Positions 1 through 64,000 of a DNA stretch of 64,000 nucleotides are shown here, piece by piece (within the stretch, counting starts at the first letter, position 1; each line of letters begins with the position of its first letter). Origin of the DNA: Candidatus Altarchaeota archaeon. Lineage in GTDB: Archaea; Altiarchaeota; Altiarchaeia; IMC4; QMZM01. A model generated the notes under the pieces. The model worked only from the letters and a program-made list of their open reading frames with translations. It had not been told where the DNA came from and did not search any database. Made by a program: the position numbers and the translations under genes. The stretch lies in assembly GCA_016931955.1 (NCBI GenBank), contig JAFGDV010000002.1, positions 48,471 to 112,470 of the forward strand, in the 5' to 3' direction.

Positions 1-2
1 GT

Positions 3-1292
3 GTAGGCGGTTTAGTCGGCTCATACAACTCGGACAGCAGCGGTTATGCTAAATTCAAATTAGAGAGCCAAGGAAGCTATACCCTCCTCGCCTCAAAGAC
101 AGGTTATGAGGATAGTGACATTGTCTCAATAACGGTCAAGGACAGGAGGGGTATGGACGTTAGGATTGATCCAATAAAGCAAGCGATAGGGCAGGATGTT
201 TCAATAACGATAACCTCTGGGGGGAATCCCATAGAAAACGCCGAGGTCATGATAGAGAAACCCGACGGCTCAAAGGACACCCTGTCAACATCCTCAACAG
301 GGAAGATGGTCTACAAGCCAAGCATGTCTGGCACATATGATATAACAGTCAAAAAACAGGGCTATGAAACAACAACTTCCAGTTTCATTGCTATGAATTT
401 CTTCAATGTCTCAGTTCCAGAGAAGCTAGAGCTAAAAGATGAAGTAACCATTACAGTGAGGAACCAAGACGGCAGAAACATTGAAGGCGCTTCCGTCGAA
501 ATCGTGGGTTCGATCATCAACGGCTTGACGGATTCCGCGGGTAAATTTAGCTTCATCTTGGATAACGTAGGTGAGTACGTCTTATCGATAAAGAAAGAGG
601 GCTACGAGGATTATAGTGAGAAGCTAACCTTTTATGGGAGCCTTACGGTGAGGGTAACCCCTGAGGTGATAGACCTGGGTGATTCAGTGGAGATAAGGGT
701 ACTGGATGAAGAAGGAAGAGAGATTGACGTAGACATGGTCATAGAGAAACCAGATGGTAGAAAGGAGAACATCAAGGGAAGCACTCATACATTAACGCCC
801 AACTTGGCTGGATCCTACAACGTAACGGCGAACAAAAGGTATTACACACCATCAACAGCTGACTTCACGGTCAACCCCTACCAACTTGACCTTAACGTCT
901 GGGTGAGTGGCAGTAATCTGATGATAAAGGCAACCAGGAACAATGAACCGGTTGGAAACATCAGCGTGTCTGTTCTGACACCCGACGATGACGAAATCTT
1001 CCTCAAAACTGATGAGGAGGGTGTTGCAAGGCTCAACATAAGGGAACTAAACCAGACTGGGACCTTCACCATAAGTTCTGTGGACATCAACTACGAGAAA
1101 AAAACAGTCACAAGGGAGATAACTGGTGCTGGAGAGAACCTTCTGCCACTGCTTCTGTTGATAATATTGGTCGTGGTATTGCTTATCATACTGATATCCC
1201 TTACCCTGTATATAAGCCACAAGAGCAAAAGAAGCGCCTTACCAAGTGAAAAAACAAAGAAAACAAAGGGTGGAGGCCTCGGTAGGCTCTGA
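3..1292 (+). CDS. Surface protein of Ig-like/PEGA-type repeats with C-terminal membrane anchor (5' end outside window)
   Basis: The reading frame is already open at the first bases, so the N-terminus lies upstream and only the last 429 residues are seen. The visible part is a chain of roughly 75-90 residue beta-sandwich-like units. Each carries phrases such as 'KKQGYE' or 'KKEGYEDYSEKL' and 'VTITVRNQDGR', which resemble carboxypeptidase-regulatory or PEGA-like modules of archaeal cell-surface proteins. A hydrophobic stretch rich in Leu/Ile/Val at about residues 379-403 is followed by a short Lys/Arg/Gly-rich tail, giving a topology with the repeats outside the cell and the C-terminus inside. 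An in-frame ATG at 153 has no good ribosome-binding site and lies inside a repeat, so it is unlikely to be the start. Function is unknown; an adhesive or envelope role is inferred from architecture only. Confidence 0.75.
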   Translation, partial: VGGLVGSYNSDSSGYAKFKLESQGSYTLLASKTGYEDSDIVSITVKDRRGMDVRIDPIKQAIGQDVSITITSGGNPIENAEVMIEKPDGSKDTLSTSSTGKMVYKPSMSGTYDITVKKQGYETTTSSFIAMNFFNVSVPEKLELKDEVTITVRNQDGRNIEGASVEIVGSIINGLTDSAGKFSFILDNVGEYVLSIKKEGYEDYSEKLTFYGSLTVRVTPEVIDLGDSVEIRVLDEEGREIDVDMVIEKPDGRKENIKGSTHTLTPNLAGSYNVTANKRYYTPSTADFTVNPYQLDLNVWVSGSNLMIKATRNNEPVGNISVSVLTPDDDEIFLKTDEEGVARLNIRELNQTGTFTISSVDINYEKKTVTREITGAGENLLPLLLLIILVVVLLIILISLTLYISHKSKRSALPSEKTKKTKGGGLGRL

Positions 1293-1339
1293 CCAACTTC
1301 TTCTGCTATTTATCCTCTCTAGTCCATTCTTATAACACT

Positions 1340-2392
1340 ATGATAGAAGTAAACACCAACATACTGGGCTCATTTGCTTTAAAGGGAGGGAGGATAATAA
1401 AGAAGATACTCTTCCCAAAAGACACGATAAAACTCGCAGAAAAACTTATGGAAATAGAAAACGCCGTCTGTGATGAAGAAAAAGAGCTTATCTCTTATTT
1501 GTTGGAAACTGGAACGAAATCCATAAAGCTCAGGGACCCGGACAGATTCTCCATGTATCGTGGGGATATGGATTTACTTGAAGACAAGACCCCAACCAGT
1601 TTGTTGGATATCGCATCAGAGCTGGGGATACCTGAGAAAGATGTTACCAAACTGCTGGATAGCGTTAATCTGGAGATAACCAAGGTAAGGATGAGGGAGA
1701 TAAGCAGGGACCAGCTTATAATGCAGGCTGTCGCATCTATCGATGAATTGGAGGAATCAATAAATACACTTATAAAGAGGCTTCGTGAATGGTATTCCCT
1801 GAATTTCCCAGAACTCGATTTTTTGGTGAAAAAACATGACTTATATGCTAAGCTTGTGAGCTCTGACCTAAGAGATGCTGATGAGGGTCTAAGAAAGAGT
1901 ATTGAGGAAGCTAGGAAGCAAACCCTTGGCGTGGACTTCTCCGAGGAGGACAAAAAATCAGTAAAGTACCTGTCAGATAGTATTTTAGGTCTTTACATGG
2001 CTGAACAGAACATTGAGTCATACATCGAAGAGGCTATGGGGGGTATAGCTCCGAACATGGCTGCACTGGCTGGCCCCATACTCTCCGCCAGGATTATCTC
2101 GCTTGCTGGAGGCTTAGAGAGGCTGGCTAAACTGCCGGCGAGCACAATCCAGGTTTTGGGTGCAGAGGATTCCTTCTTTAGGTTCCTGAGGACTGGGGAG
2201 AGGCCACCCAAACATGGGGTGATATTCCAGCTCCCTGAGATAAGGTCCGCACCAAAGAAGGTCAGGGGTAAGGTATCTCGCATCTTTGCCGCTAAGATGG
2301 CCATCGCCGCTAGAACTGACTTCTTTAGGGGGGAATTTATTGGGGATAAGCTCAGGGGTGACTTTTTAGGGAAGCTAGAAAAGTTGAAATGA
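1340..2392 (+). CDS. nop5: Nop5 (Nop56/58 family), core protein of C/D-box RNP
   Basis: Nop5 scaffolds archaeal C/D-box small RNPs, binding L7Ae-bound guide RNA and recruiting fibrillarin for 2'-O-methylation of rRNA and tRNA. The C-terminal half carries the family signature (APNMAALAGPILSARIIS, then LPASTIQVLGAEDSFFR and the GRPP-like KHGVIFQLPEI), followed by the basic RIFAAKMAIAARTDFF region. The middle (about residues 115-215) is the expected helical coiled-coil segment. The length of 350 residues is typical for archaeal Nop5. In many archaea the fibrillarin gene follows directly; here a PfkB-type kinase overlaps its stop codon (ATGA) instead, so fibrillarin must lie elsewhere. Confidence 0.93.
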   Translation: MIEVNTNILGSFALKGGRIIKKILFPKDTIKLAEKLMEIENAVCDEEKELISYLLETGTKSIKLRDPDRFSMYRGDMDLLEDKTPTSLLDIASELGIPEKDVTKLLDSVNLEITKVRMREISRDQLIMQAVASIDELEESINTLIKRLREWYSLNFPELDFLVKKHDLYAKLVSSDLRDADEGLRKSIEEARKQTLGVDFSEEDKKSVKYLSDSILGLYMAEQNIESYIEEAMGGIAPNMAALAGPILSARIISLAGGLERLAKLPASTIQVLGAEDSFFRFLRTGERPPKHGVIFQLPEIRSAPKKVRGKVSRIFAAKMAIAARTDFFRGEFIGDKLRGDFLGKLEKLK

Positions 2393-3294
2393 ATCCGGAG
2401 GTTACTTCATTGGGTGATGTAAACGTCGACATCATCACAGCGAAGTTGGAGAACATGCCTGAAAGGGATTCCCAGACTCTTGTTCCAACTATTAGATTAA
2501 GCTCTGGGGGTTGTGCTGCAAACCTCGCTAAGGCCTTGAACAGGCTCGGAACAAAGGCGAGGTTAATCGGCAAGGTGGGGGATGACTTCTTCGGTGGTTT
2601 CCTTGGGGGTGACTTGGAAGGCGTCGACCTGAGGCTTTCAGTCGGCAGTAGAACTGGCATTACTGTTGGAATCACCTTCGAAGACAATACAAGGTCTTTT
2701 ATAACCTATCCGGGATCGAATTCGGAATTGGTTTATGGGGACATAGACTTTGATCTTATCGAGGGTAGATGCCTCCACATCGCGAGCTTCTTCCTCCAAG
2801 GCCTAAGGGAGAACACGAAAAAAATCCTTGATTTCGCCCACAGCAAGGGGATGGTTACCTCATTTGACACGGGATGGGATCCACGTGGTTGGTCTTCTGG
2901 GGACCAGGAATTGGTAAGAGAAACCCTGAAACACGTTGACTTGTTTTTCCCCAACGTAAAGGAGGGAGAAGCGATTACTGAAGCTCGGGATGAGCGGACT
3001 ATTTGCGGGAGGCTTCTGGATATGGGTCCACGGGTTGTTGCACTGAAGGCTGGGAACAGGGGGTGTTATGTAGCCAGTGAGGGTGATTTTTTCTTTGTAC
3101 CCTCTTTTAGGGTTGATTCCTTAGACACTACAGGTGCAGGGGATGTGTTTGATGCGGGTTTTGTCTATGGTTATCTCAAGGGCTGGGATCTTGAACTGAT
3201 GGGTAGATTCGCGAACGCTGCTGCCGCATTAAGCACCACAGGCTATGGAACCCAAAAGTACCCGACCCTTGAGGAAGTGGGGAAACTGCTGTAA
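2389..3294 (+). CDS. PfkB/ribokinase-family carbohydrate or nucleoside kinase
   Basis: The 301-residue protein has the ribokinase fold signatures: an N-terminal substrate-binding GGCAANLAKALNRLG segment, a central beta-lid region, and the C-terminal PfkB signature LDTTGAGDVFDAGFVYGYL, whose Asp is the catalytic base and whose GAGD forms the anion hole. It phosphorylates a sugar, sugar phosphate or nucleoside with ATP; the substrate cannot be read from sequence. The start codon overlaps the nop5 stop as ATGA, implying translational coupling, although a functional link to RNA modification is not obvious. It is convergent with the CheC-like gene downstream, with only 17 bp between the two stop codons. 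Confidence 0.88.
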   Translation: MNPEVTSLGDVNVDIITAKLENMPERDSQTLVPTIRLSSGGCAANLAKALNRLGTKARLIGKVGDDFFGGFLGGDLEGVDLRLSVGSRTGITVGITFEDNTRSFITYPGSNSELVYGDIDFDLIEGRCLHIASFFLQGLRENTKKILDFAHSKGMVTSFDTGWDPRGWSSGDQELVRETLKHVDLFFPNVKEGEAITEARDERTICGRLLDMGPRVVALKAGNRGCYVASEGDFFFVPSFRVDSLDTTGAGDVFDAGFVYGYLKGWDLELMGRFANAAAALSTTGYGTQKYPTLEEVGKLL

Positions 3295-3311
3295 GCCATC
3301 AGAAAAGGTGT

Positions 3312-3977
3312 TTAGGTGAAGAGTTTGTGGACCCATGATTTTCCTTTTTTCTCTTTTATGTTCTCTTTGGTTTTTTTGTCGATGAGTGTCAGTAGTTTTG
3401 TCGCTGAGTTTGATTCGAGTAGTATGATAAAGTTTCCTGAGACTTCTCCCTTCAGACCCTTGAATTCTACCTCAACTATGAGACCGACGTTGACCTCTCT
3501 CCGCACCCCTAGGAGGACGAAGTTTACTATGGAGCTTGCAAAATTAAAAACCGTTACTGGTTGTGATGGATAGATCTTTATTTCTACGAAATCGGCTATT
3601 GCATTCATGAACGTTGCCGTCAGGATGCTTCCAATCTCTTCCAGGATTGAACGACCTTCCATATCCACCATATCCGTGGTCCCGACCTCCCTGCCCTCTA
3701 GTGTGTCTATGAATATGAGGGCTGTTTTCCGCGGGAATATCAGGATGGTTGTACCAGAGATATCCCCCAGAACCCGTGAGTATACGCCTACAGACAGGAC
3801 GTTATTTTTGCCGAAGTATTTTGGTATCTGGCTTATGGGTATGAGGCTTAGTTTAGTGAGCCTAACATTGACTCTCTCATCTATCATCTTTGAGAGAGCT
3901 GTGCTTGAATGCCACATCGCTATTGCTATAACCTCTTTTAGAGCATCCTTCGCTAGTTCGGTTAAGTTAAGTGTCAC
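3312..3977 (-). CDS. CheC-like protein without intact phosphatase motifs (paralogue A)
   Basis: This 221-residue protein aligns by eye along its whole length with CheC, the CheY-P phosphatase and adaptor of archaeal and Gram-positive chemotaxis. CheC has two pseudo-symmetric active-site helices, each with an E-x2-N motif. Here the first reads KEVIAIAM (Asn replaced by Ala) and the second EEIGSIL (Asn replaced by Ser), so neither site looks catalytic. The central 'GDISGTTILIF' strand pair and the C-terminal 'LKGEVSGNFIILLE' hairpin typical of this paralogue group are kept, followed by a Lys-rich tail. It is a single gene, 244 bp from cheW and convergent with the PfkB kinase. It may work as a binding partner of CheD or a receiver rather than as a phosphatase (inference). 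Confidence 0.8.
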   Translation of the reverse strand: MTLNLTELAKDALKEVIAIAMWHSSTALSKMIDERVNVRLTKLSLIPISQIPKYFGKNNVLSVGVYSRVLGDISGTTILIFPRKTALIFIDTLEGREVGTTDMVDMEGRSILEEIGSILTATFMNAIADFVEIKIYPSQPVTVFNFASSIVNFVLLGVRREVNVGLIVEVEFKGLKGEVSGNFIILLESNSATKLLTLIDKKTKENIKEKKGKSWVHKLFT

Positions 3978-4221
3978 TTTTGATATTCCCGTTAAATATA
4001 AAGGGTTGCATTCATATTAAAACTTGATGCAGTTTAAACCGGTCTGGTCTGATTCCATGGGGAGCCTGATTACAGGAAAAAAAAGTCGCTAGGGTTTATG
4101 ACGCAACGAGAGATAGGAAGAAAGAAATCGTCACTTTCGCTGAGTGCTTGGGGAAGAAACCTATTCTAGGAGAATGTTAAAAAAGGATGGATTCTCCATT
4201 CGATCAATGGAGAATGTATCC
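3978..4221. other. Intergenic region between two leftward chemotaxis genes; no convincing gene
   Basis: The 244 bp contain a promoter-like AT-rich part next to the CheC-like start and a terminator-like hairpin next to the cheW stop. Between them, 4070-4180 (+ strand) is a 37-codon open stretch ending in TAA, with protein-like composition (about VYDATRDRKKEIVTF in the middle) but a TGA directly upstream and no start codon. It could be a gene remnant or chance; I see no homologue I can name. Confidence 0.4.
4182..4215 (-). terminator. Hairpin plus T-run downstream of cheW
   Basis: A perfect 10-bp inverted repeat (ATTCTCCATT, 5-base loop CGATC, AATGGAGAAT) begins 7 bp after the cheW stop. Read on the minus strand it is followed within about 6 bases by TTTTTT. 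This is the form of an intrinsic-type terminator. Archaeal termination depends mainly on the T-run, so the hairpin may instead protect the mRNA 3' end. Confidence 0.6.
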
Positions 4222-4797
4222 TCACTTTGGTTTCTTTTCCAGTGTTTTTAGCTCGTCTAACTGCTCTTCATCTAAGAGGTTTTCTCCTTCAATGGTCTTC
4301 TGTATGTTGTCTATATGTTCATAGTCTTCATCAACCAAGACCTTGCTTAGATCCAACAGGATGAGCAGTCTTTCGCCTATTATACCCACGCCTTCCAGGT
4401 AGTCTGAACTGACCCTCTTCGCTATTATTGAGGGCGCTGGCTCAACCTGGTCACTGTTAAGCCTCATAACCTCTGTGGCTGAGTCAACTATCATACCAAC
4501 TGTGTTTCCAACTACTTCAAGGACTATTATCCTTGTGTCGGTGTTGGCCTTCCTCAGGGGGAGACCCAACTTCATGGCAAGATTTATGACTACCACGATC
4601 CCTCCTCTGAGGTTGATGACTCCTTCGATGTATTCTGCTGTATTGGGTATCTTCGTTATTTCCTCCATACGGATGATCTCTCGAACATCGCTTATGTTCA
4701 CACCGAATTCCTCATCACTAAGGGTAAAGACTACAATCTGCCTCTCCTCATCATCTCCTCCTTTCATTTCTCCCTCTAATCCTAGTCTTGCAGGCAT
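4222..4797 (-). CDS. cheW: CheW, chemotaxis coupling protein
   Basis: CheW links methyl-accepting receptors to the kinase CheA in the cytoplasmic signalling array. The CheW core runs from RQIVVFTLSDEEFGVNISDV to about LLDLSKVL, with the conserved IPNTAEYIEGVINLRG and TRIIVLEV strands. A Glu/Asp/Lys-rich tail of about 35 residues follows the core; it is longer than usual and probably disordered. I chose the ATG at 4797 because GGGGTG lies 7 nt ahead; an upstream GTG at 4806 and a downstream ATG preceded by GGGAG are alternatives. The gene follows the only full MCP with 12 bp between, so receptor and coupler are co-transcribed. cheA is 16 kb away. Confidence 0.92.
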   Translation of the reverse strand: MPARLGLEGEMKGGDDEERQIVVFTLSDEEFGVNISDVREIIRMEEITKIPNTAEYIEGVINLRGGIVVVINLAMKLGLPLRKANTDTRIIVLEVVGNTVGMIVDSATEVMRLNSDQVEPAPSIIAKRVSSDYLEGVGIIGERLLILLDLSKVLVDEDYEHIDNIQKTIEGENLLDEEQLDELKTLEKKPK

Positions 4798-4809
4798 TCT
4801 ATGCACCCC

Positions 4810-6942
4810 TCAGATTCTTTCATTACCTAGTTTTAATCGTCCCGTGTTTCCTATGTCATCAAAGCTTCTAGCTCCAAATTGGCCTTGCTCTCTTATCTTG
4901 AACTTGGAAACAACGGTCTTCAGCTCCTCGGCGCTGAGGTTGAATTGTTGAGCTGTCTTTGACACCTGCTGCATGGAGGCTGTGACGCTCTGCACTGAAG
5001 AGGATACCTCCTCAGAGCTGGCCGCGTTTTCTTGAGCTACCTCTGCCATCTCAACCAGTGAGCTGGTCACACCCTGTACTAGGTCGGGTATTGCTTCGAA
5101 TGACTTCATCGCCTCTTTTACGGCGGCTATACCTTCCTCGACCTGCTTTGTGTTGTCATCCATTGTGCTGACTGCATGTGATATCTCGTTCTGTATGTCC
5201 GTTATCAAACCCGCAATCTGTTCGCTTGCGCCTCTCGAGTCCTCGGCGAGCTTCCGTACCTCGTCTGCTACAACCGCGAATCCTCTTCCAGCTTCACCTG
5301 CTCTTGCGGCCTCAATCGCTGCGTTCAGCGCCAGTAGGTTGGTCTGCTCTGCTATGTCCTTGATCGTGTCCACGATCCTACCTATCTCCTCTGACTTTCC
5401 GCCAAGTGATCCGATCTTTGAAGCGCTTTCCTTTGATGTAACGCTTATCTGAGCCATCTTTTCGTTCACGAGCTTGGCTGACTTGCTTCCTTCTTCGGCG
5501 CTCTCTGCTGTTTTCTTGGCTAATTCCTGCGACTCTGTGGCCCCTTGTGAAACGATCTGCACCCCTTTGACGATCTCCTGCATTGTCGAAGCTACTTGTT
5601 CCATCGCCGCATTTGTTTCCTCGGACGACGCTGAAAGCTCCTCAGCAGCTACTGCTGTTGAAGTGGCGTTATTCTTTATGTTTCCTATCAGATCCATGAG
5701 GTTGCTGGCCATTGTCGCGAATGCATTACCTATCATACCTACCTCATTCTTAGCGGATATGCCAACGACATCTAGGGTAAGATCACCAGCTGCTACACGC
5801 TGCATCTGCCTGACTATCAGGTTAAGCCGGTTGGTCAGGAAGTTCGCGAAGAAGTAAGCCGCCAGTGAACCGAGTACTATAGCCAGTGCACACACCATTA
5901 TCGTCATGTCCTGAATCTGTATTATCCCATCATCGAAGTCTTCCCCGTAGGCGCTTGAAGCGATGACCCATTCCCACTCATCGAAATATGCGAAGGCTGC
6001 AAGCTTGCTCGAAGCCCTGCTTTCTCCTTTATTCGCCCACGTGTAACGGTATACGTCTGTCTCTCCCTCACTCAGGGCTGTTGCCTTGTCTATTATCTCT
6101 TGTATGAAGAGGGTTCCATCATCCAACTTCGAATTGATGATGTTCTGTCCATCGCTCTCCCTCTTGTATGAGAGAACATAGTTCCCTTTTGTGTCAAGTA
6201 TCCAGATGTATCCCCGCTCTCCTATGACTACCTTGGCGAGGTTGCCCTTCAGTGTTTCCTGATACTCATTCTCAGGCACGCCAACGTATAGGACGCCTAT
6301 CACCTTATTGCTTTCATCCTTTATTGGTTCATAAGCGCTTAGGTAGTACCCAGTCACCACGAATGCTCTTCCGTAGTAGGTCTGACCCCTCATCACAGTC
6401 TGATAAACCTCTGAATCAGATGGGATGTATGTTCCAACAGCCCTTGAACCATCCAGGTTAAGGACATTGGTTGATATCCTCAACAGCCCGTTAGGGATGA
6501 CTTGGAATACTGTCGCTGTCCCGCCCACCATGCTCTGGATTTCGTCAACGATCTCGTAGTTGTAAGCAAGCTGCTTTTCGCCTATCTTCATCTTTGAGAT
6601 GGTTACTGGCTGGCTGCCTTGGGTTACCTGGTTTACGGCGGTGAACTCCATTGTCTCCATTGGATCCAAGTAGGGCCTGCCATAGCCATACATAACGCTG
6701 CTGGCAACCCTCAGATCAGAGTTCACCTTGCTCTGCGCCACCTCATAGATGTTCTGAACATCCTTTGAGATTATCAGGGCTTGCTCTTGCAGCATTCCTT
6801 CGATCTGATTGAAGGTCTCTCTACTGGTCGAATCATAGCTGATGTAACCAAGCGTTACTACTGGTATCGACACCAGCAAGATGCAGATAGCCATCAGTTG
6901 CCATCTAATACTTATATCATTAAATATGTTTTTGATGTTCAT
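4810..6942 (-). CDS. Methyl-accepting chemotaxis protein with Cache sensor domain
   Basis: The 710-residue receptor has a transmembrane helix near residues 15-36, an extracellular Cache (Cache3/Cache2 fusion-like) domain to about 340, a second transmembrane helix near 345-370, HAMP, and a long coiled-coil signalling domain. The hairpin tip is canonical ([20 protein letters not shown], then [15 protein letters not shown]). The Cache part contains [21 protein letters not shown] and [19 protein letters not shown], the same signature as the two output-less Cache proteins at 30.4-32.9 kb, so all three may bind related ligands. No C-terminal CheR/CheB tether pentapeptide is seen. The start is supported by a GGTGAT site 5 nt upstream. 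It is the only complete MCP in the window. Confidence 0.95.
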
Positions 6943-7246
6943 CTATATCACCTTTTTCTTTCTTTATTTTGTTTTTTTAATCTTATATGGGCAGTTTGAT
7001 AGCTGGGGTGGGTGCGCCCATCAGACCACCCTAAGTTTTATCTTCTAAAGTTATTTCTGCAAACTTATATAAATATGTTTCTATATTTCTACGTCGGCAT
7101 AGTGATATCTCAACATAATTATCATTTGACTAAACGCTCATGAGCCACATTATAAGTCAAAAGAATGCATATAACATCTGAAGATGGCTGTATTAGATCA
7201 ACAAAAAATAGGTTAAGTATTTACTTATTACTGCCATCTTATGCTA
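6943..7246 (-). promoter_or_regulatory. AT-rich region: MCP promoter and end of the cheC/wHTH operon
   Basis: No gene is seen in these 304 bp. On the minus strand a TTTATATAAG element at about 7064-7073 could be the TATA box of the MCP-cheW unit, which would leave a leader of about 100 nt. Near the other end, TAAGTA-TT-TACTTA (7214-7227) is a perfect dyad. On the minus strand it lies about 20 nt after the wHTH stop and is followed by TTTTTT, so it may act as a weak terminator or as a protein-binding site. Confidence 0.4.
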
Positions 7247-7660
7247 TCACTTATAAAAGATAGGTTTACCTTTAGATCGGACCAACCAATACTCTACAGT
7301 CCTGCCAACCCTCTTCCTTGAGATAACACCCTTGCTCTCCAAACTCTTAAGATGTTTACTGAGGGTTGGTTTGGTTACCCTTGTTTTCCCGAGCAATTCA
7401 GTAAAATTCAGTTTACCTTTGTCTAAGGCTGCTAATATACTGTCTTCAAGATTTTCCTCCCCAATTGTCAACCTTTCTTTACCAATCATCGACTTGATCT
7501 CCATTACCTCCATAAACAACCGAGGGATTATGCCAGAATCCTCACCCAGTAGCCTGCGATTCAAATCCCTCAAGTCCTCCAATATCTGGGCTATCCTCAC
7601 ATCATCCACACTTCTGCGCCCTATTTCCCCCCTCAATCTGCTAAGATCATCGGAATCCAT
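7247..7660 (-). CDS. Winged-helix (ArsR/MarR-like) transcriptional regulator at the end of the che operon
   Basis: The C-terminal 75 residues form a winged helix: SILAALDKGKLNFTELLGK, then TKPTLSKHLKSLESKGVIS as the recognition helix pair, and the wing RKRVGRTVEYWL. The N-terminal half is helical and possibly dimerising. I place the start at 7660 (MDSDDLSRL): this ATG follows the CheC stop by one base, and GGGTGAG directly upstream is a ribosome-binding site. Longer in-frame starts would run 80 bp into cheC. As the last gene of the RR-cheY-cheB-cheC-cheD-cheC-cheC unit it is a candidate regulator of chemotaxis genes; its target is not visible. Confidence 0.82.
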   Translation of the reverse strand: MDSDDLSRLRGEIGRRSVDDVRIAQILEDLRDLNRRLLGEDSGIIPRLFMEVMEIKSMIGKERLTIGEENLEDSILAALDKGKLNFTELLGKTRVTKPTLSKHLKSLESKGVISRKRVGRTVEYWLVRSKGKPIFYK

Positions 7661-7661
7661 C

Positions 7662-8336
7662 TCACCCAAGCCCCTCCCCAAATGGAGAACCAAGCTTCGT
7701 TTGAATGGCTTTGAGGATATTCCCAATTGATTTGTCATCAAGTAGGAAAACGAATTCCCCCCTCAGAGATCCCCCAGAACACATAAACTCGGTCTGGGAT
7801 ACTAGAGAATAATTTATTGACTCCTTCACACTCAAAAGCACAAAATAGACAATAGCGCTTGCTATATCAAAGACTACTGACGGCACAGACAACTCAACCT
7901 CCAGATCCAAGAACTCAGCTAAGGTATTGACATACGATGCAGAGAGTATGCTCCCCAGCTCGCCCAAGGCAGACCTATCAATGCTCTTCATAACATCCGT
8001 AGTTCCAGGCTCCCTACCGTTCAGTACATCAACCAGGGACAATGCGCTCTCCCTTGAGAAGAATAGGAGGCTTGTGCCGGCAAGATCCCCCCTCAACCTC
8101 ACGTATATGCCAGTCACAAGCATATTTTTCTGTCCCACGCAGCTTGCAATCTGGTCTAAGGGGATCAGATCCATTCCAGACATCTCTATGTCGACCCTCC
8201 TATCAATCAATTCAGATAAAGCGATTGTTGCATGGCCCATACCGATAGTCGCTATCTCCTGTAGCGCGTCAAGCTGAAGCTCTGTCAACTTCCCATACAA
8301 GCTATCGCTCTCCACCGCTTCCTTCCTATAGGACAT
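7662..8336 (-). CDS. CheC-like protein with both E-x2-N motifs altered (paralogue B)
   Basis: The 224-residue CheC-family protein belongs to the same sub-type as paralogues A and C, as shown by shared phrases such as GTTD and GDLAGTSLLFFSRESAL. The first motif is LQEIATIGMGHA (Asn to Thr) and the second LGELGSILSAS (Asn to Ser). The acidic residue is kept at both places but the Asn that supports CheY-P hydrolysis is absent, so phosphatase activity is doubtful. It ends one base before the wHTH start and begins 13 bp after paralogue C. The ATG at 8336 (MSYRKEAVES) precedes a variable leader of about 18 residues before the CheC fold starts at QLDALQEI. Confidence 0.85.
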   Translation of the reverse strand: MSYRKEAVESDSLYGKLTELQLDALQEIATIGMGHATIALSELIDRRVDIEMSGMDLIPLDQIASCVGQKNMLVTGIYVRLRGDLAGTSLLFFSRESALSLVDVLNGREPGTTDVMKSIDRSALGELGSILSASYVNTLAEFLDLEVELSVPSVVFDIASAIVYFVLLSVKESINYSLVSQTEFMCSGGSLRGEFVFLLDDKSIGNILKAIQTKLGSPFGEGLG

Positions 8337-8349
8337 GTTGCTCCCCAGA

Positions 8350-8970
8350 TCAAAGAGACTTCAATTTTCTGTCAATCTTGTTAACCAGAACGCCCAACGA
8401 AGACGAATCCAAGAGGAATATGAAATCACCCGTTATCTCGCCCCTCTTCCCCCTGAATTTGACCTGGATAATCAAAACAGACTCTATCCTCTTATCAATG
8501 CCTCGAAGCACGAAATCTATCAGAGACTTTGCGACGTCAAAAACAATGCAGGGAGGAGAATGATACAAGGTAACACCTAAAAAGTTGCCCAACTCGGTGA
8601 GGTAACTTGCCGTCAATATGTTACCAACCTCTCCCAAGGCAGAGCGATCATCGTAACTTAGAATCTCCGTGGTCCCAATATCCCTGCCGTAGAGCAGGTC
8701 AGATAAAGCCAGTGAGCTCTCACGCGAGAGGACCAAGAGGCTTGTTCCGCCCAGGTCGCCCATCATCCTCAAGTAGATACCCATTGCAAGCGTATCTGGA
8801 CCCCCCACCCTCTTCGGCACTTCCCCTATAGGCAGAAACTGCACCTTAGACATCTCTACCTCAACACGGCTTTCAACCATCTTGGAGAGCGACTTTGTGG
8901 CAGTGACCATGCCTTTATCCGCAACGCCCTTTAAAGCCCTCTTTTGTCCCTCCGTAAGTTGAGCAACCAT
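8350..8970 (-). CDS. CheC-like protein with only the second active site (paralogue C)
   Basis: A CheC homologue of 206 residues. Site 1 is destroyed (LKGVADKG in place of L-E-x2-N), whereas site 2 is intact: ALGEVGNILTASYLTELGN, followed at the expected distance by Pro-Pro. One working site would be enough for CheY-P phosphatase activity. The central GDLGGTSLLVLSRESSLAL and the terminal GEITGDFIFLLDSSSLGVL match paralogues A and B closely, so these three are recent duplicates. The gene lies between CheD (11 bp upstream) and paralogue B. Confidence 0.87.
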   Translation of the reverse strand: MVAQLTEGQKRALKGVADKGMVTATKSLSKMVESRVEVEMSKVQFLPIGEVPKRVGGPDTLAMGIYLRMMGDLGGTSLLVLSRESSLALSDLLYGRDIGTTEILSYDDRSALGEVGNILTASYLTELGNFLGVTLYHSPPCIVFDVAKSLIDFVLRGIDKRIESVLIIQVKFRGKRGEITGDFIFLLDSSSLGVLVNKIDRKLKSL

Positions 8971-8980
8971 CTTCTTTTAC

Positions 8981-9460
8981 TTAGATCGAGGTAGTCGGAC
9001 CATGTATCCTGCTGACGACGACCTCACCTGTTTCGGTGTCGAACCAGATAGATCTGCCCTCGGTCCCGCCAACATCCTCGGCTACTATCTCAATGCACTT
9101 CTCTCTGAGCTTTTTTCTGACTGCTTCCACATTTTTCTTGCCTATGTCAGATATCCTTGGTACGTTGGGGAAAATCTCGGCTCCGCCGCATAGTTTCGCT
9201 TTTATATCATGTGTCTTGCAGCCGAGGATGAGCATGCTCTTTACCATGGCATCTACTGTCTTGTCGACGAACCTCAGGGGATTGATACCCTGAGCAGCCT
9301 CTTTGCTATCTGGGAGGATTATGTGAGCTAAAGCGGCTATCTTTGTCTTCTCGTCTCTTAGACAGATGGCTACGCATGAGCCCAAACCAAGAACCTCCAG
9401 TATGCAAGGATTATGTATTATCTTGAACTCTGCCATGCCGACTGTTATCTTCTTAGTCAT
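8981..9460 (-). CDS. cheD: CheD, receptor glutamine deamidase (copy 1)
   Basis: CheD deamidates Gln residues of chemoreceptors to Glu and is controlled by binding CheC. The active-site Cys lies in LGLGSCVAICL and the catalytic His in LAHIILPDS, with the conserved Gly-rich KLCGGAEIFPN and the C-terminal WFDTETGEVVVSRIHGP. Its 159 residues are the usual CheD length. It overlaps the upstream cheC by 8 bp, matching the cheC-cheD arrangement of the second arm at 22.5-23.6 kb, to which it is clearly paralogous (shared NPLRFVDK versus NPMRFADT). Confidence 0.95.
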   Translation of the reverse strand: MTKKITVGMAEFKIIHNPCILEVLGLGSCVAICLRDEKTKIAALAHIILPDSKEAAQGINPLRFVDKTVDAMVKSMLILGCKTHDIKAKLCGGAEIFPNVPRISDIGKKNVEAVRKKLREKCIEIVAEDVGGTEGRSIWFDTETGEVVVSRIHGPTTSI

Positions 9461-10106
9461 CTTTTTTTTCTTCCATCTCCAAGAGGTACCTGACGTTTTT
9501 GATAAGCACGCCCATGTGAGAGTAAAACAGAACTACGAAGTGGCCGGTTATCTCCAACCCTTCTACGAGGAATCGGGTGTTGAACAAGAGGGCATTTTCG
9601 ACATCGCAGGCATGTTGCGCTATTATGGGGTCCATCACAGAGTCGAGCATATCCGCTGCCAGCGCTGGAAGAGACTCCACAAGGCTCAGGTTAAGGTACT
9701 CTGCAATTGCAGAGAGATAGCTTCCTGCGAGGATGTTTCCGATCTCCATCAATGTGGAACGATCCATATCCGACAGCTCTTCAGCTCCAGTTGCTTCCTC
9801 CCCTTGCAGGATCTTCGCAAGTGTTGCCGCATCCTTTACAGGGAGTACCAGAAGTAGACTGCATACCTCGAATTGGTTATCAAGGGATGTGCCATCAATA
9901 TGCAGGTATATGTTGGTTATCTCCTTCTCTGGTCTGCCCATCTTGGATGTGACGGTTTCAAGGGGACACACCTCCATCCAAGGAAAGCTTACCTCGATCT
10001 TCTTGTCTGTAAGGGACGATAGGGCGATCGATGCATGCCCAGCTCCAATGGAGGATATCTCCATCAGGGCATCTAACTCCAGTGGCGTCAGGTTCTTGAA
10101 TTTCAT
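9453..10106 (-). CDS. cheC: CheC, CheY-P phosphatase/CheD partner (paralogue D)
   Basis: A 217-residue CheC. Site 1 is LMEISSIGAGHAS (Asn to Ser) and site 2 is complete (LMEIGNILAGSYLSAIAEY with the downstream Pro). Its closest relative in the window is paralogue F on the other arm: both share GAGHAS, an insertion between the domain halves, and NILAG/NILSG with VESLP. Both are also followed by an overlapping cheD. It overlaps cheB by 4 bp upstream and cheD by 8 bp downstream, so the three are translationally coupled. Confidence 0.92.
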   Translation of the reverse strand: MKFKNLTPLELDALMEISSIGAGHASIALSSLTDKKIEVSFPWMEVCPLETVTSKMGRPEKEITNIYLHIDGTSLDNQFEVCSLLLVLPVKDAATLAKILQGEEATGAEELSDMDRSTLMEIGNILAGSYLSAIAEYLNLSLVESLPALAADMLDSVMDPIIAQHACDVENALLFNTRFLVEGLEITGHFVVLFYSHMGVLIKNVRYLLEMEEKKDD

Positions 10107-11107
10107 AGTATCTCAACGATTTTATCTGCGATACCCAGCAAAGGCAGGATGAAATCCGCATCCCCGTTTCTTATAATCATTTTAGGCATTCCAAATATTA
10201 AACTTGTTGATTCATCTTGGACTATGATCTTTCCACCATTCTTTTTTACCCACTTCACCCCATTCGCGCCGTCATCTCCCATACCAGTTAATATAACCGC
10301 TATTACGTTTTTACCGCATACCTTCGAAACGGACTTCAATGTGACGTCTATGCAAGGCTTTACTATAGTATGTTTTTTGTTTAATTGAGTAAATAAATGT
10401 TTCCCTTTTTGCACTACCTCCAGGTTGTAACCCCCAGGAGCCACTAGAACCTTGCCTTTATCAAGTAGGCTGCCTTCTTTTGCTTCTTCCACCTTTAGTG
10501 GGCACACTGCATCCAGCGTCTCAGCGAACGCCTTAGTGAATCCCGCCGGCATGTGTTGTACGACTAGAACGGCAGCTGGAAAATCCTTTGGGAACGAAGA
10601 CAGTATAGTTCTAATTGTGGCCACACCACCGCAGGAAGCACCCAATACCAAAACCTTCTCGGATATCTTAGGCGCAGACAATTTTTTCTTCGGCTTCTTT
10701 ATCACGAGTTTTTTTATCTCAAGGGATGATGCGACTCGCACCAATGCTATCAGCTCTTCCTTCATTTCCTCCAGATCGCTGAGCCGGTTAGGCATCACTA
10801 TGAAGTCCACTGCCCCATAGCCTAAGGCACTCAGCATCTCCCGCCTTCCCAGATCAGATTCTCGGCCGACCACTATCGTTGGAGTAGGATCAAGCAGCAT
10901 TATGTTGTAGAGGATGTCCAATGCATGTACTCCCTTCATCTCTATGTCTAGTAGAACAACATCCGGCTCAAGGAGCTCAATCTTGTCTAAAGCCTCCTCA
11001 GCTAGACCAGAGCGGTGGATGACCTTTATCTCTGGTTCGGACTCCAGCATACATGTAAGCTTGACCCCAAAAAAATAAGAATCCGCTATTATGAGGACCT
11101 TGATCAT
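10103..11107 (-). CDS. cheB: CheB, receptor methylesterase, with degenerate receiver domain
   Basis: CheB removes methyl groups from receptor glutamates. The C-terminal domain has the catalytic Ser in LGASCGGVATI, the His in VVQHMPAGFT and the Asp in LTGMGDDGANG. The N-terminal receiver keeps the phospho-acceptor Asp (LLDIEM). The acidic pair that binds Mg2+ is reduced to one residue (IIADSYFF instead of xDDS), and the conserved Lys near the end is replaced (FIVMPNR instead of KP). Phosphorylation control may therefore be weak or absent. A Lys-rich linker (about residues 132-145) separates the domains. It lies between cheY (9 bp upstream) and cheC (4-bp overlap). Confidence 0.93.
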   Translation of the reverse strand: MIKVLIIADSYFFGVKLTCMLESEPEIKVIHRSGLAEEALDKIELLEPDVVLLDIEMKGVHALDILYNIMLLDPTPTIVVGRESDLGRREMLSALGYGAVDFIVMPNRLSDLEEMKEELIALVRVASSLEIKKLVIKKPKKKLSAPKISEKVLVLGASCGGVATIRTILSSFPKDFPAAVLVVQHMPAGFTKAFAETLDAVCPLKVEEAKEGSLLDKGKVLVAPGGYNLEVVQKGKHLFTQLNKKHTIVKPCIDVTLKSVSKVCGKNVIAVILTGMGDDGANGVKWVKKNGGKIIVQDESTSLIFGMPKMIIRNGDADFILPLLGIADKIVEIL

Positions 11108-11116
11108 TCTCCCATT

Positions 11117-11479
11117 CTATGAGAATCTCCTGACAACATCAAGTATCTGCTCCCTCTTGAATGGTTTGGTTACGTAGGCCTTTGCACCTATCCTCATCGC
11201 TTCTTTCATAGGATCCCCATGGCCTATGGCGGTTACCATGACAATGACCGCTTTTGGATCTATTTTCATGATCTCGGCTAAGACCTGCAGACCATCCTTC
11301 TCTGCCATTATTATGTCCAGTAAGACGATGCCGGGCCTTTCTTTCTTGTAGACCTCAACTGTTTCAGTCCCGTTCTGGGCTTCAACGATATCGCGATAAC
11401 CTTCCTCAGAGAGCATCGTCTTAAGCATATTCCTCATGAAGGCAGAATCATCTGCCAACAATACCTTAGGTTTTGCCAT
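11117..11479 (-). CDS. cheY: CheY response regulator (copy 1)
   Basis: A single-domain receiver with all expected residues: the acidic pair in LLADDSAFMR, the phospho-Asp in LLDIIM, Thr in VTAIG, and Lys in VTKPFK. It should carry the phosphoryl group from CheA to the archaellum motor adaptor, or act as a phosphate sink. The start at 11479 (MAKPKVL) has GGATG just upstream; an ATG two codons earlier (11485) is equally open. It overlaps the preceding receiver gene by about 14 bp. Its counterpart on the other arm is at 20494-20853. Confidence 0.93.
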   Translation of the reverse strand: MAKPKVLLADDSAFMRNMLKTMLSEEGYRDIVEAQNGTETVEVYKKERPGIVLLDIIMAEKDGLQVLAEIMKIDPKAVIVMVTAIGHGDPMKEAMRIGAKAYVTKPFKREQILDVVRRFS

Positions 11480-11840
11480 TTTCATCCAAGAGTTTGTTTA
11501 TGTTTTTAATCAACTTTGCCTCAGTTATCGGCTTTGATATGTATGAGCACGCCCCTCGTTTGATGCAGTCCTCCATGGTCTTCTGATCCCTTATTATGCT
11601 CGACACTATAATCTTCACCTCGGGTTTGATCTCCATCAGCCTATCGAGCACATACAACCCGTCATTGCCAGGCATCTTCAGATCGAGCAATACGATATCT
11701 GGATCCTCTACACCGCACTTTAGTATGCAATCGTTTCCGTTAACGGCCTCGACGACATCACTGTACCCGTTTTTTTGGAGGATGCTAATCAACGCCCTGC
11801 GCTCGAACATGGAGTCATCTGCTACAAGTATCTTGACCAT
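11466..11840 (-). CDS. Stand-alone receiver protein, FER/SKPI sub-type (copy 1)
   Basis: A CheY-fold protein with DD in LVADDSMFERR, the phospho-Asp in LLDLKMPG, Ser in VSSII and Lys in YISKPIT. Together with the receiver at 20128-20493 it forms a distinct sub-type marked by DSxFER and SKPIT, unlike the SAFMR/KPF type of the adjacent CheY. The start at 11840 is chosen because GGTG precedes that ATG; a GTG at 11849 is possible. It is the first gene of the leftward operon and may compete with CheY for phosphate or address another partner. Confidence 0.9.
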   Translation of the reverse strand: MVKILVADDSMFERRALISILQKNGYSDVVEAVNGNDCILKCGVEDPDIVLLDLKMPGNDGLYVLDRLMEIKPEVKIIVSSIIRDQKTMEDCIKRGACSYISKPITEAKLIKNINKLLDENGKT

Positions 11841-11926
11841 CAGCACCACTATCTTGACTAATTAAATATCTATCTTCTCATTTATATCCTTTTTGTTTTT
11901 CTCATTTAAAGTTCTATTCTATTATA

Positions 11927-12289
11927 ATGCACGAGTTCTCGATAGCTGAAGACATCCTGGAGGTCGCACTGGATGAGGCGGAAAAGCATAAAGCTTCCAG
12001 GATAAAACACATCTCTGTGGAGGTTGGAGGGCTCATGATGGCGAACCTCGAGCAATTGGATTTCGCCCTCAGATCCCTGTCAGTTGGAACCCTTGCAGAG
12101 GATATGGAAGTCGACCTGAAGACGGTCCCTGGGAGATTCAAGTGCGACAACAACCACGTGAATGAGGTAAGTATTGAGGAGGATGACCTCTACCTGGCCC
12201 TAGCCTCTCTCAGATGCCCTGAATGCGGCAGCCCTCTAAGGGTGTTGAGCGGAAAAGAGTGCGTGCTGAAGAGGATAATCGCCGAATAA
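11927..12289 (+). CDS. hypA: HypA, Ni chaperone for hydrogenase maturation
   Basis: HypA delivers nickel to the large-subunit precursor together with HypB. The N-terminal Met-His-Glu (MHEFSIAEDI) is the Ni-binding motif. The zinc site is unusual: the second pair is a normal CPECG, but the first reads KCDNNH, so one Cys of the usual C-x2-C is missing and a His two residues later may replace it. Its 120 residues are typical. It starts the hypABCDE-protease operon, with a TATA-like TTTATATCC at about 11880 and no leader ribosome-binding site. Confidence 0.93.
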   Translation: MHEFSIAEDILEVALDEAEKHKASRIKHISVEVGGLMMANLEQLDFALRSLSVGTLAEDMEVDLKTVPGRFKCDNNHVNEVSIEEDDLYLALASLRCPECGSPLRVLSGKECVLKRIIAE

Positions 12290-12296
12290 CGCTAAA

Positions 12297-12947
12297 ATGC
12301 ATGTGATAGACGTAGACAGGGATATCATGGAGATCAACAGGAGGATATCTGAAAGGAACCAAAGAGTCTTGGAAGAGAACAATGTCTTTGGATTCGATGT
12401 TTTGGGGGCTATCGGCTCTGGCAAGACCTCCCTGATTGAGGCCTTGGTTGGGAGGATCGGGAAAAAACTGGGGATCGGAGCGATAGCGGGTGACGTTATT
12501 AGTGACGCCGACGCCAGCCGTTTGAAGAGGTGTGGAATCCCAGTCATCGGCTTGAACACTGGAAGGGAGTGCCATCTTGACGCCCACCTCGTCGAGCATG
12601 CGCTTGAGAGCCTTCCATTAAAGGACCTCGACATTCTGTTCATAGAGAACGTGGGGAACCTCATATGTCCAGTAGACTTCCCGCTTGGGGCACATCGGAG
12701 GATCGTTGTAGTAAGCGTGAGCGAGGGGGACGACACCGTAGAAAAGCACCCCATGATCTTCCTGGACTCTGATCTTGCGGTGATAAACAAGATAGACATC
12801 GCAGAAGCGGTTGATGCGAGCGTTGAGAAGATGGAATACGACGCCAAACGGATCAATCCACGGCTGCCTGTGATAAAAACAAGCATGAAGAAGGGTATCG
12901 GTCTAAACGAAATAGTCGATTGGATAAGAAAAGAATCCAATCTATAG
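12297..12947 (+). CDS. hypB: HypB, GTPase for nickel insertion
   Basis: HypB hydrolyses GTP during nickel loading of hydrogenase. The P-loop is GAIGSGKTSL, the metal site at the dimer interface is GRECHLDAHLV (Cys-His), and the base-recognition motif is VINKIDIAE. No N-terminal His-rich nickel-storage stretch is present, as in other archaeal HypB. It lies 7 bp after hypA in the same operon. Confidence 0.95.
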   Translation: MHVIDVDRDIMEINRRISERNQRVLEENNVFGFDVLGAIGSGKTSLIEALVGRIGKKLGIGAIAGDVISDADASRLKRCGIPVIGLNTGRECHLDAHLVEHALESLPLKDLDILFIENVGNLICPVDFPLGAHRRIVVVSVSEGDDTVEKHPMIFLDSDLAVINKIDIAEAVDASVEKMEYDAKRINPRLPVIKTSMKKGIGLNEIVDWIRKESNL

Positions 12948-12962
12948 TTTAATGGTGATATC

Positions 12963-13202
12963 ATGTGTCTGGCTATCCCAGGAAGGATCCTGGATATAAA
13001 GGACAATGAAGCATCTGTTGACTTCGGCGGCGTGAAAAGGCCTGTTAGGATTGACTTAGTCGACGCCAAGGTGGGAGACTACGTCATCGTCCATACGGGA
13101 TACGCAATCGAGGTATTGGATGAAGAGGAAGCTCTTGAAAGCCTGAAACTGTGGAGACAAATCCTCTCCAAAATGGACGATGATCCTAAGAGATTTCCGT
13201 GA
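12963..13202 (+). CDS. hypC: HypC, hydrogenase maturation chaperone
   Basis: HypC carries the Fe(CN)2CO unit with HypD and binds the large-subunit precursor. It starts with the invariant MCLAIPGRI, whose Cys2 is the essential ligand, and has the short beta-barrel core followed by a C-terminal helix, 79 residues in all. GGTGATATC directly precedes the ATG. Its end overlaps hypD by 23 bp. Confidence 0.95.
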   Translation: MCLAIPGRILDIKDNEASVDFGGVKRPVRIDLVDAKVGDYVIVHTGYAIEVLDEEEALESLKLWRQILSKMDDDPKRFP

Positions 13203-14250
13203 TAGGGGGCTTGCCTTGAAGGCGTCAAAGGAGATAGGGGATATGGCATCAACCTTGGGCAAGGTAAAGATCATGCACGTCTGCGGAACCCACGAAGACA
13301 CAATAACCCGTTTTGGGATAAGGTCTCTTCTCCCAGAGAATGTGGAGGTGATATCCGGTCCTGGATGCCCTGTCTGCGTTACGACGAACAGGGAGATAGA
13401 TGAAGCCATATCGCTCGCACAAAAAGGCATTACTGTGACGACGTTCGGTGACATGCTCCGGGTCCCTGGAAGCCGCTCCTCGCTGGCGGACTCGAAGGCT
13501 GATGGAAATGATGTGAGGATCGTCTACTCCGTAACTGACGCAGTAGAGATCGCCCATAAGAATCCGGAGAAAGAGGTTGCTCACATCGCCATAGGCTTCG
13601 AGACAACGATACCATCCAACGCGGTCGCCCTCCAAGACGCTCCTGAGAATTTCTCGATCCTATGCTGTCACCGGCTTATCCCTCCAGCGATGGAGTTGCT
13701 CTTGGAGTCTCACGAGGTGAGGATAGACGGCTTCATAGATCCTGGGCATGTTTCAGCCATAATAGGAGTAAAACCCTATAGACCTCTGGCGGAAAAATAC
13801 AGGATACCTCACGTAATCGTCGGCTTCGAGCCCCTTGACGTTCTCTTCTCCATCATAATGCTGCTGGAGATGATAAAAAACCATGAATGTGAGGTAAGGA
13901 ATGAGTACAGCCGCGTCGTCAAGGAGGAAGGCAATCAGAAGGCCTTAAGTATCATGGACGCTGTCTTCGAACCCTGCGACGTGGATTGGAGGGGCTTTCC
14001 TGTGATCCCAAGATCCGGGCTCATGTTGAGGGAACGATTCGCTGAACACGACGCAAGAGAGAGGTTCGAGCTTAGGGTAGAACCGACAGAGGATCTTCGG
14101 GGATGCAGGTGCTCTGATGTCTTGAAGGGGTTGATATATCCCAGAGAGTGCCCGCTCTTCGGTAAGGCGTGCACTCCCAAGAAGCCTGTCGGTCCCTGCA
14201 TGGTCTCTGCTGAGGGCGCATGCTCTATAATGTACAGACACACTAGCTAG
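13180..14250 (+). CDS. hypD: HypD, Fe-S scaffold for the Fe(CN)2CO cofactor
   Basis: HypD assembles the iron-cyanide-carbonyl group. Diagnostic motifs are IMHVCGTHEDTI, SGPGCPVCVTT and the C-terminal Cys cluster (LRGCRCSDVLKG, PRECPLFGKACTP, GPCMVSAEGAC) that binds a [4Fe-4S] cluster. Its 356 residues are normal. The ATG lies inside hypC, which implies coupling; HypC and HypD are physical partners in other organisms. Confidence 0.96.
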   Translation: MILRDFRDRGLALKASKEIGDMASTLGKVKIMHVCGTHEDTITRFGIRSLLPENVEVISGPGCPVCVTTNREIDEAISLAQKGITVTTFGDMLRVPGSRSSLADSKADGNDVRIVYSVTDAVEIAHKNPEKEVAHIAIGFETTIPSNAVALQDAPENFSILCCHRLIPPAMELLLESHEVRIDGFIDPGHVSAIIGVKPYRPLAEKYRIPHVIVGFEPLDVLFSIIMLLEMIKNHECEVRNEYSRVVKEEGNQKALSIMDAVFEPCDVDWRGFPVIPRSGLMLRERFAEHDARERFELRVEPTEDLRGCRCSDVLKGLIYPRECPLFGKACTPKKPVGPCMVSAEGACSIMYRHTS

Positions 14251-14251
14251 G

Positions 14252-15250
14252 ATGGAAAGGATAAAACTCTTACACGGTGGCGGGGGGGAAGCCATGCAGG
14301 AATTGATCTCTGACGTGATTAAGAACCTCTCCCTCACAAAGGTTGAGGGTGGGATCGGCTTGGATGCCTTGGACGATTCAGCAACCATACCCTTTGGAGA
14401 CAAGCACCTTGTCTTCACCACGGATGCGTACACTGTAAAGCCGTTGTTCTTCCATGGGGGGGACATAGGCAGGCTCTCTGTTTCAGGGACCATAAACGAC
14501 CTCGCTGTTATGGGCGCTAAACCAATCGCTCTCGCCTCTTCTTTCGTTATCGGTGAAGGCCTCCCATTTGAAGACTTGCGGAAGATAACGAAGTCCATGA
14601 ACCAGGTCTGCAAGGAGGTCCCAGTACCTATTATTACAGGAGACACCAAGGTCATGGAAGACCTTGATATGATCATAACAACGTCTGGCATAGGTTTAAC
14701 AGAAAAACCGATACTGGACTCCGGGATGCGGCCAGGTGACAGGATAATAGTGAACGGCACCCTCGGCGATCACGGTATGGCGATCATGGCTCAGAGGGAG
14801 GGCATATCTTTCGAGACCGAACTGAGGTCTGACTGCGCACAGTTGTGGGGTCTTATAAAAAAGATCCTTAGATACGAGATACATGCCATGAAGGATCCTA
14901 CGAGAGGCGGCCTAGCGAACGCCTTAAATGAGATGGCTGAGAAATCAAAATCAGGGGTTTTGTTGTATGAGGACCAGATACCCATGAAAGATGAAGTACT
15001 TGCGGCGTCTGAGATGCTTGGCATAGATCCCCTGTCTGTGGCAAACGAAGGGAAAGCCATTATTGTCACAAGCGAAAATGATACTGAGAAAATCCTAGAA
15101 ACGATGAAGAAGACCCGCTTGGGTCGGGATGCCTCCATAATAGGTGAGGTGACCGAAAAAGATAAGGGACGGGTGATAATGGAGACCCGCATAGGTGGCA
15201 GAAAGATCCTCAGCAAGCCTGCCGGCGACCCTGTCCCAAGGGTCTGTTAG
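14252..15250 (+). CDS. hypE: HypE, cyanide ligand synthesis
   Basis: HypE dehydrates its own C-terminal thiocarbamate to thiocyanate, the source of the CN ligands. The C-terminus is PVPRVC, ending in the required Cys. The N-terminal ATP-binding GGGGEAMQELI and GGIGLDALDDSATI, and the AIR-synthase-like KDPTRGGLANALNEMAE, are present. It begins one base after the hypD stop. HypF is not in this window. Confidence 0.96.
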   Translation: MERIKLLHGGGGEAMQELISDVIKNLSLTKVEGGIGLDALDDSATIPFGDKHLVFTTDAYTVKPLFFHGGDIGRLSVSGTINDLAVMGAKPIALASSFVIGEGLPFEDLRKITKSMNQVCKEVPVPIITGDTKVMEDLDMIITTSGIGLTEKPILDSGMRPGDRIIVNGTLGDHGMAIMAQREGISFETELRSDCAQLWGLIKKILRYEIHAMKDPTRGGLANALNEMAEKSKSGVLLYEDQIPMKDEVLAASEMLGIDPLSVANEGKAIIVTSENDTEKILETMKKTRLGRDASIIGEVTEKDKGRVIMETRIGGRKILSKPAGDPVPRVC

Positions 15251-15251
15251 G

Positions 15252-15713
15252 ATGAAAACCCTGATACTGGGCATTGGGAATCCTATACTGACCGATGACG
15301 GCGTTGGTGTTTTGATTGCTGAACGCCTACGTGATGTTGTCTCAGACCCGGAAATCGATGTCCGTGAGGAATCAACGTCTGGTCTTGACATCATAAGCCT
15401 TGTTAGGGGTTATGATAGGCTCATCCTCGTGGACGCTATAAAGACGGGTAAAGCCAGGGTTGGGGAGATACTCCGGCTCTCGCCTCAGGATATTACCAAG
15501 GAGCCTGCACTTCATTTCTCGACCCTTCATGACGCGGATTTGATGACATCCCTGAATCTTGGTAGTGAACTTGGGATAGATATCCCTAGCGAAATAGTGA
15601 TATACGCTGTTGAGGTCGAAAACGTGGAGGAATTTGGCGAGAAGTGCACACCTGAAGTGGAAAAAGCCATACCCAAGGCAGTGGAATTAATAAAGGAGGA
15701 ATTGGGTCTATAA
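15252..15713 (+). CDS. Hydrogenase maturation protease (HycI/FrhD/HyaD type)
   Basis: This endopeptidase removes the C-terminal extension of a Ni-loaded large subunit. The N-terminus LILGIGNPILTDDGVG carries the Ni-sensing Asp, followed by ESTSGLDIISLVRGY, LVDAIKTG and the His in LHFSTLHDADL. The start at 15252 is one base after the hypE stop. It is the second such protease in the window; the other is at 33129. It is convergent with, and overlaps by 6 bp, a hydrogenase-like gene whose product has no C-terminal extension to cleave, so its substrate is probably the intact hydrogenase at 35386 or one outside the window. Confidence 0.92.
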   Translation: MKTLILGIGNPILTDDGVGVLIAERLRDVVSDPEIDVREESTSGLDIISLVRGYDRLILVDAIKTGKARVGEILRLSPQDITKEPALHFSTLHDADLMTSLNLGSELGIDIPSEIVIYAVEVENVEEFGEKCTPEVEKAIPKAVELIKEELGL

Positions 15714-17084
15714 CCTCGGGAGGCTGGGGCTGTATGCCCTACATGCCATTTCTATCTTGTTGAGGTCTCTTCTTTTTGTGTTATTATTCCTGATCAATCC
15801 ATCTGCCACCTGTTTTACAGAGACGCATATAGCCGCATTGTTGTGGTTGCTGCCCGTTATTATGTCCGCCTTCTCTACGATGCCTTTCTCGTCTGTCACA
15901 TAGTGGTGGATGAGTGTCCCTGAGGGTGATTCTATAACGCCCACACCCTCCCCTTGCGTGTTTTCTGGAACATTCATCAGATTGTTGTCAGTAATCTCCG
16001 GATCCTGTATCAGCTCCAAAGCAAGCTCGGCTGAATAAAGCATTTCTATGAGGTCGGCCCAATGAAACGCCAAGGTGTGATGGCAGGGTTTCGGCAGTGT
16101 GTCAAGCATCCTCTCATATGCTTCCTGTGCCTGAGGTGTTTTCAATCCGTAGGCAACGTTTAATCTGGCCAGTGACCCGACCCGGTAAAGCCAAGAACGA
16201 TCAGCGTCAGATAGCCCCTTCCAGCCAACCTTCCTCAGATGTGAGAAACCCAGATTAGACCATGATTCCTCGTGTTCTTCCACGTGCTGGGGGTAGTCTT
16301 CTCCCCTGAACCTTAAGATCTCCCTTCCGTGGGCGTCCACGACTTTTAGATCGCCATCATAGAGTTCAAGGCGTTCTTTTTCGTCCACTGTACCCATGTA
16401 GTTCGTCTTTATATGGTAGAGCCCCTCATCGAACAGTAGATCCACGTATGCACGATTCTTTAACACGATTTCTTCGAACAGATTTAATGTAAACGCTGCG
16501 AATTCTGTAAATGACTTTACTTTGCCCTCTACCCAATCCCTCTCCTCTCCAGTGATACCCCGAGAGACGCCTCCGGGAAGCCCGCTTACTGGATGAACTG
16601 CCCTTCCCCCCAAGACCTGGAGTATCCTCTGTGCACGAAGAAGGTTTTCTGCCGCGTCCTTTGAGGTTTCCCTCCCGAGCCTCGCCGTTATTGCAGTGAG
16701 ATTCCTTTCGCGAGCTGCTGAATCAGGGTTGATGAATAGGTCTGGAGCATTCAGGTAATAAAAATTTAGTAGTTTATTCCCAAAATGGGAGATATGGTAT
16801 GTTAGTCTCCTTAGCTTGTCTGCTGTGGGTGTTGGCTCTGTTTTCCACAGAGCATCAAGTGCCTTCACAGACGCTATATGATGGGCCCAGCTGCATAGCC
16901 CGCTCATCCTTGAAATGATCCTCGGCATCTCCTCAGACGGCTGTCCGCGACATAATTCCTCAAAACCCTTCATACCCTTCGCTTGAAAGTACGCACTCAC
17001 TCCCATCTCCCTATCTGAAAATATAGTTATCCTAGCGTGGCCGTTTATTCTCGTTACCGGGTCTATTATTATCTTTTTCCTCAA
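15708..17084 (-). CDS. Hydrogenase large-subunit homologue lacking the Ni-Fe site
   Basis: Over 458 residues it aligns with group-3 (Mvh/Frh-like) large subunits, starting IIIDPVTRINGH and keeping the HPVSGLPGGVSRG region and the GSLARLNVAYGLKTPQAQE segment. The metal site is gone. Motif L1 reads RMSGLCSWAHH, so Ser61 replaces the first Cys and only Cys64 remains. Motif L2, normally DPCxxC, reads SPSLPR, so both Cys are absent. The proton-relay Glu of RxEGH is Asn14. The protein stops right there, without the extension that a protease would remove. The frame is intact and the start overlaps the small-subunit stop by 4 bp, so it looks selected rather than decayed. It probably serves as a structural or electron-transfer partner, as NuoD does in complex I (analogy only). 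Confidence 0.9.
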   Translation of the reverse strand: MRKKIIIDPVTRINGHARITIFSDREMGVSAYFQAKGMKGFEELCRGQPSEEMPRIISRMSGLCSWAHHIASVKALDALWKTEPTPTADKLRRLTYHISHFGNKLLNFYYLNAPDLFINPDSAARERNLTAITARLGRETSKDAAENLLRAQRILQVLGGRAVHPVSGLPGGVSRGITGEERDWVEGKVKSFTEFAAFTLNLFEEIVLKNRAYVDLLFDEGLYHIKTNYMGTVDEKERLELYDGDLKVVDAHGREILRFRGEDYPQHVEEHEESWSNLGFSHLRKVGWKGLSDADRSWLYRVGSLARLNVAYGLKTPQAQEAYERMLDTLPKPCHHTLAFHWADLIEMLYSAELALELIQDPEITDNNLMNVPENTQGEGVGVIESPSGTLIHHYVTDEKGIVEKADIITGSNHNNAAICVSVKQVADGLIRNNNTKRRDLNKIEMACRAYSPSLPRL

Positions 17085-18061
17085 TTTCTAGATGCCCTCC
17101 TTTGTTTCTTTAGGATGCTCGACGACAGGCTGAAGCGGTAGACTGTTCCACCAAGGGAGGGTATGCTCTCAACCGTCTTTCTTATGGTGGTCTTCTCTCC
17201 ACCGCACATAATGGAAGCTAACGTCGATATGTAGGCTCCACCCATGTCGAGGATTCCCTCAGCTGGTCCAAGGCATCCCCTACAAGGCATATTGGCTGAA
17301 ACACACTGGCTTCCGCACCCGGCTCTTGTTACAGGACCCATGCACAGCAGCCCCTGGTCAAGCAAGCAGACCTTATCGTCGAAAACCTTTTCATAGGGTC
17401 TGTGGAATACCTTGACGCTTTTCCCCTTCCTCGCTCTCTCACATTCGTCGCAGAGTGTCCTCCCAGAAGCGAACACTGAGCCTTTAGGAGGTAGTTTGTT
17501 CTCCAGCATGCTGACGAATAGCTTCAGGATCATTGAAGGTGTTGGGGGACAACCTGGGATGAGATAGTCCACATCAATGACACCGCTTAATGGACTGATG
17601 AAGTCGCATGGCTCCGGAAGTGGAAGTATGCCCTCAGCAAGCTTTACCCTCTTCCTTGATTTTTCCTTCCCCTTGCCCTGTAGACCCAGCATGCCAGGTA
17701 TTCCGCCCATGCAGGCGCATGATCCAACCGCTGTGATTATCTTGGATTTTTTTCTTAGAATCTGGGCCATGTCCATCTGCCCCCTGTTCATCACAGCACC
17801 GTTGAAGAGACAGAGGTCGATTGTTTTGTCATACATCCTCTTTACCCGAGAGTATCTGAAATCCGCTATTAGAGGCCATAAAACGACGTCAATGTTTTCA
17901 GTTATATCCAAGAATCTCTCGCCCAATCCTATGAAGGAGAGATCACAACCACCACATCCTCCTGCCATGTACAGTGCAACCTTCGGTTTTCTTCCTGGAC
18001 TAATCTTCCTTACAGCTTCCGCTACCTGCGACCAGTCTTCTCTGAATGCCTTAAGCTTCAT
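17081..18061 (-). CDS. Hydrogenase small-subunit homologue (MvhG-like, three Fe-S clusters)
   Basis: The 326-residue protein keeps every cluster ligand group expected in group-3 small subunits: GGCGGCDLSF (Cys36, Cys39), GSCACMGGIPG and PGCPPTP for the proximal cluster. A ferredoxin-like C-terminal part follows with CDEC, DQGLLCMGPVTRAGCGSQC and MPCRGCLGP. Electrons can therefore still pass through it even though its large-subunit partner cannot bind Ni-Fe. No twin-arginine signal is present, so the complex is cytoplasmic. It overlaps both neighbours (4 bp with the large subunit, 11 bp with the MvhD-like gene). Confidence 0.92.
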   Translation of the reverse strand: MKLKAFREDWSQVAEAVRKISPGRKPKVALYMAGGCGGCDLSFIGLGERFLDITENIDVVLWPLIADFRYSRVKRMYDKTIDLCLFNGAVMNRGQMDMAQILRKKSKIITAVGSCACMGGIPGMLGLQGKGKEKSRKRVKLAEGILPLPEPCDFISPLSGVIDVDYLIPGCPPTPSMILKLFVSMLENKLPPKGSVFASGRTLCDECERARKGKSVKVFHRPYEKVFDDKVCLLDQGLLCMGPVTRAGCGSQCVSANMPCRGCLGPAEGILDMGGAYISTLASIMCGGEKTTIRKTVESIPSLGGTVYRFSLSSSILKKQRRASRN

Positions 18062-18440
18062 TCTCCCACCTTAGGGGTCCCAGGGATTTAAGCTTTGACG
18101 TCATCTCCTTGACAAGTTTCATGAACCCAAAGCTCTCAGACTCCTTAAGGCATTCGAAGCGTAGCCTTTCCCTGCTTATCCTCAGATCAGAGAGCAACCT
18201 TTGGAGGAGAACAAACCTCTTGAATGCTTCCCCGTCTTCCTCCGCTGAGTGGCATTCCCCCGGAGGGCTGCACAGCATCAGGATTCCGTCTGCGCCTTTT
18301 TTGAGTTCTGAGAGCAGAAGCTTTGGGTTAAGGTGATTAACACATCCCTCCCTTACCAGGGGGATTTCCTCAAGGCCGACGTTTTTAGGCAGACAGGATT
18401 TACAGGCAAAGACAATGATCTTGGGCTCATATTCTTCCAT
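18051..18440 (-). CDS. MvhD-like iron-sulfur protein (F420-non-reducing hydrogenase delta subunit family)
   Basis: MvhD links a Ni-Fe hydrogenase to HdrA through a [2Fe-2S] cluster. This 129-residue protein shows the family pattern: FACKSC near the N-terminus, VREGCVNHLNPKLLLSELKKGADGILMLCSPPGECHSAE, and the ISRERLRFECL segment. The cluster cysteines appear to be kept. Its presence suggests that the hydrogenase-like module passes electrons to or from a heterodisulfide-reductase-type flavoprotein; no hdr gene is in the window. The gene overlaps the ParA-like gene by 14 bp and the small subunit by 11 bp. Confidence 0.88.
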   Translation of the reverse strand: MEEYEPKIIVFACKSCLPKNVGLEEIPLVREGCVNHLNPKLLLSELKKGADGILMLCSPPGECHSAEEDGEAFKRFVLLQRLLSDLRISRERLRFECLKESESFGFMKLVKEMTSKLKSLGPLRWENEA

Positions 18441-19290
18441 TTATGATCTTCTCCGTTATTCCCTCATACGCGCTCTTCACCTTCCCATCCGACCTATAAT
18501 GGGAGAGTGGCAAGCCTCTTTTCTGCGCTTCGTAGACCTTTTTGGAGTATGGTACTATGAAAAGGTCTCCTCTGAACCCAACGCCTACCGACAAATGCAG
18601 CCGTAGTTTGTCTTCAAGCTCACTGAGGGGGTCTTCAAGAGACAGAAACCCTGATAGTTTCGGTACCCTATCCCTCAGCATCTTGTGTATTGGACGCACC
18701 GTGGGTTCCTGGAACCTTGTAACAATCACAGTGTTGATCCCCTTCTTCACGCCCTCCCTTTCTTCTATATTCTTCAGTATCTCAGCAAAGGTTTCGATGC
18801 TGTCTATGGAGAAGAAACCGCTGTCCAAGGGTAGTATGATAGAGTCTGCTGCAACGATTGCATTGGTCAGTAGTGGCGTGTAGCTGGGGGGCGTATCTAT
18901 CAGTATGTAATCATAGAGTTCTCTGACATCGTCTAGGGCTCGATCAAGTATCTGGGAGGAACCCTTAGCCTTCTGCATGTGACCAAGGATGTTCGCCAGA
19001 TTCAGTTCTGACGGAGCCAGATGAAGATCCTCTATCTCTGTTGCAAGTATCACATTCCTGAACCTTAACTTCCTTTTTCTCCCGCATCCCTCAAGAAGCA
19101 CATCATATACCGAGAACGGCAGGTATCTTTTGTTTATATTCAAACCAGCGGTTGCGTTTGCTTGGGGGTCCATGTCGACGACAAGGACCTTCTTGCCTCT
19201 TTTCACCAGTTCCCCCGCAATGTTTATGCATGAGGTCGTCTTGCCCGTGCCGCCCTTATGGTGGGCGAATGCTATGCATTTAGCCCGCAT
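18427..19290 (-). CDS. ParA/MinD-superfamily ATPase
   Basis: A 287-residue deviant Walker-A ATPase: FAHHKGGTGKTTSCINIA (with the signature Lys before GGTGKT), switch I VVDMDPQANATAGL, and Walker B LIDTPPSYTPLL. It is most like the Soj/ParA group rather than Mrp/NBP35, since it lacks the CxxC of Fe-S scaffold ATPases. No ParB is visible nearby. It is the first gene of the operon that continues with the MvhD-like, small- and large-subunit genes, all overlapping. I chose ATG 19290; a TTG at 19302 is also open. It may position a complex in the cell or energise its assembly (inference). Confidence 0.88.
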   Translation of the reverse strand: MRAKCIAFAHHKGGTGKTTSCINIAGELVKRGKKVLVVDMDPQANATAGLNINKRYLPFSVYDVLLEGCGRKRKLRFRNVILATEIEDLHLAPSELNLANILGHMQKAKGSSQILDRALDDVRELYDYILIDTPPSYTPLLTNAIVAADSIILPLDSGFFSIDSIETFAEILKNIEEREGVKKGINTVIVTRFQEPTVRPIHKMLRDRVPKLSGFLSLEDPLSELEDKLRLHLSVGVGFRGDLFIVPYSKKVYEAQKRGLPLSHYRSDGKVKSAYEGITEKIINGRI

Positions 19291-19395
19291 CCTAATCAAC
19301 AATATCGCAGAAAGTTCAGCCAGATGGATTACAAGAGACGCACGCTTGAGCCTCTTTAAGCATATATTAAGTAGAACTATTATAAATACGTGTAA

Positions 19396-20025
19396 CTATT
19401 CCCCGACCTTCTTGTCAAGTTTTTCTATGATCAGCTTCAGTGATTTTGAGTCTGGGAGGAATATCAATCTCCCCTTTATCGTGGTCTCCTTCGCCGTGAA
19501 CTCCGTCGCCAGAATGAGTGCCTTCTTTATCTCCCATGTGAAGCCCTTCCTTATGTCGGTGACAGACCTCTCCGTCATTGTGAAAGAAACCAGTGGAACA
19601 TGATGGCACGGCCGCACATCCAAAAAATCGCTGAGTGCTGTAAGATATGATCCAAAGAGTATGTTGGATAACTCACTCAGAGCATCCCGCGATATCTGAT
19701 CCAACACACTGGTTTCTTTTCTTACCAGGATATTGCTGATTATTATGTCAGCCAATTTCGTCGCATCTTCTCTCTCAAAGACCATCACTATCAGGGCATT
19801 GATGTCGCCTGTTATGAGGGAGGAGATTTCGACGAGCAAATCCCTCGGAGGTGCAAGGGTTGAGGGTACTTCGTCGATGCCGACCAGTTTCACCCATGGA
19901 ACCCTCAACATTATCTCGCAGTCTAGCATCTCTGAGAGGGCGACGCTTGAGCTCCCGGCGCCGATAGTCCCTACCTCTCTAAGAGCATCCAGCTGCAGCT
20001 TCGTCATACCTATGTCTTCCGTCAT
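19396..20025 (-). CDS. CheC-like protein with one intact site (paralogue E)
   Basis: A CheC homologue of about 209 residues. Site 1 is LREVGTIGAGSSS (Asn to Thr) and site 2 is complete (LSELSNILFGSYLTALSDF, with the later Pro). It has the C-terminal IKGRLIFLPDSKSLKLIIEKL hairpin of the A/B/C/G type. It is divergent from the rightward che arm and shares its promoter region. With the TATA-like GTTTTTATAC at about 20051-20060, transcription would start next to ATG 20025, suggesting a leaderless mRNA; a TTG at 20046 and an ATG at 20007 are alternatives. Confidence 0.85.
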   Translation of the reverse strand: MTEDIGMTKLQLDALREVGTIGAGSSSVALSEMLDCEIMLRVPWVKLVGIDEVPSTLAPPRDLLVEISSLITGDINALIVMVFEREDATKLADIIISNILVRKETSVLDQISRDALSELSNILFGSYLTALSDFLDVRPCHHVPLVSFTMTERSVTDIRKGFTWEIKKALILATEFTAKETTIKGRLIFLPDSKSLKLIIEKLDKKVGE

Positions 20026-20046
20026 CCTCTTATAGATTTTACTCAA

Positions 20047-20127
20047 TCATGTATAAAAACATGTGAACGGCAGAAAGTATTTATAAGAGAAATACAAATA
20101 CAATTATCAAATTATCGGGTGATCTGA
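20047..20127. promoter_or_regulatory. Divergent promoter between cheC (E) and the cheA arm
   Basis: The 80-100 bp region holds two back-to-back TATA-like elements: GTTTTTATAC (minus strand, 20051-20060) and TATTTATAAG (plus strand, 20078-20087). The plus-strand gene also has a strong ribosome-binding site GGTGATC at 20118-20124. The spacing is right for a shared divergent control region. Confidence 0.6.
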
Positions 20128-20493
20128 ATGCCTAAGATTTTGACCATAGAAGACTCTACTTTTGAGAGGAAGGCCATACGCGATATGCTGGCTAGGGCAG
20201 GGTACACCAGCGTAGTGGAGGCTGAGAGCGGCGAGATCGGCTTAGAGAGGTACAAGAAGGAAAAACCTGACCTTGTTTTATTGGATCTCCGGATGCCAGG
20301 TATGCCTGGGATGGAAGTCTTAGAGGAGTTGAAGAAGATCAATCCAAGAGTCAGGGTGATAATAGTCAGCATAGTGAGGAAGAAGGAGACCGTCGACGAA
20401 GCGTTGAAGCTGGGCGTCGAAGCCTATGTTTCAAAACCGATCACTACCGAGAAACTAATACCTGAAGTTAAAAAAGCATTAGGAGGGAATTAA
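20128..20493 (+). CDS. Stand-alone receiver protein, FER/SKPI sub-type (copy 2)
   Basis: A CheY-fold protein of 121 residues with ED in LTIEDSTFERK (one of the acidic pair is Glu), the phospho-Asp in LLDLRMPGMPG, Ser in IVSIV and Lys in YVSKPITTEK. It is the counterpart of the receiver at 11466-11840 and, like it, heads a che operon directly before a canonical CheY. The ATG is preceded by GGTGATC at ideal spacing. Confidence 0.92.
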   Translation: MPKILTIEDSTFERKAIRDMLARAGYTSVVEAESGEIGLERYKKEKPDLVLLDLRMPGMPGMEVLEELKKINPRVRVIIVSIVRKKETVDEALKLGVEAYVSKPITTEKLIPEVKKALGGN

Positions 20494-20853
20494 ATGACCA
20501 AAATACTATTAGCGGATGATTCTGCCTTTATGAGGAAGATACTGACTAACATATTAACCAAGAAGGGATACACTGACCTCATCGAAGCTGTGGATGGAGA
20601 AGAGACTGTGGCAGCCTATACCAGAGAAAAACCGGACCTTGTTCTCTTGGATATAGTAATGAAGAAGAAATACGGAACCGAGGCGTTGAAGGACATAATG
20701 CAGATGGATCCAAACGCCAAGATAATAATGGTATCGGCAGTAGGGCAGGAGAAGGTTATCGAGGAGGCAATTCAATTAGGCGCCAAGGGTTTTGTTGTTA
20801 AACCCTTCAAGGAAGAGGAAGTCTTAAGCAAGGTTAAGGAAGTCCTTGGCTAA
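20494..20853 (+). CDS. cheY: CheY response regulator (copy 2)
   Basis: A canonical single-domain receiver of 119 residues: LLADDSAFMRK, phospho-Asp in LLDIVM, Ser in MVSAVG, Lys in VVKPFKEEE. It starts directly at the stop codon of the preceding receiver gene and lies 18 bp before cheA, so it is a probable direct phospho-acceptor of CheA. It is closely related to the copy at 11117-11479. Confidence 0.95.
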   Translation: MTKILLADDSAFMRKILTNILTKKGYTDLIEAVDGEETVAAYTREKPDLVLLDIVMKKKYGTEALKDIMQMDPNAKIIMVSAVGQEKVIEEAIQLGAKGFVVKPFKEEEVLSKVKEVLG

Positions 20854-20871
20854 TTCTCTGAATGCTCGGAA

Positions 20872-22461
20872 ATGGCAGATGACATGAGTGAATATAAGGA
20901 GCTCTACCTGAAGGAGGCGGAGGAATTACTGCAAAGCCTGAATTCTTCACTACTTGAGTTCGAGAAGAACCCGACAAGGGAGGACCTTATAAAGGAGATG
21001 GCACGTTGTGCCCATACACTCAAGAGTAATTCTTCTTCAATGGGTTTCGAGAAACTGGCGGAATTATCTCACTCCATGGAGGACGGGTTGTTGATGCTCC
21101 AGGAGTCCGGCATTGAAGCCAGCGATGAGATCATCGACCTCCTCTTTGAATGCTTCGACTACCTGGAGGTCTCAGTGGACAAGGTAAGCACTGGTGAGGA
21201 GGAACCAGACAACACAGATCTTTTGAAGAAACTGGAGGTGCTGAAATCCACTGACATAAAGAAGAGGAGTAAGGAGGAGTCTGGTGTGAAACTCGCCGAA
21301 CGGCCTCAGACCATCAGGAGGCTTCGCTCAATCAAGGTGGACATCAAGATCCTAGATAAATTGGTGGACTTGGTTGGAGAACTACTGACCGCAACCATGA
21401 GGTTCCAGAACCTGAACTCAACGTACAAGATCAAGGAATTCGACAAGATAATAAACCAGCTGAATATGCTAACGGAGGATATCCAATACGAGGTCACTGA
21501 AGCAAGAATGATCCCTGTTGGCCAGGTATTCAACCGGTTTCCGAGGATGGTGCGAGACCTGGCGAAGAGGGAGAACAAGAAGGTGGACTTCACCATTGAG
21601 GGAAGCGACATACAACTGGATAGAACTGTGTTGGATCAGATCGGTGAGCCACTGATCCATCTGCTGAGGAATTCCATAGACCACGGCATCGAATCTCCGG
21701 AGGAGAGGATTAAGGCAGGCAAACCCGAGACAGGCAAAATCCATTTGAGAGCCAGTAGAGAGAAAAACGCCGTAATCATTGAGGTCATTGACGATGGCGC
21801 AGGCTTCGATGAAGACAAGATAAAGGAGATAGCAATAAAAAAGGGCGTGATAACGGAGGAGGAGGCTAAGACCATACCCAAAAAGCAGTTACTGGATATC
21901 CCATTTCTGCCCACTTTCAGCACATCCGATAAGGTCACCAAGGTCTCCGGCAGAGGGGTTGGATTGGATGTTGTCAAGACAAAGATTGATGAACTAAATG
22001 GGTCGCTGAAGATGGAGACCGAAAAGAGCAAGGGGACGAGATTCATCCTAGGTCTGCCGCACACTCTAGCAATCATCAAGTGCCTCCTAACGTACGTCGG
22101 CGAGGAACGCTATGCTTTGCCCATCATTGATATCTCAAGGATCGTCAACATCGAAGAATCTAGGATGCAACACATCGAAGGCAATGAAGTCTTCATTCTC
22201 GATGGCGAAGACATACCCCTGATAAGGCTGCGCGACGTATTTAATCTGCCCCGCAAGAAAGACAGAAAACTGACGGTAATAATTACTGAGAGAACCCAGG
22301 AGAAGAACGGTATTGCTGTGGATGGGATCATCGGTGAACAGGAGCTTATGATAAAGTCGGTGACTAAAACGCTGAAGAAGATCAAGGGAATAGCAGGTGC
22401 TACCATCCTTGGCGATGGTCAACCCGCCATGGTCTTGGATATTAATGGCCTGCTTGCTTAG
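20872..22461 (+). CDS. cheA: CheA, chemotaxis histidine kinase
   Basis: The 529-residue kinase has the P1 phosphotransfer domain with the phospho-His in ARCAHTLKSNSSSMGFEKL, the P3 dimerisation helices (KILDKLVDLVGELLTATMRF), the P4 ATPase with LLRNSIDHGIESPEER (N box), VIDDGAGFDEDKI (G1) and GRGVGLDVVKTKI (G2), and the P5 CheW-like domain (from about residue 395). The CheY-docking P2 domain is missing; P1 leads to P3 through a short Lys/Glu-rich linker, as in some other archaeal CheA. It is the only cheA in the window and must serve both che arms. Confidence 0.97.
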   Translation: MADDMSEYKELYLKEAEELLQSLNSSLLEFEKNPTREDLIKEMARCAHTLKSNSSSMGFEKLAELSHSMEDGLLMLQESGIEASDEIIDLLFECFDYLEVSVDKVSTGEEEPDNTDLLKKLEVLKSTDIKKRSKEESGVKLAERPQTIRRLRSIKVDIKILDKLVDLVGELLTATMRFQNLNSTYKIKEFDKIINQLNMLTEDIQYEVTEARMIPVGQVFNRFPRMVRDLAKRENKKVDFTIEGSDIQLDRTVLDQIGEPLIHLLRNSIDHGIESPEERIKAGKPETGKIHLRASREKNAVIIEVIDDGAGFDEDKIKEIAIKKGVITEEEAKTIPKKQLLDIPFLPTFSTSDKVTKVSGRGVGLDVVKTKIDELNGSLKMETEKSKGTRFILGLPHTLAIIKCLLTYVGEERYALPIIDISRIVNIEESRMQHIEGNEVFILDGEDIPLIRLRDVFNLPRKKDRKLTVIITERTQEKNGIAVDGIIGEQELMIKSVTKTLKKIKGIAGATILGDGQPAMVLDINGLLA

Positions 22462-22477
22462 ATACCACAGTACCAAA

Positions 22478-23155
22478 ATGACTGAACTATCAAAATTCGA
22501 GATCGACGCGATAGCTGAGATAATAAACATCGGTGCAGGGCATGCATCCAACGCACTATCCGTGATGACTCGCAAGGACATACACATGAGCTTCCCTGAG
22601 GTGAAACTATGTCCGATAGAAAAGATACCCCAGCTCCTTGGCAATCCCGAGGACCTGGTTGCCGCAGTTTATCTCAAGATCGAGGGCAAGAGTAACAACA
22701 AACTCATCCCCGTTGGAAGCCTGATCTTTATGTTACAGCATGATAGCGCAGAGGAGCTTGCGGCGCTTTTAGAGAACAGGAAACCGCCTAAAGAGAAGAG
22801 TTTCGAACTCGGTGAGATGGATGTATCCGCATTAGAGGAGACTGGAAACATCCTCAGCGGTGCTTCATTAACAGCGATAAGCAAGGTCCTTGACATGCAA
22901 TTGGTCGAGTCACTGCCACATTTCGCACACGACATGCTTCAAGCAGTATTGAGTTTCTGTTTGATCGAGCTGGCCCCAAAGGCGACGGATGCGTTGACAT
23001 TTACGACCGCATTCGAGGTCGAAGGCCACGAAATAGACGCCTACTTCCTCCTTTTATTAGACCCAGAGAGCTTAGAGCTCCTCAGTAAGAGACTGAGGAC
23101 ACTATTTGAGGATATGCTAGCGGAATACATAGAAGAGGAGTACTCAGATGCGTGA
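22478..23155 (+). CDS. cheC: CheC with two intact active sites (paralogue F)
   Basis: The only CheC here with both motifs complete: IAEIINIGAGHASNAL and LEETGNILSGASLTAI followed by VESLP. It should be the main CheY-P phosphatase. It is the counterpart of paralogue D. Its own start is the ATG at 22478 (MTELSKFEID), 16 bp after cheA; the frame is open further upstream but would run into cheA. The last 8 bp overlap cheD, and the protein ends in an acidic tail. Confidence 0.95.
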   Translation: MTELSKFEIDAIAEIINIGAGHASNALSVMTRKDIHMSFPEVKLCPIEKIPQLLGNPEDLVAAVYLKIEGKSNNKLIPVGSLIFMLQHDSAEELAALLENRKPPKEKSFELGEMDVSALEETGNILSGASLTAISKVLDMQLVESLPHFAHDMLQAVLSFCLIELAPKATDALTFTTAFEVEGHEIDAYFLLLLDPESLELLSKRLRTLFEDMLAEYIEEEYSDA

Positions 23156-23627
23156 GAAACAAGCATATTTGAACATAGGGGAGGGCAGGGTAGTTAATGA
23201 ACCGACGATTCTCGAAGCAGTTGGCATAGGCTCATGCATCGTAATCTGCCTTTATGATAAAGAAAAAAGGGTGGCTGGCATGGTCCATGCCCTATTAGGC
23301 AACAATCCGCATGACGAAAAAGCGGATCTGAATCCCATGAGGTTCGCCGATACTGCTATAGATCTCCTATTAGGGGAGATGGCCGAAAAGGGCTGCCAAA
23401 AGGGGAACATAGTCGCGAAGATCTTCGGCGGGGCTAAACTCTTTACCTTGGAACACATCAACGTGGGCGAAGATAACATATTTGCTGTAAGACAGAAACT
23501 CGAAGAGGTTGGAATACCAATAGTAGCTGAAGACACCGGTGGAAAACACGGCAGGAATATCTGGTTCGACACAGAAAACGGGAAAGTAGTTGTTGGGAGG
23601 GTCTTCGGACCCACGTTGGAGTATTAG
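23148..23627 (+). CDS. cheD: CheD, receptor glutamine deamidase (copy 2)
   Basis: Active-site Cys in VGIGSCIVICL, catalytic His in MVHALLGNN, KIFGGAKLFTL, and WFDTENGKVVVGRVFGP at the end; 159 residues, the same as copy 1. The Pro of the usual HxxLP is replaced (HALLG), a small difference from copy 1. It overlaps cheC upstream and is convergent with cheR, the two stop codons overlapping by 4 bp. Confidence 0.95.
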   Translation: MREKQAYLNIGEGRVVNEPTILEAVGIGSCIVICLYDKEKRVAGMVHALLGNNPHDEKADLNPMRFADTAIDLLLGEMAEKGCQKGNIVAKIFGGAKLFTLEHINVGEDNIFAVRQKLEEVGIPIVAEDTGGKHGRNIWFDTENGKVVVGRVFGPTLEY

Positions 23628-24439
23628 CTAACCTTCCTGAATATCCTCTCAGAGAGGCTGACCAGATTGAATTTCTTATGCATTGCCTCATGCATTGTCT
23701 CTGTTTTCCCTATTACGAGATAACCCTCCTTGGCCAGTGAGTCATAGAATGCCTCAAAGATTTCCTTCTGCGTATCCCTTGAGAAGTAGATGAAAACGTT
23801 CCTGCAGAATATCACGTCCACATAGTGCTGAGGCTTTCCGTTTATCAGGTCGCTTTTTTCGAATTTCACCATGGACTTTATGCTGTCCCTTAACCTGTAA
23901 TAGTCGCAGACCTTGTCGAAGTATTTTTCCAGTAACTCAACACCAACATTCTTGAGAAGGTCTTTTTCGTATAAGCCTCTCACAGCATCCCCCAGGCACT
24001 TTTCATCGATATCTGTCGCCTTTATAGCTACTACAAAGTTCTTCATATCATCCCCAAGTAGCTCTTGGAGGATGATTGCTATGCTGTAGGGTTCTTCGCC
24101 GGCTGCGCATCCGGCAGACCATATGCTTATAACCTTCTTTCCCTCCCTCTTCTTCCTATCAATCAGTTCGGGAAAGATCTCTTCCCTCAATAGATCAAAC
24201 ATCTCCTTGTCCCTGAAAAACTCGGTGAAATTGATCGTTAACACATCCACTAGCTTGTCGTATTCCCTCTTGTTGTTTATGAGTAACCTTATGTATTCCC
24301 CATATGACTGAACATTATTGACCTTCATCCGGACGTTGATCCTCCTCTTCAGGGTCGTGTCTTTGTAGTTTTTACAGTTGAAGCCCCTCTCCCTTTGTAT
24401 CATGTCCTTGAGCAACTCGAAATCGTCTCTCGTCTCCAT
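23624..24439 (-). CDS. cheR: CheR, chemoreceptor methyltransferase
   Basis: CheR methylates receptor glutamates using S-adenosylmethionine. The N-terminal helical domain (KDTTLKRRINVRMK) is followed by the catalytic domain with VLTINFTEFFRD, the SAM motif ISIWSAGCAAGEEPYSIAI, ATDIDEKCL and VIFCRNVFIYFS. The ATG at 24439 (METRDDF) is preferred over a TTG two codons upstream. It is transcribed against the rest of this arm, converging on cheD. Confidence 0.96.
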   Translation of the reverse strand: METRDDFELLKDMIQRERGFNCKNYKDTTLKRRINVRMKVNNVQSYGEYIRLLINNKREYDKLVDVLTINFTEFFRDKEMFDLLREEIFPELIDRKKREGKKVISIWSAGCAAGEEPYSIAIILQELLGDDMKNFVVAIKATDIDEKCLGDAVRGLYEKDLLKNVGVELLEKYFDKVCDYYRLRDSIKSMVKFEKSDLINGKPQHYVDVIFCRNVFIYFSRDTQKEIFEAFYDSLAKEGYLVIGKTETMHEAMHKKFNLVSLSERIFRKVS

Positions 24440-24548
24440 CTTCAAGTAATAAATTTGGCATTCAGGTATTTATCCGTTGAATCGCTGGGGGTAAAAGATA
24501 TATACTAGTTAATCCAATTAATCTAACAAATAGTTTACAGGTGATAAC

Positions 24549-25157
24549 ATGTACGACTTGAATGACTTTCAGAAGGATGCCTTGAAGGAGCTGGGCAGTC
24601 TGGGGTCTGGAAAGGCTTCAGCAGCGCTTTCAACTTTAGTGGATACGGAGGTAAGACTTGACGTACCCTTCGTCGACTTGGTGCCTACTAAGAATGTACC
24701 GAACCTCGTCGGAGGACCGAGGAAGCTGGTCATTGGGACATATTCGACAGTTATCGGCGACGTATCTGGAACGATAGTTGTGGTCTTCCCGATTAAGAGC
24801 GCTAGACTGCTCGTCGACATACTGAATAAAGAGCCATCAGGTACGTGCGAGGTACTGAAACTCAAGGACAGAGACAACATAAGGAAGATTGGGGAAATCC
24901 TGTCCTCGGCCTATCTTGAAACACTCGCTGAGTTTCTGGACATACACGCAACCCACGAAGACCCGAGGATTGTTTCGGCGTTCGGTGAATCGCTCCCGGA
25001 CTTTGTGCTTTTGAATATTACGGGAGAATATGCTCTACTCCTGAAGACCGTATTCAAGATTCCGTCGACGGAGGAGCTTGAAGGTAACTTCGTGCTGCTG
25101 TTGACTGCTGAATCGATAGAGAAGCTCCTGGAAACAATAAAGAGCAAACTCTCCTAA
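24549..25157 (+). CDS. CheC-like protein without intact phosphatase motifs (paralogue G)
   Basis: A CheC homologue of 202 residues. Site 1 is LKELGSLGSGKAS (Asn to Ser); in site 2 both key residues are changed (IRKIGEILSS: Glu to Lys, Asn to Glu). The GDVSGTIVVVFPIKSA and LEGNFVLLLTAESIEKL elements group it with A, B, C and E. The ATG follows a clear GGTGAT site. It starts a separate rightward unit with two KaiC-like genes, beginning one base before the first of them. A non-catalytic, adaptor-like role is inferred. Confidence 0.85.
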   Translation: MYDLNDFQKDALKELGSLGSGKASAALSTLVDTEVRLDVPFVDLVPTKNVPNLVGGPRKLVIGTYSTVIGDVSGTIVVVFPIKSARLLVDILNKEPSGTCEVLKLKDRDNIRKIGEILSSAYLETLAEFLDIHATHEDPRIVSAFGESLPDFVLLNITGEYALLLKTVFKIPSTEELEGNFVLLLTAESIEKLLETIKSKLS

Positions 25158-25158
25158 A

Positions 25159-25761
25159 ATGCCTCTTGACCTCAAAAAAGAGATTGGAAACAACAAGATT
25201 CTGGTCTTAGTCATACCCAATGACACATACACAGAGTGTGTTATAGAATTATCAAAGCAGGTTGGAGGCATTTATGGAAAGACCTGCTACGTCAGCCTGA
25301 ACAAGCTGTTCACGGCCCTCCTGAACAGCCTCAAGAATAATGGAGTGAACACCGAGGGTTTCTTCTTCATCGACGCTATAACGAAGTCCGCCCTTCCGGG
25401 GGTAGAGAACACATTCAACTGCAATTATATATCCTCCGCTTCCTCACTACAGGAGCTGGCGATAGCGATAAATAACGAATTAAACAAGGAGGACTATGAA
25501 GCCTTGATCTTCGACTCCCTGTCCACGCTTCAGATATACAATAGAGAGGACGTTATCACGGAATTCATAAAGTACATGATGGCCAGGGTCAGGTTGTCTA
25601 ACTGCGTCGCTATCCTAACCTGCCTTGAAGGCGACACTGATTCCCAGCTTATAAGAAACCTTGCCATGTTCAGCGACAAGATAATACACATCGAAGCCCA
25701 CATAATCATGGAAGACACGGAGACGACGGTAACCTTCGAAGCCAGGGGCTCAACAATCTAA
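25159..25761 (+). CDS. KaiC/RecA-superfamily protein without Walker A (copy 1)
   Basis: The 200-residue protein has the alternating beta/alpha pattern of KaiC/RecA-like domains: a first strand LVLVIPNDTYTECVIEL, FFFIDAITKSA as a middle strand, and a Walker-B-like ALIFDSLSTLQIYN. At the place of the P-loop there is PNDTYTECV, with no GxxxxGK[ST], so nucleotide hydrolysis is doubtful. It starts one base after the CheC-like stop and is a tandem paralogue of the next gene. ArlH, the archaellum motor regulator, belongs to the same superfamily, but this protein is shorter and I do not call it ArlH. Confidence 0.7.
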   Translation: MPLDLKKEIGNNKILVLVIPNDTYTECVIELSKQVGGIYGKTCYVSLNKLFTALLNSLKNNGVNTEGFFFIDAITKSALPGVENTFNCNYISSASSLQELAIAINNELNKEDYEALIFDSLSTLQIYNREDVITEFIKYMMARVRLSNCVAILTCLEGDTDSQLIRNLAMFSDKIIHIEAHIIMEDTETTVTFEARGSTI

Positions 25762-25770
25762 GGAGCAGGG

Positions 25771-26373
25771 ATGGCACACAACCTAAAACAGGAGATCGGG
25801 AAAAACTGGATAATACTTGTGGTGATACCCCATGAGACCTACCCCGACTGCTCAATTGAAGTATCCAAGCAGATAGAGCGCATGTACCAAAGGATATGTT
25901 ACGTGAACACTAACAAGCCCTTCACCACCCTTATGAAGACCTTCAAGGACAAGGGCATAAACACGGAGGGTTTTTTCTTCATTGATATGGTAACTAGATC
26001 TGCTTTCCCAGGCGTGAAAGACGGCCCCATATGTAGATACATATCCTCTGAGTCGGCGTTGGACGAGCTTGGCTCAGCAATCAATGAAGAGCTGGATAAG
26101 GGGGTATATAAGGCATTGATCTTTGACTCCCTGTCTTCACTGCTTGTGCACAACGACGAAGACGTTCTCATAAAATTCGTGAAGTTCATTGTGACAAAGA
26201 TCAGACACTCGGACTGCATCGCTGTTCTTAAATGCGCTGAGGGGGACATCGACTCAAAGCTTATGAAGAATCTAAGCATGCTCAGCGACAAGATAATACG
26301 CCTTAGCACGCACACCGTCATGGGCCTCGACGAGACAATAGTGAGCTGCGACCTTCATAAACCCAAGGCCTAA
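25771..26373 (+). CDS. KaiC/RecA-superfamily protein without Walker A (copy 2)
   Basis: A tandem paralogue of the preceding gene, the same length (200 residues). It opens with the related LKQEIGKNWIILVVIPHETY and has FFFIDMVTRSAFPGV and ALIFDSLSSLLVHN. The P-loop is again absent. GGAGCAGGG upstream of the ATG gives a ribosome-binding site 9 bp after the previous stop. Its end overlaps the stop of the convergent debranching-enzyme gene by 4 bp. Two such proteins directly behind a CheC-like gene suggest a role in taxis signalling; this is inference. Confidence 0.7.
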   Translation: MAHNLKQEIGKNWIILVVIPHETYPDCSIEVSKQIERMYQRICYVNTNKPFTTLMKTFKDKGINTEGFFFIDMVTRSAFPGVKDGPICRYISSESALDELGSAINEELDKGVYKALIFDSLSSLLVHNDEDVLIKFVKFIVTKIRHSDCIAVLKCAEGDIDSKLMKNLSMLSDKIIRLSTHTVMGLDETIVSCDLHKPKA

Positions 26374-28250
26374 CATCCCAGTATCTTCTTCTCATTCAAC
26401 GGCTTCTTCTGCAGTACATCCTCAAAATAGCATCTCAGGAGTTCGGCGACAGAGCACGCGTAGGATATGCACCCCCTTGGAGTGAACGGCGGCTCGCCCT
26501 CCAGGAATTCCGATACAGTGCCCAGACCTGCGTTGTTCAGGTGCTGGACAAGTATCTGCTCCATGAGCTCCTTGACCCTCAGCCGGCTCCCATACAACCT
26601 AGTATGTGCCTTGACATAGGGACCGAAAAACCAAGGCCATACACCCCCATTATATGGAGACCCTTTATCGTATCTGGGATCCTCTGGACTCAGGGTCCTT
26701 AAACCGAATGGAGTCAGTAGCTCACTTTCAACAGCTGACATGATCTTACCTGCGATGGTGTCGTCAACGAGACGATAGTCCAGAGACAACAGTATCACCT
26801 GATTGGGGCGGAGCGCGTCGTCGTCGATAGAGTCCTTAAGATATCTGCCATTCCAGTAGGTTTCCATGAATTTCTTCTCAATCCGCTTGCATGTGGACTT
26901 ATAGGCTTCAGCATCATCGTCCATGATCCCAGAAAAATGCTCCATTATCTTCAGCGCATTATACCATAGGCCTTGGGCTTCCACGGCGTTTTTCCTCCCA
27001 GATTTCATCCAGGTTCCGCCTTCGTGTGCGAGGATGCCTTCCCTCTCCCTCTCTCCAAGGTTGCTCATGATGTCTTTAAGAACCCACCAGTAGGTGTGCA
27101 AAAAACTCCTGCTTTCATCTATTCCAACGTACTTAATGTACTGGTGTATTCTGTCAACAAGCCACAGGCTGGTGTCTATGTCTTTGTAGAGGGGCTCTCC
27201 TTTAGAGAATTCACTTGGTATGCCCTTGTTCGTTGCCAGATTCAGGAAACGCTCTAATATATCCTCAGCATCCACGTGTCTGCCTTTTATGAGGGTCAGC
27301 CCTGGGAGGGAGATCATGGCATCCCTCCCCCTCTCCCCATAGCATGGATAACCTGCTATTATGGTCTTCTTCAGGCCAGCATCAACTATGAACGAGTCCG
27401 CTACACTGAGGAGGGAGAATATCGAAGCACCTCTCCCACTTGAGAGGATCCTTCTGGTACCATGTCCTCCCAGCAGCCCCTTCAACACCTGTGCCGTCTC
27501 GTTCTCTGTTGGGTAGGCTACCACCACAACCGTCAATTCCTGGGTCGTGTCCGGCTCAACCTTTAGGGATAGGTATGCTGGACAACAACAATATTCCTCT
27601 GAACTTTCCTTCGAGTGGAACAACCTATTCCACCGTGATTTTTCGGGTGTTTCCAAGAATTCTCCGTTATCCGACCTCAAAGCCACATATCCATTGTTTA
27701 AATTGATGCCCACTATATTTTTGGTGAAGAACCTCGGTGTTGACTCCATATTCTTCTCAGATAATTCCCAGATGCCCCTTGAGTTCAGCAGAGGCTTTAC
27801 GGTTAATACCACATCCAGTTCTGAGTTGTTTTCTATGGAGTACACCACCACTAGGGAATTATTATCTGGGAGGGGGGTTATCTGTTTGTCTACGTAGACC
27901 CCCTTAGCCTTGTAGTAGAATGAAACTGATTCGTAGCTGAAGTCGAACCTGTTCAGGTATCTATAACCTTCTGTTATCTCCCCTTGAGGGTATTCATTCA
28001 CCGAAAGCTCGATTACCGTTTTTCCTAGGGAGAGTTCATCGTCCAGCTTCTGTAGGTATAGCATCCTCTTGAGATTCCTGCATCCGGAAACGAGGAGGCC
28101 GTGGAATCTGCTGGTATTCAATCCGATCGATGTCGTGGAGGAATAACCCCCCAGCTTGTTCGTTATAACCCATTCAAGCCCCTTTGATTTTTCTATGCTG
28201 AGCTGGTTTGGGTTGAAGGACGCGAAGGGGAATGCTTTCCTGGAGCCCAT
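26370..28250 (-). CDS. Glycogen debranching enzyme (amylo-alpha-1,6-glucosidase family)
   Basis: The 626-residue protein has the N-terminal beta-domain of this family (EWVITNKLGGYSSTTSIGL, TSRFHGLLV) and a C-terminal (alpha/alpha)6 catalytic domain from about residue 290 with AGYPCYGERGRDAMISLPGL, DTSLWLVDRIHQYI, RPNQVILLSL and YNGGVWPWFFGPYV. It hydrolyses alpha-1,6 branches of glycogen-like reserves. No other glycogen gene lies close by, so it seems to be a lone metabolic gene between signalling blocks. Confidence 0.9.
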   Translation of the reverse strand: MGSRKAFPFASFNPNQLSIEKSKGLEWVITNKLGGYSSTTSIGLNTSRFHGLLVSGCRNLKRMLYLQKLDDELSLGKTVIELSVNEYPQGEITEGYRYLNRFDFSYESVSFYYKAKGVYVDKQITPLPDNNSLVVVYSIENNSELDVVLTVKPLLNSRGIWELSEKNMESTPRFFTKNIVGINLNNGYVALRSDNGEFLETPEKSRWNRLFHSKESSEEYCCCPAYLSLKVEPDTTQELTVVVVAYPTENETAQVLKGLLGGHGTRRILSSGRGASIFSLLSVADSFIVDAGLKKTIIAGYPCYGERGRDAMISLPGLTLIKGRHVDAEDILERFLNLATNKGIPSEFSKGEPLYKDIDTSLWLVDRIHQYIKYVGIDESRSFLHTYWWVLKDIMSNLGEREREGILAHEGGTWMKSGRKNAVEAQGLWYNALKIMEHFSGIMDDDAEAYKSTCKRIEKKFMETYWNGRYLKDSIDDDALRPNQVILLSLDYRLVDDTIAGKIMSAVESELLTPFGLRTLSPEDPRYDKGSPYNGGVWPWFFGPYVKAHTRLYGSRLRVKELMEQILVQHLNNAGLGTVSEFLEGEPPFTPRGCISYACSVAELLRCYFEDVLQKKPLNEKKILGC

Positions 28251-28285
28251 CTCATCTAATTATTTCACTCGCTTCGTTAAAAGGC

Positions 28286-29290
28286 TCAGGGCAGCTTGGA
28301 TATCACGTAATCCGTGAATTCTGAAAGCCTGGCCTTCCCCCCAAGATCATAGGTCAGTTTCTTTCCTTCCAGGAATGCTTCGTCGAGCGCCTTTGTTATC
28401 GCATCTGCTGCCTTTTTTTCGCCCAGATGCTTCAGCATCAAAATCCCGGAGAGGATTGTCGCCGTAGGATTCACCTTATCCATTCCAGCATATTTTGGAG
28501 CGGAGCCGTGCACTGGCTCGAATACGGCTATTTCTTCGCCGATGTTCGCCCCGGGTGCGATGCCTAGTCCGCCGACCAAGCCGGCGCATAGGTCTGATAG
28601 TATGTCCCCGAACATGTTCGTCGTGACAATCACGTCATATAGTTCTGGTTTCACTACGAGCTGCATGCTCATGTTGTCTATTATCCTGTCCTCGAATTCT
28701 ATCCCTTGATAGCTTTCCGCTATTCTCCTTGCAGCTTCCAGGAATATTCCATCCGTTACCTTCATTATGTTGGCTTTATGTACGCATGTTACCTTCTTTC
28801 TTTTTTCTCTTTCAGCGTACTCGAATGCGAACCTCGCTATCCTCTCAGAGGCCTTCTTGGTTATCCTCCTTATCGTTTCTCCTGAACTCTTGTCCTCTGA
28901 TGTGTATTTTTCTATTCCAGCATACAGTCCTTCGGTGTTCTCTCTCACAATAACCAGGTCGATATTCTCATATCTTGTCCGGATTCCCTTGAAGGACTTC
29001 GCAGGTCGCAGGTTAGCATATAGGTCCAGTTCTTTTCTGAGCGCGACGTTAACGCTCCTGAATCCCGATGCTATTGGAGTCGTTATCGGACCCTTTAAAG
29101 CTACCTTGTTCTTCCTGATGGACTCGAGCACTTGCTCAGGTAGGGGTGTTCCCTCCCTCTCCATCACTCCAGCGCCTGCGTCAACCTTCTCGTATTTTAT
29201 CTTCACGCCCGCTGCTTCCATAACCTTGACGCATGAGTCCGTGACCTCCGGACCTATCCCGTCGCCAGGTATTAGAGTGACCTTGTGCAT
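28286..29290 (-). CDS. Isocitrate/homoisocitrate/3-isopropylmalate dehydrogenase family enzyme
   Basis: A 334-residue decarboxylating dehydrogenase: [11 protein letters not shown] at the N-terminus, the substrate loop [34 protein letters not shown], the catalytic KANIMK, the metal-binding [11 protein letters not shown] and the coenzyme loop [12 protein letters not shown]. The GSAPKYAG loop fits NAD rather than NADP. The SVNVALRK loop resembles NAD-isocitrate dehydrogenases, but homoisocitrate dehydrogenase (AksF, coenzyme B synthesis) or LeuB cannot be excluded. A LeuD-family subunit lies 8 kb away at 37085, so a shared pathway is possible. Confidence 0.85.
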
Positions 29291-29503
29291 TTTATCGATT
29301 CACGTAAGTAATATATTGTTTTGCTTATTTAATTCCAAAACCGTTGGTCTGCTTAAAGCCCCATATTGCTCCCAGTACATGGGGGATAGTCCTCAAAAAA
29401 AAAAGCAAAGGATTTTATACTTGAAGAGTAAAAAATATTTAGAGATATTGGTTAATGTTATTTAGATATCTGGATATACACAAATGATAAGGAGGGCTAT
29501 AAG
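29291..29503 (+). promoter_or_regulatory. Promoter region of the Cache/TusA-like cassette
   Basis: This AT-rich 213-bp gap contains a poly-A stretch and TTTTATACTT at about 29414-29423, a possible TATA box. A GGAGGG ribosome-binding site lies 8 nt ahead of the ATG at 29504. No gene is visible. Confidence 0.45.
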
Positions 29504-30388
29504 ATGACAGAAGCTGAAAATCAATCCGCTACATACGCTTTTTCTATTACAGTATTGACTAGGGCAATGGAGGCTGGGGAGGAGGTTATGGGTTCCGGTG
29601 CTACTGTTTTATTACGTAGATTCGGTAAACCCGTCAGCAGGATTCTATTGGGTAGTGAACGCTTTGAGAGGAGTGGAACAGTCGATCTGCAGAAAGCAGC
29701 TGAGGAAGCTAAGAGGGGCATATCTGACATAAAGACCTTCGGGGATACGGAGATACAAAGTGCTGGAGGGGATGTTGTTTCACTTATACAGAAGGGTTGT
29801 TTAAGGCGGATTGAGGAATACGGAAAGAATCCTGGGGGGATGAAGTCGTGTATCCTCTGCATGGGTTTGATAGAAAGCTTTTTTAGGGATGCTACGGGTA
29901 ATAGTGCTCTTAGAGCAACACTTGACCGTTTTGATAACGATAACTGTTATATATCAGTGAAGCAATGGGGTTCTGGAGCAGGTGCTGGTCCGGCTGAAGT
30001 GGACGTGGTGGATATTGCCAAGGCTTTTGAGATATACAACTTCCTACTGAAGACATTCGCTGCGAAAGCTGATGAAAAGGTCTTTGGTGGATCTAAGATG
30101 TTCATGCGAGGCCTACAATCCACGCTGACTGAACTGAAGAGCTCAGAGAGTGGTATGCCAGCAATAGCGATAAAGAATGATTTTTCAGTGGATGCACCCG
30201 GCTGTAAGGATTCCAAGAAACTGGCGAAGTATATGAATATCGCCATTAAGAGTACGATGAATTCCATTGCAGATGAGCTTAATCCAAAGGTAGTGGATGG
30301 TATCGGAGCCTTTTTGGACAAGGAAATACACACTAAGTTCAGTGCAGATGCGGAGAAACTCAATATATCAAATGTCTTGAAGGGATAA
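29504..30388 (+). CDS. Unrecognised cytoplasmic protein, first gene of the Cache cassette
   Basis: A 294-residue, mostly helical soluble protein with no membrane segment or signal peptide. A central Cys-containing segment (MKSCILCMGLIESFF, then NDNCYISVKQWG about 30 residues later) faintly resembles the Cys/Gly pattern of V4R small-molecule-binding domains. The C-terminal third (FEIYNFLLKTFAAKADEKV onwards) is a long helical region. GGAGGG precedes the ATG. The next gene starts 27 bp after its stop, with its own GGAGG. It may be the cytoplasmic partner of the two Cache membrane proteins, which have no output domain; that is inference from position. Confidence 0.6.
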   Translation: MTEAENQSATYAFSITVLTRAMEAGEEVMGSGATVLLRRFGKPVSRILLGSERFERSGTVDLQKAAEEAKRGISDIKTFGDTEIQSAGGDVVSLIQKGCLRRIEEYGKNPGGMKSCILCMGLIESFFRDATGNSALRATLDRFDNDNCYISVKQWGSGAGAGPAEVDVVDIAKAFEIYNFLLKTFAAKADEKVFGGSKMFMRGLQSTLTELKSSESGMPAIAIKNDFSVDAPGCKDSKKLAKYMNIAIKSTMNSIADELNPKVVDGIGAFLDKEIHTKFSADAEKLNISNVLKG

Positions 30389-30415
30389 AATAAAAAAAAT
30401 GTGGAGGAAAAAAAA

Positions 30416-31462
30416 ATGGTTGACGCAAAAACTAAATTGCTGATATTCTTTGTTGTTGTAGGTATTATACCCGTAGTTGTGATGGGCGGTAGCATGTTTT
30501 TAATGATGGGTTACCTTGACTCAAGGATGACTGCGGATGCGCAGAGCAAGGTCACAACGTTTTTGGGGATAGCTAATGCTGTCTATAATGAAGAATTAGA
30601 TGATGTTAAGAGGACTGCAGTTGCTGCCAGCTTGCAGGATAGTGTGGGTAGTTCTCTGAGAACGGGCACAGTTGCAGCAGATTTGCAGCCTTTGTTAGAT
30701 AAGATGGTCGATGAGTCGGAGATAGATCAACTGACTGTTGTTGATAAGAGTGGAAGGGTCATCATAAGGGCAACCACAGATGCCAAGGGGGATGATATGT
30801 CTTCAAAGCCCTGGATTACGGCAGCATTGAAGGGGCAAACCCTCTTATTTACAAGGATTACTCCGGAGGCTGAGCTTGCATTAGACGGTCTCACAGAGCA
30901 GGCGCGCTTGGATTTTGTAGAAAGCCCAACTGCGAAGCCGACAACCAAAACAGTAGAGAAAGATGGTATGGTACTCACCGCTGTTACGCCTGTGATGGAT
31001 GATTCAGGAAATGTTATCGGAGCTGTTGTAGCGAGTAATCTGCTGACAAAGAACTATGAGATCGTAGATAAGGCAAAGGCAGTCTATGGAGAGAAGGGAG
31101 GCCCGACGGTTACGATATTCCAAAGCGATCTTAGGATCTCAACGAATGTTATGAGGGAAGGCAAGCGAGCGATTGGTACACGGGTTTCTGCGGAAGTGTA
31201 TGATCAGGTCTTGGGTAAGGGCCAGACCTATGTGGGACGCGCATTCGTCGTTAACGACTGGTATATAACAGCATATGAGCCAATAAAGGACGTTGAGGGA
31301 AATATCATTGGTATACTGTATGTTGGTCTGCTTGAGAGCGAGGTTAAATCAGAGATTTCGTCGTTCCTCAACTCAGCCATATTTATGAGGCTGATCATTG
31401 GTGCAGTGATTGCGATAGTTTCAGCCCTCGTTGTAATGCAGGTTTATCTGAGGAGTCTTTGA
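30416..31462 (+). CDS. Cache-domain membrane protein without output domain (1)
   Basis: A 348-residue protein made only of transmembrane helix 1 (about 9-29), an extracellular Cache3/Cache2-fusion-like sensor, and transmembrane helix 2 (about 322-344), ending at MQVYLRSL. The sensor shares YEIVDKAKAVYG, LRISTNV, GTRVSAEVYDQVL and YVGRAFVVNDWYITAYEPI with the full MCP at 4810-6942, but HAMP and the signalling coiled coil are absent. The start at 30416 is preceded by GGAGG with 8 A residues; a GTG at 30401 is the longer option. Ligand sensing must be passed to another protein. Confidence 0.85.
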   Translation: MVDAKTKLLIFFVVVGIIPVVVMGGSMFLMMGYLDSRMTADAQSKVTTFLGIANAVYNEELDDVKRTAVAASLQDSVGSSLRTGTVAADLQPLLDKMVDESEIDQLTVVDKSGRVIIRATTDAKGDDMSSKPWITAALKGQTLLFTRITPEAELALDGLTEQARLDFVESPTAKPTTKTVEKDGMVLTAVTPVMDDSGNVIGAVVASNLLTKNYEIVDKAKAVYGEKGGPTVTIFQSDLRISTNVMREGKRAIGTRVSAEVYDQVLGKGQTYVGRAFVVNDWYITAYEPIKDVEGNIIGILYVGLLESEVKSEISSFLNSAIFMRLIIGAVIAIVSALVVMQVYLRSL

Positions 31463-31476
31463 TCCAGGTAAAAAAA

Positions 31477-31737
31477 ATGAACGAAGAATTTGATTTCAGA
31501 GGGAAGATAGATCCAATGCTTACAGTGGAGACGATAAAGAAGGTTAAAGAGTACAGGGCTAAGCTGGACAGCGGCGAAATAAAGGAGGAGGTTGTCCTTT
31601 CCTTTACTATCGACCATCAACCTGCGACGAGAAGCATTCCAGACACCCTGTCTAAGACGGGTCTCGGAGATTATAGGATATTGAGGGCGAAGGATAAGCA
31701 ATTATGGAAGATCGTGGTAACGTTAAAGAAAACATAG
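31477..31737 (+). CDS. TusA-fold protein lacking the sulfur-carrier cysteine
   Basis: The 86 residues follow the TusA/SirA pattern closely: FDFRGKIDPMLTVETIKKV corresponds to the first strand-loop-helix (xDxRGxxCPxP in sulfur carriers), and DHQPATRSIP to the conserved DDPxTxxDIP. The active Cys is Asp12 (codon GAT), so sulfur transfer by the usual persulfide is impossible. The start ATG at 31477 follows AGGT plus A7. It sits 14 bp after one output-less Cache gene and 11 bp before the other, so it was probably recruited as a small binding or regulatory module for the sensors (inference). Confidence 0.75.
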   Translation: MNEEFDFRGKIDPMLTVETIKKVKEYRAKLDSGEIKEEVVLSFTIDHQPATRSIPDTLSKTGLGDYRILRAKDKQLWKIVVTLKKT

Positions 31738-31748
31738 GAGGTAAAAAA

Positions 31749-32903
31749 ATGGTTGAAGACTGGGAAGAAATCGAACGCGGAACGGGGGCCAAGGCGGCAG
31801 CCCGTGTAAAAACTGAGTCAATGAGTACCCCCACAATCGGTAGAACAAAGAAGACCGGCGTTAGGACTAAGTTGATGCTGGCTTTTATAGCGACTGCAGT
31901 TATACCTGTTCTTGTGATGAGCGTATCCCTGTGGATGATGGCCGGGGATATCAACAATTTCATGACAGACAACGCACAGGAAAAAGTCAACACGTTTTAT
32001 GGGATAACTGACCAAGTATATCAGAGCGAGATGCATAACGTGAAGGAAACTGCAATAGCGGCGGCTTCATTAGACTCTGTCGCTGATCTGGTACAGGGTA
32101 CCGGTAACAAGGATAGTGTGAGAAAGATCCTGTTGGGATTACAGAGTGCTGAGGAAGTCGGCTATTTGACGGTGTTAGATGCAAGCGGTAGGGTTGTGCT
32201 CAGGTCTAATCCAAACTCTGCCTCAGGTGATACAAAATCAGATGCATGGATCAGGACTGCCTTAGCAGGAACTGCGACAGTATCCTCTGAGGTGCTTAAT
32301 GCAAACACCCTCGCAGAGTATGGACTTGACGTGCAATCAAAGTTGTTTTTAATCACAACTGATAACGCCAAACCGACGAGTAGAACAGTGGAGACCTCGA
32401 GCTTGTCCATAGTCGCCGCCGCACCCATAAAGGATAGCACAGGACGTGTTATTGGCGCAGTTGAAGTCGGTGAACCCCTAACAAGGAATTATAAGATAGT
32501 GGATAACGCCAAGGACATATATGGTACAAGCGGCAGTCCAACAGTTACTATCTTCCAGGATGATCTGCGGATTTCAACGAACGTTAAGACAAAAGGCGGT
32601 TCAAGGGCAATCGGTACGCGTGTGTCTGTGCCAGTGTATGAACAGGTTTTAACCAGGGGCCAAGAATATGTGGGACGCGCATTCGTCGTAAACGACTGGT
32701 ATATGACATTGTATAAGCCAATAAAGAGCGGAGGCGGCAGTACTGTTGGAATACTCTATGTGGGTCTCCTTGAGAGGGATATTAAGACAGACATTGGAAA
32801 CTTTATCTCCCAACAGGTTTCTAACCGGATACTTTTCGGTGGAGTGATTGCTTTTATATTAGCTATGCTTTGTATGTGGCTCTACCTGAGAGGGTTGGAA
32901 TAA
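31749..32903 (+). CDS. Cache-domain membrane protein without output domain (2)
   Basis: A 384-residue paralogue of the protein at 30416. A cytoplasmic N-terminal extension of about 40 residues, rich in Lys, Thr and Gly, is followed by transmembrane helix 1 (about 41-63), the Cache sensor (YKIVDNAKDIYG, LRISTNV, GTRVSVPVYEQVL, YVGRAFVVNDWYMTLYKPI) and transmembrane helix 2, ending MWLYLRGLE. No HAMP, kinase or methyl-accepting domain follows; the next gene is 226 bp away. AGGAGGT precedes ATG 31749. The two Cache proteins may form a heterodimer. Confidence 0.85.
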   Translation: MVEDWEEIERGTGAKAAARVKTESMSTPTIGRTKKTGVRTKLMLAFIATAVIPVLVMSVSLWMMAGDINNFMTDNAQEKVNTFYGITDQVYQSEMHNVKETAIAAASLDSVADLVQGTGNKDSVRKILLGLQSAEEVGYLTVLDASGRVVLRSNPNSASGDTKSDAWIRTALAGTATVSSEVLNANTLAEYGLDVQSKLFLITTDNAKPTSRTVETSSLSIVAAAPIKDSTGRVIGAVEVGEPLTRNYKIVDNAKDIYGTSGSPTVTIFQDDLRISTNVKTKGGSRAIGTRVSVPVYEQVLTRGQEYVGRAFVVNDWYMTLYKPIKSGGGSTVGILYVGLLERDIKTDIGNFISQQVSNRILFGGVIAFILAMLCMWLYLRGLE

Positions 32904-33065
32904 ACCTAGTACCCCTCTTTCTTCTTTATTTTTTTCCTTTTTCCTCTTATCAAAGCCGATCTGCCAGACTACTTTCCATATTTTGTTACAGCTTAAGCCC
33001 TCAACATACCTGTTCACGTTTGAAATCAGGCGCATGGACAATAGTGGGATAGCACAGTTCAAAAA

Positions 33066-33100
33066 ACAAAGGGATATATATAATGATGCAGAATACTTAA
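33066..33100 (+). promoter_or_regulatory. Promoter of the Ni-Fe hydrogenase operon
   Basis: GGGATATATATAATG at 33071-33085 contains a strong TATA box with a purine-rich BRE-like CAAAGGG upstream. The distance to the first start codon (33129) implies a short leader. The rest of 32904-33128 shows no gene. Confidence 0.6.
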
Positions 33101-33128
33101 CTGAGGTAAAACATCGGAAGTGTCGATA

Positions 33129-33590
33129 ATGAGGGAAATAATAGGTATTGGAAACGACTTATTCGGCGACGACGGTTTCGGTCCAATGGTGGTGGGCTAC
33201 ATAAAAGCCAACTACATGCTGGCTCCAGATGTTGAAGTAATCGATGCAGGGTCTTCTCCCGACTTTCTATTGAACGAACTCCTGGAGACCGAAACCAAGA
33301 GGATTATCATAATAGACGTCTTCGATAACGGAGGGGTTCCTGGTGAGATATCGATACTCTCCTCAGAGGATCTGCCGGATGTTTTCCCTCAACGGCTCAC
33401 ACATAATATGCCAATAGCGGAGATAATAAGAGAGCTATCTAACAGCAGAGACATGGACATCAAGGTGATCGCGTGCCAACCAGAGAAAATAACCGTCCCG
33501 GACGTGTGCGTCGGCCTATCTAAGCCCCTCGTCGACGCCGTACCCAAGGCTGCTGATCTAGCCGTCAGGTTAATCAATCAGGATAATTAG
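33129..33590 (+). CDS. Hydrogenase maturation protease
   Basis: The 153-residue endopeptidase has REIIGIGNDLFGDDGFGPMV at its N-terminus (Asp as the Ni-sensing ligand), VIDAGSSPDFLL and the His in RLTHNMPIAEI. It heads the hydrogenase operon and most probably trims the large subunit at 35386-36822, which carries a 28-residue C-terminal extension. An in-frame GTG lies three codons upstream of the ATG used here. It differs clearly from the protease at 15252. Confidence 0.92.
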   Translation: MREIIGIGNDLFGDDGFGPMVVGYIKANYMLAPDVEVIDAGSSPDFLLNELLETETKRIIIIDVFDNGGVPGEISILSSEDLPDVFPQRLTHNMPIAEIIRELSNSRDMDIKVIACQPEKITVPDVCVGLSKPLVDAVPKAADLAVRLINQDN

Positions 33591-33606
33591 CAGGTGATCT
33601 AAAAAA

Positions 33607-33858
33607 ATGGTTCAAATAGAAGTAGACGAAAGCCTCTGTAAGGGGTGTGGGATGTGTGCTGACGTATGCCCTACAGGGGTTCTGGAGAAACAGGAAAACT
33701 TCGAGCCAACCAAGGTGGTGAACCCGGATGACTGTATTCAGTGCCTCTCCTGTCTGGAGATATGTCCAGCTTATGCTGTGATACACAAGGAGTTGATTCC
33801 TGTGAGGAGGCTGCAGATAGAGACCTCAACACTGGACATGATTAAAAAAATACTTTAG
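33607..33858 (+). CDS. 2[4Fe-4S] ferredoxin
   Basis: The 83-residue protein has two cluster motifs: CKGCGMCADVCPTG and, after a spacer, CIQCLSCLEICPA. GGTGATC followed by A6 precedes the ATG. Lying between the protease and the structural hydrogenase genes, it is the likely electron acceptor or an extra Fe-S subunit of the hydrogenase. A C-terminal stretch of about 25 residues after the second motif may dock to the small subunit. Confidence 0.93.
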   Translation: MVQIEVDESLCKGCGMCADVCPTGVLEKQENFEPTKVVNPDDCIQCLSCLEICPAYAVIHKELIPVRRLQIETSTLDMIKKIL

Positions 33859-33867
33859 GTGTTTAGG

Positions 33868-34407
33868 ATGGTAATCAAAAGAGAAACGTACACCGATTAC
33901 GAGATAGAGTTCGCGATGAGGGAGAAGGAAGACTTCGAGAAATCGATGCAGGCCCTGATGGACATTGTCGGCGCAACAGTAAGCACTCTCGAATCGGTGG
34001 CTGGGATGGGTGCCAGAGCCATGAGCTACATGGCGGGCAAGAACATCGGCAAGAGGATAGGTAGAATGATCGGCAGAAAACCCGACGTTGAAACCGCGAT
34101 AGATGCCCTCACAGACCTGATGGGCGACGCGTGGAAGATCGAAATATGGAAGCCTGCAACCGAAAAGGAATTGGTGAAGAAGACTGACAAAGGCTTCCAG
34201 TGCAAGCTTCTCTTCAGGGACTGCATAGTAAGGCAGACCCTTGAGAGGGAGGCGATACCGCAGAAGGGGACCATGTGCTACCTCACCAATGGATACGTGT
34301 GCGGAGCCTTGGAGGTGATGCTTGGAATGCGCGGCAAACTTGATTTCCTCCACAGCGGAAACAACGCTTGCCTGAAGGATCTGAATTTAACTAGGGAGGG
34401 CGTGTAA
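33868..34407 (+). CDS. V4R-like (hydrocarbon-binding domain) protein of the hydrogenase operon
   Basis: The 179-residue protein ends in a segment with the V4R spacing of Cys and Gly: FRDCIVRQTLEREAIPQKG, then MCYLTNGYVCGALEVMLGM, and finally GNNACLKDLNL. V4R domains bind small hydrophobic ligands or a metal through conserved cysteines. The N-terminal half is helical with a Gly/Arg/Met-rich MAGKNIGKRIGRMIGRKPD. The ATG at 33868 lies 9 bases after the ferredoxin stop and follows GGTG. It is placed between the ferredoxin and the small subunit with only one base to the latter, so it is probably a subunit or assembly factor; this is inference. Confidence 0.65.
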   Translation: MVIKRETYTDYEIEFAMREKEDFEKSMQALMDIVGATVSTLESVAGMGARAMSYMAGKNIGKRIGRMIGRKPDVETAIDALTDLMGDAWKIEIWKPATEKELVKKTDKGFQCKLLFRDCIVRQTLEREAIPQKGTMCYLTNGYVCGALEVMLGMRGKLDFLHSGNNACLKDLNLTREGV

Positions 34408-34408
34408 A

Positions 34409-35389
34409 ATGGCTAAGACAACACTGGCCTATGTCGCGGGAGCGATATGCGGCGGATGCGCCACCACCATGCTCGATGTTCACGAGGAGCTTCCAGACCT
34501 CTTAGAAAAAATCGATATCGTTTATAATACGTTGTTAATGGATGTAAAAAAGATCCCCGAATGCGACATCGGCGTGTGGGGCGGGACCGTAAGGACCGAT
34601 GAACACAGAGAGCAGCTGATTGAGCTGAGGGGGAAGTGCAAGACACTTATCGCCTTCGGGACATGTGCCGTATATGGCGGCATCCCCGGGCTGAGCTTCT
34701 ACTGGCCCATATCCGAGTTACTTAAAAAAGTCTACACCGGTACTAAGGGCATCACCAACGGAACCCCACCCAAGCAGGATGTCCCCAACCTGATGAGGGA
34801 GCTGTATCCAGCCGACCAGGTTGTTGAGGTAGACTACTACATGCCAGGTTGCCCTTGTCCGCCAGACTGGTTCATGAAAGCTGTTGAAGCACTCCTCGAA
34901 GGCAAGGTGTCTGAGCTCAGGCATAAAACAGTCTGCTCCGAGTGTCCGAGAAGGATGACTCGTCCAGTGAATTTCCCGATAAAGAGGAAGATTGGGAAAT
35001 TCGACGACACCGTCGTTAAAACAGAGAAGGACGGAACTGTAAGGCACAGATGCTTCCTGTCTCAGGGGATACTCTGCCTTGGCTCTGTGACAATCAATAG
35101 ATGCGGGGCCTCCTGTCAACTGCATAATATGCCCTGCTCCGGATGCTCTGGCCCGTCCCTCGAGGTTTTGAGGGAACAGGGAAGGGACCCACTGCTCATG
35201 ATTGCGAAGAGGATGGCCATCCTCTCCGGGCAGGACCCTGAAGCCATCATCAGCGGGCAAATACCACAGGATATCATAGACCAGTTCTACGACATAAAAC
35301 ACCAGTTTTACGGGTATATCTCAACCCATCCCGCATTGTGGAAGAAAGCAGCTTCAAAGATACCCGACCTAGTGGAGGTTGAAAAATGA
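34409..35389 (+). CDS. [NiFe]-hydrogenase small subunit (group 3-like)
   Basis: A 326-residue protein with proximal-cluster ligands GAICGGCATTM (Cys14, Cys17), FGTCAVYGGIPG and MPGCPCPPDW, then further cysteines in the C-terminal ferredoxin-like region (VCSECPRR, GILCLGSVTINRCGASC, MPCSGCSGPS). There is no Tat signal, so it is cytoplasmic. It overlaps the large-subunit start by 4 bp. Compared with the module at 17 kb it has the same overall plan but is only distantly similar. Confidence 0.94.
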   Translation: MAKTTLAYVAGAICGGCATTMLDVHEELPDLLEKIDIVYNTLLMDVKKIPECDIGVWGGTVRTDEHREQLIELRGKCKTLIAFGTCAVYGGIPGLSFYWPISELLKKVYTGTKGITNGTPPKQDVPNLMRELYPADQVVEVDYYMPGCPCPPDWFMKAVEALLEGKVSELRHKTVCSECPRRMTRPVNFPIKRKIGKFDDTVVKTEKDGTVRHRCFLSQGILCLGSVTINRCGASCQLHNMPCSGCSGPSLEVLREQGRDPLLMIAKRMAILSGQDPEAIISGQIPQDIIDQFYDIKHQFYGYISTHPALWKKAASKIPDLVEVEK

Positions 35390-36822
35390 GCGAGATAATA
35401 ATAGACCCCATGACGAGGTTGGAGGGTCACGGAAAGGTTACCATCGAACTAGACGACGGAGGCAAGGTGAAGGATGCAAGGTTCTCGATAGTCTACCTGA
35501 GAGGCTTTGAGAAGTTCCTTGAAGGCTGCGCCCTGGAGGATCTTCCAAAGTTCACCCCAAGGATATGCGGCGTCTGCCCGGTCGCACATCACATGGCGAG
35601 TGCCAAGGCATGTGACGCAGTCCTAAAAGCCAAGCTGACGGAGACCGGAGAAAAGATCAGACGCCTATGGTACGCAGTCAACGGCGTGCACGACAAGATG
35701 TTGATATTAGCGGGCACAGGCGCTCCAGATCTGTTGCTGCCGGATGCAAACCAGAAGACGAGGAACGTGATAACCTTGATAACGAAGAACCCTGAGCTCG
35801 GTAAGAAGATCCTCGAACTAAGGAAGTTCGGCCAAGAGAGTAATAGAGTAATATCAGGAAAAGCCATCCACCCATTTACTGCAGTACCTGGCGGCGTCTC
35901 CTTCAAGGTGACAGAGGACCAAGTCAAACAGATCAAAAAGCTGGGGAAGAACGCACTACATATTGCAACAGAGGTGGTAGAGCTGATAAAGGATAAAACC
36001 TATGAACTTGTAGAAAAAAAAGGCGACCTCTTGGAGAAATTAGGTAATGTCGAGACGAACTACTTGGGTTTGAGGGCTTCGGATGGGACAAGCGACCACT
36101 ATGATGGCGATGTTGCTTTCATGGATTCAAAGGGGAAGATCACGGAATTCCATCCATCGGATTACCTGAATTATCTGGCTGAGAACACCTCTGATTACTC
36201 CTTCGGCAAGTATCCCTACTGGAAGGCCTTAGGTTTCCCTGAGGGGATCATAAGGGTCGGTCCACTAGCGAGGTTGAATGTTGCTGAGAAACTGAGCACA
36301 CCTAAGGCGCAGGAGTACTTTGAAGACTTCAGGAAATCCTTCGGCAGACCAGCGCATGTGACCATGCTATACCACTACGCCCGCGCTATCGAGTTGTTGA
36401 ATTGTGCGGAGATGGCAATGGACCTCTTAGATGATCCCGCAATTCTAGGTGACGACACCATAGGCAGCATGGGTCCGCTTGGAGCAGGTCAAGGCGTTGG
36501 CATAGTGGAAGCCCCAAGAGGGACTTTAATACACCACTATGAGACAGACGAAAAGGGTCTTGTAAAGGACATCAACCTGATTGTTGCCACGACATTCAAC
36601 AATGCACCAATAGACAGGGATATCAAGGCTGCATCTCAGAAGCTGATAACCAGCAAGTCGCCTAATGAGAAGATACTGAACACTATAGAGATGGTTGCAA
36701 GGGCATATGATCCCTGCCTCTCATGTGCTGCACACAGCGTTGACGGCGGCTATCCCCTGAAGATAGAGATATATGACTCGGAGGGTAATAGGGTGGGGGA
36801 GATAAGCAATACACGGAGGTGA
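35386..36822 (+). CDS. [NiFe]-hydrogenase large subunit, intact active site
   Basis: The 478-residue subunit has the L1 motif PRICGVCPVAHH (Cys61, Cys64) and the L2 motif YDPCLSCAAH (Cys444, Cys447, His450), with the proton-relay Glu in TRLEGHG. A 28-residue extension after His450 is the part removed by the maturation protease after nickel insertion. It should activate H2 in the cytoplasm, exchanging electrons through the small subunit and ferredoxin. The group-3 (Mvh/Frh-like) assignment is by overall look; there is no MvhD or FrhB gene in this operon. Confidence 0.95.
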   Translation: MSEIIIDPMTRLEGHGKVTIELDDGGKVKDARFSIVYLRGFEKFLEGCALEDLPKFTPRICGVCPVAHHMASAKACDAVLKAKLTETGEKIRRLWYAVNGVHDKMLILAGTGAPDLLLPDANQKTRNVITLITKNPELGKKILELRKFGQESNRVISGKAIHPFTAVPGGVSFKVTEDQVKQIKKLGKNALHIATEVVELIKDKTYELVEKKGDLLEKLGNVETNYLGLRASDGTSDHYDGDVAFMDSKGKITEFHPSDYLNYLAENTSDYSFGKYPYWKALGFPEGIIRVGPLARLNVAEKLSTPKAQEYFEDFRKSFGRPAHVTMLYHYARAIELLNCAEMAMDLLDDPAILGDDTIGSMGPLGAGQGVGIVEAPRGTLIHHYETDEKGLVKDINLIVATTFNNAPIDRDIKAASQKLITSKSPNEKILNTIEMVARAYDPCLSCAAHSVDGGYPLKIEIYDSEGNRVGEISNTRR

Positions 36823-36855
36823 TCCCTCATTTTTACTTTAATTGCGTGATCTAAA

Positions 36856-37065
36856 ATGGTGAAGATTAAAATCAAAAACGTGCAAACAAGGCAGGTTGAT
36901 GTATTCGACGTCGAGGAACGTGACACGATGAAGGATGTCCTGCAGGCGATGGGCTTCAAGGTGGATGACTTTTTCATAACCGACGACCAGACAGGCCGCT
37001 TCTTCGACCCACGCATTAAATTCGGCGACACCGACAAGCGCTCCTTCGGTATCCTGAAGAAATAA
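36856..37065 (+). CDS. Small conserved-looking protein downstream of the hydrogenase (possible beta-grasp)
   Basis: A 69-residue protein, not recognised. It begins with two short strands (VKIKIKNVQTRQVDVFDV), then a helix (TMKDVLQAMGF) and further strands, a pattern that would fit a ubiquitin-like beta-grasp fold. It has no cysteine. GTGATC lies just before the ATG. It is 33 bp after the large-subunit stop, so it may be the last gene of the hydrogenase operon. Confidence 0.6.
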   Translation: MVKIKIKNVQTRQVDVFDVEERDTMKDVLQAMGFKVDDFFITDDQTGRFFDPRIKFGDTDKRSFGILKK

Positions 37066-37084
37066 AACCCCTTACTTCTTTTTT

Positions 37085-37588
37085 TTAATCTAATCTGAAG
37101 CCTCCGTGTTTCCTGAAGTGCGCAGCTAATCCTCCGTCTCCAAGAATCCTCAGCATGAAATCAGGCATCGGCTTAACATTCAGTTTTTTATCTATTGTCT
37201 TGTCTTCGATAACGCCTACTTCCAGGTCCACCTCAAGCAGGTCTCCTCCCCCTATTTCATCTGCCCCATTACATTCTATCGCTGGTAGCCCAATGTTTAT
37301 CGAATTCCTGTAGAATATTCTGGCGAAGGATTCCGCAATCACTGCCGATATCCCCGCATACTTTATCGCTAACGGTGCTTGTTCTCTCGAGCTGCCGCAG
37401 CCGAAGTTTCTCCCAGCCACGATGAAATCACCTCCCCCTATCTTCTTGTAGAATTCAGGATCCAGGTCTTCTAACACATGCTTAGCCAATTCTTTATCAT
37501 CGAGAGTCTTGAACTTGTATCTTCCAGAGATTATCAAATCCGTGTTGACGTCGTCTCCCACCTTATGGGCTCTTCCCTTGAACCTCAT
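37085..37588 (-). CDS. LeuD/AksE-family small subunit of (homo)aconitase or isopropylmalate isomerase
   Basis: A 167-residue aconitase swivel domain: [16 protein letters not shown], the [18 protein letters not shown] active-site loop and [18 protein letters not shown]. In this family the residues after GRY form the substrate-specificity loop; here they are KFK rather than the YLRT-type loop reported for methanogen homoaconitase, so I do not choose between leucine, coenzyme-B and other uses. The large subunit is not in the window. Confidence 0.88.
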
Positions 37589-37685
37589 GTTAATGATTAG
37601 AACCAGGGGTATAAATCAAACGCCGATGAGAATTCATTCCTTGTAACTTTTTCTATATAAAAAAACAATATCCTAACAAGAAAGA

Positions 37686-38006
37686 ATGGCAGACGATAAA
37701 TCCATGCTTGTCAGGATAATGGGTGACCACCCAAGCATCAGGATCCTGGACTTCCTGATAGACAACAAGAACTTCGACTACTCCAAAACGGACGCCTGTG
37801 AGGGGGCTAACGTGAGCCCAGGCTCTTTATACAAGATCTGGCACAATCTGGAGGAATCAGAGATCGTCGTAAAGACGAGACAGTATGGTGCGACAAAACT
37901 TTACAGGCTGAACAAGGAAAACCCATTAGTCAAAAAGTTGCTGGAATTGGATCTAGAATTATGTAGACAGTATGCGCAATTCGAAGCCGCTTCTACGCCG
38001 GCATAA
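37686..38006 (+). CDS. Winged-helix DNA-binding protein
   Basis: A 106-residue protein whose core is a winged helix: SIRILDFLIDNKNFDYSKTD, GANVSPGSLYKIWHNLEESE as the recognition region and the wing VKTRQYGATKLYRLN. A short C-terminal helix could dimerise. It converges with the HIT gene, the two stops touching, and diverges from the LeuD-like gene. The target is unknown. Upstream (37665-37680) is very AT-rich and could hold its TATA box. Confidence 0.8.
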   Translation: MADDKSMLVRIMGDHPSIRILDFLIDNKNFDYSKTDACEGANVSPGSLYKIWHNLEESEIVVKTRQYGATKLYRLNKENPLVKKLLELDLELCRQYAQFEAASTPA

Positions 38007-38402
38007 TCAAGCATTCCTTAGCTTCTCTGCTTCTTTGTTGAGGTCTACTTCCGTCTTAGGGTAGTTGCTCTGCGGGAATCCACTGATACCATCTCCTTCC
38101 TTTGAAGGGAACAACGCTATGTGTAAATGATGTATTCTCCCGCCTCGGATGAACATGCACACGTAATCGGGCTTATAGGTTTTCTTTATCTTCTTAGCGA
38201 CCTTCTTCGCCGCAGTGAATAATCTTCCTAAATCCCCATCATCCATCTCATAGAATCTCTCCACGTGTTTCTTCGGCACCAACAGGCAGTGCCCTGGAGC
38301 ACAGGGCTGAATATCCAGTACGCCTACACAGAAGTCGTCCTCGTAGACCCTCCAAGACCCTATCTCTCCCCTAACCAGCTTACACAGTATGCAGTCTCCC
38401 AT
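38007..38402 (-). CDS. HIT-family nucleotide hydrolase/transferase
   Basis: The 131-residue protein has an N-terminal Cys pair (DCILCKLVRGEIG) found in many HIT proteins, HCLLVPKKHVERF, and the HIT motif region IHHLHIALFP. The central catalytic His is present, but the last His of HxHxHxx is Ala. Members hydrolyse or transfer nucleoside monophosphates; with the changed triad the activity may be altered. Confidence 0.85.
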   Translation of the reverse strand: MGDCILCKLVRGEIGSWRVYEDDFCVGVLDIQPCAPGHCLLVPKKHVERFYEMDDGDLGRLFTAAKKVAKKIKKTYKPDYVCMFIRGGRIHHLHIALFPSKEGDGISGFPQSNYPKTEVDLNKEAEKLRNA

Positions 38403-38476
38403 ATTCCCATCATGGATTATTAGATCGCCTGAACTATTAAGTAAAGTATTTATATCCTCAAGGAGAAGAAGATAAT

Positions 38477-40063
38477 ATGTTCTCCAAGTTATTCAATTGG
38501 TTGGTTAAGCGGATGCCGTACACTTCCGCCCTTGTCTTGATCTGTTTTACCTGGGCTATCCTGGTCACCGTCTTCGGAGCCTTACTGGTCATCATCGGCG
38601 CCAGGGAAAATTTTGAGGTTACTGGAACCAGAGACCTATATTTGATGCTCTATTTCGGTGGTGTTTCAATGGCTTCCACCCTCATCCTGATAGAATACAG
38701 CATCCTCCGCGTTTTCGGGATCAGGTTTGAGAGGAAAGAGTTCACTCCACTAAACGACAACATCGTGGACGGTCACTTCAGAGAGAATATCTCAGATGAT
38801 GACCTTGTGAAGGCCTACTATGCTCTCGTCAACCTAACCAAGTGGAAGGAGACACGGGATGTCGTCTATGCTCAGATAGTCGTCTTCGGCGCCGCCTTCG
38901 GGGAGTGGCTTATCAGCGGACAGTTGATGAACGTGCCCATCATCTTTGTAGGCAGCGAAATCGCGGTTTTTTCGCTTTACGTGTATGCTGCCGTCTTCCA
39001 TGACACCATAACCTCTCCAGCTAGGAGGGAATGCAAGCTTCTCATGGCTGAACGAGGAATACCATTCAAAGAAACCCCCATGTTGAGTCTGAGGACTAAG
39101 TCAAGGTTCTTCATTGCCTTGATTGGCTTGGCTCTTCTAGCGATCCTTATCCTGATAAAGCCCTTTAATCCGTTGATTGTGGTCCTCGCCTTGATAACCC
39201 TCGCCATAGTCAGCATGTTAAACGACTTCGTATCTAAGTCTATTCAAACAGAATTTGAGGAGATTAAGGAGTCAGCCCATAGCTTGGCGGAAGGCAAAAA
39301 GGCGCTGTTTTTCTCAGGCAGCTCTGACAGGGAGATGTTTGATCTAACGCAGAGTTTGAATAAAACCGCCGGAGAGATAACAGATTACCAGAGATCCCTT
39401 AAAGAAAAGATAAATGAATTGGAGGAGTATATGTCTGTGGCTTCACACGACCTCCAGCAGCCCCTGGCGACGATTCAGGCTTATACGCAGATTCTTAAGG
39501 TGGTTGAACAGGATGATGAGAAACTGAAGAAAGTCAAGGTCGTTGAATCCCAGGCAGACTTCATGAGGGAGATGCTCAATGATCTACTGGAGTACTCCCG
39601 CGCCAAAAAGACTATGGAATACGAAGAAGTGAAGCTCCATAAAGTCCTTGAGGAAATCAGAGAACACCTGAAAGTGCAGATACAAGAAAAAGAAGCTAAG
39701 ATAATATTCAAAGACATTCCTGAAACAATAATAGGACAACCTAAGAGAATAGAGCAACTATTCCTGAACCTAATAGGCAATGCAATAAAGTACTCAGACA
39801 AACCGATAATAGAAGCAGGCTGCACCGACCGAGAACAGGAATACGAATTCTACGTAAAAGACAACGGAAGAGGAATAGAACAAAAATACCACGAAAAAAT
39901 ATTCAAACCATTCTGGAAGCTCGGCAAAGAACCAGGAACCGGAATGGGTCTCGCAATATGCAAAACCGTGGTCGAAAACCACGGAGGAAAAATCTGGATA
40001 GAATCCACCCCAGGAAAAGGCTCAACATTCAAATTCACAATACCAAAAAAACAGGGGGGATGA
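38477..40063 (+). CDS. Membrane histidine kinase, tandem paralogue 1
   Basis: The 528-residue protein starts with the family motif MFSKLFNWLVKRMPYTSAL and has about six transmembrane helices in residues 15-250. A HAMP-like linker (FEEIKESAHSLAEGKKAL) and a short coiled coil follow, then the HisKA H-box SVASHDLQQPLATIQAYTQ (phospho-His) and an ATPase domain with GNAIKYS (N box), DNGRGIEQKY (G1) and GTGMGLAICK (G2). There is no extracellular sensor, so the stimulus is probably sensed in the membrane. A receiver gene follows after one base. TTTATATCC 25-30 nt before the ATG is a likely TATA box for the whole array. Confidence 0.9.
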   Translation: MFSKLFNWLVKRMPYTSALVLICFTWAILVTVFGALLVIIGARENFEVTGTRDLYLMLYFGGVSMASTLILIEYSILRVFGIRFERKEFTPLNDNIVDGHFRENISDDDLVKAYYALVNLTKWKETRDVVYAQIVVFGAAFGEWLISGQLMNVPIIFVGSEIAVFSLYVYAAVFHDTITSPARRECKLLMAERGIPFKETPMLSLRTKSRFFIALIGLALLAILILIKPFNPLIVVLALITLAIVSMLNDFVSKSIQTEFEEIKESAHSLAEGKKALFFSGSSDREMFDLTQSLNKTAGEITDYQRSLKEKINELEEYMSVASHDLQQPLATIQAYTQILKVVEQDDEKLKKVKVVESQADFMREMLNDLLEYSRAKKTMEYEEVKLHKVLEEIREHLKVQIQEKEAKIIFKDIPETIIGQPKRIEQLFLNLIGNAIKYSDKPIIEAGCTDREQEYEFYVKDNGRGIEQKYHEKIFKPFWKLGKEPGTGMGLAICKTVVENHGGKIWIESTPGKGSTFKFTIPKKQGG

Positions 40064-40064
40064 G

Positions 40065-40430
40065 ATGGTTAAGGTTCTCGTAGTTGACGACTATGCTCCG
40101 CTTAGAGAGATTGCAGTCATGATCCTGAAGTCTAAGGGTTTCGATGAAGTGTTTGAAGCGGAGAGCCCGGAGGAGGGGATGAGGTTATTCGAGGAACATA
40201 AGCCAGAGCTTGTCATATTAGATATAATAATGCCTGTCACCAATGGAATAGACTTGGCTGCGGAGATCAAGAAAGTTAATCCAGAAACTAAGGTGGTCAT
40301 GCTCAGTGTCTTGGGCGAGAACACTCATGGAAAGAAACGAGTAGAGGAGGTGGCTGATCTTTACTTGGTGAAACCTTTAACCCATGAAAAAGTCGATAAA
40401 ATCAAGGAGATACTAGACTCAGGGCCTTGA
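40065..40430 (+). CDS. Stand-alone response regulator of the kinase array (1)
   Basis: A 121-residue receiver with LVVDDYAPLRE, phospho-Asp in ILDIIMP, Ser in LSVLG and Lys in LVKPLT. No DNA-binding or enzymatic domain is attached. It lies directly between kinases 1 and 2 and is closely related to the receiver at 47012; the pair brackets kinases 2-5. Output would be by protein-protein contact. Confidence 0.92.
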   Translation: MVKVLVVDDYAPLREIAVMILKSKGFDEVFEAESPEEGMRLFEEHKPELVILDIIMPVTNGIDLAAEIKKVNPETKVVMLSVLGENTHGKKRVEEVADLYLVKPLTHEKVDKIKEILDSGP

Positions 40431-40437
40431 TAAAAAA

Positions 40438-42099
40438 ATGTTCTTTAGATTGTTCGAATGGTTGGTGAAGAGGACTCCTTATACCCTAGCATTTATTACT
40501 CTTGGTTTTTCTTGGACTGCATTGGTTGCGAGTTTTGGCGCTTTATTGATTATCATTGGGGCTGATTTTGAAGCCACTGGGACAAGGGATATTTTTCTCT
40601 TGCTTTTGGCGGAAACGGTAGGAATTGCTTCCTTCCTCACCTTCTGGGAATACGGTATCTTCCGGCTTGTTGGGATAAAATGGGAGAGAAGAGAATTCAC
40701 GGTTCTTAACGAGAATATCATCCAAGGTCATTTTCGGCAGGATGTTTCCAATGAAGCGCTTTTAGAGGCCTATGATTCTCTTAAACAAATAACAAGATGG
40801 ACAGTACTCAAAAATATTCAATACGGTCAGATAGTAGCTTCTTTTACTGCCTTGGGGGAATGGTTGTTTAGTGGTCAATTAACAAATGTCCCAATCATAT
40901 TTGTTGGGCTTAACATTGCTACTATTTCACTTTATATATATGGGGCTGTCTTCTATGACTCAATGACCTCCCCAGCTAGGAGGGAGTGTAAGAGGCTTTT
41001 AGCTCAGAGGGGCATTCAATTTGATGAGTCTTCTTTCCTGAGCCTAAGGACTAAATCAAGGTTCTTCCTTACCTTGATAGGCTTCGCTCTTTTAGCAATG
41101 TTGATCATCATCAAGCCATTTAACCCGCTTAGTGTAGTGCTCGCCGTTACTACCTTAGTTATAATCGGCTTACTGAACGACTTGGTATTTAGGTCTATCT
41201 ACATGGAATTCACTGAAGTCGAAGAATCGGCCAAGAATCTAGCGGAAGGCAGGGAAGCATTATTTTTCTCAGGCAGCTCAGACAAAGAAATACTTGACCT
41301 GTCAGAGAGCCTGAATGAAACCGCTCAAGAGATCAGGGAATATGAAAAAGCCCTTGAGGAGGAGAAGGCCTCCCTAGAGATCAAGGTAAAGGATAGAACC
41401 AAGGAGTTGGAGGAGCTAACCAAGAGCCTTGAGGAGAAGGTAGAGAAAAGAACCCATGAGCTCCAAGACAGAATTGAAGAGCTTGAAGAGTATACTTCTG
41501 TTACTTCCCACGACCTGCAACAACCCCTAGCGACAATTCAGGCATATACGCAGCTTAGTGTGCAGAATGCTAAGGTGATTGAGTCTCAGGCGAACTTCAT
41601 GAGGAATTTACTTGAGGACTTGTTAAGCTATTCACGGATAAAGGAGAAGGCGCCCTCCGAAGAAGTAAAACTCCTGGAAGTCTTAGATGAAGCAAAAGAG
41701 CACCTGTCAGCGCAGATACAAGAGAAAGAAGCGGAAATAACACTCAAAGACATTCCAGACACCATCACTGGACAGCCTAAGAGGATAGAGCAACTATTCT
41801 TGAACCTGATCGGGAACGCAATAAAATACACTGATGATAAGCCGGTGATTGAAGTAGGATGCACAGAACAAGAACAAGAATACCTATTCTGGATCAGAGA
41901 CAATGGTAGAGGAATCGAACAAAAATACTTCGAGAAAATATTCAAACCCTTCTGGAAGCTCGGCAAAGAACCCGGAACCGGAATGGGGTTGGCGATCTGC
42001 AAAGCAGTAGTGGAAAACCACGGAGGAAAAATCTGGATAGAATCCACCCCAGGAAAAGGCTCAACATTCAAGTTCACAATACCCAAGAAGAAAACATAG
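40438..42099 (+). CDS. Membrane histidine kinase, tandem paralogue 2
   Basis: The same architecture as paralogue 1 (553 residues; MFFRLFEWLVKRTPYTLAF start). It has a longer coiled coil with two heptad blocks (SLEIKVKDRTKELEELTKS and SLEEKVEKRTHELQDRIEE) before the H-box SVTSHDLQQPLATIQ. The helical hairpin after the H-box is about nine residues shorter than in paralogues 1, 4 and 5. The ATPase part is nearly identical in DNA to paralogue 3. The gene starts 8 bp after the receiver. Confidence 0.9.
   Translation: MFFRLFEWLVKRTPYTLAFITLGFSWTALVASFGALLIIIGADFEATGTRDIFLLLLAETVGIASFLTFWEYGIFRLVGIKWERREFTVLNENIIQGHFRQDVSNEALLEAYDSLKQITRWTVLKNIQYGQIVASFTALGEWLFSGQLTNVPIIFVGLNIATISLYIYGAVFYDSMTSPARRECKRLLAQRGIQFDESSFLSLRTKSRFFLTLIGFALLAMLIIIKPFNPLSVVLAVTTLVIIGLLNDLVFRSIYMEFTEVEESAKNLAEGREALFFSGSSDKEILDLSESLNETAQEIREYEKALEEEKASLEIKVKDRTKELEELTKSLEEKVEKRTHELQDRIEELEEYTSVTSHDLQQPLATIQAYTQLSVQNAKVIESQANFMRNLLEDLLSYSRIKEKAPSEEVKLLEVLDEAKEHLSAQIQEKEAEITLKDIPDTITGQPKRIEQLFLNLIGNAIKYTDDKPVIEVGCTEQEQEYLFWIRDNGRGIEQKYFEKIFKPFWKLGKEPGTGMGLAICKAVVENHGGKIWIESTPGKGSTFKFTIPKKKT
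41910..42072 (+). repeat. Nearly identical kinase-tail DNA (kinases 2 and 3)
   Basis: The segments 41910-42072 and 43582-43744 match over two blocks of about 78 and 71 identical bases, interrupted by about 14 bases of synonymous change. Identity far exceeds that of the N-terminal halves, as expected after gene conversion. Related tails occur at 39870-40045, 45230-45380 and 46780-46960. Confidence 0.8.
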
Positions 42100-42109
42100 A
42101 AGATAAAAA

Positions 42110-43774
42110 ATGTTTTATGGGATATTTAATTGGTTTGTGAAGAGGCTTCCGTATAGTCTAGCAGTGATGATCTTCAGTTTTATTTTGAGTGCTTTGATGA
42201 TCGTCTTCGTTGCCTGGTTTATTCTGATCGGGACTGATATTGAGTCTGAAGGAACCGCTGGTGTTGTGATATCCGCTCTTTTCTTGGCAGGGTTTGTCTC
42301 CTTCATATTATGTATCATAGAATACGGTTACGGCATCTCTTTTGGACTGGAGGGGAAAAGAAAGGGTTTCAAGGTCCTCAACGACAACATCATAGAGGGG
42401 CGCATTAGACAGGATATATCTGACCAGGCACTCTTAGAGGTCTACGACGCCCTTAAAAAAATAAACAGGTGGATATTGAGCAGACATATGTTATATGCTA
42501 ACTCCATAGCAACCGCTGGTGCTTTAGCAGAACTGCTGACAAGTGGGAATTTAATGAATGCAGTTATCATTTGGGCTATTGGATTAATCTGGGGCAATAT
42601 AGCAGTCATAACAGGAATCGCCTATGACCTATTCACTCTCCCAGCTAGGCGTGAATGCAAGCTGCTCTTGAATTCGAGAGGCATCCCCTTCAAGGACGAC
42701 GCCTATTTCCTTGGTCTTAGGATTAAATCCGACCTATTCATCATCTTAACTGCCTTTGGTTTGGGTGTGATTTTATTGATTTTCCGCCCAATCACCTGGG
42801 AGCTTGTAGTATCTGCCGCCATCATCCTCCTCACCGTTGTCTTATTAACTAAGCTAGTATTCGAGACCATCTATGCCGCGTTATTGGAGATTAAAGACTT
42901 AGCCAGTGATCTGGAGCATGGAAGGAAGGTTTCTTTCTTCACCGGCAGCTTGGACCGGGAAATCGTGGACCTGTCTAAGAGCCTGAATGTCGCAGCTGAT
43001 GAGATCTACTTTACTAAGAAGGCCCTTGAGGAAGAGAAGACTTCCCTGGAGCTTAAGGTTGAAGATAGGACTAAGGAGTTGAAGGGACTTAATGAGAGCC
43101 TGGAGGAGAAGGTAAAAGAGAGAACTAAAGAGCTTGAGGGGAAGATAGGTGAGTTGGAGGAGTATACCTCCGTCACCTCCCATGACCTCCAGCAGCCACT
43201 TGCTGCGATTCAAGCCTACACACAGCTCACTCAAAAAAATGCTAAGATGATAGAATCCCAGGCGAACTTCATGAGAGAGTTGCTTGAGGACTTGTTAAGT
43301 TATTCACGAATAAAGGAGAAGGCACCCTCTGAGGAAGTGAAACTCCAAGATATATTGAAAGAGGTAAAAGAACACCTGAAAGTGCAGATACAAGAAAAAA
43401 ACGCAGAGATAACACTCAAAGACATACCTGAAACAATAACAGGACAACCTAAGAGGATAGAGCAACTATTCCTAAACCTGATCAGCAACGCATTGAAATA
43501 CACCGACGGAAAAACAACAATTGAGGTCGGCTGCGAGGGGGGAGAGAGGGAATATGAATTCTGGGTGAAGGACAATGGTATAGGAATCGAACAAAAATAC
43601 TTCGAGAAAATATTCAAACCCTTCTGGAAGCTCGGCAAAGAACCCGGAACCGGAATGGGCCTCGCCATATGCAAAGCAGTAGTGGAAAACCACGGAGGAA
43701 AAATCTGGATAGAATCCACCCCAGGAAAAGGCTCAACATTCAAATTCACAATACCCAAGAAAAATGTTCCTTAG
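42110..43774 (+). CDS. Membrane histidine kinase, tandem paralogue 3
   Basis: 554 residues, starting MFYGIFNWFVKRLPYSLAV. The membrane domain has diverged more than the kinase domain. It shares with paralogue 2 the long coiled coil (LNESLEEKVKERTKELEGK) and the shortened hairpin after SVTSHDLQQPLAAIQ. The ATPase domain has SNALKYT, DNGIGIEQKY and GTGMGLAICK. Its end overlaps the next kinase by 11 bp. Confidence 0.9.
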   Translation: MFYGIFNWFVKRLPYSLAVMIFSFILSALMIVFVAWFILIGTDIESEGTAGVVISALFLAGFVSFILCIIEYGYGISFGLEGKRKGFKVLNDNIIEGRIRQDISDQALLEVYDALKKINRWILSRHMLYANSIATAGALAELLTSGNLMNAVIIWAIGLIWGNIAVITGIAYDLFTLPARRECKLLLNSRGIPFKDDAYFLGLRIKSDLFIILTAFGLGVILLIFRPITWELVVSAAIILLTVVLLTKLVFETIYAALLEIKDLASDLEHGRKVSFFTGSLDREIVDLSKSLNVAADEIYFTKKALEEEKTSLELKVEDRTKELKGLNESLEEKVKERTKELEGKIGELEEYTSVTSHDLQQPLAAIQAYTQLTQKNAKMIESQANFMRELLEDLLSYSRIKEKAPSEEVKLQDILKEVKEHLKVQIQEKNAEITLKDIPETITGQPKRIEQLFLNLISNALKYTDGKTTIEVGCEGGEREYEFWVKDNGIGIEQKYFEKIFKPFWKLGKEPGTGMGLAICKAVVENHGGKIWIESTPGKGSTFKFTIPKKNVP

Positions 43775-45395
43775 ACTATTCAACTGGCTGGTTAAGAAAA
43801 AGGATGTGCCTTATACCTTTGCAGTGATTTTCCCAGGCAGTTCTTTCGCTATCTTGGGTGCTGTTTTAGGCGGCATCATCCTACTCCGCCGAGCCGATTT
43901 CGAGTCTACTGGAACTGGGATGATATTCGTCCTCAGTCTTACCCTTCTGATGACTTTCGTCGTTTCGCGTACGCTTATAAGGGCTGGAGCTCTTAGGGTT
44001 TTTGGAACCATTTTAGGGGAGAGGAGAGAGTTTAGTATCCTTAACGACAACATAATCAGCGGCGTTATTCGTTCTGATGTATCTACCTCAACACTCTTGC
44101 AAGTATATGGCTCACTCACTCAATTGAATAATCATATGATGAGGATGCATCTAAGTGACATATGTGTCGTAGTCCCAAATGTTGCGGCAATAGAGTTCAT
44201 TGCTAGCTGGTTTATCACTGGTAGCTTCCAGCTTACAAATACCTTAATGATACTTTTGGTCGGAGCCATAATAGCTGCCTTAGATATCATCTGCGATCTG
44301 CCGTTGTGGGAGCTGTCGATTTATCCGACCCGGAAGGGATGTAAGACCCTCTTAGCTGAGAGGGGCGTTCATTTCGAAGAAACCCACTTCATGAGCTTGA
44401 GGGCTAAGTCAAGATTCTTCATCATATTGATGGCTATTATATTGTTGGCTATGTGGACACTCGCTGAATCCCCAAACCTTGACCTCATAGTTTTTTCTAT
44501 TATCATCTTATCCCTTACTGTCTTATTAAGCGATATGGTGTTCCAATCATTTTATAAAGCATTCGCTGAGGTTGAGGAATCCGCAAGAGACCTGGCGAAA
44601 GGCAACAAGGTCCTGTTTTTCTCAGGCAGCTCAGACAGGGAAATATTAGATTTGTCAAAGAGCCTGAACATCTCCGCCGACGAAATCTATTCCACCAGAA
44701 AAGAACTTGAACAAGAGAAGCTTTCCCTTCAAGAGAAGATAGATGAACTTGAAGAATATACATCAGTTACGTCACATGATCTGCAGCAGCCGTTGGCGAC
44801 GATCCAAGCCTACACGCAGCTACTTAAGGCTGCGGAAAAGGATGAAGTAAAAAAGAAAAACGTGGACGTAGTAGAGTCGCAGGCAAATTTCATGCGAAGC
44901 CTCCTTGAGGATCTGCTGAATTATTCGAGGATGAAGAAGGAGATGCCTTACGAGGAAGTGGATGTCAAAAAAATATTGGAGGGAGTTAGAGAACACCTCA
45001 ACCCCGAAATAGAGAAAAAAGAAGCGGAGATAACATTCAGAGATTTGCCCGATAAAATCATCGCACAACGAAAGGCGATAACACAACTATTCCACAACCT
45101 CGTAGACAACGCATTAAAGTACTCAGATGAGAAACCAGTGGTGGAGATAGGCTGCGAAGAACGTGAGCAAGAATATGAATTCTACGTCCGGGACAATGGA
45201 ATAGGAATAGAAGAACACTTCCACGAGAAGATTTTTAAACCATTCTGGAAGTTGGGTAAAGAACCCGGCACAGGAATGGGGTTGGCGATCTGTAAAGCCG
45301 TGGTAGAAAACCACGGAGGCAGGATATGGGTAGAATCAGAACCCTGGAGGGGGTCAACATTCAAATTCACAATACCAAAGAAAAATGTTCTTTAA
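43764..45395 (+). CDS. Membrane histidine kinase, tandem paralogue 4
   Basis: 543 residues, starting MFLRLFNWLVKKKDVPYTF. Its dimerisation hairpin has the longer form. In the ATPase domain it is the most divergent of the five (KIIAQRKAITQLFHNLVDNA, and SEPWRGSTFKFTI near the end), although the terminal KPFWKLGKEPGTGMGLAICK is kept exactly. It overlaps both neighbours by 11 bp, so kinases 3-5 are translationally coupled. Confidence 0.9.
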   Translation: MFLRLFNWLVKKKDVPYTFAVIFPGSSFAILGAVLGGIILLRRADFESTGTGMIFVLSLTLLMTFVVSRTLIRAGALRVFGTILGERREFSILNDNIISGVIRSDVSTSTLLQVYGSLTQLNNHMMRMHLSDICVVVPNVAAIEFIASWFITGSFQLTNTLMILLVGAIIAALDIICDLPLWELSIYPTRKGCKTLLAERGVHFEETHFMSLRAKSRFFIILMAIILLAMWTLAESPNLDLIVFSIIILSLTVLLSDMVFQSFYKAFAEVEESARDLAKGNKVLFFSGSSDREILDLSKSLNISADEIYSTRKELEQEKLSLQEKIDELEEYTSVTSHDLQQPLATIQAYTQLLKAAEKDEVKKKNVDVVESQANFMRSLLEDLLNYSRMKKEMPYEEVDVKKILEGVREHLNPEIEKKEAEITFRDLPDKIIAQRKAITQLFHNLVDNALKYSDEKPVVEIGCEEREQEYEFYVRDNGIGIEEHFHEKIFKPFWKLGKEPGTGMGLAICKAVVENHGGRIWVESEPWRGSTFKFTIPKKNVL

Positions 45396-46968
45396 GTTAT
45401 TCAACTGGCTGGTGAAGAGGGTTCCATATGTATTAGCTGTTTTACTCCCCGTCGACATATGGAGTGTATTAATGGGAGTTCCAGGCTTTGTCCTTATCTG
45501 GGTTCTCGAAATCGATTTAATGGGGAATACCACAACAGGAGGCCAGTTCATCTTTGTCTGGTTTTTCTTTCTTTTCCTTGCCTTCGTGGGGGCTGCTTTG
45601 GAGATGGGTATTCTGAGGCTCTTTGGAATAAAATTTGAGAGAAAACACATAAGGCCTCTTAACGAGAACATCATTGATAATCATATTCGGCCGAATATTT
45701 CAACACCTGAACTTCAACAAGTTTACTTCGCCCTCAATAAGTTCGATAGGTGGGTGATAAAAACGCATATTAGATATGTTTCTGCTGTCGTATTTTGTGA
45801 CGCTTTTGTGATGGGTTTAATTACCGGCGACTGGGATCTTGCCCTCTTCATCTTCGAGGTCGCATTCCTCAGTGGTCCTTTGGCTTTGATATGTGGTATC
45901 CCTCTTTGGGAGTTGTTTGTGGCTCCCGTACGTAAGGAATGTAAGATGCTTCTACGTCAGAGAGGTGTGGATTTTGAGGAAAAGCCGTTCATGAGCTTGA
46001 GGATTAAGTCGAAGTTTTTCACTATCTTGGTTGGTTTTTCTCTTTTGGCGTTCTTAATTCTCCTCCGTTCCTGGGATCCTTTTTTTATAGTATTTACGAT
46101 TATCATCTTACTTATCCTTGCTTTTCTAAGCGACTTGATATTTAAATCAATCTACTCCGCCTTCTTAGAAATCGAGGAATCTGCCAAGAATCTGGCTGAA
46201 GGAAAGAGCGTATCATTCTTTTCAGGCAGCTTTGATAAGGAGATACTTGACTTATCACAAAGCCTAGACGAAACCGCTGGAGAGATAAGAGACTACCAGA
46301 AATCCCTTGAAGAAAAGATAAAGGAGTTGGAGGAGTACATGTCTGTTGCTTCACACGACCTGCAACAGCCCCTTGCTGCGATCCAGGCCTACACTCAACT
46401 TCTTAAATCGGTCGAAATGAACGAAACAGGTAAAAGGAATGTGGGAGTGATTGAGTCTCAGGCAGACTTCATGCGCGATCTACTGAACGATCTGCTGGAG
46501 TATTCTAGGGCGAAGAAGACCATGGAATACGAGAAAGTGAAGCTCAGAGAGGTCTTGGAAGAAGTCAGAGAACACCTGAAAGTGCAGATACAAGAAAAAA
46601 ACGCAGAGATAACACTCAAAGACATACCTGAAACAATAACAGGACAACCTAAAAGAATCAGTCAATTATTCCTGAACCTCATAAGCAACGCAATAAAATA
46701 CACCGAAGGAAAGCCAGTGGTTGAGGCAGGCTGCGTGGAGAGAGAGGAGGAATATGAATTCTGGGTGAAGGACAATGGTATAGGAATCGAAGAGAAATAC
46801 TTCAACAAAATATTCAAACCCTTCTGGAAACTGGGAAAAGAACCCGGAACCGGAATGGGGTTGGCGATCTGCAAAGCCGTGGTCGAAAACCACGGAGGCA
46901 GAATCTGGATAGAATCAGAACCAGGAAAAGGCTCAACATTCAAATTCACAATAGAGAAGAGGAGTTAA
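45385..46968 (+). CDS. Membrane histidine kinase, tandem paralogue 5
   Basis: 527 residues, starting MFFKLFNWLVKRVPYVLAV. Six predicted membrane helices, HAMP-like LEIEESAKNLAEGKSVSFF, a short coiled coil like paralogue 1, H-box SVASHDLQQPLAAIQ and a normal ATPase domain. A stretch of about 80 bp encoding EKNAEITLKDIPETITGQP is identical in DNA to paralogue 3, pointing to recombination between copies. Confidence 0.9.
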   Translation: MFFKLFNWLVKRVPYVLAVLLPVDIWSVLMGVPGFVLIWVLEIDLMGNTTTGGQFIFVWFFFLFLAFVGAALEMGILRLFGIKFERKHIRPLNENIIDNHIRPNISTPELQQVYFALNKFDRWVIKTHIRYVSAVVFCDAFVMGLITGDWDLALFIFEVAFLSGPLALICGIPLWELFVAPVRKECKMLLRQRGVDFEEKPFMSLRIKSKFFTILVGFSLLAFLILLRSWDPFFIVFTIIILLILAFLSDLIFKSIYSAFLEIEESAKNLAEGKSVSFFSGSFDKEILDLSQSLDETAGEIRDYQKSLEEKIKELEEYMSVASHDLQQPLAAIQAYTQLLKSVEMNETGKRNVGVIESQADFMRDLLNDLLEYSRAKKTMEYEKVKLREVLEEVREHLKVQIQEKNAEITLKDIPETITGQPKRISQLFLNLISNAIKYTEGKPVVEAGCVEREEEYEFWVKDNGIGIEEKYFNKIFKPFWKLGKEPGTGMGLAICKAVVENHGGRIWIESEPGKGSTFKFTIEKRS

Positions 46969-47011
46969 GCTATTTATAGGATAAACCCCAATAAAATATA
47001 TTCTACTCAGA

Positions 47012-47392
47012 ATGGAATCGAAGGTCCTCATAATAACATTGGTAGTCGACGACTATGCTCCGCTGAGGGAAGCTGCTGTCGAGATCTTGAGGTCGAAGGG
47101 TTTCAGAAACATCTTTGAGGCGGAAACCCCTGAGGAAGGTATGGATTTGGTCAGAGAACATAAACCCGACCTCGTCATCTTGGACATAATCATGCCTAGT
47201 ATAAGGGGGATAGATCTGATAGACGACGTCAAAAAGATTAGTCCAGAAACCAAGGTGGTGATGTTGAGCGTTTTAAGCGGAGAAGCCACCATACAGGAGT
47301 CAATGACTAAGGGAGCTGACCTCTATCTGGTGAAACCCTTGACTCCAACAAAAGTCGACGAGATCAAGAAAGTGCTTAGGGTACAAACATAA
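47012..47392 (+). CDS. Stand-alone response regulator of the kinase array (2)
   Basis: A 126-residue receiver with LVVDDYAPLREA, phospho-Asp in ILDIIMPS, Ser in LSVLSG and Lys in LVKPLT. It is paralogous to the receiver at 40065. The first strand carries three or four extra residues (KVLIITLVVDD), so an internal TTG start at about 47039 is conceivable. CTATTTATAGG upstream suggests its own promoter. It is convergent with the methyltransferase gene. Confidence 0.9.
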   Translation: MESKVLIITLVVDDYAPLREAAVEILRSKGFRNIFEAETPEEGMDLVREHKPDLVILDIIMPSIRGIDLIDDVKKISPETKVVMLSVLSGEATIQESMTKGADLYLVKPLTPTKVDEIKKVLRVQT

Positions 47393-47405
47393 CATTTCCC
47401 CTGCA

Positions 47406-47918
47406 TCATTTTTTATCGCATACGTAGATGTTCACGCCCTCAATTGAGTTTTTACTGTATTTGCCGAGTTTTTTTAGCTCAGACTCCAGCCACCTGAAGT
47501 CGACCATCTCATACCCAGAGGGATGTGTTTTCTTGAATCTCGTAGCCGAGTAGTCTGCTATCACCACCTTCTCCCTCGCGACCCTGAACATTTCTCGGAC
47601 GCATTTCCCTCGGTCTTCAGAGGCGATGTGGTGAAGCGCTCCATAGCATATCACTGCATCAAATGAGTCGTCAGGATAGGATAGGGAGGTAACGTCCCCT
47701 CTCTTGAAGTCTATTCCACGTATCTCGGACGCTTCGGCCTTCTTCTTATACCTCAGAAGCCTTTTATCGTCTAAGTCTATGGAGGTTACCTTGCAGCCGT
47801 AGTCTCTGACTGCGATGAATGCCAGAGGCCCGGCCCCAATATCCAACACGCTCTTGTTCCATAAATCCGCCTCCCTGAGGACCACAGCCCTCAACCTGAG
47901 TCTCTCTTCCTCATCCAT
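47406..47918 (-). CDS. Class I SAM-dependent methyltransferase
   Basis: A 170-residue Rossmann-fold methyltransferase: SVLDIGAGPLAFIAV (SAM-binding), TSIDLDDKRL, KRGDVTSLSYPDDSFDAVIC and YGALHHI. The substrate is unknown. The start at 47918 (MDEEERL) has GTGA just ahead and lies 7 bp after the feoB stop; a TTG upstream at 47936 would overlap feoB. It is the last gene of the dtxR-feoA-feoB unit, although its link to iron uptake is unclear. Confidence 0.85.
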   Translation of the reverse strand: MDEEERLRLRAVVLREADLWNKSVLDIGAGPLAFIAVRDYGCKVTSIDLDDKRLLRYKKKAEASEIRGIDFKRGDVTSLSYPDDSFDAVICYGALHHIASEDRGKCVREMFRVAREKVVIADYSATRFKKTHPSGYEMVDFRWLESELKKLGKYSKNSIEGVNIYVCDKK

Positions 47919-47925
47919 TTCACGG

Positions 47926-49647
47926 CTAAAATCCAAGCAAGATAATCCTCAGTATTCCGCCGACCAGAAACGCGGTGCTTACCATGATCAATGCAGACTC
48001 TATCGTATCCCGCAACCCTAACTCCTTGAATAGAGTTGCAAAGGATGCCGCGCAAGGGAAGTACATTGTAAGCACTACGGCGGTTACGACAAACTGCTCC
48101 GGCGTCATCATGCCGCTTATCCTTGGACTGAGCAGCATTCCAACGGCAAGGTCCTTTCTCAGGAATCCAGCAAGGAGGACGACCACCACCTCCCGCGGAA
48201 GACCGAACCATGACTCAACGAGTGGTGCGAAGATTCCCCCTATCAAATCAAGGAATCCTAGGGTATAGAGCATATTCACGAGGAAGATCCCGAAGAACAG
48301 CCAGGGGATCGCATCCGCCAGAAACCACTTAACCCTTAAGAGTGTCTTCTTCAGGAGGGTTTTCAAACTTGGTCTCCGGTAGGGTGGGACCTCGAGGAAT
48401 ATTTCAGGGCATTCCCCTTGTACGAATCTGTTCATGATAAGGCCTCCTATGACGTAGACTAGTATCAGTGTAATGAATATTAGGTACAGGTACTCAACCC
48501 TGTCGCCAAGTATTGCGAAGATCATGGCAGTCTGCCCCATACACGGAACCGCTATAGCCATAAGAGTTGCCGCAATAAACCGCTGCTTTCTTGTTTCAAG
48601 AGTTCTTGTCGCGATTATCCCTGGAACGTTACAACCAAGACCCAGGAATACTGGAACGATTCCATGACCGTGCATCCCAAGGCGATGGAATATATTGTCC
48701 ATCAGGGTAGCGAGCCTCGGCAGATACCCAGAGTCCTCCAAAACAGAGAGCATGAAATAGAACGCTACGATATATGGCAGAATGACTGCGAAGGGTACGT
48801 AAAGCCCCGTAGTCAGCAGGCCAAGAGACTCCATAAAATCTATTCCCCCCCCAGATAGTTCCCCAACAAGTATATAGTGCAGGGGTGTGCCATAACCCAG
48901 CAGTAGGCTTAATTGCATAACCAGTGGCTTGTATAGTTCAAAAATCGGATCAAAGAGGATGCTCTTTAAGCCCTCCCCCACCAACGCAACCATCATGAAT
49001 GTTACGGCGAGCACTGCGAGGGCGAATGGTACACCCGTCAGTGGTCTTATGGTCGCATCCGCGATTCTCTCTCCGATGGTGTGATGCCTGTGTCTCACCA
49101 CCTGCACCTCTTTGACGATCTTGCCTATGTCCACCCATCTATCGTCGCGCGTGTGTTTTTTGACATCCGGCGACTTCGCCTCAGAGATCCTTGAAACCAG
49201 TTCCTTGATGCCTTCACCGGTCACCGCCACCGTTGGGATGACCGGGATGCGGAGTATTTCCTCCAGTTTTTCTCTGTCTATTTCGATACCTAGATGCTTG
49301 GCTTCATCCCACATGTTCAGGGCCACTATCAGAGGGATGTCCAACTCCAACAGCTCCAAGGTCAGGTAGAGATTCCTCTCCAGATTTGTTGAGTCAACGA
49401 CGTTTATGACCACGTCGGCTTCCTTTATCATCTGTGCTGTGACTTCCTCTACCTTCGACCTGGGCTCTAGGGAATAAGTTCCTGGTGTGTCTATCAGCTC
49501 GGATGTTTCTTCGCCTATGCGCATACTCCCATTCGTGTATTCCACCGTGGTCCCTGGGTAGTTGGAGACTACAACGTCTACGCCAGTCAGCCTGGAGAAC
49601 ACAACCGATTTACCCACGTTCGGGTTTCCTACTAGGAGTATCTTCAT
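47926..49647 (-). CDS. feoB: FeoB, ferrous iron transporter
   Basis: The 573-residue protein has an N-terminal G domain (LLVGNPNVGKSVVFSRL, the NYPGTTVE switch, DTPGTYSL, ALNMWDEAK) and a multi-helix membrane part with two Gate domains (GLGCNVPGIIATRTLE, and the second with GFLRKDLAVGML and YFPCAASFATLF). It imports Fe2+. It is somewhat shorter than bacterial FeoB. The start at 49647 is one base after the feoA stop. Confidence 0.96.
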   Translation of the reverse strand: MKILLVGNPNVGKSVVFSRLTGVDVVVSNYPGTTVEYTNGSMRIGEETSELIDTPGTYSLEPRSKVEEVTAQMIKEADVVINVVDSTNLERNLYLTLELLELDIPLIVALNMWDEAKHLGIEIDREKLEEILRIPVIPTVAVTGEGIKELVSRISEAKSPDVKKHTRDDRWVDIGKIVKEVQVVRHRHHTIGERIADATIRPLTGVPFALAVLAVTFMMVALVGEGLKSILFDPIFELYKPLVMQLSLLLGYGTPLHYILVGELSGGGIDFMESLGLLTTGLYVPFAVILPYIVAFYFMLSVLEDSGYLPRLATLMDNIFHRLGMHGHGIVPVFLGLGCNVPGIIATRTLETRKQRFIAATLMAIAVPCMGQTAMIFAILGDRVEYLYLIFITLILVYVIGGLIMNRFVQGECPEIFLEVPPYRRPSLKTLLKKTLLRVKWFLADAIPWLFFGIFLVNMLYTLGFLDLIGGIFAPLVESWFGLPREVVVVLLAGFLRKDLAVGMLLSPRISGMMTPEQFVVTAVVLTMYFPCAASFATLFKELGLRDTIESALIMVSTAFLVGGILRIILLGF

Positions 49648-49648
49648 C

Positions 49649-49873
49649 TTACAGCCTCTCCACAAGGACCTTCATCGCCATGCCTCTGCCTATTGTGATG
49701 GTCATGTTGTCCACCTTTATCACAATCGGCCCCCCGAGTGGTTGTATGGCCAGGGTCTCAACCACTTTGCCCTTTCTGACACCCATCGTTTCCAGATTCC
49801 TTTGGAACCCATGGCCGCCTTCGAATCCTATAATCCGCCCTCTCTCCTTTCTTCTTAGATCAGTGAGCCTCAT
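49649..49873 (-). CDS. feoA: FeoA, SH3-like FeoB partner
   Basis: 74 residues of FeoA type: LTDLRRKERGRIIGFEGG, NLETMGVRKGKVVE and the terminal ITIGRGMAMKVLVERL. The start at 49873 overlaps the end of dtxR (ATGAGGCTCACTGA); an ATG nine codons upstream is less likely. It is co-transcribed between dtxR and feoB. Confidence 0.92.
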   Translation of the reverse strand: MRLTDLRRKERGRIIGFEGGHGFQRNLETMGVRKGKVVETLAIQPLGGPIVIKVDNMTITIGRGMAMKVLVERL

Positions 49874-50285
49874 TTTCACAGTAGCTCCTGAAATCTTCAA
49901 TCAATTTTGGGTGCTTTGACGGGTCGATAAAGTCTACGAACCTCTTCAACTGTTCAATGGTCTCTGGACTCAGCTCGTGTTCAATCCTGCATGCGTCCTT
50001 TTCGGCGGTTTTGTCTGAGACTTGGATGATCCTAAGGAGCTTTCTTATGGTGTTGTGTCTCTTCTTAACTGACTTGGCTATCTTCTCGCCTTCAGTCGTT
50101 AATGTAACCCCGCCGTATCTCTTGTAATCCACAAGGTCTTTTTCATCCAACTTCCTGAGCATCTCTGTAACGCTGGGTGAGCTGATCCCAAGTTCACTGG
50201 ATATGTCTTTTGTCCTTGCGTGCCCTTTTTTCTGTGCGATGCCCAGTATCACCTCCAGATAGTCTTCGATTGCTTGAGAGTACAT
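49860..50285 (-). CDS. DtxR/MntR-family metal-dependent repressor
   Basis: The 141-residue protein has the N-terminal winged helix (YLEVILGIAQKKGHARTKD, ISSPSVTEMLRKLDEKDLV) and the metal-binding dimerisation domain (CRIEHELSPETIEQLKRFVDF). There is no SH3 domain. It probably senses Fe2+, since it leads the feo operon and its promoter carries a DtxR-like palindrome. ATG 50285 lies inside that palindrome. Confidence 0.93.
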   Translation of the reverse strand: MYSQAIEDYLEVILGIAQKKGHARTKDISSELGISSPSVTEMLRKLDEKDLVDYKRYGGVTLTTEGEKIAKSVKKRHNTIRKLLRIIQVSDKTAEKDACRIEHELSPETIEQLKRFVDFIDPSKHPKLIEDFRSYCENEAH

Positions 50286-50302
50286 TTTAGGCTGACCTAA
50301 AA
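50285..50302 (-). promoter_or_regulatory. DtxR-type operator overlapping the dtxR start codon
   Basis: TTTTAGGTCAGCCTAAAA (minus strand) is a perfect 7-bp dyad with a 4-base centre and closely matches the classical TTAGGTTAGCCTAA core. TTTTTATATT about 25 nt upstream is a fitting TATA box, so the site covers the transcription start and the mRNA is nearly leaderless. Autoregulation by iron is expected. Confidence 0.75.
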
Positions 50303-50328
50303 TAATAAGGTAAGTCCAATATAAAAAT

Positions 50329-51603
50329 CTAACACCTCAGCCTATCAAATAACTGCCTCAAGGTGTCCTCATCAGATTCAGTGAAAGAAAAAGGTGGCTC
50401 GACGAATTTCTTCAACGGCAACGGCACATTATCCAACCTATAGATAGTGCCACTAGACTCCATTCCAGCCACGACACCTGGGAGAACAACATCACTAAAC
50501 AATGCTGTGGGACATTGAGATACGTTAACTGATACAATAGGAATCCCCTTCATAAAGCGGACAACATCCCTCGGCATATGGGCTACCAGATCCGCCGCCA
50601 CGATAAGCATAGCATCCACCTCCCCCCTCCGCAGAAGATCGACCGTCGTATATTCCCCCGGATTGTATCTAGGATACCCCCTGCTATAGTCTACCCCAAA
50701 CGGGTAACCTGACGCTGAAGTCATTGCCTGGATGAAACCTGAAACGTTCCCATGCCCCAGATTAGGGATTATGACAAATCTTGTGAACCTGTTAAGGTCT
50801 CTCACCAACTTCATCAATCGTTCGAGGTTCCTGTATTTCCCAAGAGAGCTGGCAAGACCCAATCCGATGAAGACCGCACCGAATTCACAGTTCTTCATCA
50901 AGTCAGCCAGCTCATAGATGGTTTCTCTTCCTACACCTGCAACATCCCCTCCCACATCATTCCCCTTCAGTATCGCCATAACGGCAGACATCAGCTCATA
51001 GTCTTTGTTGGGATCCACCTGAACGTGCAGGTCAGCGATTTCTGCAGTCTTCGTCTTCCTCGGATCAACGACCACAAGCTTTCTGTCCCTTCTCCCGCCT
51101 TTCCTGAAACGACCCTCTGGGAACAGGGAATATCTGCTGAGGTGTCTCAGATGCGACTGTAGGGGATTAGCGCCCCAGAAGACAACCAGATCAGCCCTGT
51201 TCCTGACCTCTCCGAGGGTCGAGGAAGGCATGCCAGCCTCTTGGATACCCATTATCATAGGCCCCTCGCACAAAGTTGGGTGACTGTCTACAACGCCGCC
51301 CAGGTATTCTGCGATCCTTATTCCCTGACGCATGGTCTCGGTTGACGTTACAGAGCCGATGAATATGAGAGGATGCTCCGCATTCTTCAGGATTTTAGCA
51401 GCCTTATCCAGCGCCTGATCCCAATCAACGTGAACACCACCTACCAGCGGCTCCTTTATCCTGTCCTCGTTGGTGAGTTCCTGGAACCTCGCTCTTCCGA
51501 GAGCGCACGCGTTTTTTACCTTGATTTCTCCACCCACAAGCCCCACTTCTATGTCGTCACATACCGCGCCACAGACGCAGCAGACCACGTTCCTGTGTTT
51601 CAT
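50329..51603 (-). CDS. fwdB: Formylmethanofuran dehydrogenase subunit B (molybdopterin catalytic subunit)
   Basis: The 424-residue subunit reduces CO2 to formate, or does the reverse, at a W/Mo-bispterin centre. The N-terminal Cys motif VVCCVCGAVCDDIEV with a later Cys binds a [4Fe-4S] cluster. The metal ligand is the Cys in HPTLCEGPMIM (codon TGC, not a selenocysteine). WGANPLQSHLRHLSRY and VVDPRKTKTAEIADL are family features. It is the last gene of fwdA-C-D-B, with an ATGA overlap after fwdD. Confidence 0.95.
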   Translation of the reverse strand: MKHRNVVCCVCGAVCDDIEVGLVGGEIKVKNACALGRARFQELTNEDRIKEPLVGGVHVDWDQALDKAAKILKNAEHPLIFIGSVTSTETMRQGIRIAEYLGGVVDSHPTLCEGPMIMGIQEAGMPSSTLGEVRNRADLVVFWGANPLQSHLRHLSRYSLFPEGRFRKGGRRDRKLVVVDPRKTKTAEIADLHVQVDPNKDYELMSAVMAILKGNDVGGDVAGVGRETIYELADLMKNCEFGAVFIGLGLASSLGKYRNLERLMKLVRDLNRFTRFVIIPNLGHGNVSGFIQAMTSASGYPFGVDYSRGYPRYNPGEYTTVDLLRRGEVDAMLIVAADLVAHMPRDVVRFMKGIPIVSVNVSQCPTALFSDVVLPGVVAGMESSGTIYRLDNVPLPLKKFVEPPFSFTESDEDTLRQLFDRLRC

Positions 51604-51965
51604 CGTCTGATCAGCTCCACTAGATCCAAGACATCCTCCTCAGTTCCCTCTACCTCAGCCCCCATGCCTTTATAGAAGGGCGAACCTGTCTCAAATGTGT
51701 TGGAGCTTATCACCGTGTTAGCCCAAGGCCCCCGAGGCATGAACACATGACCTTCCCTGATTCCTTTATCCTGTCGAGCATAGACCACGACTTCCCCACA
51801 GTCTGTGGAAACCTTTACCTTCCTTGGATCAGACAATCGCCTCAAATCAGCCGAGTTCATGAAGCAGACTGCGGCCTTTTCTTTATACTCCTCAGTCATC
51901 TTTTTGCCGCCCTTGGCCGCAATACCCTGGTCCAATGTGGATCCTGTATTCAGTACAAACTTCAT
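51600..51965 (-). CDS. fwdD: Formylmethanofuran dehydrogenase subunit D
   Basis: A 121-residue molybdopterin-dinucleotide-binding barrel: VLNTGSTLDQGIAAKGGK at the N-terminus, VKVSTDCGEVVVYAR and VFMPRGPWANTVISSNTFET. The start at 51965 is one base after the fwdC stop. It completes the pterin-binding site with subunit B. Confidence 0.94.
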   Translation of the reverse strand: MKFVLNTGSTLDQGIAAKGGKKMTEEYKEKAAVCFMNSADLRRLSDPRKVKVSTDCGEVVVYARQDKGIREGHVFMPRGPWANTVISSNTFETGSPFYKGMGAEVEGTEEDVLDLVELIRR

Positions 51966-51966
51966 T

Positions 51967-52740
51967 CTAATCCCGCACATACAATCTGCCTCTGCCGCAT
52001 TCAGCCAGATCACCTTCGTACCCTATAAAAGCCCCGCTTAAACCCTTGACCCCATCAACCCTGCCCCTCTCCTTGAAGCTTGGCAGCATTTCTTTTATCC
52101 CCCCTTCAACGATTATTATTCCATCGATCATCCCGGCTCCGACGCGCAGACCAGCGTTCCCGGAGATGATGAGGACTCCGCCTTTCATTCCAACGCCTGC
52201 GAACTCGCCGGAGTCCCCTCCAACCGTTATCCTACCAGCCCCCATGTTGCCCCCAAGGTTATGGCCTGCATTGCCTTTGATCTCTATCTCTCCCTCAGTC
52301 ATCCCACAACCCCTCCCACGATAAGCCGCCCCAAAAAAGTTGCCGGCATCGCCTTCTATGGTGATCCTGCCCCCAGACATCTCCATGCCCGCCCACGAGC
52401 CAACACTTCCAGAAACCCTTATTTCTCCGCCACTCATCCTAGAACCCAGATGCATTCCAGCATCCCCTTCGATGATAACCTCGCCTGCGCTCATCCTCTC
52501 CCCTATCCTCTTCACCTTCGAGGCATCACCTCTGATTACGATCCTCAAGTCCTCAGGTTTTTCCGACGCCTCTCCTCCAACGGTGAAGTACTCCCCCAGC
52601 TTCTTTTTTTTGTTTCCAACAAAAACATCCAATGCCCTGATCTCTTTCAGTGATTTTTCGGCGAACATGTCGGGTGAGATGTTCTCTGCTTCCATCCCAA
52701 TCCCTGGAATTGCCTTGGGTTTCAGCCTTATCTCTTTCAT
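51967..52740 (-). CDS. fwdC: Formylmethanofuran dehydrogenase subunit C
   Basis: The 257-residue subunit consists largely of GxxMxGGxIxIxGDAG-type repeats (for example RMSAGEVIIEGDAG, EMSGGRITIEGDAG, NMGAGRITVGGDSG), which fold as a beta-helix like the C-terminal domain of glutamate synthase. It starts within the fwdA stop (ATGA). Confidence 0.95.
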   Translation of the reverse strand: MKEIRLKPKAIPGIGMEAENISPDMFAEKSLKEIRALDVFVGNKKKKLGEYFTVGGEASEKPEDLRIVIRGDASKVKRIGERMSAGEVIIEGDAGMHLGSRMSGGEIRVSGSVGSWAGMEMSGGRITIEGDAGNFFGAAYRGRGCGMTEGEIEIKGNAGHNLGGNMGAGRITVGGDSGEFAGVGMKGGVLIISGNAGLRVGAGMIDGIIIVEGGIKEMLPSFKERGRVDGVKGLSGAFIGYEGDLAECGRGRLYVRD

Positions 52741-54383
52741 TTCGTATCCAGTTCAACGCCGTTTCGTATATACGCTGACTCAACTATGTAGTTTTCAGGC
52801 TCTATTGTATAGTACCTGAATCTTTCCAGGATATCCTCTTTGATGTCCTTTTCAGTCCTTGTCTTAACCCAGAAGGTTCTTCCATTGATTTCCCGAACAA
52901 CCCTCCCGTCTTTAACAACAATGTCGCCGTTCTTTATCGTATACGCTGCTGAGCTGAATGCCTCCTCGATCTTCTCTCCCTCAGTCTCCTCGGGGCTTAT
53001 GTCGTAGACCGCTAGATTGGCTTCATCGCCTATGGAGAGGGACGCTCTTAAATCAAGCCTCTTGGCCGGACCTGCTCGAGTCATCACCACAATCTCCTCC
53101 AGTGAAAGCTCCCTATCCAAGGAAGGTAGGGTTGTCCTCTCCAAAGCCCATCTATGGCATTCCCCCAGCACCTTGTCCCTATAGCGCTTGTCCATGAGCC
53201 ATGCTATTATCCTCGGATAATAGATGAACGGCGCCGCATTGGGATGGTCTGTGGTCAGGTAGACCCTCCAGGGATCCTTGACATGGAGGGCCAGTTCCAG
53301 GCCGATCGCCCACTGCACCGCGTTTACGCCAGAGCTCTTCCTGTACGTGTAAGGCGTTACACCCCCTCCTGATTCGTTTTCGACATCAGCGTTACTCCAC
53401 TTCATCCCAGTGAGCTGTGATAGATGGTATTCGAAGGGTGCGTCCGCCGTTATCGTCGTTGTTTCGCCGAAGACTACCTGCCCCATATCCACCGTAATCT
53501 CCGCTCTCCTGTTTACTTCCTTTGCGACCTTCTCCGCCTCCGAGCAGAAGTCCTTCCAAGAATCCCCACCGTATGAGCTGAATTGTGCATGCGTTATATG
53601 CATGGGTCCCATCCTCATAGATTCCAGGGTTGTTTCATAGTTCCCTGGATTCCCCAAGTTGTTCAGGTGTATGTGCAGTGGATGAGGCAGCCTTAAAGTG
53701 GCACAACCTTGGATTAAGCCGGATATTATCTCCTTGGGCGTGACATTGTAGCAAGGAACCTCATCATCCAATGAATTGATGTACTTATTCCATCCCCATG
53801 CGAAAACCCCCCCAGGGTTTACCGCCTTCACTCCATATGTTTTGGTTGCATTGAGCATGTATGAGATCCAGGAATTCAAGGACTCCTGGTCTTCCTCTGC
53901 CACGTATTCTATAACCTGGTGATTGTTCCCTAGTAGGAGGAGACCTGATTTATCCAACATCGGCGTTTCGTTGAATTCCTCATGGGTGTGCCTTGACTTC
54001 ATGGGCGGCACCGCCGGTTCATTCGCCAGTGTGTATCCCATCCTAGCGTATAGGTAACCCGTCAGATGCGTTGTAGGCAGGGAGAAGCCGCTTCCCGACC
54101 TCAGGAGGCCTGTTTTGGAGACCTCGTGTCCCATGCTGTCCTCTGGTCTTAGTAGGCGACCCATGTTCACCTTCCCCCCTGCGAAGTGGGAGTGTATGTC
54201 TACTCCAGAAGGCATCACCACCTTACCTTTTAGGTCGATCACCTTGGCTTTTCTTTCATCCATTTTCTCAACCAGCCTGCCTTCGTGGATGAACAGGTCC
54301 TTTCTTTCCCCATTCACATTGTTGAGTGGATCATAGACGATCCCATTCCTGAGGACTACATTCTTCATCATAATATATTGCAT
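52737..54383 (-). CDS. fwdA: Formylmethanofuran dehydrogenase subunit A (amidohydrolase)
   Basis: The 548-residue binuclear metallohydrolase transfers the formyl group to methanofuran. Metal ligands are in VDIHSHFAGGK, HIHLNNLGN, THAQFSSYGG and TTDHPN. It is the first gene of the operon. Two further ATG codons (54371 and 54368, giving MKNVVLRNG) are equally possible starts; none has a clear ribosome-binding site, in line with a leaderless or very short leader. The promoter lies inside a NikR-like operator shared with nikR. Confidence 0.95.
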   Translation of the reverse strand: MQYIMMKNVVLRNGIVYDPLNNVNGERKDLFIHEGRLVEKMDERKAKVIDLKGKVVMPSGVDIHSHFAGGKVNMGRLLRPEDSMGHEVSKTGLLRSGSGFSLPTTHLTGYLYARMGYTLANEPAVPPMKSRHTHEEFNETPMLDKSGLLLLGNNHQVIEYVAEEDQESLNSWISYMLNATKTYGVKAVNPGGVFAWGWNKYINSLDDEVPCYNVTPKEIISGLIQGCATLRLPHPLHIHLNNLGNPGNYETTLESMRMGPMHITHAQFSSYGGDSWKDFCSEAEKVAKEVNRRAEITVDMGQVVFGETTTITADAPFEYHLSQLTGMKWSNADVENESGGGVTPYTYRKSSGVNAVQWAIGLELALHVKDPWRVYLTTDHPNAAPFIYYPRIIAWLMDKRYRDKVLGECHRWALERTTLPSLDRELSLEEIVVMTRAGPAKRLDLRASLSIGDEANLAVYDISPEETEGEKIEEAFSSAAYTIKNGDIVVKDGRVVREINGRTFWVKTRTEKDIKEDILERFRYYTIEPENYIVESAYIRNGVELDTK

Positions 54384-54405
54384 CTAGTATATGATATCTA
54401 CCTTA

Positions 54406-54434
54406 GTAACAAAACAAATAAAAATCTTTGTTAC
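54406..54434. promoter_or_regulatory. NikR-type operator shared by fwdA and nikR
   Basis: GTAACAAA-N13-TTTGTTAC is a perfect 8-bp inverted repeat spanning 29 bp, very close in size to the known NikR site geometry of GTATGA-N16-TCATAC. The A/T-rich spacer contains TATA-like sequences on both strands, and the nikR ATG (54447) is about 25 nt from it, so nikR would be leaderless. Bound NikR would block both promoters. Confidence 0.7.
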
Positions 54435-54446
54435 CATTAGTATAAC

Positions 54447-54872
54447 ATGGATAAAGAGAATGTTACCCGGATCGGCGTTTCATTACCGCCTAAACTGCTG
54501 GAGAAATTCGACGCCATGATTGAGGAAATGGGTTACGCCAACCGCTCTGAGGCTATTAGAGACTCCGTCAGGGAATACATCCGAAAAAACGAGGTCTTGG
54601 ACGAGAAGGGTGAAATGGCGGGCGTGGTATCCATTATATACGACCACGACGTCAGGGGTGTGAATGACCTCCTCATCGAACTACAGCACAAATACCATAA
54701 CGTCATAGAATTAACAACTCACCTGCACCTGGATGAACACCGCTGCATGGAGTTGATAATAGTGAAAGGGGACACCGGAAAGATAAAGGAGGTCAGGGAT
54801 AGGCTGACTTCAATCCGCGGAGTGACGCACTCCGATCTCCTGCTGGCTGCTGCGGTTAAAAACCAGCACTAG
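54447..54872 (+). CDS. nikR: NikR, nickel-responsive ribbon-helix-helix regulator
   Basis: 141 residues: N-terminal RHH domain (TRIGVSLPPKLLEKFD, YANRSEAIRDSVREYI) and C-terminal ACT-like nickel-binding domain with IIYDHDVR, QHKYHN and HLHLDEHRCMEL, which hold the His/Cys nickel ligands. It is divergent from fwdA. In a cell with nickel hydrogenase and Hyp proteins it would tune nickel uptake and, judged by the shared operator, fwd expression. Confidence 0.95.
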   Translation: MDKENVTRIGVSLPPKLLEKFDAMIEEMGYANRSEAIRDSVREYIRKNEVLDEKGEMAGVVSIIYDHDVRGVNDLLIELQHKYHNVIELTTHLHLDEHRCMELIIVKGDTGKIKEVRDRLTSIRGVTHSDLLLAAAVKNQH

Positions 54873-54908
54873 GACTTATTTATCTTTATCCAATACAATG
54901 TCTTATAC

Positions 54909-55187
54909 ATGGAGCTGTACGCAATAGTCTTTATTGCTTTAGCGATAATTGTCTACGTGATGGTTCCCGGCCTCATGATAAGCCTCGCATTATTCCCGAA
55001 GAGGAAGGACCTTGACCCGGTTGAGCGCGCCGGCGTGAGCACCATCCTTGGTTTGATCCCAACACTCCTCCTCTACTTTCTGGACAAGAATTTTTCTATG
55101 CCGATAGACTCTTACACGACCACTGCGACGTTTCTCCTAGTATCCTTTATAGGGTTCGCTGGATGGCAGTATCATAAGAGGGGATAA
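54909..55187 (+). CDS. Small membrane protein of unknown function
   Basis: 92 residues with hydrophobic stretches at about 4-29, 45-61 and 72-86. The first two are separated by a charged segment FPKRKDLDPVERAGVS. The PVERAG phrase followed by a Gly-rich hydrophobic helix recalls the N-terminal part of some archaeal multi-helix membrane proteins, but I cannot name the family. It lies 15 bp ahead of the HD-domain gene and may be co-transcribed. Confidence 0.65.
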   Translation: MELYAIVFIALAIIVYVMVPGLMISLALFPKRKDLDPVERAGVSTILGLIPTLLLYFLDKNFSMPIDSYTTTATFLLVSFIGFAGWQYHKRG

Positions 55188-55202
55188 CCTTATCCGACTG
55201 CG

Positions 55203-56399
55203 ATGAAACCCGTGAAGATGATACGGGACCCAATTCATGGCAGCATAGCCTTGAATGAATTGGAGCTGGAACTAATAGACTCACCTCAGTTCCAGAGACT
55301 GAGGAATATCAAACAGAACGGTTTATGTTTTCTGGTCTATCCTGCGATGAATTCCACCCGCTTCGAGCACTCTTTGGGGGTGATGCACCTCGCAGGCATC
55401 CTTGCAGACCATCTCGAATTAGATGACCAAGACAGAAAACTCCTCCGGGTTGCCGGCCTGTTACACGACATAGGTCACTGCGCCTTCTCCCACACATCCG
55501 ATGACATTCTGGTGAAGATGGGTCACTCCCATGAGGAAAACGCGGTAATGCTTATATCGACGACCGAGCTGAGGGATGTAATAGAAAAACACGGCCTGGA
55601 CGGGAGGAAGGTCTCTAAGCTGATTAATGGAGAGGGTAACTTCGGCAAGATAATATCCTCTGAGATAGACGTGGACAAGATGGATTATCTCATCAGGGAT
55701 TCGTACTATGCCGGCGTCGCCTATGGTATAATCGACCTTGAGCGTATAATTCATGGGATGAGGTTGTACAACAACGAGCTGGTCATCCGCGGAAGCAGTC
55801 AGGAGGCGGTTGAGTCTCTTCTGATAAGCAGGAACATGATGTATCAGACAGTCTACCGCCACCACACTAAGAGGATCGTTGAGGCGATGTTCAAGCGCTC
55901 ATTAAGGAGGTTCCTGGACGACGAGAACATAAGCTATGAGGAATTCATCCAGATGGACGACATAGACCTCGTCTACAGGCTGCGGAACAGCAGGGGCTAC
56001 CCTAGGCAGATGATGGATAGGATAGACAATAGGAGGTTATTCAAGATATTCTACAGCGAGAAGGTCAAGAAGATCGAGGAAAACTTCAGACGCGACATAC
56101 TGGAAAAAGATGAAAAGATTGAGGAAAGGATCTCGGCAGACTTCGGGATCGAATCAGGCCATGTCTTAGTAGACATGCCCGAAACCAAGATGTCGGAATT
56201 CAGGATAAGGATAGAATCAGACGACGGCTTAAGGCACATAGACGAGGTCTCCAGTCTGGCGAAGGCACTGGAGAGGGCTGAAGAGGAGAGGATGAATTTC
56301 TGCATCTACACTCCTCCTGAAGAGATGAAGAAGATGAAGGGCTTCAACGTTGAAGACTACATAGAGTTCACCCAGAAGAGGCTCAGCAGCTTTCTGTAG
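55203..56399 (+). CDS. HD-domain phosphohydrolase (dGTPase/SAMHD1-like)
   Basis: The 398-residue protein has all HD-superfamily metal ligands: the His in TRFEHSLGVMHLAG, LLHDIGHCAFSHTSD and EIDVDKMDYLIRDSYYAG. It begins with RDPIHGSIALNELELELIDS and QFQRLRNIKQNG, typical of dNTP triphosphohydrolase-like archaeal proteins. The C-terminal 100 residues are charged and helical. The nucleotide substrate is not defined. Confidence 0.9.
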   Translation: MKPVKMIRDPIHGSIALNELELELIDSPQFQRLRNIKQNGLCFLVYPAMNSTRFEHSLGVMHLAGILADHLELDDQDRKLLRVAGLLHDIGHCAFSHTSDDILVKMGHSHEENAVMLISTTELRDVIEKHGLDGRKVSKLINGEGNFGKIISSEIDVDKMDYLIRDSYYAGVAYGIIDLERIIHGMRLYNNELVIRGSSQEAVESLLISRNMMYQTVYRHHTKRIVEAMFKRSLRRFLDDENISYEEFIQMDDIDLVYRLRNSRGYPRQMMDRIDNRRLFKIFYSEKVKKIEENFRRDILEKDEKIEERISADFGIESGHVLVDMPETKMSEFRIRIESDDGLRHIDEVSSLAKALERAEEERMNFCIYTPPEEMKKMKGFNVEDYIEFTQKRLSSFL

Positions 56400-56400
56400 A

Positions 56401-57354
56401 CTATTCGGCTGGCATCTTTATACCTTCATTTCTCACAGGCTCCAGGAGTTCCGTCAAGGCCTCCGATACGGAGTTCTTCAAGTCCATTGGATGCAGTTTC
56501 TTTTCCAGGTATTGTTTCTCCAGCTCAGCATATGATTCGAAGGCTATGTCTCCGCCGAATTTATCCGGTCTCTTTACTTCTAAGCTATCCATCCTTGGAA
56601 ACAGCAGGTATTTGCATATTTGTAGCACTGGATTTCCTTCCGCCTCCAGTGGACAGTAGGCTTTTGCTATCTTCTCCCTTATCTGCCCTGGTTCCTCATC
56701 TACTGCTATTATGGTCTCCGGCTTCGAACTGGACATCTTACCCCCGGGGCCTTGAAGTGAAACCAGGAGGGGTGTATGAATGCAGACTGGCTTCCTGTAG
56801 CCTATCTCCGGCAAGATTTCCCTCGCCAGCATATGGATTTTTCTCTGCTCCATTCCCCCATGTGCTATGTCCACACTCAGATGTTTTATGTCCGCTATCT
56901 GCATCAGGGGATAGATCATCTGCGAAACCCTTGCGTGTTCTATGTCGCGGGCGATCTCCTGCATGCTCCGCGAAGCCCTGCTTACTGTAGTTAATAAACC
57001 CAGTGATAGAATGTCGTGTACGTATTCTTTTTCAAATTCGAAGTCTGTCCCCCTGACGTACTCTGCCTTCTTCAGGCCGAGGGCAACGAAAGAATTCTTC
57101 CAGTATTCCACCATATCATCGATCCACTTCTCTGAGCCTTTCCTGTTCAGGTAGGTGTGTACGTCAGCTAACAGGGCCTTAACCCTTAAGCCAGCATCCT
57201 GGAAGTCCACCTGCTTTGATATCGCCACCAGCGTCCCTATGTGTACTGGACCGGAGACCTCGTAGCCGCAGTATGTGACTGCCTTTTTACCAAGTGTCTG
57301 CTTCAGCTCCTCCTGGGTTATTATCTCCTCAGTGTTCCGGGTTATTAGATCCAT
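56401..57354 (-). CDS. tyrS: Tyrosyl-tRNA synthetase, archaeal type
   Basis: The 317-residue class I synthetase has TYCGYEVSGPVHIGT (HIGH equivalent), the tyrosine-pocket region SQMIYPLMQIADIKHL, and the KMSSS loop GGKMSSSKPET. The short archaeal/eukaryotic form without an S4 domain fits. The stop abuts the HD gene stop. UPF0147 precedes it by 10 bp. Confidence 0.93.
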   Translation of the reverse strand: MDLITRNTEEIITQEELKQTLGKKAVTYCGYEVSGPVHIGTLVAISKQVDFQDAGLRVKALLADVHTYLNRKGSEKWIDDMVEYWKNSFVALGLKKAEYVRGTDFEFEKEYVHDILSLGLLTTVSRASRSMQEIARDIEHARVSQMIYPLMQIADIKHLSVDIAHGGMEQRKIHMLAREILPEIGYRKPVCIHTPLLVSLQGPGGKMSSSKPETIIAVDEEPGQIREKIAKAYCPLEAEGNPVLQICKYLLFPRMDSLEVKRPDKFGGDIAFESYAELEKQYLEKKLHPMDLKNSVSEALTELLEPVRNEGIKMPAE

Positions 57355-57364
57355 CGCAGACGTT

Positions 57365-57613
57365 TTAGTCCCCTTTTATCGCCTCCAGGTCACTTATTAT
57401 GTCCCAGAGCGCTGTTTTCGCATGCATTGGTATGTTTATGTCGTTCACTATCTCGTCCAGCTCGTAGACTGCCAACGTTACCCTGACCGCCTCATCCTGT
57501 TTTTCATTCTGCAGGTCGTTCAGCAGCTTCTTCAGCGTGTTTCTAACCCTGTTGGGTATCGAATAGTCCTCGGATTTTTCCTCTATCTTCTCTACTATCT
57601 CGCTGAGTTCCAT
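57365..57613 (-). CDS. UPF0147 family small helical protein
   Basis: 82 residues, all-helical (MELSEIVEKIEEKSEDYSIP, then RVRNTLKKLLNDLQNE and a later MHAKTALWDIISDLEAI), matching the archaeal UPF0147 family of unknown function. The start at 57613 has GTGAGGGGG 6-7 nt ahead; an upstream start would take in this ribosome-binding site. Confidence 0.85.
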   Translation of the reverse strand: MELSEIVEKIEEKSEDYSIPNRVRNTLKKLLNDLQNEKQDEAVRVTLAVYELDEIVNDINIPMHAKTALWDIISDLEAIKGD

Positions 57614-57709
57614 TTTAATCCCCCTCACCAGATGATTGGCATAGAATAAGCTAAGGGCTTTAATTTGTATGGATTTTACTTATTAGGAATTTAATATTAA
57701 ATAGGACAA

Positions 57710-58318
57710 ATGGCTGAGAAGGTTGTTGCGAAGGGCGCTGAAGCCGTCCTCTATAGAAGAGACGGCCGGCTTGTGAAACACAGGATTGTGAAGGCGTACA
57801 GGATCCCTGAACTTGACGATAGACTTAGGAAACAGCGGACTCAGAGGGAGGCGAAGCTCTTGGAGAATGCGCAGAAGGCCGGCATCGCTGTTCCAAGGGT
57901 TCATGAGGTCGATCTTAGGGATAGGAGGATTGTGATGGACTTCATCGAAGGCCGGCTCCTGAAGGATGTCTTTTTTTCGGCTGATGATGCTACTGTGGCT
58001 AAGCTTTCAGGTGAGGTCGGCAGTATATTGTCTAGGCTCCATGAGGCTAACATTGTCCACAATGACCTGACCACCTCTAACATGATTCTTAGCATTGATA
58101 GAATATCCTTCATAGACTTTGGTTTGAGTATCACCTCAACCAGGATCGAAGACAAGGCTATGGATCTAGTCGTCTTTAAAAAGGCGTTGAAGGCGACTCA
58201 CACAGACAGATTCGACCTGATCTGGGATTCACTGGTTGAAGCCTATAAGGGCTATGAGAGAAGCAACGAGGTCTTGAACCGGATAGCCAAGATAGAGAAG
58301 AGGGCGAGATACACTTAA
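57710..58318 (+). CDS. bud32: Bud32, kinase/ATPase subunit of the KEOPS complex
   Basis: The 202-residue small protein kinase works with Kae1 in N6-threonylcarbamoyladenosine synthesis on tRNA. It has GAEAVLYRRDGRLVKHRI (ATP-binding Lys), the RRIVMDFIEGRLLKDV hinge, IVHNDLTTSNM (catalytic loop) and the ISFIDFGLS metal-binding Asp. Kae1 is not fused to it, in contrast to many euryarchaea. Tight start after a short AT-rich leader. Confidence 0.94.
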   Translation: MAEKVVAKGAEAVLYRRDGRLVKHRIVKAYRIPELDDRLRKQRTQREAKLLENAQKAGIAVPRVHEVDLRDRRIVMDFIEGRLLKDVFFSADDATVAKLSGEVGSILSRLHEANIVHNDLTTSNMILSIDRISFIDFGLSITSTRIEDKAMDLVVFKKALKATHTDRFDLIWDSLVEAYKGYERSNEVLNRIAKIEKRARYT

Positions 58319-58331
58319 CAGTGCCTTCGGA

Positions 58332-58913
58332 TTAGGCGAAGCTTAGGCTATCGATTGCTAAGACGATGAGGCTGACGATGACCCCTGCAAGGAGCATCTT
58401 GAAGCCGTTTTTTAATATGCCGTCTCTGCTTATGTTTCCAACGAATGCCCCTATCAGGAAGAGGATGGTCGCTGCAAGGACAGTTGAGGATAGGAACGCG
58501 TTTTCTAAGGAGACCACCCCTATCTGGGCTAGTATGAACGGCGATATCAGGATCATTGAGACTACGAGGGGGGACAAGCTGTTGACCAACGCTATCAATA
58601 TGCTTATCATTTGGGCGTCTCTGCCCACTTGGGTGTTGCTGAGGTCCACCAGCATGTGTTCTTCAAGGCGCCTTATGTCTTCGCGTCTTTCAGCCCTTTC
58701 TGAGGTGTAAGCGCCCCATATCCCTGAGATGGCCATCGCCACGGAGACGCCGAGGCAGGGTAAGATCACCATCTTAGGGTCTGTCACGCCCACAGTATAC
58801 ATCCCTATTAAGATGCCGAATATGGTCAACGCCCCGTCGAAGGAGTTCATGATGAAGTATCTTCTCGCTATCTCCTCATCCTTCAGTATTTTGAGGTATT
58901 TTATTGCTCCCAT
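58332..58913 (-). CDS. VIT1/CCC1-like integral membrane protein
   Basis: 193 residues with five hydrophobic segments and family phrases RRYFIMNSFDGALTIFGILI near the N-terminus and SGIWGAYTSERAERRED after the second helix, as in the vacuolar iron transporter/DUF125 family. Members move Fe2+ or Mn2+ or have unknown roles. The charged cytoplasmic loop is shorter than in VIT1. Confidence 0.82.
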   Translation of the reverse strand: MGAIKYLKILKDEEIARRYFIMNSFDGALTIFGILIGMYTVGVTDPKMVILPCLGVSVAMAISGIWGAYTSERAERREDIRRLEEHMLVDLSNTQVGRDAQMISILIALVNSLSPLVVSMILISPFILAQIGVVSLENAFLSSTVLAATILFLIGAFVGNISRDGILKNGFKMLLAGVIVSLIVLAIDSLSFA

Positions 58914-59017
58914 CTTTGTGTGGTCTCAGTTGAGGTATTTCCTTCACCCATATAATAAGATACGTAAACAGCTTAATATGTCGGTGTTTTTTTGTTGTAT
59001 GCGTGTAATCTATTATC

Positions 59018-59671
59018 ATGTTCGGGCTTATAGTCTTCGACCTTGACGGTGTTCTGTGGATCTCGAATGAAGCGCACGTTGAGGTCTGTCTGCGGGCTTT
59101 GGAGAGGGCTGGCGTCCACAGGGATGTGGATGCGAAGGCCATCACCAGGTTCTTTGGTCTCCCTTATAGGGAGGTTCTTAGAGAGGTCATGGGTGTCGAC
59201 TATTCCCCTGAGAAACTGGATATCGCTTACCGAGAACAGCAGAGGCTTCTCTACTCTGACAGCTTCTTTGAGCGTGTGAGCAGGATTGAGGGATTAGAGG
59301 ATCTGCTCTCTAAGTTTAGGGACGCTGGTATCAGGCTTGCCGTCGCCTCAGGTAATGAGAGGGCGTTCTTGGACAAAGCCCTTAGATTTCTCCGCTTGAG
59401 TGGGTTTTTTGACTTGGTTTTGTCGGCTGATGATGTTTCCAGGTCTAAGCCTGACCCGGAGATGCTCTGTAAGGCCATGGATTTTTTCAGTGTGAAGCCT
59501 TTAGATACTCTCTTCGTCGGCGACGCATTTAATGATGTCTTGGCTGCTAAGAACGCCGGCGTTTGTTCTGCTGTTGTTTTGACTGGCGCCCTTGGCTTGG
59601 ATGAGGCCATGAGCTTGGATGTTGACTTTATTTTGGACAGCGTCCTTGACTTAGGATCTGTTCTCCCTTAA
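59018..59671 (+). CDS. HAD-superfamily phosphatase (phosphoglycolate phosphatase-like)
   Basis: 217 residues: motif I LIVFDLDGVLW with the nucleophile Asp, a helical cap (about 15-85), motif II VASGNE, motif III Lys in RSKPDPEML and motif IV FVGDAFNDVLAAKNAG. The substrate is probably a small phosphorylated metabolite. It is divergent from the VIT-like gene. Confidence 0.9.
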   Translation: MFGLIVFDLDGVLWISNEAHVEVCLRALERAGVHRDVDAKAITRFFGLPYREVLREVMGVDYSPEKLDIAYREQQRLLYSDSFFERVSRIEGLEDLLSKFRDAGIRLAVASGNERAFLDKALRFLRLSGFFDLVLSADDVSRSKPDPEMLCKAMDFFSVKPLDTLFVGDAFNDVLAAKNAGVCSAVVLTGALGLDEAMSLDVDFILDSVLDLGSVLP

Positions 59672-59737
59672 GCGTAAGGTATATATTCTACCACATACTA
59701 TATAGGATATATACTGGGGGGTGCCGTGAGGGCGCCG

Positions 59738-62700
59738 ATGATTTCAGATAAATCCAGGAGAGGGATCACATTAGCTTTTGCTTTGTCCTTAGCTTTGCTT
59801 TTCTTCACTGGATTGGCTTCTTCTGCCACCGTCAACGTATCCTCATGCAGGGACCTGAATGTTTCAGATACAATATACCAACTAAACCAAAGCGTTAATG
59901 ATGCTGACACGTGCTTCTACATTAAGGCTAATAACGTAACCTTGGACTGCAAGGGACACACTATAAACTACTCTCAGACTGCTACGGGATTCGCCGTACA
60001 AAATCAGGATGGATTCAATCTCTCAACAATCAAGAACTGCGTGATCGTGCAAGGAAACGCATCTACTACTTCCCATGCAATCTATTTTGACGGAAATGCC
60101 AAAGAAATAGCTAATATAAGCATATTGAATAACACGATCACTACATTCGGTTCCTCCAGTTCAGGAATTTACCTCCATAAATCCTCTGACAACCAAGTAT
60201 TGGATAACACATTAACAACGTATGGCAATGATTCTTATGGAATCTTTCTCGGGTCTTATTCCATTGATTCGAAAGTAGCAAATAACACAGTAAAAACTTC
60301 TGGCAAGGATGCTTACGGAATCCATATCTCCACTTCTTCGGATTTTATCATGGTCTTGAAGAACCGAATCAACACTTCAGGTAATAGCAGTCATGGAATC
60401 TATTTCGCTTCCTCTAACTACGCGAATGTTTCAGGCAATAATGTGTCCACTTCAGGTTACGATGCTTCTGGGATATATTCTGCAAGTTGTTCTTATTCTA
60501 ATGCCGTGGATAACGTAGTGAAGACGTCTGGTTCATCCAGTCACGGAATCTATCTTTACACTACCTCGAACTCTAATCTGACAGAAAACAAGATAACCAC
60601 ATACAATGCCTCCGCTTACGGAATTCACTTTTATTCGAACTCAGACAATAACACGATTATGAACTCTACTATCATAAGCAAGCAGAGCTACGCCATCTAC
60701 TTCCGAAACTTAACGGTTTTTCCAGATAATAACCTCATCTACAACTGTCTACTGAACGGCTCCTCTGAGCCAGTCGGCTTCTCTAGTGGATACAGTGGAG
60801 CGAATAGTTGGAACACCAGCAATCGGTCAGACACAAACATCGTCGGAGGCAATGTTATTGGAGGAAATTACTATACCAACAGCTCTGGAACAGGTTTCTC
60901 AGATAAGTGCATTGACGTAATCCCACCATACGGCTTCTGCGACGAATCCTACAACATAACGTCGGACTTGAAGAACATAGACTATTTTCCACTAAGCAAC
61001 AAATTCGGTCCAACCTATCTGTCGGACTGCAGAAACCTGACGATGGAGAACACAACCTACTACTTGACGAAGAACGTCTCATCTAATGGAACCTGCTTCA
61101 CAATTAAGGCAGACAACATAACCCTAGACTGTAACGGGTATATGATAAATTACTCACAAACTCAGACAGGATATGCTATCAATGACTCCTGGGGGTATGA
61201 TCATCTGACCGTAAGGAACTGCATGATTTATCAGGGTGAGGCCTTCAATGCCTCCTTTGGGATTTATCTCGAGAATTCTGCAAACTCAACAATAGATAAC
61301 AGCTCAATCTACACGTATGGCAATCGCAGTGATTGTGTGAGCTCAGACTATCTGACTGATACAGTGATAGCAAATAACGTGATGACGACAGAGGGAGCCG
61401 ATGCCAGCTGCGTGTACGCCTATCATTCTGCAGGCAACAATATGATACTGGATAACGCATGCACCACAAAAGGCGACGCTGGACCAGGTAGCGGCAGCAT
61501 CGGCCTCCGGCTCGACCATGGGGGCAGTGACTTCCAGGTCATAGGCAACACGATAACGACTCTAGGAAACGCCGCGCGCGGCATAAGGTTCTCAGGAGAC
61601 ACGAACGCGAACATCATAAGAAACAATAACATAACCACTTATAACACAAAGGCTCATGGCGTACAGTGCGATAACAGCTCCAACAGCCTGTTCTCCAACA
61701 ACACAGTCTCAACCTACAGCACAGACGTCTACGCCGTCTTCCTCAAGAATAACTCGGACAACAACTCCTTCGTGAACAACACACTGAAAAGCAATAAGAG
61801 CTACGGAATCTACTTTGAATACAATGGAGTGAACATCCCCAACAATAACGCCATCTATAATTGCCTCATAAACGGATCATCAAAGCCTGTAGGCTTTAAT
61901 GCAGGATACTTCGGCGCCAACGTCTGGAATACCTCAAAAAAACTTGGGACCAGAGTCTATTCCTCTGGAAACATGATCGGTGGAAACTATTATACTAACA
62001 GCAGTGGAACAGGATACAGCGACACCTGCTCCGACGACAACCACGACGGCTTCTGTGATGGCTTCTATGATGTATTCAATAATAGCGTCTGCAGTGAATC
62101 AACCTGCGGCGATAATGCAGACCGTCTGCCGCTTTCCAGCAAATATTCTAACGTCTCGTTCTCTGTTAACCTGACTTCTCCGCCTGACGGGATCCTTACA
62201 GACGATAACATAACAGGTATCAGCTTCAAGGTCCGGGGTTCAGAGAGCACATACAACTGCACAGTATACTTTAACAACACCATAAAAGGAAACAACGCCT
62301 CAGTAAGCAATGACACCCTGACGACGATAACATCTATCGAGCTTTCAGATGGTGTCTGGAACTGGTACGTGAACTGCACAGCATCAGGCGTGATAAACCT
62401 GAGCGAAACTCGGACGCTGACAATCGATACCACGCCGCCGCAGATCACGTTAGTGCATCCCGTAAACGAAACTAACCTCTCAGCTGGCACAACCTGGACG
62501 TGGATAAACATCACCACAGACGAGAACGCAACCTGCCGGTGGAATAAATCAGACTTCACTTACCCTATAGGAACAAACTTCACCACGACAGGAGGAACAA
62601 AACACTACTTCAACTACTCCGAACTAATAAACGGACAAACCATCTCACTATACTACAAATGCAACGACAGCTTGGGGAACATTAACCCAAGCTCAGTAAT

Positions 62701-64000
62701 ACACGTCTTCAGAGTGAACGAATCTATTATGTTCTATGTTGACTTGAACTACCCAAGCAACGATACGACTACGAATGACTCAACACCCGACTTCAACTAC
62801 ACAGTTACAGGAACAGAAAACACCTACAACTGCGAACTATTCATAAACAACATAAGCTACGGCACAACAGAATACTTCACCAACGTCGGACACATATACG
62901 ACAACGGAACTGGATTAGGAGTGTGGGGAGACGGAACATACATATACCTAGCAAACGATGCTGAGGGACTGAGCGCATACACATTTAATGGGACGAATTT
63001 CACCAAAGTCGGCTGGGTAGACGATGGAGGTACTGGAGAGGGGGTGTGGGGAGACGGAAAATACATATACCTAGCAAACGGAGATGACGGACTGAGAGCA
63101 TACACATTCAACGGAACAAACTTCAACAAAACAGAACACATAAACAACGGAGGAACTGCTAAGGGGGTGTGGGGGGACGGAACATACATATACCTAGCAA
63201 ACGGGGAGACTGGACTAATAGCATACACATTCAACGGAACAAACTTCAACAAAACAGGAAACATAAGCAACGGAGGAACTGCTGAGGGAGTATGGGGAGA
63301 CGGAAAATACATATACCTAGCAAACGGAAATGACGGACTGAGAGCGTACACATTCAACGGAACAAACTTCACAAACGTCGGCTGGGTAGACGATGGGGGA
63401 ACTGGAGAGGGAGTGTGGGGGGACGGAACATACATATACCTAGCAAACGGAAATGACGGACTGAGAGCATACACATTCAACGGAACAAACTTCAACAAAA
63501 CAGAACACATAAACAACGGAGGATACGGAGAGGGAGTATGGGGAGACGGAACATACATATACCTAGCAAACGATAATGACGGGCTGAGAGCATACACATT
63601 CAACGGAACAAACTTCAACAACGTCAGCAAGACATACCACAGCTCATGGGCAATGGGAGTATGGGGGGATGGAACATACATATACCTAGCAAACGGAAAT
63701 GACGGACTTAGAGCATACACATTCTATGCTTTAAATAACACGCCAACAACGATCACCACAAATCCCATCTTACAGGATAGAACCTATAACTGGTACATAA
63801 ACTGCACAACAAAAGGAGTGACAAACCAGTCAGAGACAAGAGGGATCACAATAAACGCTAAACCACCGAACATAACAATAACAAACCCAGAAAACAACAC
63901 CAACCTCTCAGCTGGAACCAATTGGACTTGGATAAACATCACCACAGACGAGAACGCAACCTGCCGGTGGAATAAATCAGACTTCACTTACCCTATAGGA
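59738..64000 (+). CDS. Giant secreted surface protein: two beta-helix domains, Ig-like domains, inserted beta-propeller (3' end outside window)
   Basis: The frame is open for 1421 codons to the window edge. Residues 1-28 form a signal peptide (ITLAFALSLALLFFTGLASS). Two NosD-like parallel beta-helix domains follow, each opening with a Cys-flanked strap (CRDLNVSDT; CRNLTMENT at about 431) with NNVTLDC or DNITLDC, and closing with IGGNYYTNSSGTG plus a DxCxD segment. Several Ig-like domains come next, with paired cysteines and VHPVNETNLSAGTTWTW. A seven-unit repeat from residue 1062 looks like a beta-propeller. N-x-S/T sequons are extremely frequent. A GTG at 59726 in the same frame is an alternative start, with GGGGGGTG just before it. 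Probably a glycosylated envelope or adhesion protein. Confidence 0.85.
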   Translation, partial: MISDKSRRGITLAFALSLALLFFTGLASSATVNVSSCRDLNVSDTIYQLNQSVNDADTCFYIKANNVTLDCKGHTINYSQTATGFAVQNQDGFNLSTIKNCVIVQGNASTTSHAIYFDGNAKEIANISILNNTITTFGSSSSGIYLHKSSDNQVLDNTLTTYGNDSYGIFLGSYSIDSKVANNTVKTSGKDAYGIHISTSSDFIMVLKNRINTSGNSSHGIYFASSNYANVSGNNVSTSGYDASGIYSASCSYSNAVDNVVKTSGSSSHGIYLYTTSNSNLTENKITTYNASAYGIHFYSNSDNNTIMNSTIISKQSYAIYFRNLTVFPDNNLIYNCLLNGSSEPVGFSSGYSGANSWNTSNRSDTNIVGGNVIGGNYYTNSSGTGFSDKCIDVIPPYGFCDESYNITSDLKNIDYFPLSNKFGPTYLSDCRNLTMENTTYYLTKNVSSNGTCFTIKADNITLDCNGYMINYSQTQTGYAINDSWGYDHLTVRNCMIYQGEAFNASFGIYLENSANSTIDNSSIYTYGNRSDCVSSDYLTDTVIANNVMTTEGADASCVYAYHSAGNNMILDNACTTKGDAGPGSGSIGLRLDHGGSDFQVIGNTITTLGNAARGIRFSGDTNANIIRNNNITTYNTKAHGVQCDNSSNSLFSNNTVSTYSTDVYAVFLKNNSDNNSFVNNTLKSNKSYGIYFEYNGVNIPNNNAIYNCLINGSSKPVGFNAGYFGANVWNTSKKLGTRVYSSGNMIGGNYYTNSSGTGYSDTCSDDNHDGFCDGFYDVFNNSVCSESTCGDNADRLPLSSKYSNVSFSVNLTSPPDGILTDDNITGISFKVRGSESTYNCTVYFNNTIKGNNASVSNDTLTTITSIELSDGVWNWYVNCTASGVINLSETRTLTIDTTPPQITLVHPVNETNLSAGTTWTWINITTDENATCRWNKSDFTYPIGTNFTTTGGTKHYFNYSELINGQTISLYYKCNDSLGNINPSSVIHVFRVNESIMFYVDLNYPSNDTTTNDSTPDFNYTVTGTENTYNCELFINNISYGTTEYFTNVGHIYDNGTGLGVWGDGTYIYLANDAEGLSAYTFNGTNFTKVGWVDDGGTGEGVWGDGKYIYLANGDDGLRAYTFNGTNFNKTEHINNGGTAKGVWGDGTYIYLANGETGLIAYTFNGTNFNKTGNISNGGTAEGVWGDGKYIYLANGNDGLRAYTFNGTNFTNVGWVDDGGTGEGVWGDGTYIYLANGNDGLRAYTFNGTNFNKTEHINNGGYGEGVWGDGTYIYLANDNDGLRAYTFNGTNFNNVSKTYHSSWAMGVWGDGTYIYLANGNDGLRAYTFYALNNTPTTITTNPILQDRTYNWYINCTTKGVTNQSETRGITINAKPPNITITNPENNTNLSAGTNWTWINITTDENATCRWNKSDFTYPIG
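62474..62573 (+). repeat. Direct repeat of about 100 bp within the surface gene (second copy 63900-64000)
   Basis: The segment coding NLSAGT..WTWINITTDENATC and the following RWNKSDFTYPIG occurs at about 62474-62573 and again at 63900-64000. About 70 bases at the 3' part are identical. It marks duplicated Ig-like domains; the second copy is cut by the window end. Confidence 0.85.
62878..63727 (+). repeat. Seven in-frame 123-bp repeats coding a 41-residue beta-propeller blade
   Basis: GVWGDGTYIYLAN begins at 62921, 63044, 63167, 63290, 63413, 63536 and 63659, exactly 123 bp apart each time. Each unit continues with a GLRAYTFNGTNF strand and a variable turn. A partial unit before the first (FTNVGHIYDNGTGL) supplies what the last unit lacks, as in the ring closure of a seven-bladed propeller. 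Neighbouring units are nearly identical in DNA, so the array is young or homogenised. Confidence 0.88.

Follow-up and report, generated by a model that had tools for sequence, protein, structure and literature searches.

Can a soluble [NiFe] hydrogenase module lose its metal site and persist as a working electron-transfer device? Such a change, with the Ni–Fe site lost and the electron wire surviving, is the presumed route from hydrogenases to complex I. The question is raised again by positions 15708–18440 (minus strand) of the window, the 64,000-nucleotide stretch of an uncultured archaeon's DNA analyzed here, which encode MvhD-, MvhG-, and MvhA-like proteins. The window belongs to a MAG of 1.55 Mb (92% complete, 0.4% contamination), where it lies on a contig of 112 kb, and in the genome set used the host phylum is represented by only 29 species genomes. 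Pfam matches the large subunit to NiFeSe_Hases (65.7 bits), the small subunit to Oxidored_q6 (82.7), and the MvhD-like protein to FlpD (70.4). The features of the locus are as follows.

11927–15250, plus strand: hypA, hypB, hypD, and hypE (NiFe maturation), names from sequence reading
15195–15713, plus strand: HycI-type maturation protease, convergent with the large-subunit gene, last 6 bases overlapping
15708–17084, minus strand: NiFe-less MvhA-like large subunit, 458 aa, TTG start overlapping the small-subunit stop (TTGA)
15711–15731, minus strand: degenerate L2, SPSLPRL then stop (D452S, C454S; second Cys and terminal His absent)
16893–16904, minus strand: degenerate L1, S61-G-L-C64, position computed from the ORF coordinates
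17081–18061, minus strand: MvhG-like small subunit, 326 aa, short loop deletion after GGIPG
18051–18440, minus strand: MvhD-like protein, 129 aa
18427–19302, minus strand: ParA-type ATPase, overlapping the MvhD-like start by 14 bases

The minus-strand genes run in the order ParA, MvhD-like, MvhG-like, MvhA-like. Their frames overlap successively by 14, 11, and 4 bases, which suggests that all four are probably carried on a single transcript. A promoter and terminator scan gave no signal above chance. No membrane subunits are encoded alongside the module; its neighbors are ParA, che, and hyp genes.

The large subunit aligns with MvhA end to end, and its residues were read directly from the open reading frame. 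The first L1 Cys is replaced by Ser61 (RMSGLC) while Cys64 is kept, Asn14 (TRINGH) stands in place of the proton-relay Glu, and Arg388 has become Ser (PRG to PSG). The protein ends in RAYSPSLPRL, and neither the second L2 Cys nor the cleavage His is reached. These residues bear out the sequence-only reading, which had listed Ser61, SPSLPR at L2, Asn14, and a single surviving metal Cys. Its further claim, a stop exactly where the protease-cleaved mature form would end, was close: the stop lies near that end but about two residues short of the mature-end His. The C-terminal extension cut by the HycI-type protease is thus missing, as the stop precedes the cleavage His. Only one of the four Ni ligands (C64) remains, and E14, R388, and D452 are lost as well. 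With one ligand left, the predicted protein cannot hold a normal Ni–Fe site. The E14 and R479 positions of Escherichia coli hydrogenase-2, which we take to be the counterparts of large-subunit residues 14 and 388, matter for H2 chemistry. The titles of PDB entries 6GAM and 6SYO describe hydrogenase-2 variants at these two positions. Twenty-six intact homologues share 90 invariant columns, of which the NiFe-less large subunit keeps 60. Losses fall on 7 of 10 active-site columns and 23 of 80 others, a weak enrichment (Fisher p 0.014) that drops to p 0.05 when the tail columns are left out. The missing L2 tail was sought in the other downstream frames and none encodes one, so a concealing frameshift or read-through was rejected. 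A split L2 peptide as in VhuU was also rejected because the L2 segment lies in frame and is mutated. Missing maturation did not force the loss of the site, since hyp genes adjoin the module.

The Fe–S subunits tell of retention. The small subunit keeps 12 of 12 [4Fe-4S] cysteines, predicted to form three ligand sets, and 76 of the 94 positions invariant in nine homologues. The MvhD-like protein matches MvhD (5odc_D) over its full length and keeps five cysteines, one of them shifted by one residue, but it lacks 9 residues in the conserved YxGADLAG loop. The expectation that both proteins keep their cluster cysteines therefore held, with the shift and the lost loop as qualifications. The AF2 model of the large subunit (pLDDT 84, pTM 0.90) has MvhA (5odc_F) as its best Foldseek match, with TM 0.91/0.94. 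It is weakest at residues 11–15 and at the C-terminal end, and both regions lie at the former active site. The model of the MvhD-like protein (pLDDT 85, pTM 0.80) is weakest at residues 21–30, beside the deletion.

Intact relatives of the large subunit are present in the same genome. One lies inside the window at 35386–36822 with C61/C64 and C444/C447 in place, confirming the intact homologue reported earlier. Its small/large pair (34409–36822) has no MvhD or HdrA neighbor within the window. A 182-aa protein without a Pfam match (33859–34407, plus strand) stands directly before the pair, in the spot expected for MvhD. A closer intact paralogue, 47% identical to the NiFe-less copy, belongs to an HdrA-MvhG-MvhA-HdrC-HdrB operon that lies beyond the window, at contig position 31389. 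In relatives of the same family, HdrA2-MvhG-MvhA occurs as an intact cluster together with HdrC and HdrB. The host's intact HdrA2-MvhG-MvhA-HdrC-HdrB operon (locus L016, 6255–12183; contig C5, 28254–34182) is without a HycI gene, and several relatives carry HycI after the large subunit of this operon. The HycI at 15195–15713 may serve the intact HdrA2 operon.

In trees the NiFe-less copy sits on a long branch (1.45–1.69 changes per site), deep among HdrA-linked hydrogenases. Recent duplication of the genome's own intact paralogue was rejected; the two are not sisters (AU p 0.005) and are 47% identical. Of the placements as sister to the family clade (AU p 0.42) or to Bacillota (p 0.52), neither was rejected, and the large- and small-subunit trees disagree weakly. 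The proposed search for homologues sharing the L1/L2 loss returned none, either in 20 bacterial relatives or in the homologues drawn from about 640 archaeal genomes. The bacterial set came from one GTDB scan that reached close relatives only, and the archaeal sweeps covered 394, 227, and 28 genomes with some overlap. Ni ligands are present wherever the bacterial loci cover them, and likewise in the archaeal loci whose motifs were read. The remaining archaeal entries were judged by length only, with open frames of at least 479 aa versus 459 for the NiFe-less copy. In the open-access literature we came across no Mvh-family large subunit described as lacking its Ni ligands.

The module could be a gene remnant heading for loss, and the long branch, the absence of an orthologue in relatives, and the loop deletions in the small subunit and the MvhD-like protein point that way. 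Its three overlapping frames, however, stay open at about 50% divergence, where a neutral simulation gave 11 stops and none is observed. Differences from the intact homologues have a mean BLOSUM62 of −0.12 to 0.04, as conservative as those separating working enzymes from one another, compared with −0.73 in the simulation, every cluster Cys is kept, and codon position 2 differs at 0.28–0.30 versus 0.63–0.67 for position 3. A remnant is therefore very unlikely. Under simulated unconstrained drift only 20% of frames were open after 50 changes, and such drift is limited to a few dozen substitutions. Three lost Ni ligands plus four other losses at the active site point to a larger number. The lack of stops and the conservative differences at such divergence leave two readings: a fairly recent loss on an old lineage, or continued selection on the gene once the site was gone. 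Some of the conserved pattern could predate the loss. The module comes from a single MAG, no orthologue was found, and the long end branch indicates that constraint is relaxed relative to the intact copies. The sequence-only reading had named recent decay and sequencing error as grounds for giving up its view. As far as the decay comparison could be run, the copy is not a young duplicate and bears no sign of neutral decay. An error in the sequencing or assembly of a normal hydrogenase is hardly credible: the module is seen in one MAG contig only, but many independent, coherent changes are spread over three genes, no alternative frame holds an L2 tail, and the neighboring genes match relatives (HypD 65% to the same genus, HypE 58% to the same family). 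The NiFe-less module is real and probably functional.

We favor, at a probability of roughly 0.6, the reading that the locus derives from an Mvh-type (group 3c) mvhDGA module and is functional but H2-inactive, acting as an Fe–S relay or redox device. The earlier proposal that the complex no longer handles H2 and keeps its Fe–S chain is well supported. In such a device the large subunit would keep the hydrogenase fold, no longer bind Ni–Fe, and serve as a structural cap, or as a new docking or ligand pocket, over the small subunit. Electrons would still run between a partner and MvhD along a wire of three [4Fe-4S] clusters in the small subunit and a single cluster in the MvhD-like protein. We infer that the complex assembles, that its clusters are occupied, and that it transfers electrons. 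The flavin or Hdr-type partner suggested earlier found no support. Only one HdrA turned up in the genome, an HdrA2 to which an MvhD domain is already fused; the module's MvhD has lost part of a loop that is otherwise conserved; and a search for an FrhB/FdhB flavin subunit (PF04432) gave no match in the MAG, where at 92% completeness absence is not proof. These findings weaken the case for an Hdr-type partner, and canonical docking on HdrA in this host seems unlikely. They also count against a role at the host's HdrA2–HdrBC complex, whether as another arm for electron input, as a regulator, or as a competitor, in spite of the MvhD/MvhG/MvhA homology, the D-G-A order shared with hdr-mvhDGA operons, and the precedent of ElpABC as a cofactor-less arm on Hdr (PMC12350162); we regard this role as improbable. 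The genomic setting makes a place in chemotaxis the least unlikely of the alternatives, though still a doubtful one. The module would signal the redox state of the cell through the ParA-type ATPase, or be positioned by it. In favor, the ParA gene shares bases with the module, which together with the hyp genes sits inside a chemotaxis cluster, between CheC/CheY/CheA and CheB/CheD/MCP genes, and in two relatives (G006 and G007) a ParA homologue stands between receptor and CheA genes. Against this, the ParA orthologue of a same-genus genome (G009, 62%) has no module beside it, which means that the neighborhood varies; the hyp genes are there too, so the place may be just a hydrogenase island; and nothing directly links the module to taxis. 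About as doubtful is the stronger form of the idea, a hydrogenase-derived Fe–S complex without a metal site that is made together with the ParA-type ATPase as a redox sensor of archaeal chemotaxis.

The preferred reading, an H2-inactive Fe–S relay or redox device, can be set beside known systems. The module shares subunit make-up, D-G-A gene order, fold, and Fe–S cysteines with the group 3c Mvh complex MvhAGD (PDB 5ODC); it differs in lacking the Ni–Fe ligand set and outer-shell residues, in its shortened MvhD, and in that no free HdrA was found in the host genome. ElpA of the Methanothermobacter marburgensis Elp–Hdr complex is a cofactor-less catalytic subunit that stays in the electron arm, and ElpABC likewise wires a cofactor-stripped catalytic subunit to an MvhD homologue (PMC12350162). 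ElpA, however, is of formate dehydrogenase origin and acts on HdrABC together with a flavin subunit, ElpB (PMC12350162). HylA of the Hyl formate dehydrogenase complex has also lost its metal-site motifs and still belongs to an electron-transfer complex, but it is of the [FeFe] family, with an unrelated fold (PMC6085437). Ehr and NuoD/FpoD are [NiFe] large-subunit homologues without L1/L2 ligands (PMC7304191, PMC4378227, PMC7886697); they are group 4 proteins with membrane subunits, whereas the module is of the group 3c type without them and lost its site separately. By analogy, these cofactor-less proteins count in favor of a functional relay. The module is probably a Ni–Fe-less variant of the hydrogenase-turned-relay theme, here in the Mvh (group 3c) family and known from one MAG. 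The earlier known cases (NuoD, FpoD, and Ehr) are all group 4, and an independent soluble Mvh case, in a cell that also has an intact paralogue, would be a second natural experiment in turning a hydrogenase into a relay. Hydrogenase calls made by large-subunit homology without an L1/L2 check overcount hydrogenases.

The window holds further signaling genes. About seven CheC-like paralogues, assigned by reading with two tested by Pfam, occur in one chemotaxis region (3312–25157). Two tandem 200-aa proteins lie beside the chemotaxis genes (25159–26373), and the first is weakly similar to KaiC/DUF7504. Two similar tandem membrane proteins follow at 30401–32903, the first with Cache domains and without a recognized MCP signaling domain. 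Five tandem paralogous membrane histidine kinases, with a receiver protein interspersed, occupy 38477–46968.
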